From a virus, in the IMG/VR virus record IMGVR_UViG_3300034682_000252, positions 27,017 through 91,016 of that record: a stretch of DNA of 64,000 nucleotides; one strand, 5' to 3'. Of the stretch, positions 1 through 64,000 are shown piece after piece (the stretch's first letter is position 1; the number at the start of each line of letters is the position of its first letter). Made by a program: the position numbers and the translations under genes. The notes below the pieces were generated by a model. It was not told where the DNA came from. It saw only the letters and a program-made list of their open reading frames with translations, and did no database searches.

Positions 1-154
1 GGGCGGCGCTATCTACCGCCACCAGCACCGTCAGGGCGCCAGTGGCCTTGTTAACAAGACTCCTGACCAGGTGGGCCACCATGGAGGCCGGGAAGGGGCG
101 AACTCGCCCAACGGGGGTTGCTGGGTCGCCCAGGGAGTAGGGGTCCGGTGACAT
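1..154 (-). CDS. Partial hypothetical protein, cut by left edge
   Basis: An open frame on the minus strand starts with ATG at 154 and runs off the left edge without a stop (51 codons visible). An AGGAG ribosome-binding sequence lies about 10 nt upstream, which makes the start credible. The visible N-terminus (MSPDPYSLGDPATPVGRVRP) is proline-rich, followed by a Val/Leu-rich stretch (ALTVLVAV) just before the edge. It is divergent from the operon starting at 361 and shares its control region. I do not recognise the family. Confidence 0.5.
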   Translation of the reverse strand, partial: MSPDPYSLGDPATPVGRVRPFPASMVAHLVRSLVNKATGALTVLVAVDSAA

Positions 155-199
155 GAAATAGCCGCTCCTGTTTAACACCCTTTAATTCAGGGCTTCGGG

Positions 200-208
200 T
201 TAGGATGT
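200..208 (+). promoter_or_regulatory. TTAGGATGT dispersed motif, site 1
   Basis: Exact copy of the repeated 9-mer, preceded by GGG, in the divergent control region between the genes at 154 and 361. Role inferred from its recurrence upstream of operons. Confidence 0.6.
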
Positions 209-266
209 GAGTCCGACAAGGATACCGTTCTGTTCGCGCTAAGCAAGGGGGAATAGCTCACACGCC

Positions 267-310
267 GGAAAATATTTCACTCCAATCTCTTCTTTTCGGA
301 AATATCTTCC
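267..310. promoter_or_regulatory. Paired palindromic operator, site A
   Basis: Two copies of a GGAAATATTTTCC-like palindrome lie at 267-278 (GGAAAATATTTC) and 298-310 (GGAAATATCTTCC), centres about 31 bp apart. They precede the 361-4375 operon. The same paired arrangement recurs at 19450, 31512 and 44539, so this is likely the binding site of one regulator. Confidence 0.6.
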
Positions 311-353
311 TATAGGATGGATTCATACATATACCATAAAACAGGGATAAAGG

Positions 354-362
354 TTAGGATAT
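354..362 (+). promoter_or_regulatory. TTAGGATAT variant of dispersed motif, site 2
   Basis: One-base variant of TTAGGATGT, preceded by AAAGG, overlapping the possible ATG at 361. A regulator bound here could block transcription or translation of the operon. Confidence 0.5.
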
Positions 363-942
363 GGGGATCAACACCATGAGCATTATCAGCGCGGCTGTAT
401 CACACCTCAAAGAGCCATCCATGGAGCGAGCAGAAGAGGCGGCCCGCAGCCTGGCCGAGCGTTACATGATAGGCCTAGAGGCGGCCGGCTGGGATGTGAA
501 CGTGGCTTACCCCATGCCCAAATCCACTATGTCACGGATCGACTATCAGCCCCTTATGGCCCGCCACAACCTCGCCAAGCGCCTGACCACCTACGACAAC
601 GAGCGCAACGACATTAAAACCGGAGCGGGTCGCGCCCACTACCGGGTATGGAACAAGGACGCCGTTGAGCGGCTGGTGGCCGAAGCCCGCGAACAGGCCG
701 CCCAGCAGTACGACGCCTTTGTCGCCAAGCTGGTGGGCAAGGTGGAGGCTGACGGGCCGGTGGTGGAGGCCATCCTCACCGGCGAGCACGTTTGGGGGCA
801 TTCCATCCTGACCGTGTGCCACGCCGACGGCACCACCCACAAATGGCGCACCGAAATGATTATCAACGTCTCGAAACTGGGGACCCTGTTCAACCAGTGG
901 CCCACCCGCAAACTCAAGCCGGCCAAGCGCAAAGCAGCCTGA
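361..942 (+). CDS. Hypothetical first protein of the rightward operon
   Basis: 193 aa, soluble, with Ala/Glu-rich helices around residues 20-35 and 100-125 and a Lys/Arg-rich tail ending PAKRKAA. ATG 361 has AAGG seven bases upstream but overlaps the TTAGGATAT motif. ATG 376 (MSIISAAV) has GGGGA at good spacing and may be the true start. It heads a compact operon ending at the terminator near 4404, under paired operator A. The basic tail would suit nucleic-acid binding, but I do not recognise the family. Confidence 0.65.
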   Translation: MGINTMSIISAAVSHLKEPSMERAEEAARSLAERYMIGLEAAGWDVNVAYPMPKSTMSRIDYQPLMARHNLAKRLTTYDNERNDIKTGAGRAHYRVWNKDAVERLVAEAREQAAQQYDAFVAKLVGKVEADGPVVEAILTGEHVWGHSILTVCHADGTTHKWRTEMIINVSKLGTLFNQWPTRKLKPAKRKAA

Positions 943-987
943 CCAAGCCGGCCCCGCCCTGGGGCCATCCATTACCAGGAACACACC

Positions 988-1377
988 ATGATACCCACCA
1001 TGACCCCCGAGTTTTTGCAGCAGTTGGCGCTATCCACCCTGCTGGCCGAACGCAGCGAAGAACAGGGGACCGACTACGAAGAAGGCACCTATGAGCAAGG
1101 GGTGCGGGACACCCTGCAATGGGTGGCCGGCATCCTTTCCGCCCCGCCTCACGCAGCAAGCGAATACCCGGAGCTGGCGCTCCCCCTGGAGGTCATCAGG
1201 GAGCACCTGGCGAACCACGGCACCGTCGAGTTCATGCACCTCCTATCGGGCCTCAAGAAAGCCGGGTGCCCCACCCTGGGCCCCACCTGCCGGGGCTGCC
1301 CGGACTGCGCCGGGCCAGTGATGAGTGATGCCGACTACCAAGCAATGCTTGGCGATTCCAAACCCACCGAAGTTTGA
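988..1377 (+). CDS. Small Cys-rich hypothetical protein
   Basis: 129 aa starting at ATG 988 with AGGAA seven bases upstream. Residues about 95-107 carry a cysteine cluster (CPTLGPTCRGCPDC) that could hold one zinc ion; the rest is acidic and helical. Second gene of the 361-4375 operon, 45 bp after its predecessor and 16 bp before its successor. Family not recognised. Confidence 0.65.
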   Translation: MIPTMTPEFLQQLALSTLLAERSEEQGTDYEEGTYEQGVRDTLQWVAGILSAPPHAASEYPELALPLEVIREHLANHGTVEFMHLLSGLKKAGCPTLGPTCRGCPDCAGPVMSDADYQAMLGDSKPTEV

Positions 1378-1393
1378 CCAGGAGAAACCCAGA

Positions 1394-1717
1394 ATGACCA
1401 CTTCCGCTGTTATCGCCCTCACACCCGAGGCGCTGAATGTTCTGTTCCCCGAGAGGAAGCTGTGCGCCCACTTCGGCGACCACGCCAACGGAGTCGGCCG
1501 CAATCGCTTCATCCTCACCCAAGACATAAAGGACCGCATCAGGGAGGCCGTCCAGGCGGAAGTACGCCTCAAAGAGGTGGCCGCAACCACCGCCCGCACC
1601 GCCGTTTACAACGTCCTCAAGTCCGAACTGGTCAGCGTCACCCAGCAGGAGCTGGAAGCGCGGGCGGCCGCCCTCAAAGCCGGGATCAGCAAGTCACCCG
1701 CGGAGCATCAACAATGA
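1394..1717 (+). CDS. Hypothetical helical protein
   Basis: 107 aa starting at ATG 1394 behind AGGAG. Mostly helical: residues about 45-100 are rich in Ala, Glu, Lys and Arg. Its TGA overlaps the ATG of the DHH phosphoesterase (ATGA), so the two are translationally coupled. Family not recognised. Confidence 0.65.
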   Translation: MTTSAVIALTPEALNVLFPERKLCAHFGDHANGVGRNRFILTQDIKDRIREAVQAEVRLKEVAATTARTAVYNVLKSELVSVTQQELEARAAALKAGISKSPAEHQQ

Positions 1718-2616
1718 TCACCACTACCATCCTCTATCACAACGACGCTGACGGGTTCGCTTCTGCCCTGGCCGCCTGGTTGCGCTACGGTAACAACGCC
1801 CACTATATCGAGGTTGCCTATGGTAAGCCGGTCCCCACCATCCCGGCCGGCACCGTCGATCTCTTCATCCTGGATTTCAGCTACTCCCGCGAGGTGTGTG
1901 ACCTGCTGGCCTCCCAGTACCGGCTGGTGGTCCTGGACCACCACAAGACCGCCCAGGCCGCCCTGGCTGATGCTCCCTACGCCATCTTTGACATGAGCAA
2001 GGCCGGCTGTGAGCTCGCCTGGGAGCACTTCTTTCCGGCCGAGCCGCTGCCGGAGCTGCTGGCCTACGTGGCCGATCGTGACTTGTGGCTCTGGGAGCTC
2101 CCCCTCTCCAAGGAGGTGAACGCCTGGATCTCCACCCTGCCCAAGCGGTTTGATGAGTGGGCGCTCTCCCTTCGCAGCGGGATCAACCAGGGCATGGTGA
2201 TGTGCGGCCAGGCTGTTCTGGCCAATCAGGCCAACTTGCTGGAGATCATGGCGAGTGGCGCCAAGTTCATCGAGATCGCCGGCTTGCCCGCCGTGGTGGT
2301 GAACAGCACCCAGGCGCTGCACTCCGAACTGGCCGATTTTCTGGGCCAGCGCTTCCCCGGAGCTGCCGTCGTGGCCATCTACCAGGACCAGGGGAACGGC
2401 ACCCGCAAATACTCGCTGCGCACCACCAGCCCCGATGTGGATGTGAGCGCCATTGCTCGCCAGTACGGCGGCGGCGGTCACCGCAAGGCGGCCGGGTTTG
2501 AGTTGCCGCCCTACAGCTACCCGTCCGAGCTCTGCATGGGTGGCGAACTGAGCCGCGCCCTGGAGTCCATGAATCACATGGAGCAGATGATTAATCTTAG
2601 AGGGGGGAAGGTATGA
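1714..2616 (+). CDS. DHH/DHHA1 family phosphoesterase
   Basis: 300 aa with both hallmarks of the DHH superfamily (RecJ, NrnA-like oligonucleotide and cyclic-dinucleotide phosphodiesterases). The N-terminal metal motif HNDADG is at residues 9-14, DHH at 75-77, and a GGGGHRKAAG DHHA1 substrate-binding loop near 252. The family hydrolyses phosphodiester bonds with Mn2+ in the cytoplasm; the substrate here is unknown. Short RNA, pAp or cyclic nucleotide second messengers are candidates, and the last would fit an anti-defence role (inference). Overlaps both neighbours by ATGA junctions. Confidence 0.9.
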   Translation: MITTTILYHNDADGFASALAAWLRYGNNAHYIEVAYGKPVPTIPAGTVDLFILDFSYSREVCDLLASQYRLVVLDHHKTAQAALADAPYAIFDMSKAGCELAWEHFFPAEPLPELLAYVADRDLWLWELPLSKEVNAWISTLPKRFDEWALSLRSGINQGMVMCGQAVLANQANLLEIMASGAKFIEIAGLPAVVVNSTQALHSELADFLGQRFPGAAVVAIYQDQGNGTRKYSLRTTSPDVDVSAIARQYGGGGHRKAAGFELPPYSYPSELCMGGELSRALESMNHMEQMINLRGGKV

Positions 2617-3263
2617 GCCCCCTCGAGCAAGACACCCCACCAGCCCTGGTGAAGGCCATCAAGCCAGCCGTGGCCTGGAAGGTGGATGACGGCGAGCACA
2701 GCAAGATCGTGTTTCATCATCACGGCCTGGCCGCCCGCCGTGAGGGGGCCAACGAGCTGGATGTGGAGTTTGAGCTCGCCATCTGCACCCGGGCGCGGGA
2801 GTTCGACCAGTACGCCAGCCTGGGCGAAGTGCCCACCCAAGTGCTGCTCGATGCCGGCTGGTTCTTCTACTGCCACTATTGTGACGCGACCGTGCGCCAG
2901 GACGACGACAGCGACGAGGAGCGCGGGCCGCTGGTGGTCGATGGGGATTCCGTCTATTGCAGCCAGGCTTGCCAGGACAACCTGGCGGCCGAACGGGCCA
3001 GGCTGGACAGCAATTTCGCCCGGTTCAAGGAGTCCGTGATCGCACTGCGCCCGGATCTGACCTTCACCTCCTGGCACGGGGGCTACCCCATGGCAACCTG
3101 CCGCGCTCACTTCCGCTTCCCTGGGAGCGACTACACCGGCACCATTCTTGATTTTGCGGACGGCAGGGGCTTGCTCTGGTCCATCCCCAAGGCAGATATG
3201 GCGGCCTGGGAAGCCTATGAAGCCACGCGAACTGGCGCGAACAAGGAGCAACCCCATGGCTAA
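2613..3263 (+). CDS. Zinc-finger-like hypothetical protein
   Basis: 216 aa. Residues about 88-132 hold a CHYC pair and a CSQAC pair separated by an acidic loop, a likely four-cysteine zinc site. The N-terminal part is beta-rich with a His cluster (VFHHHG). ATG overlaps the upstream stop, and the 3' end overlaps the next gene by 8 bp, so it is embedded in the operon. Cysteine spacing suggests a treble-clef or ribbon fold; function unknown. Confidence 0.7.
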   Translation: MSPLEQDTPPALVKAIKPAVAWKVDDGEHSKIVFHHHGLAARREGANELDVEFELAICTRAREFDQYASLGEVPTQVLLDAGWFFYCHYCDATVRQDDDSDEERGPLVVDGDSVYCSQACQDNLAAERARLDSNFARFKESVIALRPDLTFTSWHGGYPMATCRAHFRFPGSDYTGTILDFADGRGLLWSIPKADMAAWEAYEATRTGANKEQPHG

Positions 3264-3876
3264 GAAACCCGATCCCGTGCTCGCCGCGCTCACGCTGTAC
3301 GAGCAGAAGAATGCTTTCATCCGTCGGCTTATCAACCCCCTGCCGGATCCGGCCTACGCCACGGACGCCCACTTTATGAACCTGGAGGGAATGCTGGAGA
3401 GCTACCGGCGCGACTGGGGGCTGAACCTGGCCCCCGACTTCCAGCGCGGCCACGTCTGGACCAAGGCCCAACGGGTCGCCTATGTCGAGGGGATCTTGCG
3501 GGGGACCGTTGGGGAGAGCCAGCGCATCATCCAGTTCAACGCGCCCCACTGGGAGGACACCAATTATGCCGGCGAGCTGCCGAGAGAGATCCAGATAGTG
3601 GACGGCCTCCAGCGCCTGACCACCGTTCGCCAGTACCTGGCCGGCGAGTTGAAGATCTTTGGTGGCCTGACCGTGGGGGACTTTGACGGCTCGAGTTACA
3701 GCGCCAGGATGGGAATTTACCGATTCAGGGTAAACATCCACACCTTCGCCACCCGCCAGGCGCTGCTGCGCTACTACCTCGAGATCAACAGCGGCGGCAC
3801 CCCGCACAGCAAAGCCGAGATCAAGCGGGTGCAGGCCCTGCTGGTGGCCGCTACCGAGACAAGGAACAACCCATGA
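3256..3876 (+). CDS. DUF262 (GmrSD N-terminal-like) protein without nuclease domain
   Basis: 206 aa. Residues about 60-68 read PDFQRGHVW and about 116-123 read DGLQRLTT, the two signature boxes of DUF262, a ParB/sulfiredoxin-like nucleotide-binding fold. In type IV restriction enzymes of the GmrSD class this domain is joined to a C-terminal HNH (DUF1524) nuclease; here the protein stops straight after DUF262. It could be a small phage ATP/NTP-dependent protein or a decoy against GmrSD-type defence (inference). ATG at 3256 is 8 bp inside the preceding gene. Confidence 0.8.
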   Translation: MAKKPDPVLAALTLYEQKNAFIRRLINPLPDPAYATDAHFMNLEGMLESYRRDWGLNLAPDFQRGHVWTKAQRVAYVEGILRGTVGESQRIIQFNAPHWEDTNYAGELPREIQIVDGLQRLTTVRQYLAGELKIFGGLTVGDFDGSSYSARMGIYRFRVNIHTFATRQALLRYYLEINSGGTPHSKAEIKRVQALLVAATETRNNP

Positions 3877-4103
3877 GCACCACCGAACAAACCCCCCACG
3901 TCACTACCCTTACCTGCATCAGGGAGGGCGAGATCGAGAGCATCAAGCTGGGCCAGACATTCCAGGTGCTGACCGAAGATCAACGCAACTGGGAGATAGA
4001 GGCGGACGGAGAGCGCTACCTCGTCAGCAAGATCACCAGCCAGGTGCGCTACTACTGGGATTCGCCCTGGCTCACCACCAGCGAGCAAGGAGACAAGGCA
4101 TGA
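3873..4103 (+). CDS. Small beta-rich hypothetical protein
   Basis: 76 aa, starting with an ATGA overlap on the DUF262 gene and ending with an ATGA overlap on the next gene. The composition is beta-rich (LTCIREGEIESIKLGQTFQV and following strands) with no cysteines and no membrane segment. Function unknown; conserved coupling suggests it is really translated. Confidence 0.6.
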   Translation: MSTTEQTPHVTTLTCIREGEIESIKLGQTFQVLTEDQRNWEIEADGERYLVSKITSQVRYYWDSPWLTTSEQGDKA

Positions 4104-4375
4104 CCATGCTGACCTGGCTGCGCCTTCGGGTGAAGTGGTGGGTTGCCGGCCGGGAACTGGCCGAGCTGCGCCGCTGGCAAGTGCAATGGCATCTGTACCG
4201 GCGCTGGCTGGCCGAGTTCCAGGACGTGGGGGAAGCAATGGACAGCCTACAGGCCGCCGCCAAGGGTGAGGGGCTGAATAGCTGCCTGCCGGCGCACGGG
4301 GATGGCCCCTGGTCGGTGGAGGCACTGAGGGACAGACTACGGGCCAGGCGCGACCGGCCAGACAGAGCAGCATAA
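4100..4375 (+). CDS. Small basic Trp-rich hypothetical protein
   Basis: 91 aa; N-terminal half is a Trp/Arg-rich amphipathic helix (WLRLRVKWW, then LRRWQVQWHLYRRWLAEF) that could lie on a membrane or bind another protein. Last gene of the operon; a hairpin terminator follows within 10 bp. Confidence 0.6.
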   Translation: MTMLTWLRLRVKWWVAGRELAELRRWQVQWHLYRRWLAEFQDVGEAMDSLQAAAKGEGLNSCLPAHGDGPWSVEALRDRLRARRDRPDRAA

Positions 4376-4379
4376 ACAC

Positions 4380-4404
4380 CAGGGCGCCACAAGGGCGCCC
4401 TTTC
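4380..4404 (+). terminator. Rho-independent terminator of the 361-4375 operon
   Basis: Stem AGGGCGCC / GGCGCCCT with a short ACAA-type loop followed by TTTCT, directly after the last gene. Confidence 0.7.
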
Positions 4405-4513
4405 TACGCCCGTCGCGGGCTCCTATTTAACATATAAGGGTCAGTCACGCGGTTCAGCATCTGGTCGGCCAGGCTGTAACAACGTGGCTTTTTTGTCTCA
4501 TTCTGTCACATGG

Positions 4514-5635
4514 CTACCGTTTTCCAGCCCTACGGCGGGCCATGGCCGATTCGCCGGCCAGAATGTCACGGCAATAGCGGATCACCATGCGCTCACTGGT
4601 CCAGCGGCCGGCCTGCATGATCTCCAGAGTGTTGTATCCCTCGGCTGCCAGATCCTGGGAGGCGCCCACCCGGGCGGAGTGCCCAGACCAGCGCGGGATA
4701 CCCAGGCGCTCGAGATCCAGCTCCATCCACGCCTTGGCGAAGATCTTCTCTACCGTATCCACCGACAGCGGGCCGCCAGCATAGGCCGGCTTGTTGTGCT
4801 TGGTGACCTTGCCGAACAGTTGATCGCCCCCCTCCAGCTTGCGGCCGGCCGCCTCCAGGTACTCCAGGATCAGCCGCATAGCCTGGCGCGACAGCGGCGC
4901 TTTGTCCGGTTCGCCTGAGTGGTTCGTCTTGGTGATGGGGATGGTCAGCACGGCGGTCCCGTCGGGATTGAGCTTGATGTGCTGGCAGCGAATACGGGCC
5001 ACCTCGGACGCCCGCAGCAGCGTTTCATAGGCCACTACCAGGAGCGCCAGATCCCGCTTGCGCACCAGGAACGGGGATTGCCCCCACAGCTCCACCAGGT
5101 TATCGAGGTGAACCTCCCGCAGCGCGGAGGCCTGGTCGATCGTCTCCTCGGCCTTCACCTTGGCCCGCACCAGGGCGGCAAAGGTCCCCTGTAGCCGCTC
5201 GTCGGTGGTCGGGTCCGGGCAGCCGGCCGCCCGGTGAACCCGCCCAATGGCCCAGCGGTCAATCGCCAGGGTGTTGCGGTGGACGCTGGTGGCCCGCTCG
5301 GTCAAGTAGGCTTCCACGTCGGCCACGTCGGCCGGAAGCGGTGACCGGTCACCAGAACTGGCGCACCAGGCCGCGAACCGGGACCAGGCGCCGGTGAGGG
5401 ATTCAATGGTCCGCTCGGAGTAGCGGCCGGCCCGCACCTGGAATTCCTCCAGGAACTGGGCGATGGCCTCCTGGATGCGCGGGTGTCGGTCGATGCGATG
5501 GCCATGCAGGCGAGCGCGGCGGATCAGCTCGCCCAAGTCGCTCGGGGTGAAGGCGTCGAGATCGAGTTGGTCGATAGTGGCGGTGAGTTCGGCCGGTAAC
5601 ATCTTGTCGCCGGCGAAGATGGCAAGTTGAGTCAT
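4514..5635 (-). CDS. cre-like: Cre-class tyrosine site-specific recombinase
   Basis: 373 aa. Catalytic residues can be placed on P1 Cre: Arg208 in TLLRASEVARIR, Lys236 in ITKTN, His319 and Arg322 in the Cre-identical box WSGHSARVGA, Trp345 and the nucleophile Tyr354 in the C-terminal helix. The length resembles VCre-type enzymes (about 380 aa) more than Cre (343). The N-terminal core-binding domain spans about residues 50-165. Its role should be resolving plasmid dimers and circularising the terminally redundant phage genome. The lox-like palindrome lies 55 bp upstream of the start. Confidence 0.93.
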   Translation of the reverse strand: MTQLAIFAGDKMLPAELTATIDQLDLDAFTPSDLGELIRRARLHGHRIDRHPRIQEAIAQFLEEFQVRAGRYSERTIESLTGAWSRFAAWCASSGDRSPLPADVADVEAYLTERATSVHRNTLAIDRWAIGRVHRAAGCPDPTTDERLQGTFAALVRAKVKAEETIDQASALREVHLDNLVELWGQSPFLVRKRDLALLVVAYETLLRASEVARIRCQHIKLNPDGTAVLTIPITKTNHSGEPDKAPLSRQAMRLILEYLEAAGRKLEGGDQLFGKVTKHNKPAYAGGPLSVDTVEKIFAKAWMELDLERLGIPRWSGHSARVGASQDLAAEGYNTLEIMQAGRWTSERMVIRYCRDILAGESAMARRRAGKR

Positions 5636-5690
5636 GGGAAAGGGTCTTTTCTAGTTGTTTGGGCGCGTCGGTGAGTATAGCCCCATTTGC

Positions 5691-5726
5691 ATCAATTCGG
5701 AATAATTGTCATTAGTCCGAATTGAT
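5691..5726 (+). other. lox-like recombination site
   Basis: Arms ATCAATTCGGAATA (5691-5704) and TAGTCCGAATTGAT (5713-5726) are inverted repeats with 13 of 14 matches. They flank the asymmetric 8-bp spacer ATTGTCAT (5705-5712). This is the exact loxP architecture (13-14 bp arms, 8-bp spacer). From memory, outer arm ends and spacer closely resemble VloxP, the target of Vibrio VCre, whose spacer is ACTGTCAT. It sits upstream of the recombinase gene, as expected for the cognate site. Confidence 0.85.
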
Positions 5727-5969
5727 AATTTATGGAAATCGCCAGGTGGTGAGTGCTGGTTTTTTGAAAATCAGCAATGGTACTCAATGGCGACCCGAAA
5801 TAAGGGGCGATTGTTGCAACCATCAGGAAAGGGTGGAGTTTTTGATCAAGACATGATCAAGGTAATTTTAAGACCCATAGCAATCCTTGCCACTCGCTGA
5901 ATATGCTGCGAAAATCGCGGCCTAGAAAAAATAACAAGCACGTCGAACTAAATCAGGCGGGATAATGTA
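5727..5969. other. Intergenic region right of the lox-like site
   Basis: About 240 bp of lower GC than its surroundings. It has only a short frame (stop near 5900) with no good start or ribosome-binding sequence. Two TGATCA hexamers occur near 5839-5856. Nothing else recognised. Confidence 0.4.
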
Positions 5970-6224
5970 ATGGCAAGCCAGTTCTCACTCTCAACAGTGG
6001 TTAATCACACGGAATTTATATACTCACCCGCCACGGCGTCAACGCCAGCAAAATTCGAACTGCCAGCCAACATAGATGATGTTGTGGCAGTTTGTGGGGG
6101 CCACGACGACCTATCAGCCTGGATTGTTTATCAGTTCGCCATCCCCAGCGACTATAACGACCAGCTAGAAACAATCCAGCAACTCTTTATTTCAGCCATG
6201 CAGGAACGGCGCCATGGACGATAG
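5970..6224 (+). CDS. Small hypothetical protein
   Basis: 84 aa from ATG 5970, with AGGCGGGAT as ribosome-binding sequence at good spacing. Acidic C-terminal half with one Trp (DDLSAWIVYQF). The 3' end overlaps the start of the membrane protein by 11 bp, so the two genes are coupled. Family unknown. Confidence 0.6.
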   Translation: MASQFSLSTVVNHTEFIYSPATASTPAKFELPANIDDVVAVCGGHDDLSAWIVYQFAIPSDYNDQLETIQQLFISAMQERRHGR

Positions 6225-6555
6225 CCTAACCCCACTGGAGGCCCGCCGGCAGAGTCGGGATCGCCTCATCCAAGCCGTCAGGGTCACGCTGACCGGCGCG
6301 GCGGCTGGCTGGTTGGCGGGCAGGATCACGCTCGAGCCGGCAACTTTAGTCGCAGCCGGCGCGATGTTGATTCTCGTTCCACTCAACTTCCTAACGGCAA
6401 GCCCTGTCCGCCCATTTGTGCGCATCATGGGGGCCACCGTCGCCACCATGGCGGTACATAGTCTGATCGAACCGGGATACTTTAGTGCCTGTTTGGCCAT
6501 TTTATGGCTTGTTATTGCTGCTTTCGCGATCAATAGCCACCTAACCCGCCAGTAA
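6214..6555 (+). CDS. Small membrane protein, possible holin
   Basis: 113 aa with a charged N-terminus (MDDSLTPLEARRQSRDR) and about three hydrophobic segments near residues 25-55, 68-85 and 90-106, then a short basic tail. AGGAA lies 7 nt before the ATG. The size and topology would fit a holin, but it is far from the endolysin at 46172, and an inner-membrane accessory protein is equally possible. Confidence 0.6.
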   Translation: MDDSLTPLEARRQSRDRLIQAVRVTLTGAAAGWLAGRITLEPATLVAAGAMLILVPLNFLTASPVRPFVRIMGATVATMAVHSLIEPGYFSACLAILWLVIAAFAINSHLTRQ

Positions 6556-6680
6556 TATGCCTTTGAAATGCGTGTAATCAGCCAGGGCCCCCGCCCTGGC
6601 CGCTCCTCCCCTTCATACCGCCCCCTCGTTCAGGTATTGATCTGAGTCCCCTGTCACTTCCTAAGCTATGCCGCATTGAC

Positions 6681-6710
6681 TTGAACAGTCCTTTTGTGAG
6701 CTACTATGAT
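6681..6710 (+). promoter_or_regulatory. Candidate sigma-70 promoter
   Basis: TTGAAC (6681-6686), 18-bp spacer, TATGAT (6705-6710), about 50 bp upstream of the gene at 6759. Sequence match only. Confidence 0.4.
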
Positions 6711-6758
6711 GGCACCAATTATTTAAACCCCCCCGTAAAAGAGAAGGCGGTCAACGTT

Positions 6759-7598
6759 ATGGCAGTAGATATTTCCCGGTACGAAAAGTTCTTGGAAGTC
6801 CGCAATAACGCAACAAAAATAATTCAGCGTCATTCTATTCACCACGAATTGAAAGGCGATGACGAGAGCGGGCACTATTCAAAATTGGATGGCGGCAAGG
6901 CAAGTGACACCCTGCCACCCACAGAGAGCGCACGTAATAAAAATGATGATGCCGAGCAAAATATTACAGTGCGCCACGTTGGCGTTATTACAGATAAGGA
7001 TGAATTACTTAATTTAAATCAATTTATTCAGCAGTGGCAGAATATGGCCAATGAATTAACCAAGGCTGACCCGCTCCGTTTCCCAAAGAATGCTGCCGTA
7101 TTAGCACCGGTCCCCAGTATTATTTATGGTGTCCGCGCTATGTCAATTAGTGTTGGGCCAGCGACCACCAGCAAGAAATTTACCAAGCAAAGCATTCTGA
7201 CCCGGTACGACAAAGCCATCAAAAAGGCGCTCCAGAGCGAGCGGGTGAGCCATAACAGCGCACTACGCCTCCAGCTCGAGCGAGAGCGGGCGTTATTGGT
7301 CGCGGACAGCGAAACCCACTACCGGATCCGCAATACATGCGGAACAGAGACAGTTTGCACCGTGACATATAACGACGGCACCACGGACAAGGTGAGAGTC
7401 CCCCATGTTGGAGTGGCTTTTGCGGCCCCGTTTGGAGGCATTGAGATTAGAAAGCCGCGTGTAATGCGCCCTCGATCAGACCGTTTGGAGCTGATGGGCA
7501 TTGAGCCGCTGGATTGTTCCCTGTCTGGCCTGTCTGGCTTTGTTTACCGCGAATCAGAGGTAATTACAGCAAGGGGGCGTCACGCACGGCGGAAATAA
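6759..7598 (+). CDS. Hypothetical protein in an AT-richer island
   Basis: 279 aa from ATG 6759 with AAGGCGG about 9 nt upstream; the frame opens further up at a TTG without a good ribosome-binding sequence. The first half is lower in GC than its neighbours, a hint of separate acquisition. It is hydrophilic, with a helical Arg/Glu-rich stretch near 185-210, a beta-rich middle (CGTETVCTVTYNDGTTDKV) and a basic end (ARGRHARRK). Stands alone between the small genes at 5970-6555 and the convergent terminase. Function unknown. Confidence 0.65.
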   Translation: MAVDISRYEKFLEVRNNATKIIQRHSIHHELKGDDESGHYSKLDGGKASDTLPPTESARNKNDDAEQNITVRHVGVITDKDELLNLNQFIQQWQNMANELTKADPLRFPKNAAVLAPVPSIIYGVRAMSISVGPATTSKKFTKQSILTRYDKAIKKALQSERVSHNSALRLQLERERALLVADSETHYRIRNTCGTETVCTVTYNDGTTDKVRVPHVGVAFAAPFGGIEIRKPRVMRPRSDRLELMGIEPLDCSLSGLSGFVYRESEVITARGRHARRK

Positions 7599-7633
7599 CA
7601 AAAATTCATCAGCCATGGGGGCGGTTGTCATAT

Positions 7634-9139
7634 TTAGACGTCCTCCGCCACCAGCGCCTGCGCCCATCCTGCCAATGATTCTCGCTCAGCCACCATATCC
7701 GATGTAATGAGCATATTCGCCGGGATGTAGTCGGCCATCATGCTGAAACAGTAGGTATCCCACCGGTCGGGTGAGGGTAAGCCAAGTTTCTGCCGCATCG
7801 TCTCCTTGGGCATCATGCAGTTCTGACCCAGCTCGTTGAGCCTGCAGGGCATACGAGAGGCCTGGTCGAGGGTCTTTTCGTGCCCATCGAGGCGCATACG
7901 GCCGCTTCTCACCGCATCCCGGGCCATGATGTTGGCAAAGGCCCGTTTGTTGATGAAGCGCTTCTTATCCTCCTGGGAGAAGCACGGTTGCCCCCACCGA
8001 ATACGGATAACCTGGCGGCCGGCCTCTTCCAGGATCGTGGCTGTATCAGCCCCTACGCCGTCGCCATCCACAGCAAAGGTCACGTTGGGATACTGCTCGT
8101 TGGGGTACTCCGTGTTGAGCAGGCGGCCGTAATTCACCGGGTCGATAGTGCCGGCCCACTCCTTCACGCTCACTGGCACCACTCGCCGCTCGAATCGCTC
8201 CCCACTCACCCGCACCAGGTTGGCCACCGAGCTATCCCGGCCGTTCCCCACGTCCACCAGCACCAGCCAGCCCCAGCCTTTCGCCAGCTTGGGCTGGGCC
8301 CTGGTGGCCTTCTCGCAGTCATCCCGGGAGAGCAGGTATTCCGACGACGTGCGCGGGAACTCGCCCCGCACCTTGATCATGTACTCGGGCGCGTCGCGGC
8401 TGCCGCCGTACTCGCGGATCTTGGACCGGATGAATGAGAGCTTTACCAGGGGGGACTGCTCAGAGCTCAACTTGATGGCCGTGTACCCGTCCTTGTCACC
8501 GGGGTGGCGCTTCTTGAGCTTGTGGTGCGTATCGTAGAAGTAGCCGCTGGGGCGCGTTGGCTGGCTCAGGAGGAGGATCCGGTTGTCCTCCTCGGTCAGG
8601 GCACCGGTCATGACCCCGAACGCCTTGTCAGAGACGCCAGAGGCCTCGTCCACGATGTAGAACAGGTGCGCGGCGTGTTCGCCGGCGAGGGATTCCTCAT
8701 TGCCGATACGGCAACCCTTGGGGGAGACGAACCAAACGCCCTTGCTGGACCGCTCGAAGAAGGTGGTTTCGGTCAGGACGAAGTATTGCTCTACCCAGGG
8801 GTGACGCCGGCACAGCTCGCGATAGTTGATCTTGAGGTACTTCCAGACCACCGTCTGCACCTGGCTTATCTTGTTCGCCACCACAATGACGCGAGCGCCC
8901 GGGAAGCAGAGCATGAAGATCAGGATCATGATGGATGTCATGTCAGACTTGCCGGTACCGTGACCAGAGGAGACGGAGGTTTTGGCCCCTGTCTCCTGGG
9001 CAGAGTCCAGGATCAGGGCCTGCTGCCAGGTCGGTTCCTTGCCGAACAGCTCCACGGCGGCCGTGGTCCAGTCATAGCGGTACCGCTTCACCAGGTCGAG
9101 GTAACGGGGGTCCTTGGTTATCGAGCGGATACGCCCCAT
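7634..9139 (-). CDS. terL: Terminase large subunit (PacB-like)
   Basis: 501 aa. Packaging ATPase motifs: Walker A GHGTGKS at residues 59-65, Walker B FYIVDEAS at 160-167, and a coupling-type LLLSQPT near 188-194. The C-terminal RNase H-like nuclease shows acidic residues Asp296 (VDVGNG), Asp358/Asp360 (VDGDG) and a late RWDTYCF. The protein cuts the concatemer at pac and pumps DNA into the prohead through the portal. Size is close to P1 PacB. Start overlaps the upstream stop as TAATG, so it is translated together with the small subunit. Confidence 0.93.
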   Translation of the reverse strand: MGRIRSITKDPRYLDLVKRYRYDWTTAAVELFGKEPTWQQALILDSAQETGAKTSVSSGHGTGKSDMTSIMILIFMLCFPGARVIVVANKISQVQTVVWKYLKINYRELCRRHPWVEQYFVLTETTFFERSSKGVWFVSPKGCRIGNEESLAGEHAAHLFYIVDEASGVSDKAFGVMTGALTEEDNRILLLSQPTRPSGYFYDTHHKLKKRHPGDKDGYTAIKLSSEQSPLVKLSFIRSKIREYGGSRDAPEYMIKVRGEFPRTSSEYLLSRDDCEKATRAQPKLAKGWGWLVLVDVGNGRDSSVANLVRVSGERFERRVVPVSVKEWAGTIDPVNYGRLLNTEYPNEQYPNVTFAVDGDGVGADTATILEEAGRQVIRIRWGQPCFSQEDKKRFINKRAFANIMARDAVRSGRMRLDGHEKTLDQASRMPCRLNELGQNCMMPKETMRQKLGLPSPDRWDTYCFSMMADYIPANMLITSDMVAERESLAGWAQALVAEDV

Positions 9140-10557
9140 TACTCGGCCTCCCAGGATTCTTCATCCCAGTCGCCCGGTTGCGGGTCGTCATCGAGCGGAA
9201 GCGCATCGTCAGGGTGCCAACTGCCATCGTCGCCGGCGAGGATAAGCTCCCCCTCCTGGGCGTCTTTCTTAAAGGCCGCCTCTCCCAGCAGCTCGCCAGC
9301 CTGGTGCGCGGCCTCCTCGGCGATGATGCCCGAAATCTCCTCGTTGCGACCTGACAACCACTCCCCAGTCTGGACGCGCATCTTCTCCCGGTACGCCCTG
9401 GACTCTCGCTCCAACTCCTCTTCGGTGATGCCGCTACCCTGCTCGGCCCGGGGCTCCAGCCACGAGATTTCCTTGATCATTTCGGCATGGAGGGCATCCG
9501 GCAGATCGATACCCTCCCGGTTGAACAGGGTGGCCGTCTCGATGGCGGTCAGGCCTTCCTGGTTGCGGAGCTCCAGCAGCTCGGCCGTGCGGGCGATACG
9601 CTGGGCCAGGGAGAGGGGGTGGCGGCTCCACTCAGCCAGGGCCAGCTTGCGGCGCTCAAGCTCCAGCTTTTCACTGTCCATTGCGAGCTTGATGTAGGTG
9701 GCTTTCTGGCGGTGTATCGACTTCTCAAGTTCGGTGATGGGCTGGCTAGTCCCAAACTCTACTTGCATCAGCGCCTGCTCTTTGGGCATGGCGGCGCCGT
9801 TGTCATCGAGCCAGGGGCCACCCTTGCTGTAGTCCTTGCGGATCTTCTGCAGCGCCTCGCCCCGGGTTTTATACATGCCAGCCAGGCGGGCCCGGGCGAG
9901 TGTCAGCTCGTCGTCTGCATACTCATCCGAGGAAACCATCTCCAGCACCTCGGGATCAATCCCGAACTGGGAGGCATACCGCCCAAGCAGGACGTTACGG
10001 GCGCCGCCGCGCCGGTTTTTTGGGCGCGTCGGCGTTTGATCCTCAGAATTTCCCAGGTACTCGCCGACCACCACGCTCTCGCCTGCGCCCTCCCCCCTGG
10101 CCTGATCTGATCTACCCCCCTTTTTCGCTGCACCCCGCGTCGCGGCTGGCTTTGCGCTCCCTGCCGCTCGCTTTCGCTGCTGATCAGGCGATGTGCTCCC
10201 GCTCGATGTAATAGGTTGATCAGCGGCCCTCCCACCACCTGATCTGATCACATGATCAGGCCCTCCCTTGGCATCCTTGGCCGCCTTCTCCTCGCGCTTC
10301 TCGGTGACCATCTTGCGCACTTCCCGGCGCACCACCTTACCCATTTTCAGGCCGGCGCCCTGGGCCCCCTCGGCGGTCGCCCTGGCCGCTGCCCCCTTGG
10401 CCTCCAGGGCAGCCGCGACCGCAGCCCCCATCGAGCGGCGGGCCGAATTTCTGTTCAAATCATTGGCAAGGGCGTACTCCACCAGACTCATAGAGTCGGC
10501 GAAGTGATCAACGTAGTTGTTGATATGGAATTGCCAGTCGAAAGTTGCCTTTGCCAA
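9139..10557 (-). CDS. terS: Terminase small subunit (PacA-like) carrying the pac-like site
   Basis: 472 aa, upstream of and coupled to the large subunit. The N-terminus (about 1-50) looks helical and DNA-binding (SLVEYALANDLNRNSARRSM). Residues about 50-150 are Ala/Lys/Arg-rich and poorly ordered. The C-terminal half is helical and acidic (IHRQKATYIKLAMDSEKLEL). Much longer than lambda- or P22-type small subunits but close to P1 PacA. The gene contains seven TGATCA/T hexamers in 156 bp (10103-10258), encoded by the low-complexity part. Assignment rests on position, length and the embedded site. Confidence 0.75.
   Translation of the reverse strand: MAKATFDWQFHINNYVDHFADSMSLVEYALANDLNRNSARRSMGAAVAAALEAKGAAARATAEGAQGAGLKMGKVVRREVRKMVTEKREEKAAKDAKGGPDHVIRSGGGRAADQPITSSGSTSPDQQRKRAAGSAKPAATRGAAKKGGRSDQARGEGAGESVVVGEYLGNSEDQTPTRPKNRRGGARNVLLGRYASQFGIDPEVLEMVSSDEYADDELTLARARLAGMYKTRGEALQKIRKDYSKGGPWLDDNGAAMPKEQALMQVEFGTSQPITELEKSIHRQKATYIKLAMDSEKLELERRKLALAEWSRHPLSLAQRIARTAELLELRNQEGLTAIETATLFNREGIDLPDALHAEMIKEISWLEPRAEQGSGITEEELERESRAYREKMRVQTGEWLSGRNEEISGIIAEEAAHQAGELLGEAAFKKDAQEGELILAGDDGSWHPDDALPLDDDPQPGDWDEESWEAE
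10103..10258. other. P1-type pac-like packaging site
   Basis: Seven TGATC(A/T) hexamers, each with a Dam GATC: 10103, 10108, 10181, 10217, 10240, 10245 and 10253. P1 pac is about 160 bp, lies inside pacA and has seven TGATCA/G hexamers in two groups that must be Dam-methylated for cleavage. Number, span and position in the small-terminase gene agree; assignment is by architecture. Confidence 0.7.
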
Positions 10558-10577
10558 TGAATACGTTCTCGATGATC

Positions 10578-10586
10578 ACATCCTAA
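10578..10586 (-). promoter_or_regulatory. TTAGGATGT dispersed motif, site 3
   Basis: Exact match on the minus strand, about 21 bp upstream of the small terminase start; flanked by a TGATCA. Confidence 0.6.
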
Positions 10587-10735
10587 CGATTTTGCCTGTT
10601 TGTAAGTGTGTAAACCAGCGGCGGGCGCCCTCTGGTGATCAACCGGCCACGACTCGAACAATTAGGGCCCGAATATCTCCGGCTTTCACCCACAATCACC
10701 GATTGGCATTTATTGGCTCCAATTTGGACCAAAAA

Positions 10736-10759
10736 AAAGCCACCTTGGTGAGTGGCTTT
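10736..10759 (-). terminator. Leftward rho-independent terminator
   Basis: Stem AAAGCCAC / GTGGCTTT; on the minus strand it is followed by eight T. No leftward gene ends here, so it may stop a leftward transcript arising inside parM (see the motif at 10931). Confidence 0.55.
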
Positions 10760-10898
10760 ACCATAACGGGTCAAACCCCGGGAAAATTCGGTACTAATGG
10801 GTGATTCTGGGAGTTTTTAGGGTTTAAATGGGGACGATTTGCGCCTATTATTGCCGCTGGCAATCATGCCACCCCCCGTCATCAAGGAGCCCATGACA

Positions 10899-12038
10899 AT
10901 GACTAACAAAGCAGCAGTAAGCCCCGCCGAACATCCTAACCCTTTTGTGGCCCTCGTCGCGCTGGACGATGGCAGCGGCAATATCGCCTGTTCATTCCAC
11001 GACGCCAGCGGCACCGTTTACGAGTCTCACCAGCCCTCCCTCATTGAGAAAGGGGCCGCGGCTGGGCTAGGTGCCTCCCACATGAGCAACAGCATTTGGG
11101 AGACAGAGGAAGGCGACCGCTTCACCGTGCGCCGCAATCCGACCAAGCCGCTCACCACCCTGGACCCGGCCTATCAGCTCGGCCAAGCCAACCGAGTGCT
11201 TGCCATTGACACTATGGCGAAAGCTAACCTGGGCGGCGTGGCCTGTGTTGTGGGCTGCACCCTGCCAGTGGAACAGTTCTACAACCGCGGGGATGAAGCC
11301 CAGCCAGTCAACGTTGAGCGCATCCAGGCCAAGAAAGCCAACCTTATGAAACGGGCGACCAACGTGTACGGCGCTTATGAGCCCCCGGTCATCCTGTCTG
11401 TGAAGGTGTTCCCGGAAGCCTTCCCGGCCTACTACTATTGCGCCAGCAAGACCCGCAAGGATGGCGCCCAGGACTACCCAGAGGAGCATAAGACCCTGGT
11501 CGTTGACCTGGGCGAGTTCACGGCAGACCTGGCCATCATCAGCACCGGTAACGAGTTCGTGGACTTCTCCACTCATGAGCACGGCGTACACATGATGGTG
11601 TCCCACTTCCGCACCCTGCTGGCGCGGGAGCGTCAACGGTTCTACCTGGACGATGTACAGTCCATGTCTGATGCCGACGTGAAAGCCATCATCACCCGTG
11701 GCTATATCGGCGCCACCCTGGAAACGCCGGCCGCCATCGCCGCCCGCATTGACGTCACCCCACTCATCAAGGAGGCGGCTGAATACCTGAATCAGATGCT
11801 GCTGGCCGACATTCGCGAGCTGGCGCGAGGTCAGATGAACACCCTAGACCGCATTGTGTTCGTGGGCGGTGGTGCGAACTGGCTCCGCGAGCAGGCCATG
11901 CAGTGGCACCACACCGTTGATATTCCCTCTGAACCCCACATGGCCGTAGTGCGCGGGGTGCAACTGCTGTTGCAGGCGAACGCCGCAGAGCTGCAGGCCG
12001 AAGCAATCTCTCTCCTAGCAGATAAGGCGGTAGCATGA
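10899..12038 (+). CDS. parM: ParM/StbA-like actin-family plasmid segregation ATPase
   Basis: 379 aa. Actin-fold motifs: phosphate-1 loop VALDDGSGN near residue 20, phosphate-2 loop VVDLGEFTADLA near 200, adenosine box VFVGGGANW near 320. ParM filaments push plasmid copies apart when captured by ParR-parC. ATG 10899 is 9 nt after AAGGAG; ATG 10893 is also possible but too close. The downstream gene overlaps by ATGA and is the right size for ParR. P1 itself uses ParA/ParB, so this is a swapped partition system. A candidate promoter TTTAAA-N17-TATTAT lies at 10823-10851. Confidence 0.9.
   Translation: MTNKAAVSPAEHPNPFVALVALDDGSGNIACSFHDASGTVYESHQPSLIEKGAAAGLGASHMSNSIWETEEGDRFTVRRNPTKPLTTLDPAYQLGQANRVLAIDTMAKANLGGVACVVGCTLPVEQFYNRGDEAQPVNVERIQAKKANLMKRATNVYGAYEPPVILSVKVFPEAFPAYYYCASKTRKDGAQDYPEEHKTLVVDLGEFTADLAIISTGNEFVDFSTHEHGVHMMVSHFRTLLARERQRFYLDDVQSMSDADVKAIITRGYIGATLETPAAIAARIDVTPLIKEAAEYLNQMLLADIRELARGQMNTLDRIVFVGGGANWLREQAMQWHHTVDIPSEPHMAVVRGVQLLLQANAAELQAEAISLLADKAVA
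10931..10939 (-). promoter_or_regulatory. TTAGGATGT dispersed motif, site 4 (inside parM)
   Basis: Exact minus-strand match, 32 bp inside the parM coding region; the only exact copy that clearly lies within a gene. A bound regulator could repress parM. Confidence 0.45.
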
Positions 12039-12442
12039 ACAAACCAGCAAAATACATGCTGACACCAGAGGCCAATAACGTTCACGGCCGGTTCGCCAGG
12101 CTCTATGAAACTGGCGCCGCTGGAAAAGGCTCGCTGGTTACCCAGTGCGTAGCCGGGGGGATGATGCTCAAGGAGTGCGGCATCCTGGAAACCATCAACA
12201 TGCTGGACCAGCACCCGGCCTACCAGGCCGGCACCCCATCGGTGCGGCGGGCCCTGCTCATTAACGAGCTGGTCGCCCTACTGGGTAACCAGGCGCCGGC
12301 CCACCAGCCCACCAGCGACGTTTTGACGGCGCAGCCGGCCGCCCCCGTGGTAGCGCCCTCCCCAGCCCCGCAAACGCCAGCAGCGAGCGATACAGCGGCC
12401 AAGGATCCGCAAAAGCCAGACCTCCCCAGGCTTGGGGTGTAA
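12035..12442 (+). CDS. parR: ParR-like adaptor protein
   Basis: 135 aa, ATGA-coupled to parM. The first 90 residues are helical and would carry the DNA-binding fold; the tail after residue 90 is Pro/Ala-rich and flexible (VVAPSPAPQTPAAS), as in many ParR proteins whose C-terminus contacts ParM. Assigned mainly from position and size. Centromere-like direct repeats (parC) were not clear by eye on either side. A strong terminator follows. Confidence 0.65.
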   Translation: MNKPAKYMLTPEANNVHGRFARLYETGAAGKGSLVTQCVAGGMMLKECGILETINMLDQHPAYQAGTPSVRRALLINELVALLGNQAPAHQPTSDVLTAQPAAPVVAPSPAPQTPAASDTAAKDPQKPDLPRLGV

Positions 12443-12467
12443 AAAAGGCGCCTTCGGGCGCCTTTTT
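12441..12467. terminator. Bidirectional terminator after parMR
   Basis: GGCGCC-TTCG-GGCGCC hairpin between A6 and T5, separating parMR from the leftward gene block that ends at 12482. Confidence 0.85.
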
Positions 12468-12481
12468 CTTTCCTTGTGAGG

Positions 12482-12877
12482 TCAGCGGCTTTGCTGCTTG
12501 TCCCGGATGGCCGCGACGGCCAGCTCCAGCGTCGCGAATGAACCGCGGTTCGTCGAACGGTCCCAGGCTCCCCCATCGAGACAGCGCACGTCATAGCGCA
12601 CCCCTTCCGGCCATGCCGACAACCAGCTCGCCCTGTCCTGCTCGGCAGCAAGGAACTGGGGCGCCGGGGTGTAGGTCTGGATGTAGTGAACCCCCCACCA
12701 GTCCTGGACCTCCAGGGGGTCACGCTGCTCGTTCGGAGTGCAATCGAAGTCATCCCGTTGAGCTGGGTTAAGCGGAATGCCTGGTGCCGCCCAGGTGGTC
12801 TGGTTCTGTAGCCGGTGCGCCTCCAGGTAGTCGTCCACCCACTCCCAGCGCCCATCCACTTCTATCTGTCGTCCCAT
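12482..12877 (-). CDS. Hypothetical accessory protein
   Basis: 131 aa from ATG 12877 with GGAGGAG upstream. Trp/Asp-rich (WEWVDDYLEAHRLQNQ, later VQDWWGVHYIQTY); the C-terminal region (GSFATLELAVAAIRDKQ) ends in a helix. Last gene of the long leftward accessory run. Function unknown. Confidence 0.65.
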   Translation of the reverse strand: MGRQIEVDGRWEWVDDYLEAHRLQNQTTWAAPGIPLNPAQRDDFDCTPNEQRDPLEVQDWWGVHYIQTYTPAPQFLAAEQDRASWLSAWPEGVRYDVRCLDGGAWDRSTNRGSFATLELAVAAIRDKQQSR

Positions 12878-12880
12878 GCT

Positions 12881-13162
12881 CTACTCCTCCCGGCCTGGCT
12901 CAGGGCTCAGGCACTCGTTGATTCGACGCGCAAACTCTTGCTCACAGGCCGCCTTGGCATCCTCCAGGTCAGGATAGGGGCCGAATGTCGAGTTGTATCC
13001 CTCCCAGGGGACTTCATCCACAGTCGGCCAGTCATCGCCCTTCCACCCCTTCCAGGTGATACCGAATCGCCCGAACGGCGTCATGGCCTCCACATGGTTG
13101 TATCTGCAGCTCTCCGTCGGGGCTGACTCATCAGTCCAGGCAAGCGGCTTCACTCTGACCAT
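12881..13162 (-). CDS. Hypothetical accessory protein
   Basis: 93 aa from ATG 13162 with GGGAGA upstream. Pattern VKPLAWTDE ... FGITWKGW ... AKAACEQEFARRI resembles short phage proteins with a beta hairpin, a central Trp-rich loop and a C-terminal helix that sit among early genes. No function assigned. Confidence 0.65.
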   Translation of the reverse strand: MVRVKPLAWTDESAPTESCRYNHVEAMTPFGRFGITWKGWKGDDWPTVDEVPWEGYNSTFGPYPDLEDAKAACEQEFARRINECLSPEPGREE

Positions 13163-13217
13163 TCTCTATCTCCCGGGCTTGACTCTCATACTCGCCAGCC
13201 AAGCCGCCTTGTCTATC

Positions 13218-13250
13218 AAAAAAGGCCAGGCCTGATAATCAAGCCTGGCC
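13218..13250 (-). terminator. Leftward rho-independent terminator
   Basis: GGCCAGGC / GCCTGGCC stem followed on the minus strand by T6. It lies just after the gene at 13261-13707 and may partly insulate the last two genes of the block. Confidence 0.75.
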
Positions 13251-13260
13251 CCGTTCGTCA

Positions 13261-13707
13261 TCAGTCCACCAGCACTGGGGGCGGCGTGAAGGTCGGTGTA
13301 TTCACGAACCCGCCTATTCCGTCTCGGCGCCGGCCGTCCTGGATAACCTGGATGTAGCCAGGCTTGTACTTGTTCTCAGCCGGCGAGAAGTAGCCGCCTT
13401 CTGGGAGCTCCCATATCTCGCGGACGGAGTACCCCAGATCGACCAGGTACACCCGCTTGTGCGTGACATTGCCGCCCTCGTTGTTGCTGAATCGGGCAAT
13501 GTAGCTGGCCGCTACCTGGTGGATCTCTCCGCCGTAACTCCAGCGCCCGCCGAACGAGCTCCCTGATTCGTCCTGATAGCGGATCTCCTCCCCTACCTTG
13601 AAAGCCTCCTCGGGCACTCCCAGAGCCTCACAGGTAACGGCTTCATGGTGGTGGTCATAGCTGTGACCACACAGGGAGCACAGGTAAATCTGTTTGATAA
13701 TCGGCAT
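13261..13707 (-). CDS. Hypothetical protein with N-terminal zinc-knuckle motif
   Basis: 148 aa. Residues 9-25 hold CSLCGHSYDHHHEAVTC, a compact Cys/His cluster likely to bind zinc. A beta-rich domain follows (KVGEEIRYQDE, YLVDLGYSVREIWELPEGGY). Could be a nucleic-acid- or protein-binding adaptor. Family not recognised. Confidence 0.65.
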   Translation of the reverse strand: MPIIKQIYLCSLCGHSYDHHHEAVTCEALGVPEEAFKVGEEIRYQDESGSSFGGRWSYGGEIHQVAASYIARFSNNEGGNVTHKRVYLVDLGYSVREIWELPEGGYFSPAENKYKPGYIQVIQDGRRRDGIGGFVNTPTFTPPPVLVD

Positions 13708-13720
13708 GTCTTGTTATCCC

Positions 13721-13885
13721 TTACTCCTCAGTGCCTGGACAGTCGTCAAGGCTGGTTCCCGCATCACCCCTCAGCACCCGGCAATCGCACGGGTCAGGGC
13801 CTCCTGGGCCCCACTCGAAGTGGCTGCATCCGTCGCACAGGCTGCCCTGCTCGAAGGTGGCTATCACCTGCTCCTCGGGCGCCAT
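13721..13885 (-). CDS. 54-aa Cys-rich mini-protein
   Basis: A short frame: ATG at 13885 overlaps the stop of the upstream gene (TGATG); TAA at 13721. It contains a CDGC pair, CDC and a last Cys, enough for one zinc site, in an acidic chain (starts MAPEEQVIATFEQGSLC). Coupling and the cysteine pattern argue it is real. Confidence 0.55.
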   Translation of the reverse strand: MAPEEQVIATFEQGSLCDGCSHFEWGPGGPDPCDCRVLRGDAGTSLDDCPGTEE

Positions 13886-14232
13886 CACTTGCACCTCCCA
13901 AACTTCTTCTTGAAGAAAATCTCACTGTTGATGGCGCCTATCTCAATCTCAAGGGTCGTCTGCTCATCCATGTCCTTGAAGGTGTCCCGCTTGCTCTGCT
14001 TGTCCAGGGCAGCCCTGGCCACCCTCTCCCTCTGCGCCAGAGAGTCCAGCTTGGCCAACCCCTCCTTGGTCTTGAAATCAAGGCCTGCCGCCTCAGCGTG
14101 AAGCGCCAGCAAATCCCCGAGCGGGTCAGCCGCTCTAATGGCTTTCAGCTTCTCCAGCCGGCGCGATAGGCGGACCTTCTCCGCCTCCAGGGCATCTACC
14201 AGGATTTGATCATTGCTTCTTGGCTCGGTCAT
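13885..14232 (-). CDS. Coiled-coil hypothetical protein
   Basis: 115 aa. Helical heptad-like stretches over residues about 8-35 (LVDALEAEKVRLSRRLEKLK) and 55-85, then ISMEIG-type acidic segment and a Lys-rich end (FFKKKFGRCK). Might be a small dimeric scaffold. Coupled to the mini-protein downstream. Confidence 0.6.
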   Translation of the reverse strand: MTEPRSNDQILVDALEAEKVRLSRRLEKLKAIRAADPLGDLLALHAEAAGLDFKTKEGLAKLDSLAQRERVARAALDKQSKRDTFKDMDEQTTLEIEIGAINSEIFFKKKFGRCK

Positions 14233-14475
14233 CTACTCCCCCCAGAACCGGCCAGTGGCCTTGTTGAAGTGCCTGCATATCCCATGGAAGGGGCCCCGGG
14301 CCGCGCCCCGCTCGATGTAGTGCGTGACCTCCTTCTTGGCTCGCCGGCGATTGCGGTAACAACCGGACGTTGCCGCCATATCCTGGTCGCCATAGCACAC
14401 CAGCCACCGGCCTTTGCCGGCTGGGGCAGGGACTATCCCCCACCCCTCAGTCCACCACTCTTTCAACTCGCTCAC
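14233..14475 (-). CDS. Small basic hypothetical protein
   Basis: 80 aa, starting with GTG at 14475 that overlaps the upstream stop (GTGA) behind CAGGAG. Trp-rich N-terminus (SELKEWWTEGWG), then a basic region (CYRNRRRAKKEVTHYIERG). The open frame extends further upstream, but the GTG is favoured by the overlap. Function unknown. Confidence 0.55.
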   Translation of the reverse strand: MSELKEWWTEGWGIVPAPAGKGRWLVCYGDQDMAATSGCYRNRRRAKKEVTHYIERGAARGPFHGICRHFNKATGRFWGE

Positions 14476-14771
14476 TCCTGCACCCAATGACCCTGACTGA
14501 ACGGGACCACCTTCTCCAACTGCTCCTTGACCCCACCAGAGACCTTGAAGGCCTCCCACTCCTGCAGATGCCCAGGGCAATAGTGAACCTCCGGCGCAAC
14601 CTCCGCAGCGTGACGCCCGCACAGGGGGCGATCACATGTCTTGCCCTCTCCCACCGGGAAATCACACAGGTAGCCCGACACACCGCCGCAGCAGGTGCAG
14701 GGCTCCCCAAGGTTTCCGCAGAGGTGGCCTATCGGCTTGCCGTTCTTGTCGTGAAGCGCGTAGCACGGCAT
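14472..14771 (-). CDS. Zinc-ribbon-rich small protein
   Basis: 99 aa with about nine cysteines and several histidines between residues 16 and 70 (CGNLGEPCTCCGG, CDFP, TCDRPLCGRHAAE, HYCPGH). The spacing suggests two interleaved zinc sites, as in RING- or treble-clef-like folds. One of several Cys-rich proteins in this accessory block. No catalytic motif seen. Confidence 0.65.
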   Translation of the reverse strand: MPCYALHDKNGKPIGHLCGNLGEPCTCCGGVSGYLCDFPVGEGKTCDRPLCGRHAAEVAPEVHYCPGHLQEWEAFKVSGGVKEQLEKVVPFSQGHWVQE

Positions 14772-14980
14772 CAGCCTTGCCCTCCCCGCTGCCAGGTGAT
14801 CACATCCCAGGAATGGCTGACCTCGGACCGGTCATCTGCCGTTCGCCAGGAACAATCATCCTCCTCCACATGGATCAGCTCGAACTCACGAACCGAACCG
14901 GTGAAGCAGTGCTTGAGCTGGCACAGGACCGGCACCTCTGGCGGTGGCATTTCATCCCAGACACTGACCCATTCAGCCAT
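14771..14980 (-). CDS. DUF551-like small protein
   Basis: 69 aa from ATG 14980 (MAEWVSVWDEMPPPEVPVL), which overlaps the upstream stop as TGATG. The opening W-x-S-V-x-(D/E)-x-P-P-x-x-x-V-P-V-L pattern is typical of DUF551, a small beta-rich family common in phages of Enterobacterales. Function of the family is unknown. Confidence 0.7.
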   Translation of the reverse strand: MAEWVSVWDEMPPPEVPVLCQLKHCFTGSVREFELIHVEEDDCSWRTADDRSEVSHSWDVITWQRGGQG

Positions 14981-15534
14981 CAACCTTTCTCCTCGATGTA
15001 CTTGCGCAGCCCGTCGCGCACCGCCTGGATGATGCGGCACAGGTACAGATAATCGGAATTGGCCATGGTCGGGGGATCACGAAACCACTCCTCGCCGAAG
15101 GCGGCCACCATCAACTTGTGGTCGCTGCAATGCGCCTCGCTGATCTCAATCCCCTCGGCACCCTCCCAGAAGGTTCTAGCCAGCCCCTTGTCCAGCTCTC
15201 GAGCGCGGCGCTGGCGCAGGAACTCGACCCGCAAAAGCCTGGTAAGCTCCTCCCCGTTCGCCAGCACTTCGGCCTTGAAGGAACTCAGGTTCTTGGCGAG
15301 GTAGTGGTCATTCTGGGCTACAAAGAACTCCTCTACGCTGCGACCAGACAGTCCACGCCAACCAGCCGTCCAACTGGTGTCCCAGCAACGGATGGTGATC
15401 TGACCACGCCCAGGCTCCGGGTTATCCAGGTAAACGGTGATCGGGTCCAGGTTATCGAGCCCGGTCAGGCGCAAGGCCGTCACATGGGCGGTGGCGACCT
15501 CCACCAGCGGCAAATCCTTATTCATGTGTGACAT
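14980..15534 (-). CDS. Phage accessory protein of unknown function
   Basis: 184 aa from ATG 15534 with GAGGG upstream. The middle (GQITIRCWDTSWTAGWRGLS, then VEEFFVAQNDHYLAKNL) resembles a conserved phage/prophage protein seen in lambdoid early regions, known only as hypothetical. The C-terminal half is helical and ends KYIEEKG. Four to six Trp residues are clustered in the core. Confidence 0.65.
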   Translation of the reverse strand: MSHMNKDLPLVEVATAHVTALRLTGLDNLDPITVYLDNPEPGRGQITIRCWDTSWTAGWRGLSGRSVEEFFVAQNDHYLAKNLSSFKAEVLANGEELTRLLRVEFLRQRRARELDKGLARTFWEGAEGIEISEAHCSDHKLMVAAFGEEWFRDPPTMANSDYLYLCRIIQAVRDGLRKYIEEKG

Positions 15535-15536
15535 GA

Positions 15537-15878
15537 TTAACCCTCTTGCTCGTCGGCCGGGGCTAACGCATTGCGGGCCAGTTCGCTCAGCTCGGCCCAG
15601 CCAGGCAAGGCGCGGTGCTGCTGAACCCATCGAGCTATGTCAGCGGCAAACGTGCCGGCCAGAGCGGTGAACCAGGAGGAGCCCGCATCAATGCCGTTGA
15701 GGGCCGCCGTGCGCTCCAGAACCGGCAGCGCGTCGTCCATGAACCATTCCGGGCGCCAGGCCACACTGCCCCACGGAAATTCAGTACCTGGATACTCCCG
15801 GGCCACTGCCTGGAAAACCTCGGCCATCTGGATCAGGGTGCGAACCTGGCGGCGCGTGAATGTCGTTCTATTCGTCAC
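15537..15878 (-). CDS. Hypothetical helical protein
   Basis: 113 aa from GTG 15878, which overlaps the upstream stop (GTGA) and has GGAGGAATAA in front. Mainly helical; N-terminus TNRTTFTRRQVRTLIQMAEV looks amphipathic. Function unknown. Confidence 0.6.
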   Translation of the reverse strand: MTNRTTFTRRQVRTLIQMAEVFQAVAREYPGTEFPWGSVAWRPEWFMDDALPVLERTAALNGIDAGSSWFTALAGTFAADIARWVQQHRALPGWAELSELARNALAPADEQEG

Positions 15879-16258
15879 TTATTCCTCCTCATTGGCGCTG
15901 CCATATCCAAACCGACGGCTGTCCAGTCGGCGCGTAAATTGGCGGCGTCACATGCGAATCCACCAGCAGGCGGCGGAAAGCCCATTTCGGTCAGTTCGCG
16001 GGTCAGCTTGGCGATCTCCACTTGCAGCTCCCCCAGCCTTTTCAGCATGACGCTATGCTCTCGCTGCTTGTTCTTGAGTGACCGCTCGACTTTCTCCACC
16101 TGGGTAAGCGGGGCGGTCTGGCCGGAACCTTCCCGCACCTCGTAATCGCACTCGGGATCAGCGGGGCAGAACTCGAACCCGGATTCGATGTGTTGCCACA
16201 GGCCTCGCAGGCAGAAGGGGCAGAAGCGCCCCGACAGCTTATGGGTTTTTGGGTTCAA
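15875..16258 (-). CDS. Zinc-ribbon plus coiled-coil protein
   Basis: 127 aa. Begins at TTG 16258 because the zinc ribbon (CPFC at about 13-16, then C at 31 and 37) lies upstream of any in-frame ATG. Residues about 55-90 form a coiled coil (VERSLKNKQREHSVMLKRLG and following). Overlaps the upstream gene by 20 bp. Probably a small oligomeric adaptor; function unknown. Confidence 0.6.
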   Translation of the reverse strand: MNPKTHKLSGRFCPFCLRGLWQHIESGFEFCPADPECDYEVREGSGQTAPLTQVEKVERSLKNKQREHSVMLKRLGELQVEIAKLTRELTEMGFPPPAGGFACDAANLRADWTAVGLDMAAPMRRNK

Positions 16259-16607
16259 AGCCTGCCCTCTCCAAGAATTTCGTCACCAGTGCCAGGGCTT
16301 GCCGGCGCTCGGCCTGCACTTCCGGGTTGTCCGGGTTGTTGTGCTCGCCCAGGAACGCCAGCGGGGTCTTTTCCAGGGCTCTGGCTACCCGGCCGTAGTG
16401 CTCCTCGCACTGGTACACGGCGCTACGTGTCAGAAAGGGCGTCATTCCCTCCTTCTCGGCCATATGCAGCCGCTCCAGCGCTATCCGGTCGAACGTCATC
16501 AGATGGTCCATAGCGCACAGTGCCAGGCGGAGATCGTCATAGTCTGGGCGCTCACCAGAGCGGGCCGCCCTGATGATCTCCCCCAGCGTCTTGCCGGTCG
16601 GTGTCAT
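16239..16607 (-). CDS. Hypothetical protein, paralogue of 24694-25092
   Basis: 122 aa. The C-terminal 60 residues match the pattern of the protein at 24694-25092: (R)SAVYQ-E--Y--R---AL--TP--FLGE, followed by RRQA-A---KF--RA-F. Both begin with a helical region containing a conserved L-x-x-A-x-C-A motif. This duplicated family within one accessory block points to diversification. No known domain recognised. Confidence 0.65.
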   Translation of the reverse strand: MTPTGKTLGEIIRAARSGERPDYDDLRLALCAMDHLMTFDRIALERLHMAEKEGMTPFLTRSAVYQCEEHYGRVARALEKTPLAFLGEHNNPDNPEVQAERRQALALVTKFLERAGFEPKNP

Positions 16608-17056
16608 ATCGGCTCGTCCTCGCCATCATCATCCTCGATGTACCCCTGGGCATTGTTCGCCACCAGCGCAAAGAGCCCATAGAGCGCCAGGTTTGCCACC
16701 AGGGCGTCATCAAGTGCCCGCTTTGCCTTGAGCGGCTGGTGGGCGAACGGGCCCATACCATCGTCGTCATCCATGGAGTGGAGCATGTCGCTACACACGT
16801 CCAGGGTGTCACTGAACACCTCGCAGCGACTGATCACGGATTGCGGCGCCAGCTCAGGGTCTGCTGCAAGCCCCTCAAGCGCGTCCTTCATGTTCAGGTT
16901 CGTGATCAGCTCCAGGAGAGAATAGCGAGCATGGAACATCGGCGAGTCAGCCTTGCCACCTTCCATCGCCTCCGCCAGGCGCTCAAGCGTCGGCTGGTCT
17001 ATGAGGCAGGCGATCCGCTCCACCAGCGGCTCAATGTTCGGGATCTCGTATGTCAT
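16604..17056 (-). CDS. Acidic hypothetical protein
   Basis: 150 aa, very acidic, with DDDD near residue 97 and a C-terminal EDDDGEDEP. Helical throughout. An acidic phage protein of this type could mimic DNA, but nothing specific supports that. ATGA-coupled to the next gene upstream and overlaps the gene downstream. Confidence 0.6.
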   Translation of the reverse strand: MTYEIPNIEPLVERIACLIDQPTLERLAEAMEGGKADSPMFHARYSLLELITNLNMKDALEGLAADPELAPQSVISRCEVFSDTLDVCSDMLHSMDDDDGMGPFAHQPLKAKRALDDALVANLALYGLFALVANNAQGYIEDDDGEDEPI

Positions 17057-17436
17057 GACAACTTTCCTTCTTGTGCCCGCCCTGCTGGCGAATGGATGGA
17101 GCCGGTCAGGTGGTAACGATTCAACTCCTTGAGCTGCTCAAACAGTGCGCTCCCTCCCGCCTCGAGCCGGTCAGAAAGAAGCAGCAAGTCGTGATTGATC
17201 ACGGGGCGCAGCAGCGCCAGATACGCCAGACCCAGCAGAACCAACTGGCGATCCGCCGCCTCCAGCCGGTTCGTGCCGGCACCGCCTACCTGGTAGCCCC
17301 ACCAGGCCGACTGAATCACCGAGCTGGTGTAGCAGTCCCCATCAGCGTCACGCCTGAAAAGCTCCTCGGGGGTGCCCATCTGGCCGTACAGCGACCGCAT
17401 GATCGCCGATTCAAAATTCTCTCGTTGGTTTGCCAC
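17053..17436 (-). CDS. Hypothetical helical protein
   Basis: 127 aa from GTG 17436 (then ANQRENFESAIMRSLYGQ) behind GGGGAA, starting just past the upstream stop. Contains SSVIQSAWWGYQ followed by a hydrophobic helix (LVLLGLAYLALLRPV) that may pack in a soluble helical bundle. A similar WxGYQ pattern occurs in small phage proteins of unknown function. Confidence 0.6.
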   Translation of the reverse strand: MANQRENFESAIMRSLYGQMGTPEELFRRDADGDCYTSSVIQSAWWGYQVGGAGTNRLEAADRQLVLLGLAYLALLRPVINHDLLLLSDRLEAGGSALFEQLKELNRYHLTGSIHSPAGRAQEGKLS

Positions 17437-17438
17437 CC

Positions 17439-17654
17439 CTATTCCCCCTGCTGCTCGCCGGCATCGCACCGGCAGGACTCTATATGTACGCTCCAGGTGC
17501 CATCGAAACGCGGTTCGACCGTACACCCATCAGCCAGCCACTCCCCCAGGAGTTTGCCCATGTCAGAGCGGCCAGTTCGGCGAGCATCAAGGGCTGCCAC
17601 ATAGACGCCGCACTGACACAGAGCCACATACCCGTTGGGCTTACGCTTCTTCAT
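17439..17654 (-). CDS. Small Cys-containing hypothetical protein
   Basis: 71 aa from ATG 17654 with GGAGG upstream. Starts MKKRKPNGYVALCQCGVYVA; cysteine pairs at CQC and at the end CRC could hold zinc. The strand pattern (GTWSVHIESCRC) suggests a beta-rich fold. Overlaps the upstream gene by 14 bp. Function unknown. Confidence 0.55.
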   Translation of the reverse strand: MKKRKPNGYVALCQCGVYVAALDARRTGRSDMGKLLGEWLADGCTVEPRFDGTWSVHIESCRCDAGEQQGE

Positions 17655-17904
17655 CGCAGGCCTCCCGCTTGACCGGTGCCCCAACCACGGGGCAGGAACA
17701 GCGACCACCAGCGTGACCCTGAATGCTCACATAACCCGTGCCCTGGCACTGGTCACATCCGGGGTGCGCCTGGTTCGGGGTCTCCCCCTCGAGCTCGCCC
17801 AGGATCACCAGCACCTCCGCAGCGGAGATATGGGGGTGCATGTGCCCCATACCCTTGTCCACCAGCTCAAGGCAATGATTCTTCAACCACGCGAGGCTCC
17901 TCAT
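17641..17904 (-). CDS. DnaJ-type zinc-finger small protein
   Basis: 87 aa. CDQCQGTGYV followed by CSC and a last Cys matches the CxxCxGxG repeat of DnaJ-type zinc fingers. N-terminal half is helical and His-rich (MGHMHPHISAAEVLVIL). Similar CxxCxGxG motifs occur in the protein at 30705-31127. Likely a protein- or nucleic-acid-binding adaptor. Confidence 0.6.
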   Translation of the reverse strand: MRSLAWLKNHCLELVDKGMGHMHPHISAAEVLVILGELEGETPNQAHPGCDQCQGTGYVSIQGHAGGRCSCPVVGAPVKREACDEEA

Positions 17905-18404
17905 TGGGCCGGCTCCTTCGGCTGCTCCAGCTCCAGCGGCATGAAAATTTCATGAACGACGGGGGCGCTCAGGAATGTGTCCTTGATGACCACCCGCAAC
18001 CCCTCGCCCATAGTTCGGAACAAGCCAAAGCTGGCCCAGTTGCAGACATTGCCGGCTGATGTGACCACCCCGCTATTGCAGCGGTTAGGGTCTGTAGACT
18101 CCCCCTTGCAGCACGGGCAACGGAATTTCCGGCTTGGTATGGCCGCCAGGAACTCATCCCGGGTAGCGTAGATAGATACCTCAGCCAGCTTAGGGAAGTG
18201 CGCCTCCTGGTAGTAATTGGCGGCTGAATGGTCCCGAGCCTTCTCCACGGCCACCAGCACGTCGAACTGGGACAGGCTCAAGGCCTCCGCATACTCGGCC
18301 GTGAACTGGCGAATGAACTCCACCACCTTTTCAGTGGTGCTGTCACCGTGACCGCTACAGGCCGCCTTGATCTGCTCCAGGAGCTCGTTGAATTGCTGTT
18401 CCAT
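17901..18404 (-). CDS. Hypothetical protein with zinc-ribbon insert
   Basis: 167 aa from ATG 18404 behind AAGGAA. N-terminal helical region (MEQQFNELLEQIKAACSG), then a CPCC ... C ... C cluster near residues 107-138, then a strand-rich end. Similar layout (helical start, Cys cluster with CNWASFG) is seen in phage proteins of unknown function. ATGA overlap downstream. Confidence 0.6.
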   Translation of the reverse strand: MEQQFNELLEQIKAACSGHGDSTTEKVVEFIRQFTAEYAEALSLSQFDVLVAVEKARDHSAANYYQEAHFPKLAEVSIYATRDEFLAAIPSRKFRCPCCKGESTDPNRCNSGVVTSAGNVCNWASFGLFRTMGEGLRVVIKDTFLSAPVVHEIFMPLELEQPKEPAQ

Positions 18405-18459
18405 CTGTTTTTCCTTCGCTTCTTGATGCGGGAGCCCGGCAGCAGCCAGGCCCACCTGA

Positions 18460-18927
18460 TTAGTGTGTCAGCCGGGGCAGCAGGTCTTGCTTGTCCGCCA
18501 TATCGTAACCATCCTCGCCAGGCAGGCGGCCTTGGGTATCCGGCCAGCGGATTTGCACCAGGCGAACCGACTTACCCGTCCCCCGGTAGAACTCCAGGGC
18601 CTGGACGATGTAAGAATCACGCACCAGTTCAGAGGTGCAATCTACCTCCACCAGGTCAGCCCGATCCCCCTGACCCAGTACCTCCTTCGTCTCACCTAGG
18701 AACACCCCGCGCTCCTGGTACAGCTCCAGCAGCTTGCCGATCATGTATTGCTGCAACCAGGGCGAGACTGGGCCGCTGATGATGATTTCCGGCAGCCCCA
18801 TGCCCGTCAGCCCCACCGTGTAGATAAAGGGGAGCCCTGGTAAATCAGGCGTCGGGTGGACCCTGAACATGGCAAGGCGCCCCTCGGCCAACCTGGCGGC
18901 TATCTCGTCTTGCATCGAATTACTCAC
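18460..18927 (-). CDS. DUF4262-family protein
   Basis: 155 aa from GTG 18927 with GAGGAG six bases upstream. The line PGLPFIYTVGLTGMGLPEII is the signature of DUF4262, an uncharacterised alpha/beta family found in actinobacteria and phages. The C-terminal part (QALEFYRGTGKSVRLVQIRW) is the conserved second half. No catalytic residues are known. ATG 18915 is an alternative start. Confidence 0.7.
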   Translation of the reverse strand: MSNSMQDEIAARLAEGRLAMFRVHPTPDLPGLPFIYTVGLTGMGLPEIIISGPVSPWLQQYMIGKLLELYQERGVFLGETKEVLGQGDRADLVEVDCTSELVRDSYIVQALEFYRGTGKSVRLVQIRWPDTQGRLPGEDGYDMADKQDLLPRLTH

Positions 18928-18965
18928 AACAAACTCCTCACACTGAAACTGGAACGGGGGGTGCA

Positions 18966-19388
18966 TCACCCCTCCATTGGGGTGGCGGATTGCTCGGTTG
19001 ACTCAAGGAACCAGCGATAGCCGGCATGGGTGCCCTGCACCCCTTTCAGGCAACGGCAGATGGCGCCGCAATCAAAGCCGCCCACGCTCTCGGCCTTCCC
19101 GATACTGGGGAACCGGACGCGCTGCTTGGCCTTGTTCTCCCCCACTACCGGCATGGCCCGCCCATCTTGCACGGGCCTGATTTCATCCACGTAGAGGCGC
19201 CGCCCCAGGCGGTTGCCGTTGTAATACTCAATGCGAACAGTGAACCACTCGCCCCTCTTGATTTCGTTCATGAAGTTGGAGGCCTCAGTGGTGGTCAAAT
19301 CAAAAGCCTCCACCACGTCAGCACTCACCGCTCCATTGGGCCGAGCGTGAATCCACTCGGCGATTTGTTGTGTCAGGCTCGAACTCAT
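18966..19388 (-). CDS. Winged-helix-like regulator
   Basis: 140 aa from ATG 19388. Residues 1-75 fit a winged helix (TQQIAEWIHARPNGAVSADV, a recognition-helix-like LTTTEASNFMNEIKR, then a basic wing with two Arg). The C-terminus carries CGAICRC, which might bind a metal. The paired GGAAATATTTTCC operator sits 60 bp upstream (19450-19482), so this gene is a regulon member or encodes the binder itself. Confidence 0.65.
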   Translation of the reverse strand: MSSSLTQQIAEWIHARPNGAVSADVVEAFDLTTTEASNFMNEIKRGEWFTVRIEYYNGNRLGRRLYVDEIRPVQDGRAMPVVGENKAKQRVRFPSIGKAESVGGFDCGAICRCLKGVQGTHAGYRWFLESTEQSATPMEG

Positions 19389-19449
19389 GACGCCCTCTCT
19401 GGGTGCTTGTATGGAGCCAATGATGCGGGAACACACCACCCCAAAACAA

Positions 19450-19482
19450 GAAAAATATTCCCATTTTAAGGAAATATTTTCC
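19450..19482. promoter_or_regulatory. Paired palindromic operator, site B
   Basis: GAAAAATATTCCC (19450-19462) and GGAAATATTTTCC (19470-19482), centres about 20 bp apart, in front of the leftward winged-helix gene. Confidence 0.65.
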
Positions 19483-19494
19483 TTGCTCGTTTAT

Positions 19495-20580
19495 TCAAAG
19501 GGAGGGTGCATTCTGGGGGACGTAAGCACTCCCGGACTGCCCAAGCTCGTTGCTGCCCGTGCAGGCGTGACGATGGTCATTGGCTCGCGGGCATCGCTTG
19601 TTCCCGCAGTCAGGGCACACCACAAAGCGCATGTCCTCCACGGTCACCGGCCGGCAGGCCTGGCACCAGCAAGAAACAGCCGAGGGCCCCAAGGCCTTCT
19701 CTATGCGGTCGATGATGTGGAAATTCCGAACGAACCCTAGACCAGTTCGCAGCGGGCGCAGAGCCTCGCGCAGCAGGTCAGCCATATGGTCTTGGCTGGG
19801 CGGCAACTGGCAAGCGGCTCTTGACGGTTCGGGCAATCTGCCAGCCAGGGAGCTGGTGATGCGGGCCTCCAGCTCAATGGTGTCAGCGCCACCAAATGAG
19901 AATCGGCTTATCCATTCACCAGCTTCCCGCAGCAGGTCGGCCAGTTCGCCGGCCTGGCGGGTGGCCTCGGCAAGCTGCTGGTGGTGATTGGCAAGCATCT
20001 GCAGACGGGACAATAAGGGGTGTTGCTCGGGCACCTCGCCGGCCGTGATGGCCTTGTCGATGGCAAGGCCGGTTCGGTTGCGCTCCTCCAGCAGCTCCTG
20101 GACCCTGGCTTGCAGGCCTGCAAAGTGGTGGCGGCCGGCCTCCCGCAGCAGCCGCAGCGCCTGGCTGGCGACATAGCCAAACTGTTCGGCCCGCATTTCT
20201 TCCTGGAAGTCGTCCGGGTCAGGGTGACCGGTAACGTGACCTATCTCATGAGCCAGGAAGTGGGCCACCAGCTCGGGATCTGCATCAGGCGCCATCCAGG
20301 CGTGAATCACGTTCTGCTCAGTGTCCACCCACCCCCAGCAGCCCATGGCCCGCATCCCCTCGAGCACCTGCTCTTGGGTGACGCTGACCTCCTGCCCGTT
20401 CTCGTCCAGGGCGCCGACCTCAGTCCCCTGCAACAGCTCATCGACCGGGACCCCATACTCAGCGGCTGCCTCACTCCACAAGGAGCGGTGAACCTCCTCC
20501 GGGGAGTCATACCAGGTAATGGTCAGTTCTGGCGGGCGGGGCCAGGGCTCAATGCCTGGCGCCTTCTCATTGTTCGTCAA
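19495..20580 (-). CDS. HExxH zinc metalloprotein with C-terminal zinc ribbon
   Basis: 361 aa. LAHEIGHVTGH near residues 108-118 is a zincin motif (HExxH plus a later His), as in ImmA/IrrE-type peptidases. The C-terminal 60 residues hold a ribbon (CWCQAC, CPDCGNKRC) ending in CTGSNELGQSGS, a tail also found on other phage proteins. The middle is a coiled coil. Begins at TTG 20580 with GGGAG upstream; no in-frame ATG fits. Could cleave a host regulator or defence protein (inference). Gap to 20699 holds nothing clear. Confidence 0.75.
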   Translation of the reverse strand: MTNNEKAPGIEPWPRPPELTITWYDSPEEVHRSLWSEAAAEYGVPVDELLQGTEVGALDENGQEVSVTQEQVLEGMRAMGCWGWVDTEQNVIHAWMAPDADPELVAHFLAHEIGHVTGHPDPDDFQEEMRAEQFGYVASQALRLLREAGRHHFAGLQARVQELLEERNRTGLAIDKAITAGEVPEQHPLLSRLQMLANHHQQLAEATRQAGELADLLREAGEWISRFSFGGADTIELEARITSSLAGRLPEPSRAACQLPPSQDHMADLLREALRPLRTGLGFVRNFHIIDRIEKALGPSAVSCWCQACRPVTVEDMRFVVCPDCGNKRCPRANDHRHACTGSNELGQSGSAYVPQNAPSL

Positions 20581-20698
20581 TTCAGTTCACTCCCGTTGTT
20601 GTCATGCTCATGGTTTCTTTGGGGGCGTCGCCGGCTGCTTGCTGGAGGCCTGCCGGCAAGGCGAATACCCTCCACCAGCCCGGACCCGGCAACAGCTC

Positions 20699-21436
20699 TC
20701 ACAATTGCACTTTGCTCTCACTGCTTTCCCCCTCCACGCAGCAAAACGCCCGCAGAGAGTGCAGATCCAGCAGCGTGAAATAGCCGCCCGCCTTGTGGTT
20801 CCATCCCGCCGTGTCTATGTGGATCACGTTGCCCAGGGCAGTAGGCTCATTCATGGGGGTATGCCCCACCACCAGGGCCCGAACATGCCCAACGCCAGTC
20901 GTGTCCAGCTCCTGGCAACGCCGGCGCGACCACATGCAGGAATTGCGCAGGGCTCGCAACGCCCCACCTTGCATGTTCTCCAAGCCATGCAGCAGAGCCG
21001 GCCAGTTGCGACCAGGGCAATCGGCATGGACTATGCCCACCGGACCAGATGGGGTGGCCACCTCGATCGCAATGGGGAGCTGACGGAACCAGGCCGCAAA
21101 CTCCCCCTTCTCGTAATCCGTCAGCCCCTGGAACCAGAGCCCGCCATTCTCCAGCCAGTTACCCACCATGCAGGAGTCAAAGCGGCAAACGTAGTCATCG
21201 TGGTTACCGCGAACGGGATGGAACCAGGGCTTATTCAGCCACTGCAAAACCTGCTCGCACTCCGGGCCACGGTCCACCAGGTCGCCGACGGAAAAGAGAC
21301 GGTCAACCGCGGGATCAAAACCGATCTCGTCCAGCGCGGCTTGCAGCCGGCTAAAGTGCCCGTGAATGTCCCCGACACAGAAATCTCGACCCGCCGCATT
21401 GAGGGGGAAGCGCTTTACCAATGGTGCCTCTTTCAT
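20699..21436 (-). CDS. PP-type serine/threonine protein phosphatase (lambda PP-like)
   Basis: 245 aa from ATG 21436. Binuclear-metal motifs: GDIHGHF at 22-28, GDLVDRGPE at 51-59, GNHD at 77-80, a middle VHADCPG with its metal His and VVGHTPM near 205. This is the metallophosphoesterase set of lambda NinI-type phosphatases. It removes phosphate from Ser/Thr (and sometimes Tyr or His) in host proteins. The frame extends upstream, but GAGGTGG favours this start. Confidence 0.92.
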   Translation of the reverse strand: MKEAPLVKRFPLNAAGRDFCVGDIHGHFSRLQAALDEIGFDPAVDRLFSVGDLVDRGPECEQVLQWLNKPWFHPVRGNHDDYVCRFDSCMVGNWLENGGLWFQGLTDYEKGEFAAWFRQLPIAIEVATPSGPVGIVHADCPGRNWPALLHGLENMQGGALRALRNSCMWSRRRCQELDTTGVGHVRALVVGHTPMNEPTALGNVIHIDTAGWNHKAGGYFTLLDLHSLRAFCCVEGESSESKVQL

Positions 21437-21443
21437 GCCCACC

Positions 21444-21791
21444 TCATCGTTCGTCCGAGTGACGGGCCTTGCCCGACTTGTGCGAACCCAGCTCCGATAT
21501 GCCGATCCCGGACAGGCCCACCAGCTCCTGGCCGGTCTTGGTGTCGGTGATGATGTAGATACCGCGGCGCCCGTCGTATGCCAGGTCATCCTTGAACAGG
21601 CCCACCCGCTCCACCTTGAATCGGTTGCTGGGAAAAGCCCCATCCCGGGGCGGCGTGACCACCTGCTCATACATCGGCATAGTCGCCTCGGGCTTGCACC
21701 CTGGCAGCACCAGGGCGGCCAGGAAAATAAAGACCTTGAGACTGCCCGGACGCCCGGGCTTGTTCTGCTTAACCATTCCATCCATCCCCAT
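21444..21791 (-). CDS. Small lipoprotein
   Basis: 115 aa. A basic start (KQNKPGRPGSLK) is followed by the hydrophobic signal FIFLAALVLPGC; LVLPGC is a lipobox with the lipidated Cys at about residue 32. The mature 83-residue domain is beta-rich (GRRGIYIITDTKTGQELVGL). ATG 21791 overlaps the upstream stop (TGATG); internal ATGs at 21785 or 21776 are possible. A phage lipoprotein may act in superinfection exclusion or as an outer-membrane spanin (inference). Confidence 0.7.
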   Translation of the reverse strand: MGMDGMVKQNKPGRPGSLKVFIFLAALVLPGCKPEATMPMYEQVVTPPRDGAFPSNRFKVERVGLFKDDLAYDGRRGIYIITDTKTGQELVGLSGIGISELGSHKSGKARHSDER

Positions 21792-22093
21792 CAGTTGTAC
21801 CCGTTGAATGCCCTGCTGACCTCTCGGTCGTTCGCAATGTCGGTCATCTTCCCGCAGTGCTGACACTTGCACTTGGTCTTGGCCCTGGTCTCGGCCACCA
21901 GCCGCTCGAGCTGGGCCAGATACCGGACGATTCGGGACTCCTTGCGGGTGAACTGCTCCAGCACCCACATAGGGTTCAGGTGCTCGCCGCAGATGCCGCA
22001 CTCCACATAGCCCTTCGTCTCGTCGTAAATGAACTTGTTGTGCTGGCAGTTGCCGGCGAACCGGTCGGCCTGCTGAATGACTCGCTCTGTCAC
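21791..22093 (-). CDS. Zinc-binding hypothetical protein
   Basis: 100 aa with two cysteine clusters: CGICGEH near residues 32-38 and CKCQHCGK near 75-82, plus an early CQH. Between them is a helix (EQFTRKESRIVRYLAQLERL). Four or more cysteines could form one structural zinc site. Start ATG 22093 overlaps the next gene by 4 bp. Function unknown. Confidence 0.65.
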   Translation of the reverse strand: MTERVIQQADRFAGNCQHNKFIYDETKGYVECGICGEHLNPMWVLEQFTRKESRIVRYLAQLERLVAETRAKTKCKCQHCGKMTDIANDREVSRAFNGYN

Positions 22094-22323
22094 AGGATCC
22101 GGTCCCCCAGCAGGCTGTAGAGCTCCCGGGCCGCATCGTTGATTGCCTGCTGGCTGTTGCCACCCAGGGCGTAATACAGGCGGTCAAGAAGGATCTCCAT
22201 ATCCCCCTTCTCCATCGAGGGAAGAACCACTCTCCCGCGGCGCTCAACCTCTGCAACCAGGTCGCTTTCATCAAAATCCGTCAGGGAAACCTCTACCTCT
22301 ACCGCTACCGTCACACTCGGCAT
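22090..22323 (-). CDS. Hypothetical protein
   Basis: 77 aa from ATG 22323 (MPSVTVAVEVEVSLTDFDES). An alternating hydrophobic strand is followed by an acidic helix and LDRLYYALGG. Its 5' end overlaps the upstream gene by 13 bp. No family recognised. Confidence 0.6.
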   Translation of the reverse strand: MPSVTVAVEVEVSLTDFDESDLVAEVERRGRVVLPSMEKGDMEILLDRLYYALGGNSQQAINDAARELYSLLGDRIL

Positions 22324-22643
22324 TGCAGCCCATCCTCGTCTTGAACGATCTGCTGCACCGCCATCAGTTGGGCGGCCTGCAGATACTCCTTGGCCGACAC
22401 CTCCAGCAGCACCGGCACGAAACCAGGGCAGACCGCCCACGATTTGGATAGCCCATCCATTCTCATGGCATGGGGAAAGCGAGCGCGAAAGTCGCTGAAT
22501 ATCGAGGACGCAGAGATCGGGGAGTTGTACCCAAAGGCCCGCATCAGATGGCAGCGGCGCACCTCCCCGTAGTGCACCAACATGGCCTCAATGAAACGCA
22601 GTTGCGGCAACCGCTTACCCCCTTCCGGGATCGCGCCAATCAT
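22311..22643 (-). CDS. Winged-helix DNA-binding-like protein (WYL-associated HTH type)
   Basis: 110 aa. RLPQLRFIEAMLVHYGEVRR then LMRAFGYNSPISASSIFSDF fits the R-x-R-F-I-E / G-x-x-x-R-x-x-L / F-x-x-S-x-x-Q/S-A-S pattern of winged-helix domains found at the N-terminus of WYL regulators and in short phage proteins. No WYL domain follows. May bind DNA. Confidence 0.65.
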   Translation of the reverse strand: MIGAIPEGGKRLPQLRFIEAMLVHYGEVRRCHLMRAFGYNSPISASSIFSDFRARFPHAMRMDGLSKSWAVCPGFVPVLLEVSAKEYLQAAQLMAVQQIVQDEDGLQCRV

Positions 22644-22867
22644 CCACGCCTCCCTGTCCAGGCCATGAATACGCCCCGGTTCTGGTCCCGCATCTTCGAC
22701 GACGGCAGCAGGGGCAGCAGGGCAATCAGGGTCTTGAGCTGGGGGTTGGCCAACTCGCTCTCGATAGTCACCTTGGCGCCCGGGTTGCGCTGGATGTAGC
22801 GCTCTTTCAGCTCGGCTGCCTCAGCCCTGGTCAGGCCGCGCTGAATAATGGGTTCTCTGTAGCGCAT
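22640..22867 (-). CDS. Small hypothetical protein
   Basis: 75 aa from ATG 22867, overlapping the upstream stop (TGATG). N-terminal helix (LTRAEAAELKERYIQRNPGA), then a hydrophobic segment (LKTLIALLPLLP) and a basic end. Function unknown. Confidence 0.55.
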   Translation of the reverse strand: MRYREPIIQRGLTRAEAAELKERYIQRNPGAKVTIESELANPQLKTLIALLPLLPSSKMRDQNRGVFMAWTGRRG

Positions 22868-23250
22868 CACTTGTTCCCCTCACCGCTCAGAGCCGACAAG
22901 AGATCGGTCGCGGCATCCATCACGCTCTGCTCGCCGAGGTGATCGGCAATAATCCGCCCCGGCACCTCCTGGAATTTGCGCTCCCAAGAGATCCCGACCC
23001 CCAACCAGGAGGCGCGGCGCTGGTACTTGCAGAATTTGGGGCGCCAGGAAAAGCCGCTCGGGCGAATGCTCGCAGTTACCGACCAGCCATCCGGCTTGTT
23101 CTGCATTTCCACCAGCACCGCCCCGTACATGTAGGAACCAGGTTTCAGGTGCCAAGCCTTGTCCTCCTCGTAGGCTCGCCGCGTCACCAGCACATCCGGG
23201 GTCATGAAAAAGGCCGTGAGATCACGGTCCATAATGGCTAACTGGCTCAT
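22867..23250 (-). CDS. Hypothetical accessory protein
   Basis: 127 aa from ATG 23250 with AGGAGG upstream. Mixed alpha/beta, Trp-rich (WHLKPGSYMYGAVLVEMQ; GVGISWERKFQEVPGRI). Its control region contains a TTAGGATGT motif at 23299, so a new transcription unit probably starts here. Function unknown. Confidence 0.65.
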   Translation of the reverse strand: MSQLAIMDRDLTAFFMTPDVLVTRRAYEEDKAWHLKPGSYMYGAVLVEMQNKPDGWSVTASIRPSGFSWRPKFCKYQRRASWLGVGISWERKFQEVPGRIIADHLGEQSVMDAATDLLSALSGEGNK

Positions 23251-23298
23251 GCTGCCTCCTGGGCAATGGTCAAGGTTATTTCGTATTTCACAGCGAAG

Positions 23299-23307
23299 TT
23301 AGGATGT
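23299..23307 (+). promoter_or_regulatory. TTAGGATGT dispersed motif, site 5
   Basis: Exact match, about 50 bp upstream of the leftward gene at 23250, in the gap between two genes. Confidence 0.6.
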
Positions 23308-23329
23308 ATTGGATATGCAGCAGTGACGC

Positions 23330-23713
23330 TCACGCAGCAACCCCCAGGAGGGACTTGTACCCCTGCTTTGCAGCGGCCAGCAGCACAGCCTGGCGCAAGG
23401 CCGATACAGGGTCAGAGGAGGTGAAAGAGGCCTCATGCCCGCCACTCACAATCGCCGCCTTGGCGGTACGCCCCTCGATCGACACAGACATTCCAAGCTG
23501 GGCCATCAGCAGCAGGTTGTCGTTGCTGCATGTCAGCGGGCGCCAAAGCCGATAACTGTCCCGGCTACCAACGCGCAAACAGTTGCGCTGACTCTCGTAA
23601 CACAGCACCGGACCCACGTTGGCGGCCTGGGCGGCCAGTCTCAACAACTCAGGGACAGGCATGAGCTCAACACACTTCGTTTTATCCATCACTTCCACCA
23701 CTTGCTTGTTCAT
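23330..23713 (-). CDS. Phage ABA-sandwich-like hypothetical protein
   Basis: 127 aa from ATG 23713 with GGGGGGAGG upstream. A helical start (MNKQVVEVMDKTKCVELM) leads to RLWRPLTCSNDNLLLMAQLG and, near the C-terminus, SSDPVSALRQAVLLAAAKQG. This layout resembles small phage proteins of the ABA-sandwich or DUF2591 (NinX) type. Weak family call. Confidence 0.6.
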   Translation of the reverse strand: MNKQVVEVMDKTKCVELMPVPELLRLAAQAANVGPVLCYESQRNCLRVGSRDSYRLWRPLTCSNDNLLLMAQLGMSVSIEGRTAKAAIVSGGHEASFTSSDPVSALRQAVLLAAAKQGYKSLLGVAA

Positions 23714-24069
23714 GCCTCCCCCCGGATGGCCGCGCCAGACGGACGGGTGATCAGTTGCCGCCATAGCTGCTTTTCGGTGTCCCCCATCCCTCGCTCCACA
23801 GTCCGCTTTTTGATAATGCCTTTCACATGAACCGACGTTACCCTTGCCCCCTTACCCTCCCGGTAGTGGCGATCGACGCTGTAACGGTTGTTCTCGTGCA
23901 GCTTGTTGAGGAGAGAGGAGATCGTCTGAATGGTCGTCTCGGCCCCGAACTTGAAGCAGAAACCCGCCTCGAACACCTCCCGGGCCGTCATAGATTTACC
24001 CTGCTCCAGCAGCCAGGCCGCGAGCTGGTCCGTCTTTGTCGGGCTGTCGTGGTAACGATCCTCCGCCAT
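23710..24069 (-). CDS. Helix-turn-helix-like hypothetical protein
   Basis: 119 aa from ATG 24069 (TGATG overlap). TDQLAAWLLEQGKSMTAREV followed by TTIQTISSLLNKLHENNRYS looks like a winged helix, and RHYREGKGARVTSVHVK like its basic wing. May be a local regulator or DNA-binding accessory. Confidence 0.6.
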   Translation of the reverse strand: MAEDRYHDSPTKTDQLAAWLLEQGKSMTAREVFEAGFCFKFGAETTIQTISSLLNKLHENNRYSVDRHYREGKGARVTSVHVKGIIKKRTVERGMGDTEKQLWRQLITRPSGAAIRGEA

Positions 24070-24374
24070 CACTGCCCCCCTCTCATTTTCGCCAGGCTCT
24101 TGGTGTAGAACGTGCCGGTAAACTCCACCCAGTCATTGATCTGACTGACCCTCATCGAATAGTCGATCCCGCCGTGGCGGTTCTTACCCTTGTTCGCCAG
24201 CAAGGAGCCTTGGAACGCGGTCAGTTCGCGAAAGCGCTTGGGAACTGGAGAGAAGCGAAGGTGATATTCCGTGCGGTCGCGGTGAACAATCAGTTTCTCC
24301 TTGACGCGCTCACTACCAGCCAAGATCTCCTTGGCGGCCTGGTAGGTGTCTATGTGAGGGTTGATATAGGGCAT
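24069..24374 (-). CDS. Hypothetical protein
   Basis: 101 aa from ATG 24374 behind AAGG. N-terminal helical part (YQAAKEILAGSERVKEKLIV), then a strand-rich basic part (RTEYHLRFSPVPKRFREL) and a C-terminal FTGTFYTKSLAKM. Function unknown. Confidence 0.6.
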   Translation of the reverse strand: MPYINPHIDTYQAAKEILAGSERVKEKLIVHRDRTEYHLRFSPVPKRFRELTAFQGSLLANKGKNRHGGIDYSMRVSQINDWVEFTGTFYTKSLAKMRGGQ

Positions 24375-24430
24375 GGTAACTACCTTGTTTGAGGCCAAAT
24401 CAGAGGCGGCCTAGATGGCTGGCGCGGAGC

Positions 24431-24694
24431 TCAGCCTTTGCAAAAGCGATAAACAATTTCCGGCCAGAACATGGCTTCACGGAACACCCAATACATCAGG
24501 CGCCAGGCGCTGGGCGGGCCGGGGTAAACGGGGCGGAGCCCCATCATCATGGCAAATCCGAACTGGTGCCAAACCAGGACCCAGGCAAAGGGATCTGTCG
24601 GCAGTAGCACCAGGGCATACAGCTCCAGGAGCAGCACCACCACCATGGGCGCCGGCACCTGGCGATAGAGCACGTTGAGCAGCTTGCGGATCAC
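24431..24694 (-). CDS. Small membrane protein
   Basis: 87 aa with two hydrophobic stretches, about residues 15-33 (PMVVVLLLELYALVLLPTD) and 36-53, and Trp/Arg-rich ends. An inner-membrane location is likely; function unknown. Overlaps the next gene by one base. Confidence 0.6.
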   Translation of the reverse strand: MIRKLLNVLYRQVPAPMVVVLLLELYALVLLPTDPFAWVLVWHQFGFAMMMGLRPVYPGPPSAWRLMYWVFREAMFWPEIVYRFCKG

Positions 24695-25092
24695 TAGAAT
24701 GTCGCCCTGTTCGTGAACTTCGCCAGCATGGCCCGCGCCTGGCGGCGAACCCTCATCAAGGGGCTCCCCAGGTCATCGAGCTCGCCCAGGAAATCCATGG
24801 GGGTGCTCGACAAAGCCTCACTCATGCGATTGGCATACGCCTCATTCTGATACACGGCGCTATTCGCCCTCATGGGGGCCCGACACTCGAGCTCGGCAGT
24901 GGCGAGGGTCTGCATCGCCTGCTGATCGCGAACCAGCAGGGCTGATAGGGCACACACAGCATGACGCAGCTCGTCAATCTCCATGGGGTGCCCAGCCCAA
25001 CAGGCCTCGACAACATCCCCCAGCGATTTCTGGGCGGCGACCATGTTGAGCTGGTGCTCTGCATGGTCAGCCAAGAGAGCCTTATCACTCAT
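24694..25092 (-). CDS. Hypothetical protein, paralogue of 16239-16607
   Basis: 132 aa from ATG 25092 (MSDKALLADHAEHQLNMVAA). Shares with 16239-16607 the ordered motifs L-x-x-A-V/L-C-A, (N/R)SAVYQ, (A/S)L--TP--FLGE and a final RRQARAMLAKF. Internal gene duplication is likely. Function unknown. Confidence 0.65.
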   Translation of the reverse strand: MSDKALLADHAEHQLNMVAAQKSLGDVVEACWAGHPMEIDELRHAVCALSALLVRDQQAMQTLATAELECRAPMRANSAVYQNEAYANRMSEALSSTPMDFLGELDDLGSPLMRVRRQARAMLAKFTNRATF

Positions 25093-25378
25093 TGCTCGCA
25101 TCCCCGACTGGCAGAAACTCGCCATTACCGAGCACGTCGCCCACCCAGGCCATGACCGCGGGGGGCAACCCTTGGGCCACCACTGCCTCCTGCACGAGGA
25201 ATTGCCCCTGACGCTCAGGATCTGGCTTGATCAGGCCCGCGTCCAGCATGATGGAAAAGAGACGCAGATTGCGGCTATTGCCCCAGCCAAACAGGCGATG
25301 AATGTTGACTACGGTTATCTTCTGGCGACTCTGCAGCAGCTCCAGCAAGGCGCGGCATTTGGCGTTTTCCATATCCAT
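25085..25378 (-). CDS. Winged-helix-like small protein
   Basis: 97 aa. ALLELLQSRQKITVVNIHRL then GWGNSRNLRLFSIMLDAGLI fits a winged helix with a recognition helix around residues 30-45. The C-terminal part is hydrophobic. Start at ATG 25378 overlaps the upstream stop. DNA binding is inferred only. Confidence 0.6.
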   Translation of the reverse strand: MDMENAKCRALLELLQSRQKITVVNIHRLFGWGNSRNLRLFSIMLDAGLIKPDPERQGQFLVQEAVVAQGLPPAVMAWVGDVLGNGEFLPVGDASNE

Positions 25379-25662
25379 CAGTTCGGTTCCTTGGGCTGTT
25401 CAGCCTTGTTGATTCGATAGTCCACCCCGAGCCGATCAGCATACTGACGGGACAGGGCCATCAGCAGTTCACAGATGCTCCCGAAATTTCCCCGGGCTTT
25501 CAGCTCATCCAGCATGGCCCGCTCAGTCGTCGATATGCGCATACCTCGCAACTCCTGGATCCCTAGCAGGCGCTCCCGCTCACGGCGATCGCGCTGATAG
25601 TCGGCCTCCTGCTTCCGGTTGCGGTGGCGCGGGCGCCCCGTCCGAATTAGCTCAATCACCAT
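25378..25662 (-). CDS. Basic DNA-binding-like protein
   Basis: 94 aa from ATG 25662. N-terminal half strongly basic (RTGRPRHRNRKQEADYQRDR); the second half (LRGMRISTTERAMLDELKAR) resembles a ribbon-helix-helix fold. The TTAGGATGT motif lies 20-30 bp upstream, so it begins a transcription unit. Could be a small repressor. Confidence 0.65.
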   Translation of the reverse strand: MVIELIRTGRPRHRNRKQEADYQRDRRERERLLGIQELRGMRISTTERAMLDELKARGNFGSICELLMALSRQYADRLGVDYRINKAEQPKEPN

Positions 25663-25682
25663 AAACACACCACAAATTAAGG

Positions 25683-25691
25683 TTAGGATGT
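25683..25691 (+). promoter_or_regulatory. TTAGGATGT dispersed motif, site 6
   Basis: Exact match with the extended form AAGGTTAGGATGTT, shared with the site at 46664; 21 bp upstream of the leftward gene at 25662. Confidence 0.65.
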
Positions 25692-25726
25692 TGGACTCAA
25701 AAGGACGCCAGCAAGGCGCCCGGTTA

Positions 25727-26320
25727 TCAGGGTTGGACGGGCAGATTGTTTGTCAGCGCGTTGCGGGTAATCACCTCACGCCACTCGGCCATACTAAAAT
25801 CGTTCAACCTGGCGATCGGCTTGCCATCGGGGTCAGTCAGCGGGATCCGCTCTTTGACCCTGCTTCCCCCTTTCGCGATTGAGATCTCCCACCATTTACG
25901 GGTGTTGTTGAACTCCAGGCTCGCCCCAAACTCGGCCGCAATCTCATCCAGGTTCTGCCGGAATATGCGCGGGCCCATCTCCGCATCCCAGTTCTTGGGG
26001 TGGCCGTCAGATGCCATGTCGTCCAGATTCAGGGCCTTTCCGCGCTCACTTAACACATACAGCCGCCCCCATTGCAGGGGGGCCGGACTTAACGCCAGGT
26101 AACCCCCATCAGCCAAGCCAGAGGCCGCCGCACCGTTCAGCGCGGGTACCCCCGGGCACTCAACAGGCTGGCCATCAACAAGATGCACAACCCTGGTGCC
26201 GGTAAGCAAATCCTGGCGACGATACATTGGTACGGCGGAGACAGGTCGAACCATCAGTAAACTCGCCGGGTGGCGCTGTAGGTACTGGATTATCTCGGCC
26301 CGTCTCTCTGTCATTCTCAC
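25727..26320 (-). CDS. Hypothetical protein, N-terminal HTH-like
   Basis: 197 aa from GTG 26320 (overlaps the upstream stop, GTGA) with AAGGAG 8 bases upstream; ATG 26314 is an alternative. N-terminus (TERRAEIIQYLQRHPASLLM) looks like the start of a winged helix, and GRLYVLSERGKAL like its wing. The C-terminal half (EIAAEFGASLEFNNTRKWWE) is alpha/beta. Family not recognised. Confidence 0.6.
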   Translation of the reverse strand: MRMTERRAEIIQYLQRHPASLLMVRPVSAVPMYRRQDLLTGTRVVHLVDGQPVECPGVPALNGAAASGLADGGYLALSPAPLQWGRLYVLSERGKALNLDDMASDGHPKNWDAEMGPRIFRQNLDEIAAEFGASLEFNNTRKWWEISIAKGGSRVKERIPLTDPDGKPIARLNDFSMAEWREVITRNALTNNLPVQP

Positions 26321-26976
26321 GTTTCAATCTCCTTCTCTTCCCATGTGGCATTTCTCGACCAGGGCGGCATGGCCTCCCCGGCGCCAAGGCGACGGTACAG
26401 CATTAGCACCTCAAAGGCTTCCTCAACTCCAGCCACCAGGGCGCAGTAGTAGCCACGTTCAGACAATAGGCGCAACTTGATGACTTGAACGTCACTGACC
26501 TTGCCCCCCTCTTTGGCCTTCAACTCCAGGCGGCAACCGTGGTAGATGCCACAGGGCAAATCCACGAGCACATCCGGGTATCCGTCCTTCTGTCCGCTGG
26601 CTTTCATCATCCCGGCCGTTTTGCCTGGACGGTAACCACCGTTTGGAACTGCACTCATCAGCGCGTAGAGCTCGGGGTCTATCACCTCCACGCGGGCGAA
26701 CAGCTCCACCTGTTCGTAATACTCTTGGTTGCCCTTTCGCTGGCTCGGGTCCTTCGCCAGGATGGCCAGGGCCACAGCATGGGGGGAGACGTAGCCAGGA
26801 TCCCCCAGCTTCGCCCCAGGGATGGATTTCTTCCCCTTCTTCCCCTTGCTCGGTACCGAACCTGGCGGGTTCGGCATGGTGAAGCTCTTGCCCGAGCCAG
26901 CACGAAACCCCTTGCTCGCCCACCCCTGGCGTTTCGCCACCTGCTCGCTCAGGAAACCCTCGTCGAACCGGGCCAT
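26317..26976 (-). CDS. VRR-NUC domain nuclease
   Basis: 219 aa. The C-terminal half carries the restriction-endonuclease-like VRR-NUC pattern: DGYPDVLVD (metal Asp near 134), LELKAKEGG (Glu-x-Lys near 155), then Q-x-x-x-x-x-L-L-x-x-x-G-Y. Phage VRR-NUC enzymes cut branched DNA such as Holliday junctions. N-terminal 60 residues are Lys/Gly-rich (SKGKKGKKSIPGAKLGD) and flexible. Overlaps downstream by GTGA. Confidence 0.85.
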   Translation of the reverse strand: MARFDEGFLSEQVAKRQGWASKGFRAGSGKSFTMPNPPGSVPSKGKKGKKSIPGAKLGDPGYVSPHAVALAILAKDPSQRKGNQEYYEQVELFARVEVIDPELYALMSAVPNGGYRPGKTAGMMKASGQKDGYPDVLVDLPCGIYHGCRLELKAKEGGKVSDVQVIKLRLLSERGYYCALVAGVEEAFEVLMLYRRLGAGEAMPPWSRNATWEEKEIET

Positions 26977-26978
26977 GG

Positions 26979-28502
26979 TTAGTGTCCCTTCTGGGTTGCC
27001 TGGCGGGCAGCCTTGGCGGCCTTCTTCGACAGCAGGCGCAGGGCCTTTTCACTGTCTCGTTTCAGGGCAGCCTGGCTGTTCTTGATAGCCTGGCGGCGGG
27101 CCTGCAGGCGCTTAATGTCGGCTACCGCAGTTCGCAGCAGCGGCTCGACGCGGTAGGCCTCATCATTGGCATGATCGGACGCCTTTTGCAGCACCGCCTC
27201 GATGGCGGGCAGGTCGAGGGACTTGATGTAGTCGGCGATCTCGTCGCGCAAGGCCAGCGGGGGCGCCACCGCGTCCGTGATATTGATCCGCTTGCCATCG
27301 TGTTCCATGTGCAGGGCGGGAGTTATCAGTACCTGCCGGCCGCGCTCATCCCGCCTTTCTGACAGCGCGACCATGCAGCCGGCGCCGTCCCGGCCGGTCC
27401 ACCACATCAACGGCTTGGTGAGATCGATAGGGTCATCCCCGGCATCCATCAGGCATTCCGTGCTCAGGCTGAACACCGTCACATGCCCTTCGGGGCGCGA
27501 GTAGTCAGGAAGGTTGTTGCGGCCGTGGTAGGTGTGGATCAGCATGTTGGCGTAATGCAGACTCCGCTTTTGGTCCTTGATCAGTAGCGCCTGCTCTTTG
27601 ATGGTGACGGCGTACAGCTCCAGCTCCAGGGCGGCATGGTCCAGGTCGCGCCCACCCTGCTCGATGGCGTCGGACTGCTCGACCACCTGGGCGTTAAGGG
27701 CGGTCAGTTCGGCGGAGATCTGCCGGTTGTGCTCGCGCAGGCCATTTATCTCGACCCCCTGACTCCGCAAGCTGGCCAACTCCTCCAGGCTGATCATCAC
27801 CATGCCTTCCGGCACGGCAGCCGGCGAACCGGCCAGTTGATCCCGCACCCGCTGCTCAGCAGCAGCCACTGCATTGACCTTGGCCTTGTCAGCCAGGGCC
27901 AGGCTTTCATGCGCACGGCGCAAGTCGTTGCGTAGCTGCTCCTCGGACACCTCCAGGGCACCCAAACTCTTCTGGGCAATCGTCAGGTCGAGCTGGACCC
28001 GATGAAGCTCTTTTTTCAGCTCCTCGAGGCTATCGCAGGTGTGGCGATGGCGGGCCGTCAGATCGGCCAATTGCACACCACGCTCCGCCGACTTGGCCGC
28101 CACCTCTTCGGCAGCAGCAAGGCGGCCTTCCAGGGAGCGGCATTTGTCTTGTTCGGCCACCAGCAGCCCGCCCAGGTGCTCCAGGGTAAGGGCGTCCGCC
28201 TCAGACTCCCCATGGGCCAGTATCCTGGCTTCAAGTTCGGCCTTGGTGCGCTCCAGGCCCGATATGCGGGCCCGAGCTGCCACCATGTCACCGTTGAGCT
28301 GGATAGATCGCTCCCTCGCCCGCTCGGCTGCAGCCTCCGCCATATCGGCGCGAGCATTGGCCGCGGCCACATCACCCCGAAGGGAGATCATCATGGCCTC
28401 GGCCAGGCGGTCAGAATCCGCGTCTAGCTGCCCGTCGCTGCCCTCGCGAAAGATGGAAAGGGGGACGGAAACCATTTCTTCCGTTACTGCTTCTTGACTC
28501 AT
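26979..28502 (-). CDS. Long coiled-coil protein
   Basis: 507 aa from ATG 28502. Residues about 30-300 are nearly continuous Ala/Glu/Leu/Arg heptads (many LEELKKEL-like repeats), then a small alpha/beta part near 320-410 (LTKPLMWWTGRDGAGCMVAL) and a Lys/Ala-rich tail. No ATPase motif, so not an SMC protein. Could be a scaffold or an internal head protein; which is not clear. Start of the transcription unit next to the TTAGGATGT at 28543. Confidence 0.7.
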   Translation of the reverse strand: MSQEAVTEEMVSVPLSIFREGSDGQLDADSDRLAEAMMISLRGDVAAANARADMAEAAAERARERSIQLNGDMVAARARISGLERTKAELEARILAHGESEADALTLEHLGGLLVAEQDKCRSLEGRLAAAEEVAAKSAERGVQLADLTARHRHTCDSLEELKKELHRVQLDLTIAQKSLGALEVSEEQLRNDLRRAHESLALADKAKVNAVAAAEQRVRDQLAGSPAAVPEGMVMISLEELASLRSQGVEINGLREHNRQISAELTALNAQVVEQSDAIEQGGRDLDHAALELELYAVTIKEQALLIKDQKRSLHYANMLIHTYHGRNNLPDYSRPEGHVTVFSLSTECLMDAGDDPIDLTKPLMWWTGRDGAGCMVALSERRDERGRQVLITPALHMEHDGKRINITDAVAPPLALRDEIADYIKSLDLPAIEAVLQKASDHANDEAYRVEPLLRTAVADIKRLQARRQAIKNSQAALKRDSEKALRLLSKKAAKAARQATQKGH

Positions 28503-28542
28503 GGGGGTTCCAAAACACATTTAAGGCGGTTTCAATTAACGC

Positions 28543-28551
28543 TTAGGATGT
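28543..28551 (+). promoter_or_regulatory. TTAGGATGT dispersed motif, site 7
   Basis: Exact match about 40 bp upstream of the leftward coiled-coil gene. Confidence 0.6.
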
Positions 28552-28576
28552 TACCAAAACCGACGCGCCAAAAAAA

Positions 28577-28708
28577 CTATTTAGTTAGCCAATCGGCAAC
28601 TAATAGCAAAAAAAGAGGGGTCACAGTGGGGAGGACCAGCCAGCCTACAACCAGGCGACGCTGGCCCCGGGGGAGCTCAGGGCAATCCTCATCGCCCCAG
28701 TCGCTCAC
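28577..28708 (-). CDS. 43-aa possible membrane mini-protein
   Basis: GTG at 28708 overlaps the stop of the upstream gene (GTGA); TAG at 28577. Sequence has an acidic start (SDWGDEDCPEL), two Arg, then a hydrophobic helix (LVVGWLVLPTVTPLFLLLVA). Coupling plus one clean membrane segment suggests a real small protein. Confidence 0.45.
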   Translation of the reverse strand: MSDWGDEDCPELPRGQRRLVVGWLVLPTVTPLFLLLVADWLTK

Positions 28709-28926
28709 GAACGCCTCCGCAACCGATTCAGCCCAGCCTTGAACATCCCCAACAGCCCGCCGCCATGGCGGGCATCGACACCCTCCAGACCCTCCGACAA
28801 GGCCGCCGCCAGGCGCTCATGCCTTGCTTGCTCGGCCTCGCGCTCCGCCTGGTCAGCCGCCTCGGTCGCCTGCTTCATCAGGGCCCACTGCACGGCGCTA
28901 GACACCGCTGTCTGTCTATGTCTCAT
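28705..28926 (-). CDS. Small helical hypothetical protein
   Basis: 73 aa; helical and charged over residues 10-50 (AEREAEQARHERLAAALSEG), then GGGLLGMFKAGLNRLRRRS, a possible amphipathic basic end. ATGA overlap with the gene upstream. Confidence 0.55.
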   Translation of the reverse strand: MRHRQTAVSSAVQWALMKQATEAADQAEREAEQARHERLAAALSEGLEGVDARHGGGLLGMFKAGLNRLRRRS

Positions 28927-29216
28927 CGTCTCTTCCTCCTCTTGGCTTTCAGCCGCTTGTTGATCCGTTCAAATACCGCATTCCAGCCAAGACAGATCGC
29001 CTCATCCTGCACTGACCAGCACCCCCGCTCGGCGGTCTTGCTGGTCCTTCTCCCGTGCCGCTCCGCTCGCTTCTTTGCAATGCCTGACGGGGTTCGCAGG
29101 GGCAGGAGCAAGGCCAACTGCTCCGCTGACAGATCCAGGTTCTCATCAACGATCAGGAGCTCTTGCGAGCTCCATGATTTTCCTCTCCTCTGCTTCGCCT
29201 TTTGCGACCCGTTCAT
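28923..29216 (-). CDS. Myb/SANT-like basic protein
   Basis: 97 aa. Two tryptophan-centred helical modules: KSWSSQELLIVDENLDLSAE with GIAKKRAERHG, and CWSVQDEAICLGW. The first matches the W-S-x-x-E / A-x-x-L / S-x-x-A-x-x-x-R pattern of Myb-like (HTH) domains in phage proteins. Very basic tail (KRLKAKRRKRR). Probably binds DNA. Confidence 0.6.
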   Translation of the reverse strand: MNGSQKAKQRRGKSWSSQELLIVDENLDLSAEQLALLLPLRTPSGIAKKRAERHGRRTSKTAERGCWSVQDEAICLGWNAVFERINKRLKAKRRKRR

Positions 29217-29243
29217 CTTGGCGGCTCCCTCTGCGACGTGGGA

Positions 29244-29525
29244 TTACTCGGCGACCGGCACCAAGCCGCTGGCATTGGCCTCGGCGGCCGGATTGAGCAG
29301 CCAGGAAACGTGTTGGGCGAACTGGCCGGCGTTGATATTGATCAGCAGCTCCAGGGAGGCGGTCCGATAACCCAACTCATAGTTCTTGAGGGTTGTTTGG
29401 GGGATACCCAGCAAATCGGCAAACTTGGGGCGGCTCAGGCCGTAATGCTCACGCATCAGGCGCAGCTTTTTACGGAACAGCTCCAGGGCGGCGGTCATTT
29501 CTGGGGTCACGGTTACTTTACTCAT
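29244..29525 (-). CDS. XRE-family helix-turn-helix regulator
   Basis: 93 aa. Residues about 20-65 form an HTH_3 domain: LRLMREHYGLSRPKFADLLG, IPQTTLKNYELGYR. A short C-terminal extension may dimerise. Possible Cro- or repressor-type protein for the operon 28577-31399. ATGA-coupled to the upstream gene. Confidence 0.85.
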   Translation of the reverse strand: MSKVTVTPEMTAALELFRKKLRLMREHYGLSRPKFADLLGIPQTTLKNYELGYRTASLELLININAGQFAQHVSWLLNPAAEANASGLVPVAE

Positions 29526-29971
29526 TGGGCACCTTCTCTATGGGTTGTGGTGAGATCGGCAATGCGCCGGTTCACGCGGTCTATCAGTTCTTCCATGGCT
29601 GCAAGGGCAGCATCCACGGCCACCCCTTCCGGCTTGTCCAGGTAGAGGGGCAGCACGGCGGGGGAACGCGGGGTGACAACTTCACGCAGCAATGGGATTT
29701 GGGATAACTCAGGGAACACCCCGGCCGCGCCGGGGATCAGGATCTGGGGGGTCGATAACCCCTGATAACGAAAGCCGATCGTCCGCCCGTGATTGAGGTA
29801 AGCCCTCATGGGTTCGGGCAAGTAGTCGAGTCCTGGCGGTACCGCCTGCTCGACATATCGAGTAGCAGCCGCGGATAACCCGGCCATCACCTGGCCATGC
29901 TCAATGGCGAACTCATCCCTCACCGCCTCCAGCACACTGGAAACGTGTTGGGTGTTGGCAATCATGGTCAT
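29522..29971 (-). CDS. Hypothetical protein
   Basis: 149 aa between the XRE gene and the methyltransferase gene, with ATGA overlaps on both sides. Helical N-terminus (VLEAVRDEFAIEHGQVMAGL), a Pro-rich middle and a helical end (AALAAMEELIDRVNRRIADL). ATG 29965 is an alternative start. Function unknown; may assist the methyltransferase. Confidence 0.65.
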   Translation of the reverse strand: MTMIANTQHVSSVLEAVRDEFAIEHGQVMAGLSAAATRYVEQAVPPGLDYLPEPMRAYLNHGRTIGFRYQGLSTPQILIPGAAGVFPELSQIPLLREVVTPRSPAVLPLYLDKPEGVAVDAALAAMEELIDRVNRRIADLTTTHREGAQ

Positions 29972-30705
29972 GCGGCTTCCTTGTGGACGATCTGCATCGT
30001 GGTTGGGTCGATGTGGTAATCGGTTCGGTCTACCTGGTCCCCCAGGGCAGACCAGCCCGGGCGATTGCGGCGGGTGAACATGTCCAGGCGCTGAATGTCG
30101 TCGCCGTAGAGCCGTGACAGACGCTGATACACCTCGTCAGGCTTCACGCTATGCTCCTGCACCAACTCTTCCAGAATCTGGTGTACGCCCTTGTCCAGGC
30201 GCTGCAGCACCCTCCCCTTGCCACGCACACCCACGATCACCAGCTCGGCATTCGAACGGGTGTAATGGCCCTGCCCCCAGTTCCAAAAATCGGCGGACAC
30301 CTTCTTGATCAGCTCAGGGGTGATCATGCTCAGCATCTGCCCGGTCGTTACCGGTGCCCTCATGGCCTTTTGCGGGGTCACCCCCAGTTGGGTGGCGATT
30401 TGGTACTTGAGCGACCGGCGCAGGCGAAAGGCCACGTTCTCCCAGTGCTTGGGGGTGCGCTTCACCCACACAAAGCCGAGAGTCCGGTAATTGAATCCCC
30501 AGGCCTTCATCAGCTCCAGGGCTTCGGGCAGCAGGGGGCCGGTGGCCCACATCCACAGGACAGACGTCGGCGCGGCCAGTTCGGCCACGTTCATGGCCTT
30601 CATCTGCTCCATAGACATGGTTTCATAATGGCGCTCGGCCCCGCCGCGGTTGCGGCTCTTGTCCTCGTAGCGCCAAGGCGGGTCGGCATGGATTAGTTGG
30701 AACAT
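29968..30705 (-). CDS. MT-A70 family adenine-N6 methyltransferase
   Basis: 245 aa. DPPW at residues 8-11 is the catalytic tetrad; the chain then follows the MT-A70 order: HYETMSMEQMK, LWMWATGPLL, GFNYRTLGFVWVKR, RSNAELVIVGVRGKG, EKP-like VKPDEVYQRL. Phage MT-A70 enzymes methylate adenine in DNA to evade host restriction, or mark packaging or replication sites. Target unknown. It could methylate GATC, but MT-A70 proteins are not the usual Dam type. No separate restriction gene is beside it. Confidence 0.9.
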   Translation of the reverse strand: MFQLIHADPPWRYEDKSRNRGGAERHYETMSMEQMKAMNVAELAAPTSVLWMWATGPLLPEALELMKAWGFNYRTLGFVWVKRTPKHWENVAFRLRRSLKYQIATQLGVTPQKAMRAPVTTGQMLSMITPELIKKVSADFWNWGQGHYTRSNAELVIVGVRGKGRVLQRLDKGVHQILEELVQEHSVKPDEVYQRLSRLYGDDIQRLDMFTRRNRPGWSALGDQVDRTDYHIDPTTMQIVHKEAA

Positions 30706-31127
30706 CAGTCAAACCTCGAATGGTGTTTTTCGACCCACGCCTCTTCCTGGCGGCGCTTGATCTCTTCTTCGCCTATCAGCTCCCGCAGCACTTTCGTCTC
30801 GCGCTGGTGGGCCTGGAATTGCTGGCGCAGTTTTCGACCCCCAGCTAGGAGGTGTTTGATCACTGCCACGGGGTCGGATAGGTCATAACCGGTTTCTTCA
30901 CACACTCCGCACCCGTACTTGCTGAACAGACCGCCCACCATGCCGGTGCCTTCACAGAACGAGCACTTTGCGGGCGCTCCATCCGGGCGAGGCTCCGAGG
31001 TCATTGACGTGTCAATCTCGGCAGTCTGAATTGCCGGGGCGGCAGCCTCTCGAGCCAAGCGGTTGGCTTCGGCCTGGCGGCGTTTGAAGGCGGCCAGTTC
31101 GGCGGCCAGGGAAGGATCGCGATTCAT
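30705..31127 (-). CDS. Zinc-finger (CxxCxGxG) protein
   Basis: 140 aa. CSFCEGTGMVGG and CGVCEETGYD around residues 55-78 form a DnaJ-like zinc site. N-terminus is helical (ELAAFKRRQAEANRLAREAA) and the C-terminal half is a coiled coil (RKLRQQFQAHQRETKVLREL). Coupled to the methyltransferase by TGATG and to the next gene upstream by ATGA. Perhaps a partner of the methyltransferase (inference). Confidence 0.65.
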   Translation of the reverse strand: MNRDPSLAAELAAFKRRQAEANRLAREAAAPAIQTAEIDTSMTSEPRPDGAPAKCSFCEGTGMVGGLFSKYGCGVCEETGYDLSDPVAVIKHLLAGGRKLRQQFQAHQRETKVLRELIGEEEIKRRQEEAWVEKHHSRFD

Positions 31128-31399
31128 TTCTCAGATGGTTCTGTCGATTTTGCGCGGCGCTTGGCGCGGCGTTGTTCATTGGCGGTTTGGGCCTTGGCCT
31201 CTTTGGCGTCACGCATATCGCGGAGCTCGCGCAGCATGTTTATCCGGTCCTCAATCCACTGGGGGACGCTGTTGCGGCGGTAATACCCTCGGAGTGAATG
31301 ATGCCCCTTGAGCCCCAGCATCTTGGCGAACTCGCTTTTACTGCCGAACGCGCCACCCACCAGCTCAATTCGCGCCGAGTCCAATTCATCCAACGTCAT
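31124..31399 (-). CDS. Cro/CI-like helix-turn-helix protein
   Basis: 91 aa from ATG 31399, with AGGAC upstream; a longer frame to 31468 lacks a good ribosome-binding sequence. FGSKSEFAKMLGLKGHHSLR and RRNSVPQWIEDRI give a clear HTH; the tail is Lys/Arg-rich. It heads the leftward operon 28577-31399. Its control region carries both a TTAGGATGT site and the paired operator C, so it is a strong candidate to be the binder of one of them. Confidence 0.8.
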   Translation of the reverse strand: MTLDELDSARIELVGGAFGSKSEFAKMLGLKGHHSLRGYYRRNSVPQWIEDRINMLRELRDMRDAKEAKAQTANEQRRAKRRAKSTEPSEK

Positions 31400-31464
31400 C
31401 CGAACAAGTCCTTTCAGGCAAACCAATGGCGGGTACGATACAGGCTCAAGGGGGTTCCATGCAA

Positions 31465-31473
31465 ACATCCTAA
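31465..31473 (-). promoter_or_regulatory. TTAGGATGT dispersed motif, site 8
   Basis: Exact minus-strand match, about 65 bp upstream of the leftward HTH gene. Confidence 0.6.
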
Positions 31474-31511
31474 GCTATTTTTGTGAGCCTATTTACCCTG
31501 TAGTTTCGATT

Positions 31512-31545
31512 GGAAATATTTTCCCACTCATTGGAAATATTTTCC
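31512..31545. promoter_or_regulatory. Paired palindromic operator, site C
   Basis: Two perfect copies of GGAAATATTTTCC (31512-31524 and 31533-31545), 21 bp apart, in the divergent region between the leftward HTH gene and the rightward gene at 31668. The best-conserved pair in the window. Confidence 0.75.
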
Positions 31546-31667
31546 TGTTTAGGGGGTGACTTGTTCATAAATTGCGCCTACTCTTGGGCTACTGGTTTCA
31601 GACAAGACCAGCAGGAAGCCCCCAACTGGGTGGCAAAATCTCGAATCAAGAAGCGGATTTAAGAGAT

Positions 31668-31838
31668 ATGAGCAACAAAAAACAGAGCATTATCAGCGTG
31701 TTGAGTGGAATAGACTCTTTCGACAAGCTCAAAGAGTTTGAGGGAATGGTGATGGGCATGAGCATTAACTCCGATCTTCGCAATCGGCTGCTCAGACAGG
31801 CCACAGAAAACTTCTGCAAGGCCTGCCCAATGAGTTGA
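31668..31838 (+). CDS. 56-aa hypothetical protein
   Basis: Starts at ATG 31668 (MSNKKQSIISVLSGIDSFDK), weak AAGAGAT before it. Helical, one late Cys pair (CKAC). Divergent from the HTH gene, so it may be a switch or antirepressor-type product. A hairpin terminator follows immediately. Confidence 0.5.
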   Translation: MSNKKQSIISVLSGIDSFDKLKEFEGMVMGMSINSDLRNRLLRQATENFCKACPMS

Positions 31839-31843
31839 TTCCT

Positions 31844-31852
31844 ACATCCTAA
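31844..31852 (-). promoter_or_regulatory. TTAGGATGT dispersed motif, site 9
   Basis: Exact minus-strand match between the stop of the 56-aa gene and its terminator; also next to the origin. Confidence 0.5.
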
Positions 31853-31854
31853 CA

Positions 31855-31875
31855 AGGGGCCGAAAGGCCCTTTTT
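31855..31875 (+). terminator. Rho-independent terminator
   Basis: AGGGGCC-GAAA-GGCCCTT stem-loop with five T, after the 56-aa gene and before the origin. Confidence 0.85.
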
Positions 31876-31962
31876 CATGTCTGGCCGGCCGGGTTCCCGG
31901 CGCTCAGGGAGAGGAGCCAGGCGAGCAAGTTATCCACAGAAAACGGCCTAGCTAAAACCAAT

Positions 31963-32007
31963 AAGATCCCTCTTTAAGATCCCTTCTTTAAAGATCCCAA
32001 AGATCCC
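31963..32007. repeat. Four AGATCCC Dam-site heptamers
   Basis: AAGATCCC copies at 31963-31970, 31976-31983, 31991-31998 and 32000-32007, in AT-rich sequence. In P1 the matching heptamers melt first and their methylation by Dam is needed for firing. Confidence 0.8.
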
Positions 32008-32074
32008 CAGCACTCCAGAAAGCGCACAAACCCCAGGCCTGGCGCGGCCTAGCGGAGCGCCCCCATGACCTCGC

Positions 32075-32192
32075 GATGTAGTCAAAATTGGAGGTTGATG
32101 TGGTCAAAATTGGAGGAATAGCCCGCCTCGATGTAGTTGAAATTGGAATGGCATGTAGGCAAGATTGGAAGTCGATGTAGTTGGGATTGGAA
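32075..32192 (+). repeat. Five RepA-binding iterons
   Basis: Copies start at 32075, 32097, 32130, 32152 and 32174; consensus GATGTAGTNAAAATTGGA. Spacings of 22, 33, 22 and 22 bp put them all on the same helix face. They overlap the likely repA promoter, so RepA should autorepress. Confidence 0.88.
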
Positions 32193-32226
32193 GCCAACAA
32201 CAGGTTTCAGCAACCACAAAAATCAA

Positions 32227-33105
32227 ATGGAAAGCGATAAATTGAAAGAAAAAACAAAAGGTTGCGATAGCGTTGTGGAGGCTGGATCAGCCCTGACAGA
32301 CGTGCGTCATTCCTCGTTATCCACAGTTCACCCCAACATCATTCTGCGCACTCCCATCTTCACCCCATCAGCCCGCAACCCCCACCCCGCAACTGGCTTA
32401 GGGCGCACTGCTGATGTATCGGAGGAAATGCAGAAACTGACCTTTGCCAGGTCAGAGGGGTATGACAAGGTGATGATCTCCGGGTACCGCCTCGACATAG
32501 AAACGGATTTCCGGGTCTGGTGCGGCATCACCCAGGCTTTCGAGAGTGCCGGCTTTTGCAGTGAAGGCGTGGTTTTCGACTTCAAGGAGTTCGCATCACT
32601 TTGCGGATACCCGAGCAAGCACCTCACAACCGTTCTGCGAGAGCGGATCGACCGGTCGCTTACCCGCATCATGAGCCAAGTCATTTCCTTCTCGCGGGCC
32701 GGGAAAGGGTGGGTAAAGACGCACCTGATCCACCGGGCCGAGTACAACTTGGACACCGATGAGATACGACTAATTCCCGACGCCAGCCTATGGGATCTCT
32801 ACCGAATCGATCACAACATCCTGCTCTATATCGAGCACCAAGCTCCACTCAAGGGGAAGCCTGTCGCACTCTGCCTGCAAATGTACCTAGCTGCCCTCCC
32901 CGCCAACCCCGTCCCGATCTCCATGACCAGGCTTCGGGAGCGCGTTGCCCTGAAAACAAGCAAGGTGGCAGAGGCGAACCGGAGCATTACCAATGCCCTG
33001 GCAGAGCTCAAGAAGATCGGGTACCTGGACTACGAGATCGTGACCAAAAACCGCGAGCGATACGTGCTGATACATGAGAGACATAAGCAATTGAAATCAA
33101 AGTAA
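32227..33105 (+). CDS. repA: P1-type RepA replication initiator
   Basis: 292 aa from ATG 32227 (P1 RepA is 286). The core matches P1 RepA as I remember it: EGYD---I-G-RLD--TDF--W, then F-EFA--CG-PSK-L, and at the end E-LK-IGYLD. Two winged-helix domains are expected (about 85-175 and 190-280). RepA binds the five upstream iterons to start replication and represses its own gene. ATG 32428 with GGAGG is possible but would drop a part aligned with P1 RepA. Confidence 0.92.
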   Translation: MESDKLKEKTKGCDSVVEAGSALTDVRHSSLSTVHPNIILRTPIFTPSARNPHPATGLGRTADVSEEMQKLTFARSEGYDKVMISGYRLDIETDFRVWCGITQAFESAGFCSEGVVFDFKEFASLCGYPSKHLTTVLRERIDRSLTRIMSQVISFSRAGKGWVKTHLIHRAEYNLDTDEIRLIPDASLWDLYRIDHNILLYIEHQAPLKGKPVALCLQMYLAALPANPVPISMTRLRERVALKTSKVAEANRSITNALAELKKIGYLDYEIVTKNRERYVLIHERHKQLKSK

Positions 33106-33554
33106 AAAGCCTTTCAGGATGTGGCCCTAATTGGTAATTCTGTGAGCTATTGGGTGGCGACAAAAACCACCCAACAAGGGGGCCGGAATCAGGCTGGAAA
33201 CAGAGGTGACAGCGAGGGCCTGATCATGAATTTCAGGCAAAAGAAAGCCCACCGCGAGGGTGGGCCAAGAGTTCTTTGATCATTTCGGCAGATGATCATT
33301 GATCAGGAGCCTAATGATCCTTTAGGCTATCGGTGTGTTCCAGGGAGTACCACCTCCCCGGGCACCAAATAACCGGTCAGCGCACCTCTTACAAAGGCTG
33401 CCGACTGCCAAGCTATTATCGCATTCACCTGGCACATGCTAGGGGCTGGATTAAGTCCGCCTGCACGGTTGCACCATCGCGCAACTGTGATAAGTGTACC
33501 CGACCATGATCCCCCCCTCAAGTGTTTGGTGAATCCAATGTACGGATTTTGCCC
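33106..33554. other. repA downstream region with hairpins and clustered TGATCA sites
   Basis: About 450 bp without a convincing gene. It holds a TTCAGGATGT variant of the dispersed motif (33113), hairpins TTGGGTGG/CCACCCAA (33150-33174) and GCCCACC/GGTGGGC (33247-33265), AGCCTAA/TTAGGCT (33308-33328), and four TGATCA at 33221, 33277, 33293 and 33300. No iterons or parS-like site seen, although P1 has parAB-parS here. Confidence 0.6.
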
Positions 33555-34178
33555 ATGACATTAACAAACTCCACCAGCGCAATCGCCCATAGCGATCAGA
33601 TCGTCGCCGTTCTCGCCAAGATGCCGATCAGCACCTTTGGCTCCCCCGCCGTCCAGCGCGTCGCCATCCAGATAGCCGCCAGCCTGAACAAGGCGCAAGG
33701 GTGGGCCTTCTCCCTGCCGATAAAGTATTTTGCCAAGAAAGCCGAGTGCACCCCTCGCACGGTTCAACGTGCCTTGCAGTCACTGACTAAGCTCCAGTTC
33801 TTCGAGGTGGAGTACCGCAAGGACCCCCATGATGCAAAGTTCAATCTCTCATCGGTATACCGGCTCGGATCAGCCCTGCGCTCAATTTGCGAGCGACTTG
33901 TCACCAGGGGGCGATCAGGAGATCGTGGTTCTTTAAAACCAAACAAAGACAGACCTACAAGAAAGATCCCCGCTCCCGCAAATTCAGTTTCGCAGAAGCC
34001 CACCAGGAAGCCCTACGGGCCCAGCAAGCCGAGTAAGGCCGTTGGCCCTACCGCAACAGTCCGCACACCCGAAGAGTGGGAAGCAAGGCGCCTGGAGGGC
34101 ATAGCGCTGGCCCAGGAGTCACACAAGAGGGCTATGGCCAAGATGGCGGCCATGATGGGTGGTGCCCTCCCCGCTTGA
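33555..34178 (+). CDS. Helix-turn-helix protein next to repA
   Basis: 207 aa from ATG 33555; a GTG at 33522 would add 11 residues. Residues about 35-90 form a winged helix of the HTH_36 type (PIKYFAKKAECTPRTVQRAL, SLTKLQFFEVEYRK), as in plasmid replication or conversion proteins. A Pro/Lys-rich linker (about 125-165) precedes a C-terminal helix (EEWEARRLEGIALAQESHKR). It lies where P1 has ParA, but is not ParA. Role in copy control or replication is inferred. Confidence 0.7.
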   Translation: MTLTNSTSAIAHSDQIVAVLAKMPISTFGSPAVQRVAIQIAASLNKAQGWAFSLPIKYFAKKAECTPRTVQRALQSLTKLQFFEVEYRKDPHDAKFNLSSVYRLGSALRSICERLVTRGRSGDRGSLKPNKDRPTRKIPAPANSVSQKPTRKPYGPSKPSKAVGPTATVRTPEEWEARRLEGIALAQESHKRAMAKMAAMMGGALPA

Positions 34179-34195
34179 CTGGTGATGAAGGCTGT

Positions 34196-34218
34196 TTAAT
34201 CATGCGTGGCATGATTAA
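34196..34218. promoter_or_regulatory. Perfect inverted repeat upstream of wHTH gene
   Basis: TTAATCATGC, 3-bp gap, GCATGATTAA; 14 bp before the gene at 34233. Probably an operator for that DNA-binding protein, or a weak hairpin in the leader. Confidence 0.55.
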
Positions 34219-34232
34219 GAGGTGAGGCACCC

Positions 34233-34514
34233 ATGAGACTATCGGCGATTCAAAAAGACGTGCTATTCGTGCTGTTCGCTATCAGGACCAAGGGGAAGGC
34301 TGGGCCGGTTCCCAGCATGACCCTGTTGGGGATGATCAACCGGGGGAGGTCCACAGAGGTGTTCCCGAGCAACTTCCGTACATCGTGCCACACCCTGGTT
34401 GATAACGGCTTGCTGGGCAAGTATCGAGACGAACAGTTAAACCTGGGCTTCTCTCTGACGGAGGCAGGCGCGGAACTGGGCGGCCAGATATACCAGGCCC
34501 GGATGGAAGGTTGA
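34233..34514 (+). CDS. Winged-helix protein
   Basis: 93 aa. MRLSAIQKDVLFVLFAIRTK, then FRTSCHTLVDNGLLGKYRDE and LGFSLTEAGAELG fit a winged helix with a C-terminal wing, in the manner of conserved plasmid-borne DNA-binding proteins of unknown role. The perfect inverted repeat 14 bp upstream suggests autoregulation. Confidence 0.7.
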   Translation: MRLSAIQKDVLFVLFAIRTKGKAGPVPSMTLLGMINRGRSTEVFPSNFRTSCHTLVDNGLLGKYRDEQLNLGFSLTEAGAELGGQIYQARMEG

Positions 34515-34546
34515 GGGCCACCACATGGCGGCCCTCAGTTGGCGAC

Positions 34547-35512
34547 TCAGCGCAAGCGGAGCTCGTGACCGAAGTCGATAGCACCAGGCACGACTGGCGG
34601 CCGGCCATGTTGCGGCACGGATACCGGGTCGCGCTTGCCAAGCGGCAGGCTGCCGAGATCAGAGCGTGACAGGCTATCAAGGAACTGACGCAAGATCTTG
34701 GCATCGTCCGGGGTCGCCATGGTGGCAATGGCCCGACGCTGGTCCTTGGTCAGCATGACCGGGTACGCCTCCAGGGCATCCATCATGACCTGTTCGCGCT
34801 GCAGAGCGGCCGCCTTTGCCTCCTCCCGGGAGGCCTCCAGATCCTGGGCCAGCTTGGCCGAGTGCTGGCGCTGCTCAGACAGCATCCCATCGAGCATCAT
34901 CACATCGTAGAGGCTGGCCTCCTCAATGCGGCGAGCGGCGGATACCTGCACCCAGCTATCCAGCATCGCCACATAGGCGTCACGGTCCATGCCAAGCTCA
35001 GCGATCATCGCCTCCCCTGCTGAATCCAGCATCGCGCCCTGGCGGGCCAGCGGCACAAAGTTGGGCTGGGCTACGTAGTCGAACCCGTACATCACCTGGG
35101 GATGGTCCCCGGTGTAGTTGCTGGGGCCGGTTACCGCCCAGGACCAGCCACCAGCATTCGAGTCGAGCATGGAGCACACGATAGCCCCGGACGGGGTATC
35201 CAGGATCTCCTGGGTGTGGTGCAACGTGCCGTCGTCGTCCAGGCTGATGGCCACCAGCCGGTTGCTGGGGACGTTCTGCATGATGACCGGCTTCCCGTCG
35301 AGCATCACCACCTCCTGCTCGGCCGGCTTCATCTTGCCGGATAGCGAGCGGGCCGTGTGGCCGAAGTAGCCGAACAGCTCGCCCAGGCGCAGGCCTTCTT
35401 GGGTGGCTGCTGAATCCAGCATCTTCTTGACGGAATGGTGAACATAGCGGCGCCCGTTGTGGCCGGAGCGGCCTTCCTTGTGGATGTTGATCGAGGTCTC
35501 TACGCGCCTCAT
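34547..35512 (-). CDS. pro: Prohead protease/scaffold candidate (P1 Pro position)
   Basis: 321 aa, ATGA-coupled to the portal gene. N-terminal 190 residues are alpha/beta with a His-rich start (GRRYVHHSVKKMLDSAATQE), SMLDSNAGGWSWAV and VMYGFDYVA. About 190-240 is a coiled coil (QRQHSAKLAQDLEASREEAK), then a C-terminal helical end. In P1 the gene after the portal (prt) is pro, the head-maturation protease. I cannot place its catalytic residues with confidence, so the call rests on synteny and layout. Confidence 0.6.
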   Translation of the reverse strand: MRRVETSINIHKEGRSGHNGRRYVHHSVKKMLDSAATQEGLRLGELFGYFGHTARSLSGKMKPAEQEVVMLDGKPVIMQNVPSNRLVAISLDDDGTLHHTQEILDTPSGAIVCSMLDSNAGGWSWAVTGPSNYTGDHPQVMYGFDYVAQPNFVPLARQGAMLDSAGEAMIAELGMDRDAYVAMLDSWVQVSAARRIEEASLYDVMMLDGMLSEQRQHSAKLAQDLEASREEAKAAALQREQVMMDALEAYPVMLTKDQRRAIATMATPDDAKILRQFLDSLSRSDLGSLPLGKRDPVSVPQHGRPPVVPGAIDFGHELRLR

Positions 35513-37209
35513 AGCGGTTCTCCTAGCAGGTTAACGAGTTGGGTGTTGATGACGCCCTCCAGGAATGCCTGGAAGCCATCCCGGGGGCCCTTGTAGCCGA
35601 CGGACTCCATGAAGTTCTGCCCGTCGCCGGCCTCCTCTTCGGCTGCATCCTTGGCGGCCTGGGCGAGGTCCTTGATGATCTGGGCGGCCTTGTCCGGGTC
35701 GAGCCGCACAATGTCGGTCAGCACCAGTTCCTTGAATGCGTCCGAACCGGCCAGGCGGCCGTTTTCGATGGTGTCGAGCACAGTGGCCAGCGCCATGGCG
35801 TAGTTGGTGCGCGTCTCCATGGCATCAGCCTGTTCGGCTTCGATCGCGGTGTTGAGGGAGTGGAATTTGATTTCGATGGGACGGAGCTCGCCGGCGCCGA
35901 ACACTTTCCCGTACTTGTGGGCCATGTGAATGTCGATGAGCCGGTTCACGGACTGGACCACCCCCACCCGCAGCCAGTTGGCGCGGATCGCGGCTTGAAT
36001 GGACGTTCGGAAGAATCCGCCATCCCCCAGCCCGCCAGACATGAGATCCCCCCAGCCGAGCATCGACACATCGATCCCCAGGGATGACGCCATGCGCTTG
36101 AGGTGAAACATCACATCCTCAATGTGCTGAATGTCCGGGCTGACTGTCTGGGTGTCGATCGTCACGCCGCCCTTGTTGCCAGACAGGTTAGGGATGAGCT
36201 GGTTCCAGACGGTGGGGATCAGGCCCTTGGCTTTCCCCTTGCGGGCGGCAGCCTCCATGTCCTTGCGCATCTGGGTACCCACGAGATTTAGGTACTGCGC
36301 GGCGCGGGCCGGGTCCAGGTTATCCATGCCGAGCGCCACGAACCGGTCAATACGGCTGGCGTTATAGCGGCTGCCCTTCATCGAACGGATGGCATCGCTC
36401 AGATCACTCCAGGAGCCATAGGCAAACTCGAGGAACGACGTGCCGTAGTCCTGGGTTTCTATGGGCTTGCGGCGGTGAATGTCGTCATAGAGCGAGTAGC
36501 GGATCCCGGATGTGCCGGTGGGCTCCAGGGAGAGGGACGGTTGCCAGTACGGCACCTTGAGCCCCACCAACTGCCAGGGCTCCACCAACTGGATCTCGCC
36601 CGGACGGGTGGGCGTCTTGAGGTATTCACCGGTGAAGCCGGCCAGGCGGCCGCCGCGGACGTACTCGCGGATCTGGTGCGCCATCGTGTACCAGGACGAT
36701 TCGAGATCGACGATCCCCTTGCCTGTCTCGCAATAGGGCCGGATGTAGTGGACCCCGTATGCGGCCATGAGCTTGCACCAGGACGGCAGGCCGTTGTTGA
36801 GCATGGGCCCGAGCTCGGCCATGAGCGACGCGGCGATCTCCTTGGCGTCATCCGTCTTGGCCTCGATTGTGATGATGTTGCCGGTGCGGCTATCCACGCT
36901 CAGGGCGTGTGATATGTGCATATCCAGGGCGGCGGAGAGCACGGGATCGACAACCATCTCCTCGAGCAGGGCGTACTTGGCGAACCGGTCCGTGGGGAGA
37001 ACCTTTTCGCTCATCCAATCCTGCTCACCCACAACGGTGGTCCCGTTCTGGGCGGTTGCGGCGTCAGCCATCAAGGCATTGCCTACGTGATAGCCTCCCG
37101 CGCCTTGCAGCAGGATCCCGCGGTCTTGCGAATCGTCCGGGTTGTATCCGGTGAAGGCCTGGCGCAGCAACGACAGCAGGCCTTTTTCTGAATTTGTGGT
37201 TTCAGCCAC
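35509..37209 (-). CDS. prt: Phage portal protein (P1 Prt position)
   Basis: 566 aa. Portal-like features: a helical N-terminal stem (FAKYALLEEMVVDPVLSAAL), an extended central wing (VEPWQLVGLKVPYWQPSL), a region VMFHLKRMASSLGIDVSMLG typical of portal clip/stem connections, then IKFHSLNTAIEAEQADAMET and an acidic C-terminal helix (KDLAQAAKDAAEEEAGDGQN). It forms the dodecameric DNA channel and docks the terminase. GTG at 37209 has GGGAGG seven bases upstream; ATG 37224 is an alternative. Confidence 0.85.
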   Translation of the reverse strand: MAETTNSEKGLLSLLRQAFTGYNPDDSQDRGILLQGAGGYHVGNALMADAATAQNGTTVVGEQDWMSEKVLPTDRFAKYALLEEMVVDPVLSAALDMHISHALSVDSRTGNIITIEAKTDDAKEIAASLMAELGPMLNNGLPSWCKLMAAYGVHYIRPYCETGKGIVDLESSWYTMAHQIREYVRGGRLAGFTGEYLKTPTRPGEIQLVEPWQLVGLKVPYWQPSLSLEPTGTSGIRYSLYDDIHRRKPIETQDYGTSFLEFAYGSWSDLSDAIRSMKGSRYNASRIDRFVALGMDNLDPARAAQYLNLVGTQMRKDMEAAARKGKAKGLIPTVWNQLIPNLSGNKGGVTIDTQTVSPDIQHIEDVMFHLKRMASSLGIDVSMLGWGDLMSGGLGDGGFFRTSIQAAIRANWLRVGVVQSVNRLIDIHMAHKYGKVFGAGELRPIEIKFHSLNTAIEAEQADAMETRTNYAMALATVLDTIENGRLAGSDAFKELVLTDIVRLDPDKAAQIIKDLAQAAKDAAEEEAGDGQNFMESVGYKGPRDGFQAFLEGVINTQLVNLLGEPL

Positions 37210-37331
37210 TGGCTGACCTCCCATTGGCGCTAGGACCATGGGCGGGAGGGGGAAGGGGGGCAAGCGGGATCATATCTGATTGCGGCGGCTCGATGTGGAT
37301 CGTCCAAAAGCCAAATGGTTTCGCAATGGGG

Positions 37332-37340
37332 TTAGGATGT
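37332..37340 (+). promoter_or_regulatory. TTAGGATGT dispersed motif, site 10
   Basis: Exact match, 30 bp upstream of the DarB-like gene and in the divergent region with the portal gene. Confidence 0.65.
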
Positions 37341-37370
37341 GCGGGTTTCCATCAACATCGAGGTGCATCC

Positions 37371-40300
37371 ATGCCCACTACCATTGTGGCAAATGCGATC
37401 GCCGCCATCTTGCAGGCCCGCGACATGTCCGGGCTGATGGCGGAATACGATCGCCTGTTCCCTACCTCCAGCCGCGCCAATGCGATCTACGGCGTCGAGA
37501 AGGCCGACGGCGTATCTATCGAACGCGCCCGCAAAGAGGCCAATGAGCGCGTCTTGGGCGTCCTGCAGCGGGTCGGCAACAATGCCGCCATGCTGACCGA
37601 AGAGGAAAAGGCCATCTTGCGCCAATACTCCGGCCTGGGCGGGATCGGCGGCTCCATTCACGAGTATTACACCCCGCAATGGGTGGCCGGGGGCATCTGG
37701 GATCTGATGGCCGCCATGGGCCAGGGCCCGGGTAACTACCTGGAGCCCTCCGCGGGCGCCGGCGTATTCCACGGCACAAAGCCGGCCGGGGTGCTGATGA
37801 CCGCCACCGAGATCGACGAAACCAGCGCCCAGGTGAACAAGCTCCTCCACCCCGAGGACAAGGTGGTGAACCAGTCGTTCGAGGCGCTGGCCGTCGCCAG
37901 CGAGGATGATAGCTGGGATGGGGCCGTGGGCAACGTGCCGTTTGGCGAAACCCGGGGGAGCTATGGGGCGCTCGATCCCGAGTACGCCCACATCAAGTAC
38001 GTGGACCAGTATTTCGTTTCGCGCATCCTGGACAAGATCAAGCCTGGCGCACTGATGACCGTGGTTGTCCCCATGCGCATCGTCAGCGGCGCCAAGTTCA
38101 AGAAGTGGCGGGCCGAGATCAGCCTGAAAGCCGAGTTCCTGGGCGCTCACCGCCTCCCCTCCGGCACTTTCTCCAACAACGGCACCGACACCGCCACCGA
38201 CATTCTGGTCATGCGCAAGCACCCGGCCGGCCTGGCTGAACTGGTGAACGGCCGGAAGAAGCCAGACCTTGAAGCCGCCAACGTGCTTTGGGACACCTTC
38301 ATCAACGGCAAATGGTTTGAGACTGCCGAGGGTAAGCGGTTCGTCCACGGCGAGCAGTCCATCCAGGGCGCCGGCAAGTTCGCCCGGACCGTCGTCGAGA
38401 AGGGCGGCACCACCAACGAGCAGATCCGGCAGCGCCTGGCCCACAAGTTCGAGTCGCGCATTGACTGGCTCGCCCTGGAGCTGGTGGCCCCGGTCACGCC
38501 GACCTATGACGAAGGCGACGAGCGAATGATCAACGGCCGCTGGCGCCGGCTGGTCAACGGCACTTGGCAAACCACCTCGCTGGTGGGTGGCGATGGCGAC
38601 ACAATCAGCAAGGACGAGTACGGGGTGGGTTCACTGCGCCAGCTCAAGACCATGTTGGAACAGTCCCCCTTGAGCGCCCTGGAGCTGAACCATAGCCACC
38701 TGCTGGCCATACACCGCGACTTCCCGGACGCCACTGATGGCATCGTCGGGGACGCCATTCGGCTCGCCAAGGAGCAGCCAGCCGAACACCGGGCCCGCAT
38801 CGTGCGCGGCGCCATCATCGGTCACCGCATCCAGGGAATGCTGGGTGAGATCAACAGCGCCGGCTTCATCCCCACTGAAACCGCCGCCGAGTTGCGTGAT
38901 CTGATCAGTGCGGAGATCAGCACCTTTGGGGTGGCTGCTGCTGATCGCAAGCTGGCGACCCTGGGGGGCGGCAATGCGGCCGGCGCCTGGAATGCCTTTG
39001 TGACCGCCACCGACGTGAACGGCCAATTCAGCGCCCTGCTGAAAGGCACCCTGGATCGCGGCCCAGTTCGCGCCTTTGACGACACCAGCGCCGCCCAGAC
39101 GGTTGCTTACCTGTTCGGCCAACTTGAGCTCAACCCGGTCGATCTGTCTGACTTCCTGGACCTGTACCGCGGCGACGAGGGCAAGACCCTGACCGAGCTG
39201 GCGAAGATCCCAGGGGTGGCGATCACGCCGGCTGGCATGTTGATGCCGATGGACCGGGCCACCAGCGGGAACATCGTCGAGAACCGCCGCAAGGTGATGG
39301 CCGCCATGGGGGCAGAGACAGATCCCGCCATCCTGGCGAACTACCAGACCCAACTGGACGAGATCGAGCGCCGGCGCTACCGGGCCAAGGTCGATGACAT
39401 TGAAATGACCATGGCCGCCAAGTGGCTGCCAAGGAGCTTGGTCGCCGAGTTCCTGAAAGATCAGGGATACAGCTCGCTCCAATACTCCAAGATCGTGACC
39501 AATGAAGATGGTGAGCTGGTCGAGGACAAGGAGTATCAGGGTAACGATGGGGTGTGGAGTGGCTACGGCGTCCGGGATGGCAAGAAGCGCTCCAACGTCA
39601 ATGAGCAGTTCGAGCGCCAGCTCGAGAACTACCTCAACGGGATCGCCGTGCGCTCTGGTGACGCTGCCGGCGCGGCCGCATACCGCGAGCGCATCAAGGG
39701 CATTGAGGAGCGGTTCGCTATCTGGCTGCGCCAGCATGACGACATAGACAAGCTGGCGGATCTCTATAACGACAGCTTCAACGGCCATGTGGCGTTTGAG
39801 CACTCTGACGCTGACCTGGAGCTCGAGGGCATTTCCGGGCGCATCGTGCCGTTCGGCTATCAGTGCTCCGGGATCCGCCGCGCCTCGGAAGATGGGCGCG
39901 GAATGCTGGCCTACGGGACAGGCCTCGGCAAGACCGCCACCGCCTTGGGCCTGGCCGCCTACAACAAGCAGATGGGCCGCGCCAAGCGGACCGGGATCGC
40001 CGTGCCGCTGGCCGTGCTGGAAAACTGGTACCACGAGGCCAAGACCTTCTACAGCGAGGACGCTTTCAGCCGCGTGTTCTTTGTCGGCCTGGAGCCAGTT
40101 CGCAACAAGGACGGCGCCATTGAGCAGGAACAGATCCTCGATGACGAGGGCAACCCCCGCCTGGGCGCCAACGGCCAGGCGCTGACCCGGGACAAGCTCA
40201 AGGCCCTGGGCACCAAGGAAGTGAAAGCCCGCCTGAACGCCATCCCACAGTCCAACTATGACGTGGTGGTGATGAGCAAGGAGCAACTGGCCACCATCCC

Positions 40301-43300
40301 TATGCGCCCCGAATCTATCGTCGCCCACGCCGATCGGATGGAAGCGGCAGGCCTGCGCGGTGGCAAGATCCTGGCGACAGCCAAGAATCACCGCGAGGCG
40401 ATGAAGAAAGAGAAGTTCGCCGAGAAGCACAGCAACACTGGCACCGTGAAGGCACTCGATATTCCCTACTGGGAGGATATGGGATTCGACAACCTGATCA
40501 TTGACGAGGCCCACAACTACCGGAACAGCTACCAGGCCGGCCGCGAGTCGTCCAAGCTCGCTTACTTGCCCACCCAGGCCTCCGCCAAGATGGCGATCGA
40601 TCTGGCGGTGAAGTCCGCCCACATGCGGGAGAAGAACAACGGCCGCGGCCCGGTGCTGCTGACCGCCACCCCGACCGTGAACAGCCCGATCGACATCTTC
40701 AACATGCTCTCCCACGTCGTCAGCATCGACGAATGGGGGCAGATGGGGATCACCGACGTGGACGACTTCATCAAGGTGTTTGGCGAGGTCGAGGACGTGA
40801 TGGTCCAAAAGCTCTCCGGCGAGGTGGTCAACAAAGAGGGCCTGGTGGGGTTCAAGAACCTGTCCGGTCTGCGCTCCCTGTTCCACCGCTGGGTCAACCT
40901 CAAGGACGCCAAGGACGTGAGCCACACGGTCACTATCCCGGATCTCGAGGAGACGCTGACCGAGGCGGACATGACCGATGAGCAGGCGGCCGTCTATGAG
41001 GACCTGCGCCAGCGGGCCGAGGCCTTGAGCAAGGGCCAGTCCAACGACGAGAACGGCAACCCGACTGACTTCACCTTTGCGATCATCCGTGACATGGACC
41101 GGGTGTGTTCGGACATGGACCTGTACCGCCGCACCATGACTTTCCGCTTCCCGCTCAAGTACGGCGAGGCCGTGGAGAAGCTGGTGGCCGACTTGCCCAC
41201 CAGCATCAATGACGCCGCCATCGAGGACGACAAGCAGGACGAGGACGCCGACAAGACGGTTATCCAGGCCAAGCTGGACGCCAAACTTTCCACCAGCGAC
41301 CACGCGATCACCCTGGTGGTGCCCGAGGCCTACGAGCAGGAGGTGGTAAGCCGGCTGGACCAGTTCGGCATCACCGCCAGCGACGTATCCCACCCGCTCA
41401 TGCCCAAGTACGCCCGTATGCTGGAAAATCTCAAGCGGGGCCACGAGGAGGGCGGCAAGCAGATCATTTTCACTGAGGAGAAGTCGCAGCACGAGAAGCT
41501 GAAACGGATCATCGTCAATAGCCTGGGCATTCCCGCCGAGCAGATCGGCATCATCAATGCCAAGACGGTCAGCTCCAAGGGGGTGGACGGCGAACAGGCC
41601 AGCCTGGAAGGGTTTGCCGGCGCCTACAACGAGGGCAAGATCCGCATCCTGATCTGCAACAAGAAGGCCGAAGTGGGTGTGAACCTGCACCACGGCACTA
41701 CCGACATTCACCACCTCACTCTCCCCTGGACACCGGCGAGCATCAAGCAGCGCAACGGCCGCGGCGCCCGCGTCGGTGCCAAGCAGAAGAAGGTGCGAGT
41801 TCACTACTACGTGGGCAAGGGGTCGTTCGACCAATTCCGCCTGGAAACCCTCAAGCGCAAGGCCAACTGGCAGCATGAGTTGTTCACGTCCGACGCCGAG
41901 AAGATGAAGAACGCCGACGCCGACGACGCCATGGACGCGAGCCTGTTGCTGGCCGCCGACCCCGAGGAGCGCCGCGCCCGCATCGAGGCGAACCAGGCCA
42001 AGGCCCGCGCCAAGATAGAGGAAGCCGCCCGCCGCCGCGCCGGGATCGATCTTCACAACTACCTCAAGGCAGCCCACGACATGGGCGGGGACCCCGAGGA
42101 AATGCGGATTAACGCCGCCAATCTGAGGCAGCGGATCGCGACGCTGCAGCAGCAAGCCCAGAACAGCCAGGAATGGGCCGAACGTAACCTGGCCGAATCC
42201 AAGACCAGCCAGTATGGCGGTAATTACTACCTGTCAAAGTACCGCGCCAACTTGCAAGAGGTGGAGGCATACAACGAGCAGGCCCGCCAGGCCCGCAAGA
42301 GCCTGACTTTAGCCGAGCGCAAGATGGAACGCGCCGCCAAGGCGGCCGACTCACTCAAGCGCCTGCGCCCCTCCCTCGAGCAGGCCATCAAGAAGGGCTT
42401 GCTGGACGCGCCGGCTGACATTCTGGACAAGGGCTATGAGTACCTGACAGATGGCATCGTGACCGTGCGACTGGGGCACCACTACCAGACCGGCACAGGG
42501 TCTATTTTGCGAGTGGATAAGCTGGACTTTGACGGCAAGCAGGCATTCGCCACCACGATCCATGTTCCACCGAGATCCAAAGGTATGTTCAAGTCCGGGG
42601 ATACTGGCTGGTGGGGGATCGGCGGCCTCAAGACCGAAGTCAGCTACACCCCGAGCGAGCTGGACGTGTGGCGAGAACTATCCTCTCCCCTCCCCCTCTC
42701 CCGCGCCGTGCAACTGCTGGATGGCGGGCTGTTCAGTCAGTACCTGGTCAGCAAGTCGCTCGCCTTGGTGACGGATTACTACCTGCTGCATAGCGCCGAT
42801 GGCGACGGGTTCGAGGTGGTCTACCACCCCTCCTACAGCGACAAGCCGATGACCAAGGACCAATTGGCCCGCGTCGTCTACCCGGACAGTGGCAATGCAG
42901 GCCTCAAGGCCAAGCTGGCCAAGTGGCTGATGGCCGACCGTTCCCGGATGACAAAGAGCAGTTACGGCAGCGCCCAGGAGGCACCGCCCGCCTGGCTCAC
43001 CGAGCTGTACGGGGCCAATGTGATCACCGCAGTTGAGGAGTACGGCAACAAGGCGCCTGATCAGGTGGTGAATGAGTGGCTGGCTGCCAGCCTGGACAGC
43101 TACCGTGCCAGCAGCAAGATCGACCCGGACCGCACCTCGATCTATCACTACTACTTTGAACCTCACGCCAAGAAGCTGATCCCGGCAGAGTGGAGCAACC
43201 GCAGCGCCTTCGAGGCGGCCATCAAAGCTGGCGAGAAGATTTTGGAAGCCGAGGCCGAGGAGGAGAAGAAGGCCCACCAGGCCCGCAAGAATGCCGCCGC

Positions 43301-44051
43301 GGCTGCCCAGTTCGCGCTGGCCCAGCAGGACACCGACCGCGCCGCCATCGCCGAACGCCTGACCTGGATCCGGGACACCGGCAAGATCTACCGCGAAAGC
43401 AACGGCTACACCATCGCCGGCAAGCTGCGCGATGAGAAAGGCGCACCCTATGCCCAGGAGGGGGCATTCAGCCTTGCCCGGGCGGTTGCTGACATGGTGG
43501 CTGCCGGCCTGATTGTCCCACCTGCAGAAGTCACAACGTCCAGCCTGCGCCAGGCCTGGGACAAGGGGGTTTACGAGCTGTTCAGCAGCTACAGCGCCAG
43601 CGCGGCCACACTGCAAACCTGGCTCGATGGCGACAAACCCAAGGAGGAGCCGGCGCCAGAGCCCACCCAGGAGGAGCAGGCCGACAAAGCCACCGCAGAG
43701 GCCACCCTCGAGGCGGTGAACGCGGGGGATACCCACATCGGCAACGTGCTGGTGCGCCGCAATGCCATGCCCATCAACCAGCCGGCCAGCAAGACGCAAT
43801 TCCGCGGCCGCTGGCGAACCCGCCCCGCCGTCAACAAGGCCATTGGCGAGGTGATCGGCCTGTTCGACGAGCAGGGTAAAAACGGGGTGCTGTATGACAA
43901 GAAAGAAAACCTCAAGGCCGCTTTCGGTCAGGGCCGGGGCCTTGTATTCTTCACGGATTCGGTATCAGACGAGTATCCGGGCGGCTGGTGGTTCCTGCCT
44001 GCCTCTGCAACCCTTGAAGAAATCGCCAACGTGCTGGGAGTGACCCAATGA
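37371..44051 (+). CDS. darB: DarB-like giant antirestriction protein (methyltransferase-helicase)
   Basis: 2226 aa (P1 DarB is about 2255) from ATG 37371 with GAGGTG. N-terminal methyltransferase: motif I EPSAGAG near residue 124, catalytic-type NVPFG near 190. SF2 helicase: Walker A GTGLGKT near 848, LIIDEAHN near 1044, TATPTVNSP near 1100, and motif VI QRNGRGARVG near 1459. Then coiled coils (about 1530-1700) and a long C-terminal region. DarB is carried in the P1 head and injected, protecting incoming DNA from type I restriction. Beside portal and protease, as in P1. Confidence 0.92.
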   Translation: MPTTIVANAIAAILQARDMSGLMAEYDRLFPTSSRANAIYGVEKADGVSIERARKEANERVLGVLQRVGNNAAMLTEEEKAILRQYSGLGGIGGSIHEYYTPQWVAGGIWDLMAAMGQGPGNYLEPSAGAGVFHGTKPAGVLMTATEIDETSAQVNKLLHPEDKVVNQSFEALAVASEDDSWDGAVGNVPFGETRGSYGALDPEYAHIKYVDQYFVSRILDKIKPGALMTVVVPMRIVSGAKFKKWRAEISLKAEFLGAHRLPSGTFSNNGTDTATDILVMRKHPAGLAELVNGRKKPDLEAANVLWDTFINGKWFETAEGKRFVHGEQSIQGAGKFARTVVEKGGTTNEQIRQRLAHKFESRIDWLALELVAPVTPTYDEGDERMINGRWRRLVNGTWQTTSLVGGDGDTISKDEYGVGSLRQLKTMLEQSPLSALELNHSHLLAIHRDFPDATDGIVGDAIRLAKEQPAEHRARIVRGAIIGHRIQGMLGEINSAGFIPTETAAELRDLISAEISTFGVAAADRKLATLGGGNAAGAWNAFVTATDVNGQFSALLKGTLDRGPVRAFDDTSAAQTVAYLFGQLELNPVDLSDFLDLYRGDEGKTLTELAKIPGVAITPAGMLMPMDRATSGNIVENRRKVMAAMGAETDPAILANYQTQLDEIERRRYRAKVDDIEMTMAAKWLPRSLVAEFLKDQGYSSLQYSKIVTNEDGELVEDKEYQGNDGVWSGYGVRDGKKRSNVNEQFERQLENYLNGIAVRSGDAAGAAAYRERIKGIEERFAIWLRQHDDIDKLADLYNDSFNGHVAFEHSDADLELEGISGRIVPFGYQCSGIRRASEDGRGMLAYGTGLGKTATALGLAAYNKQMGRAKRTGIAVPLAVLENWYHEAKTFYSEDAFSRVFFVGLEPVRNKDGAIEQEQILDDEGNPRLGANGQALTRDKLKALGTKEVKARLNAIPQSNYDVVVMSKEQLATIPMRPESIVAHADRMEAAGLRGGKILATAKNHREAMKKEKFAEKHSNTGTVKALDIPYWEDMGFDNLIIDEAHNYRNSYQAGRESSKLAYLPTQASAKMAIDLAVKSAHMREKNNGRGPVLLTATPTVNSPIDIFNMLSHVVSIDEWGQMGITDVDDFIKVFGEVEDVMVQKLSGEVVNKEGLVGFKNLSGLRSLFHRWVNLKDAKDVSHTVTIPDLEETLTEADMTDEQAAVYEDLRQRAEALSKGQSNDENGNPTDFTFAIIRDMDRVCSDMDLYRRTMTFRFPLKYGEAVEKLVADLPTSINDAAIEDDKQDEDADKTVIQAKLDAKLSTSDHAITLVVPEAYEQEVVSRLDQFGITASDVSHPLMPKYARMLENLKRGHEEGGKQIIFTEEKSQHEKLKRIIVNSLGIPAEQIGIINAKTVSSKGVDGEQASLEGFAGAYNEGKIRILICNKKAEVGVNLHHGTTDIHHLTLPWTPASIKQRNGRGARVGAKQKKVRVHYYVGKGSFDQFRLETLKRKANWQHELFTSDAEKMKNADADDAMDASLLLAADPEERRARIEANQAKARAKIEEAARRRAGIDLHNYLKAAHDMGGDPEEMRINAANLRQRIATLQQQAQNSQEWAERNLAESKTSQYGGNYYLSKYRANLQEVEAYNEQARQARKSLTLAERKMERAAKAADSLKRLRPSLEQAIKKGLLDAPADILDKGYEYLTDGIVTVRLGHHYQTGTGSILRVDKLDFDGKQAFATTIHVPPRSKGMFKSGDTGWWGIGGLKTEVSYTPSELDVWRELSSPLPLSRAVQLLDGGLFSQYLVSKSLALVTDYYLLHSADGDGFEVVYHPSYSDKPMTKDQLARVVYPDSGNAGLKAKLAKWLMADRSRMTKSSYGSAQEAPPAWLTELYGANVITAVEEYGNKAPDQVVNEWLAASLDSYRASSKIDPDRTSIYHYYFEPHAKKLIPAEWSNRSAFEAAIKAGEKILEAEAEEEKKAHQARKNAAAAAQFALAQQDTDRAAIAERLTWIRDTGKIYRESNGYTIAGKLRDEKGAPYAQEGAFSLARAVADMVAAGLIVPPAEVTTSSLRQAWDKGVYELFSSYSASAATLQTWLDGDKPKEEPAPEPTQEEQADKATAEATLEAVNAGDTHIGNVLVRRNAMPINQPASKTQFRGRWRTRPAVNKAIGEVIGLFDEQGKNGVLYDKKENLKAAFGQGRGLVFFTDSVSDEYPGGWWFLPASATLEEIANVLGVTQ

Positions 44052-44470
44052 TTGCCGTAACCATTACCCCGACCGCCGACGAACTGGCGCCGCTCCTGGC
44101 CGAGGCGACCGCCAAGCAGGACGAGGAGACATTCATCGCCAACTACCTGGCCGGCCTGGTTAAGATCCTGGGCAGTGACCCGCGCCAGTATCGCAGCTTC
44201 GGCCCCTACTGGTGGCCACTCAAAGGCATGATGATCGAGCGCGGCATTCAACCCGGGGCCGGCTCCCTGGAGCTGGGCACCCTGCAGCACTACACGCTGG
44301 GCACCCCCGCCCTGACGCTTTGCGCCGCTTGGGCTTACCAGCAAGAGCGCATCGAGGAGGGCAAGATCCGCACCGCCAGCCACCAGCTCGAGCTGGCAGA
44401 AGGCGAGCTCTATGAATACGTGCTGGTGGATGAGGACATGGAGGCCTTCATCGAGCGCACCAGGCGCTAA
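44048..44470 (+). CDS. Hypothetical protein coupled to DarB-like gene
   Basis: 140 aa, ATGA overlap with the end of darB. Helical and acidic (DELAPLLAEATAKQDEETFI; QLELAEGELYEYVLVDEDME) with a Trp-rich middle (YRSFGPYWWPLKGMM). Conserved coupling points to a partner or late protein of the DarB unit. Function unknown. Confidence 0.65.
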   Translation: MIAVTITPTADELAPLLAEATAKQDEETFIANYLAGLVKILGSDPRQYRSFGPYWWPLKGMMIERGIQPGAGSLELGTLQHYTLGTPALTLCAAWAYQQERIEEGKIRTASHQLELAEGELYEYVLVDEDMEAFIERTRR

Positions 44471-44490
44471 GCCACCAGCCAACAACGAGA

Positions 44491-44518
44491 AACCCGGCCA
44501 ATGCGCCGGGTTTTTTTG
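44491..44518 (+). terminator. Rho-independent terminator after the darB unit
   Basis: AACCCGGC / GCCGGGTT stem followed by seven T. Confidence 0.9.
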
Positions 44519-44538
44519 TAATCTCCACCACCCCAAAA

Positions 44539-44573
44539 GGAAATATCTTCTTATCCTGTTGGTAATATTTTCC
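44539..44573. promoter_or_regulatory. Paired palindromic operator, site D
   Basis: GGAAATATCTTCT (44539-44551) and GGTAATATTTTCC (44561-44573), 22 bp apart, upstream of the HTH-like gene at 44614; TAATAT inside the second copy could be its -10 element. Confidence 0.65.
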
Positions 44574-44613
44574 TTGCGCGGTAAGCTGGGGCCAATAATT
44601 GCTGCGAGGGCGT

Positions 44614-44955
44614 ATGAAAGAGAAACCGAAGAACCAAGAGACAAGCGAAATCACCCAGAAGGACATTCCGATCGCGATGAAGCTCTTGGAAGTGTCTACC
44701 CCTGGTGGTTTCGCCAAAATGCTGGGCATTACAGAGCGATCATTGCGTGATGGGCCAATGGCGATATGGCGTCAAATGTCCATTGAATGCCTGCTGCGCC
44801 GAGCCGGTAAATGGGAGGAGTTTTGCGACTTACGCGGCGCTACCCCATCAACCGGTCACGATAAGCCTATCGTCACGGGCTATCACTGCATTGTTTGCAG
44901 TCAGTGCGTTGAGCACATCCATAGAGTGCCGTTCCCTAAGCGGCCAGGGAACTAA
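44614..44955 (+). CDS. HTH-like regulator beside operator D
   Basis: 113 aa from ATG 44614 with GAGGG upstream (an in-frame TTG at 44599 is less likely). STPGGFAKMLGITERSLRDG resembles the FAKMLG helix of the protein at 31124-31399, followed by WRQMSIECLLRRAGKWEEFC. A CIVCSQC zinc-like pair lies near the end. Both proteins with this helix sit next to a paired GGAAATATTTTCC operator, so they may belong to one regulatory family. Confidence 0.65.
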   Translation: MKEKPKNQETSEITQKDIPIAMKLLEVSTPGGFAKMLGITERSLRDGPMAIWRQMSIECLLRRAGKWEEFCDLRGATPSTGHDKPIVTGYHCIVCSQCVEHIHRVPFPKRPGN

Positions 44956-44958
44956 ACG

Positions 44959-45159
44959 ATGGGTGTCCAGTACCGCAAGCGGATCAGGCTTCTCCCCTTC
45001 TTGTGGCTCAACCTGTCACACACTGGCTGGTCGCTGACTATCGGCGCCGGCCCCCTCTCCTTCTCCTTCGGTCCCCGCGGCAAGCGGGTTTCCGCATCAC
45101 TCCCGGGCACAGGCCTGTCATATCGCAAGACGCTTTCCAGGCGAACGAAACCAGAGTGA
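44959..45159 (+). CDS. DUF4236-family small protein
   Basis: 66 aa. MGVQYRKRIRLLPFLWLNLS, then G-x-S-L-x-I-G-x-G and ASLPGTGLSYRK, match the small beta-rich DUF4236 family (typical: RKR/KLxPGLRLNLSKSG, LPGTGLSY). Function of the family is unknown. Starts 3 bp after the regulator stop; followed by a terminator. Confidence 0.8.
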   Translation: MGVQYRKRIRLLPFLWLNLSHTGWSLTIGAGPLSFSFGPRGKRVSASLPGTGLSYRKTLSRRTKPE

Positions 45160-45164
45160 ACTGA

Positions 45165-45185
45165 GGGGCCCGCGGGCCCCTTTGT
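45165..45185 (+). terminator. GGGGCCCGCGGGCCCC hairpin terminator
   Basis: Perfect 16-bp palindrome followed by TTTGT; the same palindrome recurs at 46151. Confidence 0.7.
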
Positions 45186-45220
45186 CATTCTGATGGTGCG
45201 ACCAAGTGGTTATAACAATG

Positions 45221-45283
45221 TTGACACCCAATGCCTCGAGGCCTATAGTCCGTAGTAACTTTGTTGCTACGCTATTGGGTGTC
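45221..45283 (+). promoter_or_regulatory. mazEF promoter and nested operators
   Basis: TTGACA (45221-45226), 17-bp spacer, TATAGT (45244-45249). An outer inverted repeat GACACCCAAT (45223-45232) / ATTGGGTGTC (45274-45283) encloses it. An inner one, CGTAGTAAC / GTTGCTACG (45251-45271), lies just downstream. This fits repression by the antitoxin or antitoxin-toxin complex. Confidence 0.8.
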
Positions 45284-45285
45284 GA

Positions 45286-45537
45286 ATGAAAATAGCAATC
45301 CGAGCAATCGGGAACTCAAAAGGTGCCGTGTTCCCCGCTGCCTTGCTGAAAGAATTGAATATCAATATCGGGGATCAACTGGAGGCCGTCGCCGAGAATG
45401 GCCGACTTGTTATCACCCCTACTCGCAAGCCAAGGTTCCAGCTCAACGAACTGCTGGCCCAGTGCGACCACTCCGCCCCCATGCCGGCAGAGGTGCGCGA
45501 ATGGGATGGAATGGTGTCGGTGGGGAATGAACGCTGA
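45286..45537 (+). CDS. mazE: MazE/AbrB-type antitoxin
   Basis: 83 aa. The first 50 residues are a swapped-hairpin AbrB/MazE fold (IAIRAIGNSKGAVFPAALLK, LNINIGDQLEAVAENGRLVI). The acidic, flexible tail (about 55-83) should bind and inhibit MazF. Preceded by a sigma-70 promoter with inverted repeats. Overlaps the toxin gene as TGATG. Likely an addiction module that keeps the phage-plasmid in its host. Confidence 0.9.
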   Translation: MKIAIRAIGNSKGAVFPAALLKELNINIGDQLEAVAENGRLVITPTRKPRFQLNELLAQCDHSAPMPAEVREWDGMVSVGNER

Positions 45538-45884
45538 TGGCCGTCTTTGACCGAGGGGATATTGTCAGGGCCTGCCTTAACCCGGTGGCTGGTCATGAGA
45601 CACAAGGCGATATGCGCCCCTGCCTGGTGTTGTCGCCCAGGGCATTCAACAACCTGGGGCTGGTCATGGTAGCCCCCATCACCCAAGGCGGCGATTACGC
45701 CCGCTTCCAGGGCTTTGCGGTAACGCTGATGGGGTCAGGCACCGCCACCCAGGGGGTTGTGCTGGCGAGCGGGGTCAAGTCTTTGGATCTGGTCGCCAGG
45801 GGTGGCCGGAAGGTGGAAACGGCACCAAGCGCGATCGTCGATGAGGTGCTGGCCAAGTTGGATGCCATTCTGGGGATCAGCTAG
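45537..45884 (+). CDS. mazF: MazF/PemK-type toxin (endoribonuclease)
   Basis: 115 aa. FDRGDIVRACLNP, GDMRPCLVLSPRAFN and ITQGG fit the SH3-like PemK/MazF/ChpB fold; ASGVKSLDLVARG and VDEVLAKLDAILG are the usual end. The R-P-x-L-V-L-S box is near residues 29-36. MazF cleaves mRNA when the antitoxin is degraded. Replaces P1 Phd-Doc in role (inference). Confidence 0.92.
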   Translation: MAVFDRGDIVRACLNPVAGHETQGDMRPCLVLSPRAFNNLGLVMVAPITQGGDYARFQGFAVTLMGSGTATQGVVLASGVKSLDLVARGGRKVETAPSAIVDEVLAKLDAILGIS

Positions 45885-45959
45885 AACGACAAAAAGGGCC
45901 TGATAAAATCTCGTCACATTTTCAACAAAGCGGGGATGGACCCCGACAAGGAGAGAGAA

Positions 45960-46136
45960 ATGAAAGTACACAGCAATATGGATTTGCACCAACTGGTTGA
46001 TCGCATGGGCCCCGAGGCCACCCTGGATGATGCCGCCGCAATGTGCGATCTCCTGGTCGAGAAGTTCGACGGTCAAGACACCGCCGAGATCCCCGAAGGG
46101 GAATGGCTGGCCCTGCTGGAAGAAGCGGTGGTGTGA
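45960..46136 (+). CDS. 58-aa acidic hypothetical protein
   Basis: From ATG 45960 with AAGGAGAG in front. Acidic helical chain (MKVHSNMDLHQLVDRMGPEA; AAMCDLLVEKFDGQDTAEIP). Follows mazF by 75 bp; a TGATAAAAT near 45900 may be a -10 element. Unknown function. Confidence 0.6.
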   Translation: MKVHSNMDLHQLVDRMGPEATLDDAAAMCDLLVEKFDGQDTAEIPEGEWLALLEEAVV

Positions 46137-46145
46137 TGATTGAAG

Positions 46146-46172
46146 AAAAAGGGGCCCGCGGGCCCCTTTTCT
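46146..46172. terminator. Bidirectional terminator
   Basis: AAAAA, GGGGCCCGCGGGCCCC palindrome, TTTT between convergent genes 45960-46136 and 46172-46639. Confidence 0.85.
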
Positions 46173-46639
46173 TATGCTGCTTTCGGCTTGGCGCCGGCCC
46201 ACCAGCTCCCCACATCAAAGCAGGGGCAATCCTTGAGCCAATCACGGCTGTCGATCTTGCCGTCCTTGTTGGTGTCGCCGAACCAGTCGCGGTGACCCTT
46301 GATGGCGCTATCTGGCAGGGCGTACTTGCCCTTCATGCTGTCCACCAGCTTCGCCAGGGCGGCGAACTGGGCCGGGGTGTAGTTGTTTTCAGGCTTGCCG
46401 GCAGCGTTGACCCCGCCCACCAGGCAGATCCCCAGGTTGTCCTGGTTGTACCCTGCCACATGGGCGCCTATTTCGGCTTCCGGGCGGCCAGGCTCAACGG
46501 TACCGTCACGGCGAACGACGTAGTGGTACCCAATGGTCCTGAATCCCCGGTTTTTGTGCATGACGGTTATCTCTTTGGCTCCTATGTCACGGGTGCCAGG
46601 AGTTGCTGAACAGTGGATAGTGATAAATTTTTTCGTCAT
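46172..46639 (-). CDS. N-acetylmuramoyl-L-alanine amidase endolysin (T7 lysozyme type)
   Basis: 155 aa. PGRP/amidase_2 layout: ITIHCSATP with zinc His9, IGYHYVV (Tyr38), IKGHRDW with zinc His116, and KDCPCF with Lys136 and zinc Cys138, matching T7 lysozyme H17, Y46, H122, K128 and C130. It cleaves the amide bond between MurNAc and the peptide. No signal peptide seen, so it should need a holin; the likely one is at 55718. Nearest motif site is at 46664. Confidence 0.92.
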   Translation of the reverse strand: MTKKFITIHCSATPGTRDIGAKEITVMHKNRGFRTIGYHYVVRRDGTVEPGRPEAEIGAHVAGYNQDNLGICLVGGVNAAGKPENNYTPAQFAALAKLVDSMKGKYALPDSAIKGHRDWFGDTNKDGKIDSRDWLKDCPCFDVGSWWAGAKPKAA

Positions 46640-46663
46640 TTGAACAATGGCCTCAAAAAAAGG

Positions 46664-46672
46664 TTAGGATGT
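46664..46672 (+). promoter_or_regulatory. TTAGGATGT dispersed motif, site 11
   Basis: Exact match in the form AAGGTTAGGATGTT; 25 bp upstream of the leftward amidase gene. In the rightward sense a strong terminator follows 60 bp later. Confidence 0.65.
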
Positions 46673-46673
46673 T

Positions 46674-46754
46674 TTCGGGCACCCTAGCCCAACTACACAA
46701 ACTGTAGGCTGGAGCGGGGAAGGGGAAACGGGCACTTCGGTGCCCGTTTTTTTT
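46674..46754 (+). ncRNA. Possible short rightward RNA
   Basis: No rightward gene lies here, yet a strong rightward terminator is present: ACGGGCAC-TTCG-GTGCCCGT followed by T8 (46728-46754). A transcript starting near the motif at 46664 would be about 80 nt, opposite the leftward operon. No good -35 box, so low confidence. Confidence 0.35.
46728..46754 (+). terminator. Rightward rho-independent terminator
   Basis: 8-bp GC-rich stem with TTCG loop and eight T. Confidence 0.85.
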
Positions 46755-47136
46755 ATTGCTCCAATCTGCCCAGCAGTTCGTAATGCTCTGCCACCCGGCG
46801 CGGCACCACGCCATCCAGCAGCATAGCGGCCGGTTCGTCCAGGGATTCGCCGTCATCGTCCACCAGCTCCTCCCCGTCCAGATCTGCCGGCGCATCTTCC
46901 ACGCCAGCGACCTCTATCCCCATCATACGGAAGAACACACCCTGAATCCCCATGGCGGTATAGGAGCCTGGCGCCATCGAGACGCCGCGGCCGTCATCCT
47001 CGCCGTTACAGAAATCCTCAAAGCTCGCCTGGAGAGAGGCCGGTTCGACCTCCATTGCACAGCGATAATCTGAGGTTGGGGCGGCCAGGGTGATCGTCGC
47101 CGGCACATCCAGGTAAACCAGGGTCAACACCTGCAT
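46753..47136 (-). CDS. Hypothetical protein sharing a motif with the upstream polyvalent protein
   Basis: 127 aa, overlapping the upstream stop as TAATG. Its middle YTAMGIQGVFFRMMG matches YGAMGIQGVETTEVFSMG near the end of the upstream protein, with a 21-bp identical DNA stretch (46937-46957 and 47284-47304). Acidic C-terminus. It may be a split-off or co-functioning domain of the large protein. Function unknown. Confidence 0.65.
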   Translation of the reverse strand: MQVLTLVYLDVPATITLAAPTSDYRCAMEVEPASLQASFEDFCNGEDDGRGVSMAPGSYTAMGIQGVFFRMMGIEVAGVEDAPADLDGEELVDDDGESLDEPAAMLLDGVVPRRVAEHYELLGRLEQ

Positions 47137-50100
47137 TACTTCGCCTCCTTGTATTTGATGCCAAGCATCTTAATGGCCGCCATCACCATAGCCAGGTGCT
47201 CTGGATCCGCCATAGCCAGCTTTGCCAATTCTACATCGGTGGTCAGGGCCTGGAAGCCCATGGAGAACACTTCCGTGGTTTCCACACCCTGAATCCCCAT
47301 GGCGCCGTATATCTTGCCCACGTAGGGGTGATAGAACCCATCGTTTACCGCCACCTCGTTCTTGTACGATTTGACCCCGGTCATGTGCTTGAGATACGCG
47401 ACCTTACCCTTCTCGCTGGGGATGGCGTCCGAACGGCGAGCCAAGAGCTGCTTGGCAGCAAGCAGAAGCTCGGGGTTTTTGTACTCAACAAAGTGACCCA
47501 TTTCATGCCATAGGGTGGTCTTGGTCATCCCCTCCCCGCTGTTGATATGGTTGTTTTCCAGACTGGCATAAGCTCGCTTCTTCTTGCGCACGAGCTCTGG
47601 CGTCCCCATCTGCCCGGATACCACCTGGTAGAATCGGGCCATGTCGGATTTCATGGTGGCCATGTCATAACCGGGCGCCAGGCTGGCAGCAGAGATCCGC
47701 ACTTTCGTCCCAGCCACCATCTTGGCCGCCTCTCTTTCGGGCATGACGCCGGTCAGTTCGTCAACCATGGCCCGCAGCGGGGCCACCCCCTGCACCAGAG
47801 GCTTGTTTCCACTCTCCCGGAGAAGTGTGGCGTAGTGGCGATACAAGCTGACGGCCGCGGAAACAGCCACTTGATAGCCTGGCTGGCCGCGCTGCTGCTC
47901 AATGTAGGCCGTCACCGCCTCATAGGTCCGAATGTCATAATGGAAGCCGCCCGCATCAACGATATTGCCGGCTGACCGGGCCATGACGTCAGACAGGCCT
48001 TCACGCTGCGCCGGCGTCAGCGCCCGATACTCAGGGTTGCGGGCCAGTTCGGCCAACACCTGCTGCTTGTTCATGTGGCGGATAGCCGCGTCGGTAATGG
48101 CCTCCTCCCTGGCTTGGGTTGTCACCGACAATGCCAGCGCTCGGATCTGCCGCTCAAACTCGCCGGTATCGCGCTCAAACTGACCCTCCTTGTTGGATGT
48201 CATCATGTCGAACAAGGCCACCACCTGCCCCACACTCTCGGCATCGCGAACGAACCTTGCGGCCCTTGCAGCCCGAACCCGAGTGGGAAGATCGGCCGCC
48301 ACGGCGTCAAACATTCCGACCTGGATCCCACCCTTCTCGCCGTAGAGCTCGGCCATGTGGTCATTGACGCGGGCCAGCACGGTTACCAGGTCAACCGGTG
48401 GCTCGCCGAACATGTCCGCCACCACCTGGCCCTTGTGCTCCAGGATCTGGCATATCTCTTCGGCCATGACCGTGAAGGCCTCCGCCATGCGCTTCACCGA
48501 GCGGTTATTGGCCGCGATGAACGACGCCAGCGCGGCGGCCTGGGGATCGGCACCGCCGAACATGTCCCCCTGTTTCAGGTACTCCTCCACCGACTGGCCA
48601 GCGTCCCGGGCTGCCCGGACGATCGTCGTTGCGTCCACCAGCGCGGACAGGGCCTCCTCGTCCAGGGTCTTGGTCAGAGAGACGCTTTCGACCAGGGCGT
48701 CGGTGGTCTGCTTGTGGGCCTCCCCGGACAGGGTGCGCATTGTCACGAACTGGGGCGCCGCGTTGGTCAGGGCACTCAGGACGTTGCGGATCTCGGGGTC
48801 CGGCTCCTCAACGGCCAGGCGCAAAAGATCCTCATGCTGATAGGCCTTGGCGAACACTGCCGCCCGGATGCGCTCGATCACCTGCCTGGTGGGTCTGCCA
48901 TCGGGGGTCAGCAACCCGGCCGCCTGCTCGCTGGTCAGCTTTGCCAGGAAGGCAGAAACGAAGGGGCGATTAGAAGCCGCTAGGAAGTCGCCAGACGCAC
49001 CAGGGGAGAACAGGGCCATTACCCCCTCGTCCATGGCCTCCGCGTCGATTCTGGCCTGCTCTGTGGGGCTCATGGCCTGCATGTCCGACACGTTGCTATC
49101 TTTGGCGAACTGGGCGCGGTCCACTTCATCCAGGCGCACCCGCACCAGCACGGGCGAACTGAACGCCTTCACCTGGGTGGGCGTGAAGCCATAGAGCTCG
49201 GCGTTGTCCTCCAGGTACTGCCGGTATTCGCCGGCGTTGCCCTCGGCGTAGGCCTTGATGATCGCCATCGAGCGGCCATTGCCCGACTCCACCACTTTGT
49301 CAGGGCCGATGATCGGTGCGCCCTGGCTGGATAGCCCAGAGTCAGCCAGCCGCGCCGGCTGCAGCGAGCGGGAGAGCTTGGTGATCTGCATGACGCTGGC
49401 CACCCGGGTCCGGTCCCGCGGTTGCAGCTCCTGGGGATAGGCGCCGTTGGGCTTGCCGTCCAGGCCGTTGGAGGCGATCAGGGCGTTGGCCTCGATCAGC
49501 TTGAAGGCGGTACGCACGGACGCACCCTTGACGGTGGCGACGTAGCTCACGCGACCATGATCAAACTCGTCCTCCCCCAGCGGCTCAAATTGCACATCCA
49601 ACACAATGAAATCGAGTGGCGCGGCGTCGTCCAGGTAGTTGGAATCGAGCCCGTTAACGGCTACACTTGAATCACCAGGGGCAATGCTTGTATCTGGGGT
49701 ATCGGTGGTCGGTCGGCCGGTACGGAGTTCCAGTGGTCCTGTCCTGCTATTGCCCTCGACCCCAACACTTTCCAGGAATACCCCCACCGCCCCCGGGCGG
49801 CGATAAACCACGTCCCCCTCCTGCATCTTCCGGCCTATCTGGCTCGACTTGATGTGGTGCGAACTGACCACCACCTCATCCCCGGCCCTCTGCACAGTCA
49901 CGCAAACGAACCCCCGCACCTTGCCGTCTGGCTTGGCGATCGCATTCACGAACAGGTAATTGAAATCCCGCTCATCCCCGGGAGTGCCGCGGCGCTCTTT
50001 CAGCACCACGAGCGGATTTTCCAGGGTGGGGCGGATCCAGCCTGCGTATTGGACCCTACCCTTCGCCCCGAGCTTATCGAGTTGGTTTGCGCCGAACCGG

Positions 50101-50330
50101 ACAGGCCCGATCACCGTCTTGATGGTGGCCCCCATGAGCTCGGCAAGCTGCTCATCGCTGATCTCGGGATCTATGGCATGAGCATTGGCAGCCAGAATGT
50201 CCGCGAGGTGCTGGGGACTGTTCTTGGCTGGCGGCGTCTGGGTGGTGAGCTCGTCGAATACTTCCACCAGCTCGGTGCTGGTGGTGGCCGCCAGAACGCT
50301 CTGGATGGCCTTGTTTTTGCGGTCTTGCAT
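47136..50330 (-). CDS. ddrB-like: DdrB-like polyvalent protein with nuclease-like, ParB-like and zincin domains
   Basis: 1064 aa from ATG 50330 (GAGGGG upstream). Residues about 90-165 resemble a phage Barnase-EndoU-ColicinE5/D-RelE (PBECR) nuclease domain (NPLVVLKERRG, VVVSSHHIKSSQIGRKM). About 280-420 is a ddrB-type ParB fold (VVESGNGRSMAIIKAY). A long helical region follows. HEMGH at about 942-946 marks a C-terminal zinc peptidase. Such multi-domain proteins are co-packaged and injected to counter host defences. Last large gene of the leftward 46753-56017 operon. Confidence 0.8.
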   Translation of the reverse strand: MQDRKNKAIQSVLAATTSTELVEVFDELTTQTPPAKNSPQHLADILAANAHAIDPEISDEQLAELMGATIKTVIGPVRFGANQLDKLGAKGRVQYAGWIRPTLENPLVVLKERRGTPGDERDFNYLFVNAIAKPDGKVRGFVCVTVQRAGDEVVVSSHHIKSSQIGRKMQEGDVVYRRPGAVGVFLESVGVEGNSRTGPLELRTGRPTTDTPDTSIAPGDSSVAVNGLDSNYLDDAAPLDFIVLDVQFEPLGEDEFDHGRVSYVATVKGASVRTAFKLIEANALIASNGLDGKPNGAYPQELQPRDRTRVASVMQITKLSRSLQPARLADSGLSSQGAPIIGPDKVVESGNGRSMAIIKAYAEGNAGEYRQYLEDNAELYGFTPTQVKAFSSPVLVRVRLDEVDRAQFAKDSNVSDMQAMSPTEQARIDAEAMDEGVMALFSPGASGDFLAASNRPFVSAFLAKLTSEQAAGLLTPDGRPTRQVIERIRAAVFAKAYQHEDLLRLAVEEPDPEIRNVLSALTNAAPQFVTMRTLSGEAHKQTTDALVESVSLTKTLDEEALSALVDATTIVRAARDAGQSVEEYLKQGDMFGGADPQAAALASFIAANNRSVKRMAEAFTVMAEEICQILEHKGQVVADMFGEPPVDLVTVLARVNDHMAELYGEKGGIQVGMFDAVAADLPTRVRAARAARFVRDAESVGQVVALFDMMTSNKEGQFERDTGEFERQIRALALSVTTQAREEAITDAAIRHMNKQQVLAELARNPEYRALTPAQREGLSDVMARSAGNIVDAGGFHYDIRTYEAVTAYIEQQRGQPGYQVAVSAAVSLYRHYATLLRESGNKPLVQGVAPLRAMVDELTGVMPEREAAKMVAGTKVRISAASLAPGYDMATMKSDMARFYQVVSGQMGTPELVRKKKRAYASLENNHINSGEGMTKTTLWHEMGHFVEYKNPELLLAAKQLLARRSDAIPSEKGKVAYLKHMTGVKSYKNEVAVNDGFYHPYVGKIYGAMGIQGVETTEVFSMGFQALTTDVELAKLAMADPEHLAMVMAAIKMLGIKYKEAK

Positions 50331-50381
50331 GTGACCCCTCAAAGGGGGCTGACGGGGAAGGGTGGGCACCCCCGCCGAGGT

Positions 50382-51455
50382 TTAAGCGGCGATAAGCTCG
50401 GGGTTCGCTTCTATCCAGCGGGTCACACCGGCTTTCACGTCATCGAGCGCCATCCCCTCATCGGCCACGGCCAGGATCCGCTTGCGGAAATCAACGGGCG
50501 ATTCCTGGTTGAAATCGCCGCGCAAGTAGCGCATCGAAAGAGTTTCCTCGGGCTCCTGCTCCTGCTCGGGCTCCTGTTTGAGGGCGGCAACTCTGGTTCG
50601 CAGACCATCCAGGATCTGGCTGTAGCGCTCTTGGTCCTCGGCGGGCAGCGCTTCCACAAAACGGTCAAAATCCTCAATGGAGATCGGTTTGGCGCGGCCC
50701 ATTTCGGCGGAAAGCACCTCGCCCCCAAGGAGAGTCAGGGAGGCGGCGGTATTGCCGTCTGCAATGCTCTCCATGACCCCCTCCATGCCTCGGTGCTGAT
50801 ATTTCAGATTGGCATAGGCAACTTCCAGAGCAGGCCCAAGGGTAGCCATCCCCTCAACAAACACCTCTCCCTTGTAGCCAAGTTGCACGGCGCCATAGGA
50901 CCACTTGGCAATCGAGTAATCCCCCACGCCGTTTTTGTATATGTCCTTGGCTGCCCTGATGGCCTGTTCGACCATGTAGCGCACCTTCTTGCGCTTATCG
51001 GCTGGGAAGTAGCTCTTAATCCCCTTCCAGGCATTTTCAGCGGGGAAGGCCTGATCAGCGCTCCAGCCCGAATAACCAATTTTGAAGGCATCACGCCCCG
51101 CGCCTTGCTCGGTCGCCCACAAGATCACCACACCAAGCGTCTCATTGGAAACAAGCGCGGTGGCCTTGCTGCTTTTCTCATAGACCTTCGTCCATGCTGG
51201 GTGCTGGACCCCGCCGATAGCCAAGCCCACCAGCGAGCGGCGGGTGGCTTCTTCGGCCTCTTGATCGCTCCCCTCCTCGTCCACCTCGGCCGGCGCCGGC
51301 TTCACAGCATCACCCTTGAGCTTTGCCATGATTGCGGCCAGTTCGCGCTGCTTGGCCAGCTTATCGAGAATGCCGAGCTCGCCGGCTTTCAGTTCGCTTT
51401 TGAGGGTGGCGGCCTGCTTCTGCAGGCCCACCTTTTCCAGAATGCTCAATGCCAT
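50382..51455 (-). CDS. Hypothetical protein of the polyvalent operon
   Basis: 357 aa, TAATG overlap with the gene upstream. Coiled-coil N-terminus (about 1-50), acidic linker (EVDEEGSDQEAEEATRRSL), a mixed domain (about 75-215; GRDAFKIGYSGWSADQAFPA, KWSYGAVQLGYKG) and a helical C-terminus with Glu/Gln repeats (EQEQEPEETL). Probably a packaged partner of the proteins around it. No known domain recognised. Confidence 0.7.
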   Translation of the reverse strand: MALSILEKVGLQKQAATLKSELKAGELGILDKLAKQRELAAIMAKLKGDAVKPAPAEVDEEGSDQEAEEATRRSLVGLAIGGVQHPAWTKVYEKSSKATALVSNETLGVVILWATEQGAGRDAFKIGYSGWSADQAFPAENAWKGIKSYFPADKRKKVRYMVEQAIRAAKDIYKNGVGDYSIAKWSYGAVQLGYKGEVFVEGMATLGPALEVAYANLKYQHRGMEGVMESIADGNTAASLTLLGGEVLSAEMGRAKPISIEDFDRFVEALPAEDQERYSQILDGLRTRVAALKQEPEQEQEPEETLSMRYLRGDFNQESPVDFRKRILAVADEGMALDDVKAGVTRWIEANPELIAA

Positions 51456-54400
51456 TACGCGGCCTCCTCCATCAGTTCGGTCAGACGGTCAGCGACCTTG
51501 TGCAAGTAAGGTTCGTGACGCTCAACGGCACCGGCCTGCTCGAGCTGTTCGATCAGGGAGCCCATGCCCTCCAGGTACACCTGGTAATCACCCTCGCCGG
51601 TGCGCAGGGCTTCCAGTTGCTCCAGGAGCGCCAGGATAGCCGGGTCGGCCTCATCCCACTGGTTGCTGGTGGCGGGTGGCTCGTCGCCGCCTGGCTGCTC
51701 GGTACCGCCCTCGGGAGGCAGTTCATCGCCCTCAGTCACGGGCGGGGTGGCCGCGGCGCGGGCCTTGTCGATCATGCTGTTTGCCATGGCTTTGACGCTC
51801 CCGGTATAGCCGGCCTCTTGCAGGGCCTGGGTGAGTTGGCCGCTCTCGTACTTGCCATCGACAAAGAACGGGTTGTTGGTTTCGGTCAGGGAGCCCTTTG
51901 GCTTAAACAGCTCATTCCAGATCTCTTCGTCGGTTTCCTCCAGTTCGACCATGCGGACCACCACCTCCTCCAGCTCAGCCAGGCGAGCGGCACGGGATAC
52001 CGGGCTCCACACTGCCGCGGCCATGTCCTCCAGGGAGTAATGGTCGATCTGGTCCTTGGTCAGCGGCTCCAGGTAGGCAATCATGCCGTGGCGCCAGCCG
52101 GTCGGGTCGCGGTCCTTGATCAGCTCGGCCACGCGGGCATCGCCGGCGACGTCATCCTGGGGGATGTGGGCGACCACGCCATCCGGCTGGGTGCCCAGGC
52201 CGTAGGGGCGAACGCGCATCCCATACCAGTAGAGCGGAGTCGCCTCGGTGGGCTCCTCGACCGTCTCGGTCGTCGGGGGCGGCTCGACCGGCTCAGGATT
52301 GCGCTTGGCGAATGCCTCATCCACATCTTTCTGATAGGCGGCCTCCATAGCTGCCTTGGCCTCATCCCAATGCCTTACCTCAGTGGCACCGGTGATTGGG
52401 CCGCCGTCGCCATAGAGCACCGCAAAGGAACCGGTCGGCTCATTGTCCGGGCCCACATTCGCCCTGATGTAAAAGCCATCATGGAATTGCTCATCAATGG
52501 CGGGGGTGTCGATCATGAGCACCGGCACAATGGGATCACCTTCTCCCCCCTCGCCCAGCTCGCTAAAGCTCGAGCGCCAATCCTTCTCAAGCCGACCGGT
52601 GATGAACGCGGCCAGGGCGTTTTTGATCAACTCCCTGTTTCTCTCGAAGTTGTCCTCTTTCAGGCGGTAACCGGCAGCCTTGCCGCTCTTGTAGGCCTTG
52701 TAGAGTGTGCTGGTGGCATCATCCATCGCCCCGCCCTGGGAGCTGGTAGAGAAGATGCGGTAAACCGTGCCGTCCTTCTCGACAATCGAGATATACCCCT
52801 CAAGATCGCCGCTGGCATCGGCATAACGACGGGAGATAACGGCGCCATTGGTCAGCGTCATCTGGCCGTGAATGCTCAATTGCTGCTTGATGTAGCGAAT
52901 CCCATCCTCGGGCAATTCATCCGTCTTGATGGTGTCCTTGCTGACTTCCTCCATCGGAATGGTGCCGCCGTCGGTCAGCAGGTACTGGCCGCGATTCTTG
53001 AAGCCCTGGCCGTCCCAGGTGTAGCGCTTGGCCGCCACGCCCGGGGTGCCAGGGGTCACGTCGATCACCTTGTCGGTGGAGTTGACCACCTGCATCCCGC
53101 CCAGCTTGCCGCCCGTCTGGGGTCGGTTCTGCAGGGTGACAAGCGCCCCCTTGGATTCGTTGCCGGTCAAGGTGGGCTGGGCTGGTTGCGCGGCCGGAGC
53201 GTAGTAACCGCCATCAGCTTGCAGCGCGGCGATCAGCTTCTCTTTCGGGTAGGTGCCCGCGATCAAGGCGGCGCCATCAAAGCGAACCGGGGCGCCCTTC
53301 TTCTCTCTAAATGGCATCCGATCCGTGATTTGATTGGCCTGTAAGCGGTCGAGCTCAAAGTAATAACTGAGAAGGAACGTCATGTAGCTACGGGGGGTAG
53401 GATTGATCCCCGTCTCTATGCCCGCGATTGACACTGAATAAACAATATCATCGACCAAACCGGTCAGCGCCTTTCGCTCTCTCTCGCTGGTGGCTGGGTC
53501 ATCGGGGTTTGAGAGAAACACATCCTGCCCATAACTGCCTTTTGGCCAGCCAGCCATGACGTTCACGGCATCAATGGTTTTCGCCCGTATTTTCCCAATC
53601 TCGCCGGCCGTGCGCTTATGCGACTTGGCCCAGTGCTCAGCCTCATCCGTCGAGTCAAACCCGGCTGCAATCTGGTACTCATTCACCAGCATGACGCGAT
53701 CGGGATTCTGCTCATTGATCAGCTTCCAGCCAGTGCCGGTGATTGTCTTGCTGGCCCGCTCCTGCTGGCGCTTGGCCGCGGCGTTATCGTAGTGCTGGGA
53801 AATGGTGATTTTCGGGGTTTCGCCCTCACCGACCAGACCAGGCGTGACAGGTTGAACTACCGGAGCCGGTTCGGCGACCTTGCCCAGGCCTGCCAGCGTC
53901 TTGCGCAGCTCCTCATTGCGCTGGATCTGGCTGGCCAGTTGCCCGTTGACCTTGGCGAGCTCGGCGTCAGTGCTGCCCTTGGCATCTGCCAGGGTATCCA
54001 CCTGTTCGCTCAGCAGCTCGGCCTGCTTCATGTGCTGTTCGGTATCAGCCTCCAGGGTGGCCAGCTCCTCGGCCTTGGCCTTGTTGTCTGCCTGCTTGGC
54101 GGCAAACTTGGTGCTGTTGCGCTCTGCCAGGTTGGCGAGCGCCATGGTGGTCTGCTTGAGGGAAATATCCCGCCCCTTGCTGGGGGCGACAACGTGGGTC
54201 ACATCCCGTTTGTTCAAGAGGAACCGGAACGCGACCAGGGTGTCCGCCGCGGTGATCTTGCCCGGGTCATTGCTGGGGCTGTGGAAAATCACAAAGATGG
54301 ATTGCCCATCAGACAGGGGGATCTCGGCGGAGAGTACCGCCACGTCGCCAGCCCTCTTGGGGTCGCCCACTTTGGCGTCAGCAGCCTGGATCTCAGTGCC

Positions 54401-54667
54401 GGTCAGCGCCTGATTCAGCGCCCGATTAAAGGCGCCCATGGTGCGGTCTATGCGCTGGTGGGTCGTCACAATGGCATCGGTGAATGCCTGCTCGCCACGG
54501 CCAGCCAGGCCGTAGAGATAGGTCGCCTCAATCTCCTCCAGGGTTGCCGGCTCCAGCATCATGGAATCATCCCCCAGGGCGTCCAGGTAATGCTGCTCAG
54601 ACAGAGGGGCGGCCTTGTGGTCAATCATGTTGACCACACGGGCCCCGTTATGAAGGGCATAAATCAT
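51455..54667 (-). CDS. Large polyvalent protein, possibly DarA-related
   Basis: 1070 aa. The N-terminal module (about 90-190: SAEIPLSDGQSIFVIFHSPS, FRFLLNKRDVTHVV) resembles the start of DarA-type defence-against-restriction proteins. A coiled coil (about 200-275) and several alpha/beta modules follow (about 300-620 and 620-860), with Pro/Thr-rich linkers, and a C-terminal helical part ends in LTELMEEAA. ATGA-coupled to the gene upstream. Presumed injected with DNA; the family call is tentative. Confidence 0.65.
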   Translation of the reverse strand: MIYALHNGARVVNMIDHKAAPLSEQHYLDALGDDSMMLEPATLEEIEATYLYGLAGRGEQAFTDAIVTTHQRIDRTMGAFNRALNQALTGTEIQAADAKVGDPKRAGDVAVLSAEIPLSDGQSIFVIFHSPSNDPGKITAADTLVAFRFLLNKRDVTHVVAPSKGRDISLKQTTMALANLAERNSTKFAAKQADNKAKAEELATLEADTEQHMKQAELLSEQVDTLADAKGSTDAELAKVNGQLASQIQRNEELRKTLAGLGKVAEPAPVVQPVTPGLVGEGETPKITISQHYDNAAAKRQQERASKTITGTGWKLINEQNPDRVMLVNEYQIAAGFDSTDEAEHWAKSHKRTAGEIGKIRAKTIDAVNVMAGWPKGSYGQDVFLSNPDDPATSERERKALTGLVDDIVYSVSIAGIETGINPTPRSYMTFLLSYYFELDRLQANQITDRMPFREKKGAPVRFDGAALIAGTYPKEKLIAALQADGGYYAPAAQPAQPTLTGNESKGALVTLQNRPQTGGKLGGMQVVNSTDKVIDVTPGTPGVAAKRYTWDGQGFKNRGQYLLTDGGTIPMEEVSKDTIKTDELPEDGIRYIKQQLSIHGQMTLTNGAVISRRYADASGDLEGYISIVEKDGTVYRIFSTSSQGGAMDDATSTLYKAYKSGKAAGYRLKEDNFERNRELIKNALAAFITGRLEKDWRSSFSELGEGGEGDPIVPVLMIDTPAIDEQFHDGFYIRANVGPDNEPTGSFAVLYGDGGPITGATEVRHWDEAKAAMEAAYQKDVDEAFAKRNPEPVEPPPTTETVEEPTEATPLYWYGMRVRPYGLGTQPDGVVAHIPQDDVAGDARVAELIKDRDPTGWRHGMIAYLEPLTKDQIDHYSLEDMAAAVWSPVSRAARLAELEEVVVRMVELEETDEEIWNELFKPKGSLTETNNPFFVDGKYESGQLTQALQEAGYTGSVKAMANSMIDKARAAATPPVTEGDELPPEGGTEQPGGDEPPATSNQWDEADPAILALLEQLEALRTGEGDYQVYLEGMGSLIEQLEQAGAVERHEPYLHKVADRLTELMEEAA

Positions 54668-55299
54668 GCTTCGCCTCCCAGGGCTTCAATCTGCTGGATC
54701 AGTTGGTTGGTGGTCGCCCGCTCCAGTTCCAGCTTGTTGCGCTGGCTCTCGAGCTCGCTGGTGCTGGTGGCCTTGGCGGCCTGCAGCTCCGCAATCCGGG
54801 CCTCTATGGTGGCGACGTTGGTCCTGGCGCCCGCGTTGGCAGCCTTGGCCTCGATGATCCGGGCCAGGATGGTGCGGCCGGCCGGCTTCTTCTTTGACTC
54901 GTCGGGATTAACCTGCTTTACCGCCTTGCGGGCGAGACTGTTATCCCAGCGGGCCTGACCGGCCACCACTTTGGCCGCCACCTCTTTGGCGTAGGCATCC
55001 ATGGTTTTCAGGGACTGTACCGGGATGATGGTCGTATTCAGCTTGGTTTCGATCACGTCGCCCTGGTCGCCCAGGGTGATGGTGATGGACTGCCCGCCTT
55101 CAAAGCGCAGCAGAGCCTTTTTCGTCGCCATCCGGTCCTTTCTGACCATGCGGTTGGTTGCCTCAACTTCCGCAACGGTCTGGCCGGCTTTCTTGAAGCT
55201 GGCAACCAGCTTCTTGAGGCCGACCTCAGTCACGTTGTCGAAATCGAGGGTGAAGTATTCAGCCTTGTTCTGGCTGTAACGTTCGTCTCTCTGGGTCAT
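54664..55299 (-). CDS. Coiled-coil protein with DarA_N-like start
   Basis: 211 aa. N-terminal beta-rich part (about 10-95; LDFDNVTEVGLKKLVASFKK, LLRFEGGQSITITLGDQG) followed by a helical module and a long coiled coil (LESQRNKLELERATTNQLIQ). The layout parallels the N-terminal 280 residues of the next gene, suggesting a shared module. ATGA overlaps on both sides. Confidence 0.65.
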   Translation of the reverse strand: MTQRDERYSQNKAEYFTLDFDNVTEVGLKKLVASFKKAGQTVAEVEATNRMVRKDRMATKKALLRFEGGQSITITLGDQGDVIETKLNTTIIPVQSLKTMDAYAKEVAAKVVAGQARWDNSLARKAVKQVNPDESKKKPAGRTILARIIEAKAANAGARTNVATIEARIAELQAAKATSTSELESQRNKLELERATTNQLIQQIEALGGEA

Positions 55300-55715
55300 T
55301 GAATTTGTACCTGTATGGTCTTTGAAGCCTTGAGCGGGAACAGGGAATAAAACGGGTTGCGGCGGCAGGTTGTGGTGATCCTGACTGTCAGCTCCCAGGG
55401 GCCCGGGGTGAGCAGGTTTTCACGGATCAGCAGGTACTCGTCGTTGCTGCCAATGGCGCAGCCGGCCAAGGAGCGGGTGCGGCCAGTAATAACGGTCGTG
55501 GGGCGCTTGCGGTCGCGGAATGAGTAGGTCACTTCCGACCAGTCAGGGTCAGAGGAGGCGTGATAGTGCAAGACGTAGCGGCGATAGCCGCCCTCACTGC
55601 CCGCCGGCTCCACCGTCACATCGGACACCTGGCCGCGCCGAAGGATAAGCCTATCCAACAACCCAGCCAGACCCGCGGCTGCGGCTGTCACGAGAAAAAG
55701 GGTGTTTCCGTCCAT
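55296..55715 (-). CDS. Membrane-anchored beta-domain protein
   Basis: 139 aa. One hydrophobic segment at about residues 5-20 (LFLVTAAAAGLAGLLDRLIL), then a beta-rich domain probably in the periplasm (RRYVLHYHASSDPDWSEVTY; PGPWELTVRITTTCRR). Next to the holin, so it may be a lysis regulator or spanin-like partner (inference). Confidence 0.6.
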   Translation of the reverse strand: MDGNTLFLVTAAAAGLAGLLDRLILRRGQVSDVTVEPAGSEGGYRRYVLHYHASSDPDWSEVTYSFRDRKRPTTVITGRTRSLAGCAIGSNDEYLLIRENLLTPGPWELTVRITTTCRRNPFYSLFPLKASKTIQVQIQ

Positions 55716-55717
55716 TG

Positions 55718-56017
55718 TTAGAACCTCATCAGTTTTTTCATGCCCTGGAGCAGACCACCTGCCAGCACACTAATTACTGCTGCTCCATTGTGCGTTGATG
55801 CAATCACCAGTAGGCAAACCAGCGGTTCAGGCCAGCGTTGCCATACCCCCAAGAAATAAACACTCCAGCCAGCGAGAGCCGCCGTCGTCAGCTCGGTCAT
55901 GAGCTCCCTCAAGCCCGCCCCCACTCGCTGATCTCGCCGACCCTGTAGGTAGGAGGCAATCCCACCAAACAGCGCCAAGCCTGACACCAGAGCGATCAGG
56001 CCAGGTTCTACTGTCAT
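55718..56017 (-). CDS. Putative holin
   Basis: 99 aa from ATG 56017 with GGGGG upstream. Three hydrophobic segments at about residues 5-23, 45-60 and 68-90 separated by a basic loop (QGRRDQRVGAGLRELMTELT), typical of small phage holins of the LydA/holin 2-3 kind. First gene of the leftward lysis and polyvalent operon. It would permeabilise the inner membrane for the amidase at 46172. Confidence 0.65.
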   Translation of the reverse strand: MTVEPGLIALVSGLALFGGIASYLQGRRDQRVGAGLRELMTELTTAALAGWSVYFLGVWQRWPEPLVCLLVIASTHNGAAVISVLAGGLLQGMKKLMRF

Positions 56018-56074
56018 CGACACCCCCACCTAAGAAGCCAAAAAAAGTCATCCATAAGCATCCATAAAATGGGG

Positions 56075-56083
56075 TTAGGAAGT
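56075..56083 (+). promoter_or_regulatory. TTAGGAAGT variant of dispersed motif, site 12
   Basis: One-base variant preceded by GGGG, 58 bp upstream of the leftward holin gene. Confidence 0.45.
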
Positions 56084-56159
56084 TGGGGCCATATTACCGA
56101 TCTTGGCCCCAGTTTTGCGGATTGGCGTTATTGCCACCCCTTCCCCATGCCATTCAGAT

Positions 56160-56579
56160 TCAGCTCGGCTGCTCAGGCCATGTGACGTCAGCAGGCCAGC
56201 CAGCGCTTTGTGGGAGGCGGTACACCTCCACCCGGTACAACCGCCATGCAGCCAGGAGAGAAAGCTCCTCCTCGCTTGCTATGCCTAGCTTCTCCGCATC
56301 CTCCAGCGGGGCCATGGCAACAACGGCTTGCTGCAACTTGATGGACTGCTGCTCTCGCTGCTGATCTTCGCTGGGCGCCGGCGCATCCAATTCAGTGATG
56401 GGGCCGAACTCGCCATGAATGGCGCGAAAATAGAGCTCGCGGCCATGCTCGGCCGGATCATCCTTTCGGGCGGTAAAGTCGATGAACTCGCCAGGGAGGT
56501 GGCCAAAGGCCACCTCCATGTCCAAGCTGTCTGGCTGGTGGGAGTAAGCAATAACGTTTCTTGCTGTGATGATTTCCAT
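56160..56579 (-). CDS. Tail-fibre assembly protein (Tfa-like)
   Basis: 139 aa from ATG 56579, overlapping the fibre gene stop (TGATG). A mixed N-terminal domain (ITARNVIAYSHQPDSLDMEV) and a C-terminal helical part in which RLYRVEVYRLPQSAGWPADV matches the usual Tfa ending (Y-R-x-x-x-x-x-I-x-x-x-x-x-x-x-x-W-P-x-x-P). Tfa proteins are chaperones that fold or cap the fibre tip. Confidence 0.8.
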   Translation of the reverse strand: MEIITARNVIAYSHQPDSLDMEVAFGHLPGEFIDFTARKDDPAEHGRELYFRAIHGEFGPITELDAPAPSEDQQREQQSIKLQQAVVAMAPLEDAEKLGIASEEELSLLAAWRLYRVEVYRLPQSAGWPADVTWPEQPS

Positions 56580-59500
56580 CAAGCGATCCTTATCCAAAGA
56601 GTGATACGGGCATCAAAGTTGCCGCCAGAACCAAATGAGTAACCCAGGCACTTCCAGGTACCGGGCAGCGTGGTGCCATCCTGGTGTCGGTCGCCGGCCG
56701 TCGAAGGCACAAGGCTGGATCCCGCCACTGTGTTACCGATGTACTTGGATACGCCGGAGACATTGGACGCGAGCACATACGTGCCCACCTGGCCGTATCC
56801 GCTGGCCACAATATCGGAATTGCCTTGTGCTGCCGTGTGGTTGTGGGAGTTGTGCGGCGGGTTGTTGGGGCTGTACACCCGCTGGCCAGCCTCATGTATC
56901 GCACCCGCGGAGAACAGGTTGCCACTCGAATCAAGGCGCAGGCGATCGGTAACGGCCCCGCCACTACCATTGGATGTGGTGATCCGATAATTGCCGTCTG
57001 ACGTCAGGTAGGTGATAACCGCCGCCTTACCCGGAATATGGTATTCCGTCATCGGGTTGTTGGGATCTTCGATATATGCTCGCCAGCCCATATGCCAGTC
57101 TGTTTTCGCACCCTTCATCCAGTTGCGCACGGATGACGGGTCGCTGCAGTACCGGGTGAAGTTATCGGTGCTGTTGTTGACTCGGAATGCAATGGCTCCA
57201 CTCATCACCGATTCATTCCCGTAGGTCGTGCGGAGCAGTCGAGCATGAACGTCCGCTGACGCATCCCGCAGAGCCAGGGTGTTAGCGGTAGCGGCCGCAT
57301 CCTGGGTATTCAGGTCGGTGATGGTGGCGGCGGTGTGGGTGTGGCTGTTATCGACCACCGCCACGGTCAGGGTGACGTTGCCTGAACCATCAATGGACAC
57401 CGAACCGGTCGCGTCACCCGCCAGGGTGATCGTCCTAGCGGCCGCCCACTTGCTGGCAGAGACGGCGTTGGCGTTGATGCCCAGGGCGTCCGTGATGCCG
57501 TAGCCGGCAAGGGTGGTCGGGTTCGTACCACCAGTTACATGACCCTGAGTGTTCACGGTCACAGACCGATAGGTCCCTGCCGCCACCCCAGAAAGGTGAT
57601 GCTGGGCGCCAATGTTCCCGTTATCAACCACCACCCGCCAGTTCATCGCCGTGGTGCCTACGGTGCCAGTCTTTTTCCAGTCGTTGGTGAACAGCGCGGA
57701 GCCGTTGACCGACCCCTGATCTACCGTCACGACGGCGCCGGCGAGCTTGGCGGTGGTGTCTGCGTCGGTGGCGCGAGTCAGCACCCAGGCGACGCTGGCC
57801 GAGCCGGCCGTGGTCACGGTGTAGATGCCGTTCTGGGCTGCCGTGGTCTGGTTTTTCACCAGGACCCGGAAGCCTACCGGACAGGTCACGCCATCGATCG
57901 CCAAGGCAGCTACAGCGCTGGCGGTGAGGGTGGCGCCAGCCCCGGCCGAGCCGTTTGCATAGGTGGCATCGAGGTTTGCCGTGGTGGCGACGTCGGCGGC
58001 GCTCTTGTAAGGCTCCTCGATGGACAGGACACCCAGGGTTGCCCGGGCTGTTGCCGCATCGGCATCGTCCAGGAAGGTGCGAGCAAACGCGGTCAGCGTT
58101 GTTACCGCCGCTGCAGAGGAGCTTGTGAAGTAGGGCAGCCTGTCAGCCGCAGCCGTCACACCAGAGAGCGCGGTGAGGTTGCCATGCTTGGCCTGGGCAT
58201 CGGTAATGCCATAGCCGGCAAGGGTGGTCGGGTTCGTACCACCAGTTACATGACCCTGAGTGTTCACGGTCACAGACCGATAGGTCCCTGCCGCCACCCC
58301 AGAAAGGTGATGCTGGGCGCCAATGTTCCCGTTATCAACCACCACCCGCCAGTTCATCGCCGTGGTGCCTACGGTGCCAGTCTTTTTCCAGTCGTTGGTG
58401 AACAGCGCGGAGCCGTTGACCGACCCCTGATCTACCGTCACGACGGCGCCGGCGAGCTTGGCGGTGGTGTCTGCGTCGGTGGCGCGAGTCAGCACCCAGG
58501 CGACGCTGGCCGAGCCGGCCGTGGTCACGGTGTAGATGCCGTTCTGGGCTGCCGTGGTCTGATTTTTCACCAGGACCCGGAAGCCAACAGAGCAGGTCAC
58601 GCCATCGATCGCCAAGGCGGCTACAGCGCTGGCGGTGAGGGTGGCGCCGGCCCCGGCCGAGCCATTCGCATAGGTGGCGGCGAGGTTTGCCGTGGTGGCG
58701 ACGTCGGCGGCGCTCTTGTAAGGCTCCTCGATGGACAGGACACCCAGGGTTGCCCGGGCGGTTGCCGCATCGGCATCGTCCAGGAAGGTGCGAGCAAACG
58801 CGGTCAGCGTTGTTACCGCCGCTGCAGAGGAGCTTGTGAAGTAGGGCAGCCTGTCAGCCGCAGCCGTCACACTCGAGAGCGCGGTGAGGTTGCCATGCTT
58901 GGCCTGGGCATCGGTGATGCCGTAGCCGGCAAGGGTGGTCGGGTTCGTACCGGCCGTGACGTAGCCCATGGCATCGACGGTCACAGATCGATAGGTGCCA
59001 GCAGCGACGCCGGAGGCCTTGCCGGTCAGGGCAATCGAGATATTCGCCGAACCATCAAAGGTTCCACTGCCCGTCGCGTCACCGGTGAAGGTGATCGTGC
59101 GGGCGGTGGCCAGCTTGCTGGCCGAGACGGCATTGGCGTTAATGCCGAGGGCATCGGTGATGCCGTAGCCGGCGAGGGTTGTAGGCTTGCCGGAGGTGAT
59201 CTTGGACCAATCCAGGTTGGGAATGTCCGCGGCCACAAGTGCCATGCCGGCCGTGACGCGGCCTTTCGCATCGACGGTCACCTTGCCATAGGTGCCAGCA
59301 GTGACGCCGGAATTTGCCAGGGTCAGGGCGATCGCGGCGTTGGCGGTGCCATCAAAGCTGGCGGAACCGGTCGCATCGCCGGTGGTGGAAATGGTCCGGG
59401 CGGTGGCCAGCTTGGTGGCGCTGACGGCGTTGGCGTTGATGCCCAGGTACTTGGCGACCAGGGAAGTACCGCCCTCGTAAATGGTGTTTACGTAGGCACT

Positions 59501-62500
59501 CAGGAATTGCCAAGAACTTGACCCCAGAGAGCTCGCGCCTCCTGACTGGTATGGCAGCAAGCCCTGTGATGGCGTCCTGATCCAGCCAGAAGCATTACCG
59601 TCAGCCGGGACCAGACCCCAGTACCCGTAAAGGTATTCAGCCCTGGTCTGGCGGGCGTCATCCACACTCCCTAAGCCGACGTCGGAAGAAGTCGGTTTGT
59701 TGCCAGCGTGGTAATCCTCCTCATTGGTCACCACGTCGGTGATCGTGTAGGCGGTCGCATCAGGGATAAGCAATGGCAGTGCTGCATTGAAGGCGTGGCC
59801 GGTTGCAACCACCTCGCCATCAGACGCCACAGGCCGATACAGCGCGAAATAAACCTCGCTGTTGTAAGTCACTTCAACAATCTTGGCGGCGGCCACAGTG
59901 GCGCCGGAACGACGCTGCAGACTGACCAAGTTGCCGCTATAGGCAACAGTGACACTCACATCCACAAAATCGGTGTAGTTAAACGACCCTGCCGAACCGC
60001 GAGAGAACAAGATCCGCCCAACAAAGCCCGTCTTGTTCAGCAGGGTGCCGACATACTTTTTAGCCAACAGCACCAGGCAGGCCTTCGCATCAGTGCTCGA
60101 CCCCAAGTGATCGACCAAGCCGAACTGGCGATCACCAGCAGCTCGCCAGAAGTCGCCGGCAATCCCGCCGCCCGCAGCCGGCAAGGCGCCGATCTCTGCC
60201 AGCGACCAGGACAGGTTTGCGGTGCCATCAAAGGCCTTGCCCGTTCCACCCACGGTCAGGGTCCGGGCGGTGGCCAGCTTGCTGGCCGAGACGGCATTGG
60301 CGTTAATGCCGAGGGCATCGGTGATGCCGTAGCCGGCAAGAGTGGTCGGCTTGCCGGTGGTGATCTTGGACCAGTCCAGGCTGGGAATGTCCGCGGCCAC
60401 AAGTGCCATGCCGGCCGTGACGCGGCCTTTCGCATCGACGGTCACCTTGCCGTAGGTGCCAGCAGTGACGCCGGAATTTGCCAGGGTCAGGGCGATCGCG
60501 GCGTTGGCGGTACCGTCAAAGCTGGCGGAACCGGTGGCGTCGCCGGTGGTGGAAATGGTCCGGGCGGTGGCCAGCTTGGTGGCGCTGACGGCGTTGGCGC
60601 CTGCCGGCAAGGCGGCGGCTGCCAGGTCATAAGCCTTTTTCACCGCGCCCGCGGTGGCGTAGGTGGCATCGCTGGCGAGGTTGACGGCGCCGCTGGCCGC
60701 CCAGTTGTTGACGTTGCCAAGGCCCACGTCGGACGAGGTAGGTTTGTTTTCTGATGTGTAGTGAATAGCCCAGGCAGTGTCCGCATCCAGTGGAATGCCA
60801 GACAGTGAGAATCGAGAATAAACCACCCCATTGGCTGCAACGTACAACTGCGCTCTACGGTTAGAGTTGTACGTTGACTGCCATCCAGCGCCATGCGTTG
60901 GCACTTCATTTGTGGCAGGCTTTCCTCCATACGAGAGGAACTGGTTTTTAACCCCCATCGGTGTTGCGCCGCCGCCAAGGCCAAATCCACTCGGAGCTGC
61001 GCCAATATCATCCAGCGACCACGCAACATCTGCGCCGCCATTCACAGACTTCCCAGCATTGCCAATGGTCAGGGTGCGGGCAGCCCCCCAGTTCGCCGTG
61101 GTGATGTTCGCCGTGCCATCAAAGTTGGTGCCGTTGATGGCCCGAGCAGTCGCCAGCTTGCTGGCAGAGACTGCGTTGGCGTTGACCCCCAGGGCGCCCA
61201 CATCATCGGCGGTAGGTTTAAACCCGGTGGTATACATTTGCTTCTGAACAACAACAACCAGCCCACCCGGGTCAGTGTTGGTAGAGGAGTCGTTATAGAA
61301 CCCAATGGCATTACCACTCAGGACAGTCACTTTATGAGCCAACTGATAGGCTGGCGTTTTAAGCCAAAGCTCGAAAGTAGTTCCAGTGTCTTTTGTGTAG
61401 AGCGTTGGCTGACCGCTGTATAAGGCGAGGTTTGTTGACACAGCATCAACCATGACGACTCCAGCGCGAGACGCCATGCTAAGAATTACGTTGCTTCTTG
61501 CAGTACCACCATGGTCACCCAGACCGGTCAGGAGGAGAGTAACGTCCGCGTCCGTCCTGGCGATGTCACAAATCCTAGTCCAGCATGGCACCCCGCCAGA
61601 GGGGCGGCGAAGCGGGTATTGCGCTGCTGCATCCGTGATGCCATAGCCCGCAAGAGTGGTCGGCTTGCCGGTGGTGATCTTGGACCAGTCCAGGCTGGGA
61701 ATGTCCGCGGCCACAAGTGCCATGCCGGCCGTGACGCGGCCTTTCGCATCGACGGTCACCTTGCCGTAGGTGCCAGCAGTGACGCCGGAATTTGCCAGGG
61801 TCAGGGCGATCGCGGCGTTGGCGGTACCGTCAAAGCTGGCGGAACCGGTGGCGTCGCCGGTGGTGGAAATGGTCCGGGCGGTGGCCAGCTTGGTGGCGCT
61901 GACGGCGTTGGCGCCTGCCGGCAAGGCGGCGGCTGCCAGGTCATAAGCCTTTTTCACCGCGCCCGCGGTGGCGTAGGTGGCATCGCTGGCGAGGTTGACG
62001 GCGCCGCTGGCCGCCCAGTTGTTGACGTTGCCAAGGCCCACGTCGGTGGACGTCGGTTTATTCTGATCCGTGTAGACTTTTACCCAGTCAACCCAGTTGT
62101 TCATGCTTCTGGTGCGGAACGCCAGAGCGCCCGCCGCCTCCTGGAGCTGGAACATTTGTCCGGTACTGTCAGCACCACCAGAACGCCACATCTGGAGGAG
62201 AGGGCCGTACTTGTTATAGAAATTTACGCCAAGGTCACCGACGCTCGCATATATCCCAGATGAGTTACCGATCGCGTTAGCGTCAGCCTTTAACGGGCCA
62301 GTTTCACCTATGCCATGACCGCCCGGAGCGGCGCCGATTTCATCAAGGGTCCAGGTAACGTTACCACTGCCATTCACTGACTTACCCGTGCCCCCAATGG
62401 TCAGGGTGCGGGCGGTGCCCCAGTTCGCCGTGGTGATGTTCGCCGTGCCGTCAAAGTTGGTGCCGTTGATGGTCCTTGCGGTGGCCAGCTTGCTGGCAGA

Positions 62501-64000
62501 GACGGCGTTGGCGTTGATGCCCAGGGCGTCCGTGATGCCATAGCCGGCAAGAGTGGTCGGGTTCGTGCCACCAGTTACATGACCCTGAGTGTTCACGGTC
62601 ACAGACCGATAGGTCCCTGCCGCCACCCCAGAGGTGTGGTGCTGGGCGCCAATGTTCCCGCTATCAACCACTACCCGCCAGTTCATCGCCGTGGTGCCTA
62701 CGGTGCCAGTCTTTTTCCAGTCGTTGGTGAGCAGCGCGGAGCCGTTGACCGACCCCTGATCTACCGTCACGACGGCGCCGGCGAGCTTGGCGGTGGTGTC
62801 TGCGTCGGTGGCGCGAGTCAGCACCCAGGCGACGCTGGCCGAGCCGGCCGTGGTCACGGTGTAGATGCCGTTCTGGGCTGCCGTGGTCTGGTTTTTCACC
62901 AGGACCCGGAAGCCTACCGGACAGGTCACGCCATCGATCGCCAAGGCAGCTACAGCGCTGGCGGTGAGGGTGGCGCCAGCCCCGGCCGAGCCGTTTGCAT
63001 AGGTGGCATCGAGGTTTGCCGTGGTGGCGACGTCGGCGGCACTCTTGTAAGGCTCCTCGATGGACAGGACACCCAGGGTTGCCCGGGCGGTTGCCGCATC
63101 GGCATCGTCCAGGAAGGTGCGAGCGAATGCGGTCAGCGTTGTTACCGCCGCTGCAGAGGAGCTTGTGAAGTAGGGCAGCCTGTCAGCCGCCGCCGTCACA
63201 CCAGAGAGCGCGGTGAGGTTGTTGTGCTTGGCCTGGGCATCGGTAATGCCGTAGCCGGCAAGGGTGGTCGGGTTCGTACCGGCCGTGACGTAGCCCATGG
63301 CATCGACGGTCACAGATCGATAGGTGCCGGCAGCGACGCCGGAGGCCTTGCCGACCAGGTTGATGGTCACGTCAGCCGTGCCATCAAAGGAGGCGCTACC
63401 CGTTGAATCACCGGTGAAGGTGATCGTGCGGGCGGTGGCCAGCTTGGTGGCAGAGACGGCATTGGCATTGATGCCCAGGGCATCGGTGATGCCATAGCCC
63501 GCAAGAGTGGTCGGCTTGCCGGTGGCGATCTTGGACCAATCCAGATCAGGAATGTCAGCGGCTACCAGACTGACCCAGGAAAGAGATCCAGCAGTAGCGC
63601 CAGCCCGGAGGAATTTGGCGTTATTGGTGGTCCCGGTGGCGGGCACATGCAGGTTACCGTCGCCGGTCGGGTGACTGTAGTTGTTGGCACTGGCGGCGAT
63701 CCCGTCCAGCTTTGCCTTGTCGGCGGCTGACATGAAGCCAGCAACGGACGCGGTGGCTGCCCCGTGGGCTGCGCCGGTGGCGCCAACGTGCGATAGCGGG
63801 GCTGCATCGGTGATGCCGTAGCCGGCAAGAGTGGTCGGCTTGCCGGTGGTGATCTTGGACCAGTCCAGGCTGGGAATGTCCGCGGCCACAAGTGCCATGC
63901 CGGCCGTGACGCGGCCTTTCGCATCGACGGTCACCTTGCCATAGGTGCCAGCAGTGACGCCGGAATTTGCCAGGGTCAGGGCGATCGCGGCGTTGGCGGT
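56579..64000 (-). CDS. Giant repetitive tail fibre, 5' end outside window
   Basis: At least 2473 codons on the minus strand, open to the right edge. Low-complexity beta repeats (TLAGYGITDA, VTAGTYGKVTVDAKGRVTAG, NANAVSATKLATARTI) alternate with unique segments. The end (DARITLWIRIA) is a receptor-binding tip. Three 711-bp units and other shorter ones repeat. The fibre binds the host surface. The true start is outside the window; the Tfa gene follows directly. Confidence 0.93.
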   Translation of the reverse strand, partial: TANAAIALTLANSGVTAGTYGKVTVDAKGRVTAGMALVAADIPSLDWSKITTGKPTTLAGYGITDAAPLSHVGATGAAHGAATASVAGFMSAADKAKLDGIAASANNYSHPTGDGNLHVPATGTTNNAKFLRAGATAGSLSWVSLVAADIPDLDWSKIATGKPTTLAGYGITDALGINANAVSATKLATARTITFTGDSTGSASFDGTADVTINLVGKASGVAAGTYRSVTVDAMGYVTAGTNPTTLAGYGITDAQAKHNNLTALSGVTAAADRLPYFTSSSAAAVTTLTAFARTFLDDADAATARATLGVLSIEEPYKSAADVATTANLDATYANGSAGAGATLTASAVAALAIDGVTCPVGFRVLVKNQTTAAQNGIYTVTTAGSASVAWVLTRATDADTTAKLAGAVVTVDQGSVNGSALLTNDWKKTGTVGTTAMNWRVVVDSGNIGAQHHTSGVAAGTYRSVTVNTQGHVTGGTNPTTLAGYGITDALGINANAVSASKLATARTINGTNFDGTANITTANWGTARTLTIGGTGKSVNGSGNVTWTLDEIGAAPGGHGIGETGPLKADANAIGNSSGIYASVGDLGVNFYNKYGPLLQMWRSGGADSTGQMFQLQEAAGALAFRTRSMNNWVDWVKVYTDQNKPTSTDVGLGNVNNWAASGAVNLASDATYATAGAVKKAYDLAAAALPAGANAVSATKLATARTISTTGDATGSASFDGTANAAIALTLANSGVTAGTYGKVTVDAKGRVTAGMALVAADIPSLDWSKITTGKPTTLAGYGITDAAAQYPLRRPSGGVPCWTRICDIARTDADVTLLLTGLGDHGGTARSNVILSMASRAGVVMVDAVSTNLALYSGQPTLYTKDTGTTFELWLKTPAYQLAHKVTVLSGNAIGFYNDSSTNTDPGGLVVVVQKQMYTTGFKPTADDVGALGVNANAVSASKLATARAINGTNFDGTANITTANWGAARTLTIGNAGKSVNGGADVAWSLDDIGAAPSGFGLGGGATPMGVKNQFLSYGGKPATNEVPTHGAGWQSTYNSNRRAQLYVAANGVVYSRFSLSGIPLDADTAWAIHYTSENKPTSSDVGLGNVNNWAASGAVNLASDATYATAGAVKKAYDLAAAALPAGANAVSATKLATARTISTTGDATGSASFDGTANAAIALTLANSGVTAGTYGKVTVDAKGRVTAGMALVAADIPSLDWSKITTGKPTTLAGYGITDALGINANAVSASKLATARTLTVGGTGKAFDGTANLSWSLAEIGALPAAGGGIAGDFWRAAGDRQFGLVDHLGSSTDAKACLVLLAKKYVGTLLNKTGFVGRILFSRGSAGSFNYTDFVDVSVTVAYSGNLVSLQRRSGATVAAAKIVEVTYNSEVYFALYRPVASDGEVVATGHAFNAALPLLIPDATAYTITDVVTNEEDYHAGNKPTSSDVGLGSVDDARQTRAEYLYGYWGLVPADGNASGWIRTPSQGLLPYQSGGASSLGSSSWQFLSAYVNTIYEGGTSLVAKYLGINANAVSATKLATARTISTTGDATGSASFDGTANAAIALTLANSGVTAGTYGKVTVDAKGRVTAGMALVAADIPNLDWSKITSGKPTTLAGYGITDALGINANAVSASKLATARTITFTGDATGSGTFDGSANISIALTGKASGVAAGTYRSVTVDAMGYVTAGTNPTTLAGYGITDAQAKHGNLTALSSVTAAADRLPYFTSSSAAAVTTLTAFARTFLDDADAATARATLGVLSIEEPYKSAADVATTANLAATYANGSAGAGATLTASAVAALAIDGVTCSVGFRVLVKNQTTAAQNGIYTVTTAGSASVAWVLTRATDADTTAKLAGAVVTVDQGSVNGSALFTNDWKKTGTVGTTAMNWRVVVDNGNIGAQHHLSGVAAGTYRSVTVNTQGHVTGGTNPTTLAGYGITDAQAKHGNLTALSGVTAAADRLPYFTSSSAAAVTTLTAFARTFLDDADAATARATLGVLSIEEPYKSAADVATTANLDATYANGSAGAGATLTASAVAALAIDGVTCPVGFRVLVKNQTTAAQNGIYTVTTAGSASVAWVLTRATDADTTAKLAGAVVTVDQGSVNGSALFTNDWKKTGTVGTTAMNWRVVVDNGNIGAQHHLSGVAAGTYRSVTVNTQGHVTGGTNPTTLAGYGITDALGINANAVSASKWAAARTITLAGDATGSVSIDGSGNVTLTVAVVDNSHTHTAATITDLNTQDAAATANTLALRDASADVHARLLRTTYGNESVMSGAIAFRVNNSTDNFTRYCSDPSSVRNWMKGAKTDWHMGWRAYIEDPNNPMTEYHIPGKAAVITYLTSDGNYRITTSNGSGGAVTDRLRLDSSGNLFSAGAIHEAGQRVYSPNNPPHNSHNHTAAQGNSDIVASGYGQVGTYVLASNVSGVSKYIGNTVAGSSLVPSTAGDRHQDGTTLPGTWKCLGYSFGSGGNFDARITLWIRIA
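57521..58942 (-). repeat. Two tandem 711-bp fibre repeats
   Basis: Units 57521-58231 and 58232-58942 are nearly identical (237 codons each). They encode the part running from YRSVTVNTQGHV through NWRVVVDNGNIGAQ. Confidence 0.85.
60348..60732 (-). repeat. 385-bp fibre repeat, copy 1
   Basis: Nearly identical to 61662-62046 (offset 1314 bp). It encodes the collagen-like KVTVDAKGRVTAG and TGSASFDGTANAA strings. Confidence 0.8.
61662..62046 (-). repeat. 385-bp fibre repeat, copy 2
   Basis: Second copy; parts of the same unit also occur at 59184-59430 and 63837-64000. Confidence 0.8.
62561..63271 (-). repeat. Third 711-bp fibre repeat
   Basis: Same unit as the pair at 57521-58942, also exactly 711 bp, separated from them by about 3.6 kb of other fibre sequence. 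Confidence 0.85.

Follow-up and report, generated by a model that had tools for sequence, protein, structure and literature searches.

The cluster of giant genes described here is, as judged from gene content and order, a phage P1-type dar anti-restriction operon, arranged lydA-lydB-hdf-darA-ddrA-ddrB as in P1, and the predicted zinc peptidase at the C-terminal end of its DdrB is followed at once by a small partner gene. Across related phage loci this pairing of peptidase and partner is near-obligate, and DdrB forms that lack the one also lack the other. With moderate confidence, we propose that the dar operon carries an exchangeable DdrB zincin together with a coupled small partner that would inhibit it.

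The dar operon of the window

The window, that is, the whole 64,000-nt stretch of DNA analysed, belongs to a 91-kb virus record. From 56029 downward, its minus strand encodes a LydA-like holin, a LydB-like protein, Hdf, DarA, a DdrA-like protein, DdrB, a 127-aa ORF and an amidase. The features of the operon, and of the related genes that lie apart from it, are the following:

55718..56029, minus strand: lydA-like holin gene (phrog_1527, E 4e-15)
55296..55715, minus strand: lydB-like lysis gene (phrog_1898, E 5e-18)
54664..55299, minus strand: hdf, 211 aa (phrog_1620, E 5e-40; PF18788, E 4e-6)
51455..54667, minus strand: darA, 1070 aa (PF18788, E 1.5e-33; PF18789, E 4e-8; phrog_1926, E 3e-111)
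50382..51455, minus strand: ddrA-like gene, 357 aa (phrog_1855, E 1e-4 over the first 59 aa only; position)
47136..50330, minus strand: ddrB, 1064 aa (PF18763, E 4.7e-35; phrog_2299, E 1.9e-180)
46753..47136, minus strand: orf127, the small partner gene (positional counterpart of P1 hxr)
46726..46752, minus strand: GC hairpin CGGGCAC-CGAA-GTGCCCG, 3′ of orf127 (read directly)
44048..44470, plus strand: ulx, 140 aa, directly 3′ of darB (33% identical to P1 Ulx)
37371..44051, plus strand: darB, 2226 aa (phrog_1685, E 0; 38% identical to P1 DarB over the full length)
35509..37263, minus strand: portal protein gene (40% identical to P1 Prt)
34547..35512, minus strand: prohead protease gene, P1 Pro homologue (35% identical to P1 Pro)

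The order lydA, lydB, hdf, darA, ddrA, ddrB, hxr is that of the P1 annotation and is also given in PMC10695390. Since the gene order is the same and the DdrB proteins share 53% identity across residues 270-691 (numbered in the 1077-aa frame described below), the likeness to P1 is far above chance. An assignment to a new operon type was considered and rejected, as both the genes and their order are those of the P1 dar operon; the basic system is thus already known. As in P1, darB and ulx lie apart from the operon and adjoin the genes of the portal protein and the prohead protease. All six Dar proteins are recognisable in the window, DdrA weakly and by its first 59 aa alone. DarA matches the NCBIfam model anti_RE_DarA with an E-value of 3e-80, yet falls under that model's cut-off, and DarB has a Walker A motif, GLGKT, and a DEAH motif.

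The initial annotation had described this region as a cluster of a 1064-aa protein, a 1070-aa protein and two coiled-coil proteins, to be considered together with a 2226-aa DarB-like protein. All of these proteins are encoded at the positions given there, and the last of them is DarB itself. The identities of the 1070-aa and the two coiled-coil proteins as DarA, Hdf and a DdrA-like protein had been missed; the four clustered proteins are the P1 dar set. Also overlooked was orf127, which overlaps the end of ddrB. The suggestion that these are head proteins entering the host with the DNA holds by homology: all six P1 Dar proteins have been found in virions by mass spectrometry (PMC9024508), and according to PMC12810830 they leave the head together with the DNA.

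The GC hairpin downstream of orf127 is the probable end of the operon. It has too few T residues for the terminator rule that was applied, which lists instead 46665-46686; the same hairpin is carried by the Aeromonas hydrophila relative.

Two Aeromonas phage-plasmids, NZ_CP110646 from A. salmonicida and pASP-135 (NZ_CP016381) from A. hydrophila, have the same operon, with ~85% DNA identity to the region over ~70% of its length. We read the sequence as a late dar operon belonging to a P1-type phage-plasmid of Aeromonas. Compared with P1, the window has an added PBECR2-like N-terminal domain in DdrB, a DdrA-like protein of 357 aa rather than 121, and a DarA of 1070 aa rather than about 640. The DdrB of the A. 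salmonicida element is 148 residues longer than that of the window, mostly in the linker; that of pASP-135 has an extra N-terminal domain and lacks the zincin, which has been deleted along with orf127.

Several other differences were seen in passing. Residues 262-476 of DarA (gene at 51455-54667 of the window), ~215 in number, are missing in the orthologues of A. salmonicida and A. hydrophila pASP-135 and are partly matched in A. hydrophila YURI 17. In pASP-135 (L003, 12971-15402), a DUF2235 gene and an acyltransferase gene, both absent in the A. salmonicida relative, lie between the amidase gene and ulx. The window also has a 2451-aa tail-fibre-type ORF at 56579-63934, with many repeated PHROG matches, and a 513-aa ORF at 26979-28520 with no PHROG match.

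DdrB: a conserved ParB core with exchangeable ends

The DdrB frame runs from an ATG at 50330 to the stop codon at 47136, and the sequence GAGGGG stands just 5′ of the ATG; a longer product is possible from a GTG at 50369 (1077-aa frame). When counting starts at the ATG, HEMGH falls exactly at residues 942-946, as in the numbering of the initial annotation. The closest comparison is with the A. salmonicida plasmid NZ_CP110646 (75.7% identity over 99%). The elements of the protein are:

49800..50120, minus strand: PBECR2-like N-terminal stretch, aa 71-177 (PF18810, E 5e-4, under the gathering cut-off)
49134..49529, minus strand: ddrB-type ParB domain, aa 268-399 (PF18763, E 4.7e-35)
47139..47741, minus strand: predicted zincin module, aa 864-1064 (AlphaFold2 pLDDT 96.4, pTM 0.91)
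47493..47507, minus strand: HEMGH active-site motif, H942, E943 and H946 (invariant in 64 carriers)

The assignment of the ParB domain, which had been proposed before, is certain. The PBECR-like nuclease proposed for the N-terminus fares less well. A stretch resembling PF18810 is there, but its score of 20.7 bits misses the Pfam cut-off of 27.1; the A. salmonicida copy is likewise under the cut-off, and the A. hydrophila copy is just under or just over it, depending on the search. The candidate active-site His, chosen without the family seed alignment as the sole His of the likely N-terminal helix, is present in A. hydrophila (NQHDKLG) and replaced by Leu in the window and in A. salmonicida (NQLDKLG). 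The case for nuclease identity is accordingly weak, and an active nuclease in the window's DdrB is doubtful because of this replacement. A search for PBECR2 relatives with which to check the catalytic residues gave no match in 18 cellular genomes. By tblastn, this N-terminus was found in none of 50,697 phage records and only in the two Aeromonas plasmids; within the two annotated collections it is confined to these Aeromonas relatives, which together with the window makes three P1-type Aeromonas elements.

That the C-terminus of DdrB is a predicted zinc peptidase is well supported by sequence and by the structural model. In the 64 full-length carriers of the module, H942, E943, H946, Y1003, Y1008, T1019, E1020 and S1023 are invariant, with E1020, in the motif TEVFSM, as the candidate third zinc ligand; an alignment of 57 C-terminal modules conserves the His, Glu and His of HExxH, the two Tyr and T-E-x-x-S. 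Every leading Foldseek neighbour of the model is a zincin; PPEP-1, peptidases of the lethal-factor type and ArdC, an anti-restriction protein, are included. Their E-values, however, are 0.18 or worse, which indicates a distant clade and not a close relative. Among solved structures, none was found that matched either the zincin profile or the partner profile by sequence. The zinc peptidase of P1 DdrB itself is not new: Iyer et al. (2017, PMC5512222) had, in the accessible text, given P1 DdrB a C-terminal MPTase and a role in autoproteolysis, so that both the peptidase and the self-processing hypothesis were already published.

The same zincin clade occurs on other carriers, namely on MuF head proteins and as stand-alone genes. 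A MuF domain (PF04233), absent from DdrB, is present in 13 of the 64 carriers. In alignment A6, one member of the clade carries a lambda-type portal domain in addition, and one a PT-HINT (pretoxin) domain. In L076 (IMG/VR 3300017971_007885, 1-7871), five zincin genes are clustered, and an ORF of 85-87 aa follows three of them; this tandem array resembles toxin-immunity arrays. When used as the query of a genome scan, the zincin alignment found 29 relatives, whereas full-length DdrB confirmed none.

Both ends of DdrB vary, while the core is ~53% identical between Aeromonas and P1. The N-terminal end is PBECR2-like in some Aeromonas elements and has no counterpart in P1. At the C-terminal end, the zincin is found in the DdrB proteins of P1, Aeromonas and Serratia; a Vibrio form (L009) has an inorganic pyrophosphatase domain in its place (PF18823, E 4e-56), and nothing is added in V. 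alginolyticus (L012) or in a 465-aa form from several IMG/VR contigs (e.g., L133). In the Vibrio-type loci L009 and L187, the zincin is encoded by a separate gene upstream of the core. DdrB is thus a conserved ParB core with exchangeable ends.

A small partner gene beside the zincin

The ATG of orf127 overlaps the ddrB stop codon by 1 nt (TAATG), and P1 hxr overlaps ddrB at the same place. The orf127 product is 84% identical to its A. salmonicida counterpart and 55% identical to a Leclercia homologue, and it has no match in Pfam, PHROG or NCBIfam; P1 Hxr is PHROG 2292, of unknown function. Among the partner representatives, none of ten tested matched Pfam above the cut-off, and none of three tested matched NCBIfam. 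The Hxr model has the order β-β-β-α-α-β, with a pLDDT of only 68 and no significant fold neighbours. In many P1-like genomes, Hxr is labelled a putative repressor, apparently from 28% identity to Xre. We reject an Xre-type repressor for Hxr and orf127, as no helix-turn-helix is recognised in Pfam, in NCBIfam or in the model with pLDDT 68.

To see how general the arrangement is, 109 loci encoding this zincin were gathered from IMG/VR and GTDB genomes; most of the ~100 related phage genes have a small partner gene 3′ of the zincin. For a controlled count, the longest ORF starting from -25 to +15 nt of the stop codon was taken for 60 non-redundant C-terminal zincins. The ORF so chosen has 70-135 aa for 49 of these 60 and for 66 of the 388 control genes taken from the same loci (Fisher odds ratio 21.7, p 5e-23, in counts that ignore shared ancestry). 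Chance small ORFs as the explanation are rejected by these control genes and by homology. Partner profiles match 77 ORFs in the zincin loci, and 75 of them lie directly 3′ of a zincin ORF; the profiles were built from the same loci, so that the matches are partly circular, although the absence of matches elsewhere is not. As for the two remaining matches, one is a fused downstream gene (L112), and the other (L089) is in a locus with no intact zincin ORF by motif search. Recognisable partners are absent beside the zincin genes of L044 and L120 and beside second copies in L083, L086 and L090. Zincin and partner are thus a near-obligate pair. In 61 of 96 loci, the partner starts at an offset of -1, +2 or -5 nt, which is consistent with coupled translation.

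Where a long gene follows the zincin, its N-terminus is a partner domain in all 14 cases (L016, L019, L022, L023, L024, L026, L032, L039, L043, L100, L103, L107, L108 and L112), 12 of them recognised by profile, counting the duplicate pair L019/L108, and L043 and L032 by phmmer. The zincin that precedes these long genes is an internal one. Some of the long proteins resemble further polyvalent proteins; at least one, that of L107, looks by eye like a polyvalent protein of DNA methylase type. The partners fall into several families: the P1 Hxr group, a larger group beside MuF and stand-alone zincins, the Aeromonas group, a group beside longer zincin proteins and a Streptococcus-type group. By hhalign, the Hxr and MuF-partner groups show a weak sequence link (P 4e-4), orf127, of the Aeromonas group, is linked to other partners marginally (P about 0.03), and the Streptococcus-type group appears unrelated to the others.

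Joint loss of zincin and partner

The DdrB relatives, grouped at 90% identity, form 30 clusters. The partner is present in 19 of the 19 clusters that bear a zincin (16 by profile; in L189, L009 and L187 the overlapping ORF was identified by inspection) and in none of the 11 zincin-less clusters, among which L008, with its broken ddrB, carries little weight. The DdrB core of A. hydrophila pASP-135 runs on in frame into the final residues of orf127, and the hairpin seen in the window follows there too; a single deletion of ~1.5 kb, corresponding to about 46818-48306 of the window, took the linker, the zincin and most of orf127. Furthermore, the distances between partners follow those of the zincin more than those of the core (partial Spearman 0.47 versus 0.17).

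Proposed role of the partner

By homology to P1, the following sequence of events would be expected. Hdf and DarA would line the capsid and recruit DdrA, DdrB, DarB and Ulx, the packaging order described for P1 (PMC12810830; PMC9024508), and the Dar proteins would be ejected with the DNA, blunting restriction. The zincin would be made together with its translationally coupled partner, orf127 here and Hxr in P1, which most likely binds the new peptidase and holds it inactive in the producing cell. Such inactivity would spare the capsid, the Dar proteins and the host proteins from being cut before packaging. DdrB would then be packaged and ejected, and the peptidase would act in the new cell. 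Coupled translation, inhibition and activity confined to the time after entry are what we infer.

An inhibitor is the most economical reading because the partner is placed for co-translation, is lost with the enzyme and evolves with the enzyme. It also accommodates two further facts. No promoter is given between ddrB and hxr in the P1 annotation, and none of its own was recognised for orf127 in a scan of the window; Hxr is unnamed in the virion proteome paper (PMC9024508), in which the similarly small DdrA was detected. A protein made along with DdrB and then left behind would give this picture. On these sequence grounds, orf127 is probably the zincin's own inhibitor. Nevertheless, we hold inhibition with only moderate confidence because the N-terminal fusions would suit a docking element or a substrate tag just as well, and the partner may instead act as an adaptor or a substrate. 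Also speaking against inhibition are the weak sequence links among the partner families, the low confidence of the Hxr model and the few zincin genes beside which no partner is recognised. A further point against it is that hxr is non-essential in P1 (PMC10695390), so that, at least in the strain used there, P1 would grow even with DdrB unbridled.

A different role for the peptidase has been proposed, in the accessible text of PMC5512222, for P1 DdrB and for polyvalent proteins generally: the zincin would cut DdrB or other Dar proteins at assembly or after entry, freeing the ParB and N-terminal domains, and orf127 would only set the timing. The basis, as far as that text gives it, lies in older work, cited there, on a processed head protein of 76 kDa, but the later cryo-EM paper (2026, PMC12810830) has DarA cleaved by Pro. 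Moreover, action in cis is not needed where the zincin is a separate gene, as in the two Vibrio-type loci, and several DdrB forms keep the core without any zincin. We consider self-processing possible but rather unlikely.

The tandem array in L076 and the occurrence of the same clade on MuF, portal and HINT carriers could be taken to mean that the peptidase, once injected, damages the new host or reprograms it, with the small protein giving immunity to the producer or the lysogen, as has been proposed for MuF toxins. However, in P1 as in the window the partner belongs to a late operon and no promoter of its own is recognised, so that protection of a lysogen is not expected; moreover, toxin delivery is not known for P1. 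We consider a polymorphic toxin with its immunity protein rather improbable.

Equally improbable, in our estimate, is a structural pairing in which the partner domain, serving as a docking adaptor or packaging chaperone, ties the zincin protein to the capsid or to whichever protein is encoded next: although all 14 long downstream genes begin with a partner domain, and P1 DarB likewise has its capsid-targeting signal at the N-terminus (PMC9024508), most partners are stand-alone proteins without cargo, Hxr goes unnamed among the virion proteins, the invariant zinc-site residues make the zincin more than a docking domain, and DdrB forms without zincin and partner persist in nature.

It is tempting to carry the inhibitor reading further, though we do so tentatively. 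P1 Hxr and orf127 may be cognate inhibitors of a head-carried, ejected zincin, and not repressors; enzyme and inhibitor may form a mobile two-part module found in DdrB, MuF, portal and stand-alone proteins; and P1 DdrB may be a delivery protein similar to polymorphic toxins.

Relation to known systems

The polyvalent proteins described in PMC5512222 combine, as is predicted for the window's DdrB, MPTase, PBECR and DdrB-ParB domain types in one injected chain. The accessible text makes no mention of a partner gene for the MPTase, nor of PBECR2, ParB and zincin together in a P1-type DdrB. The MuF toxins of Jamet et al. (2017, PMC5576092) are, as far as the text at hand describes them, head-carried, and some have a C-terminal metallopeptidase and a small downstream ORF, like the arrangement in the window. 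In contrast to them, DdrB is no MuF protein, and the window-type partner is a recognisable, partly fused domain family. The argument from a small ORF was made there earlier for MuF toxins in general, and the accessible part of that paper draws no connection to P1 DdrB or Hxr. The idea of a partner inhibitor therefore has a precedent; what was not found in the searchable literature is its application to P1 DdrB and Hxr, the pairing of these two and the partner as a recognisable domain family.

P1 is a model phage, yet we found no demonstrated role for its DdrB peptidase or for the neighbouring hxr. The pairing of zincin and partner is directly testable in P1 and E. coli K-12. If the reading proposed here is true, the repressor label that Hxr has in many P1-like genomes would need correcting, and the MuF toxins that temperate phages carry would be linked, through the pairing, to the classic Dar anti-restriction system.
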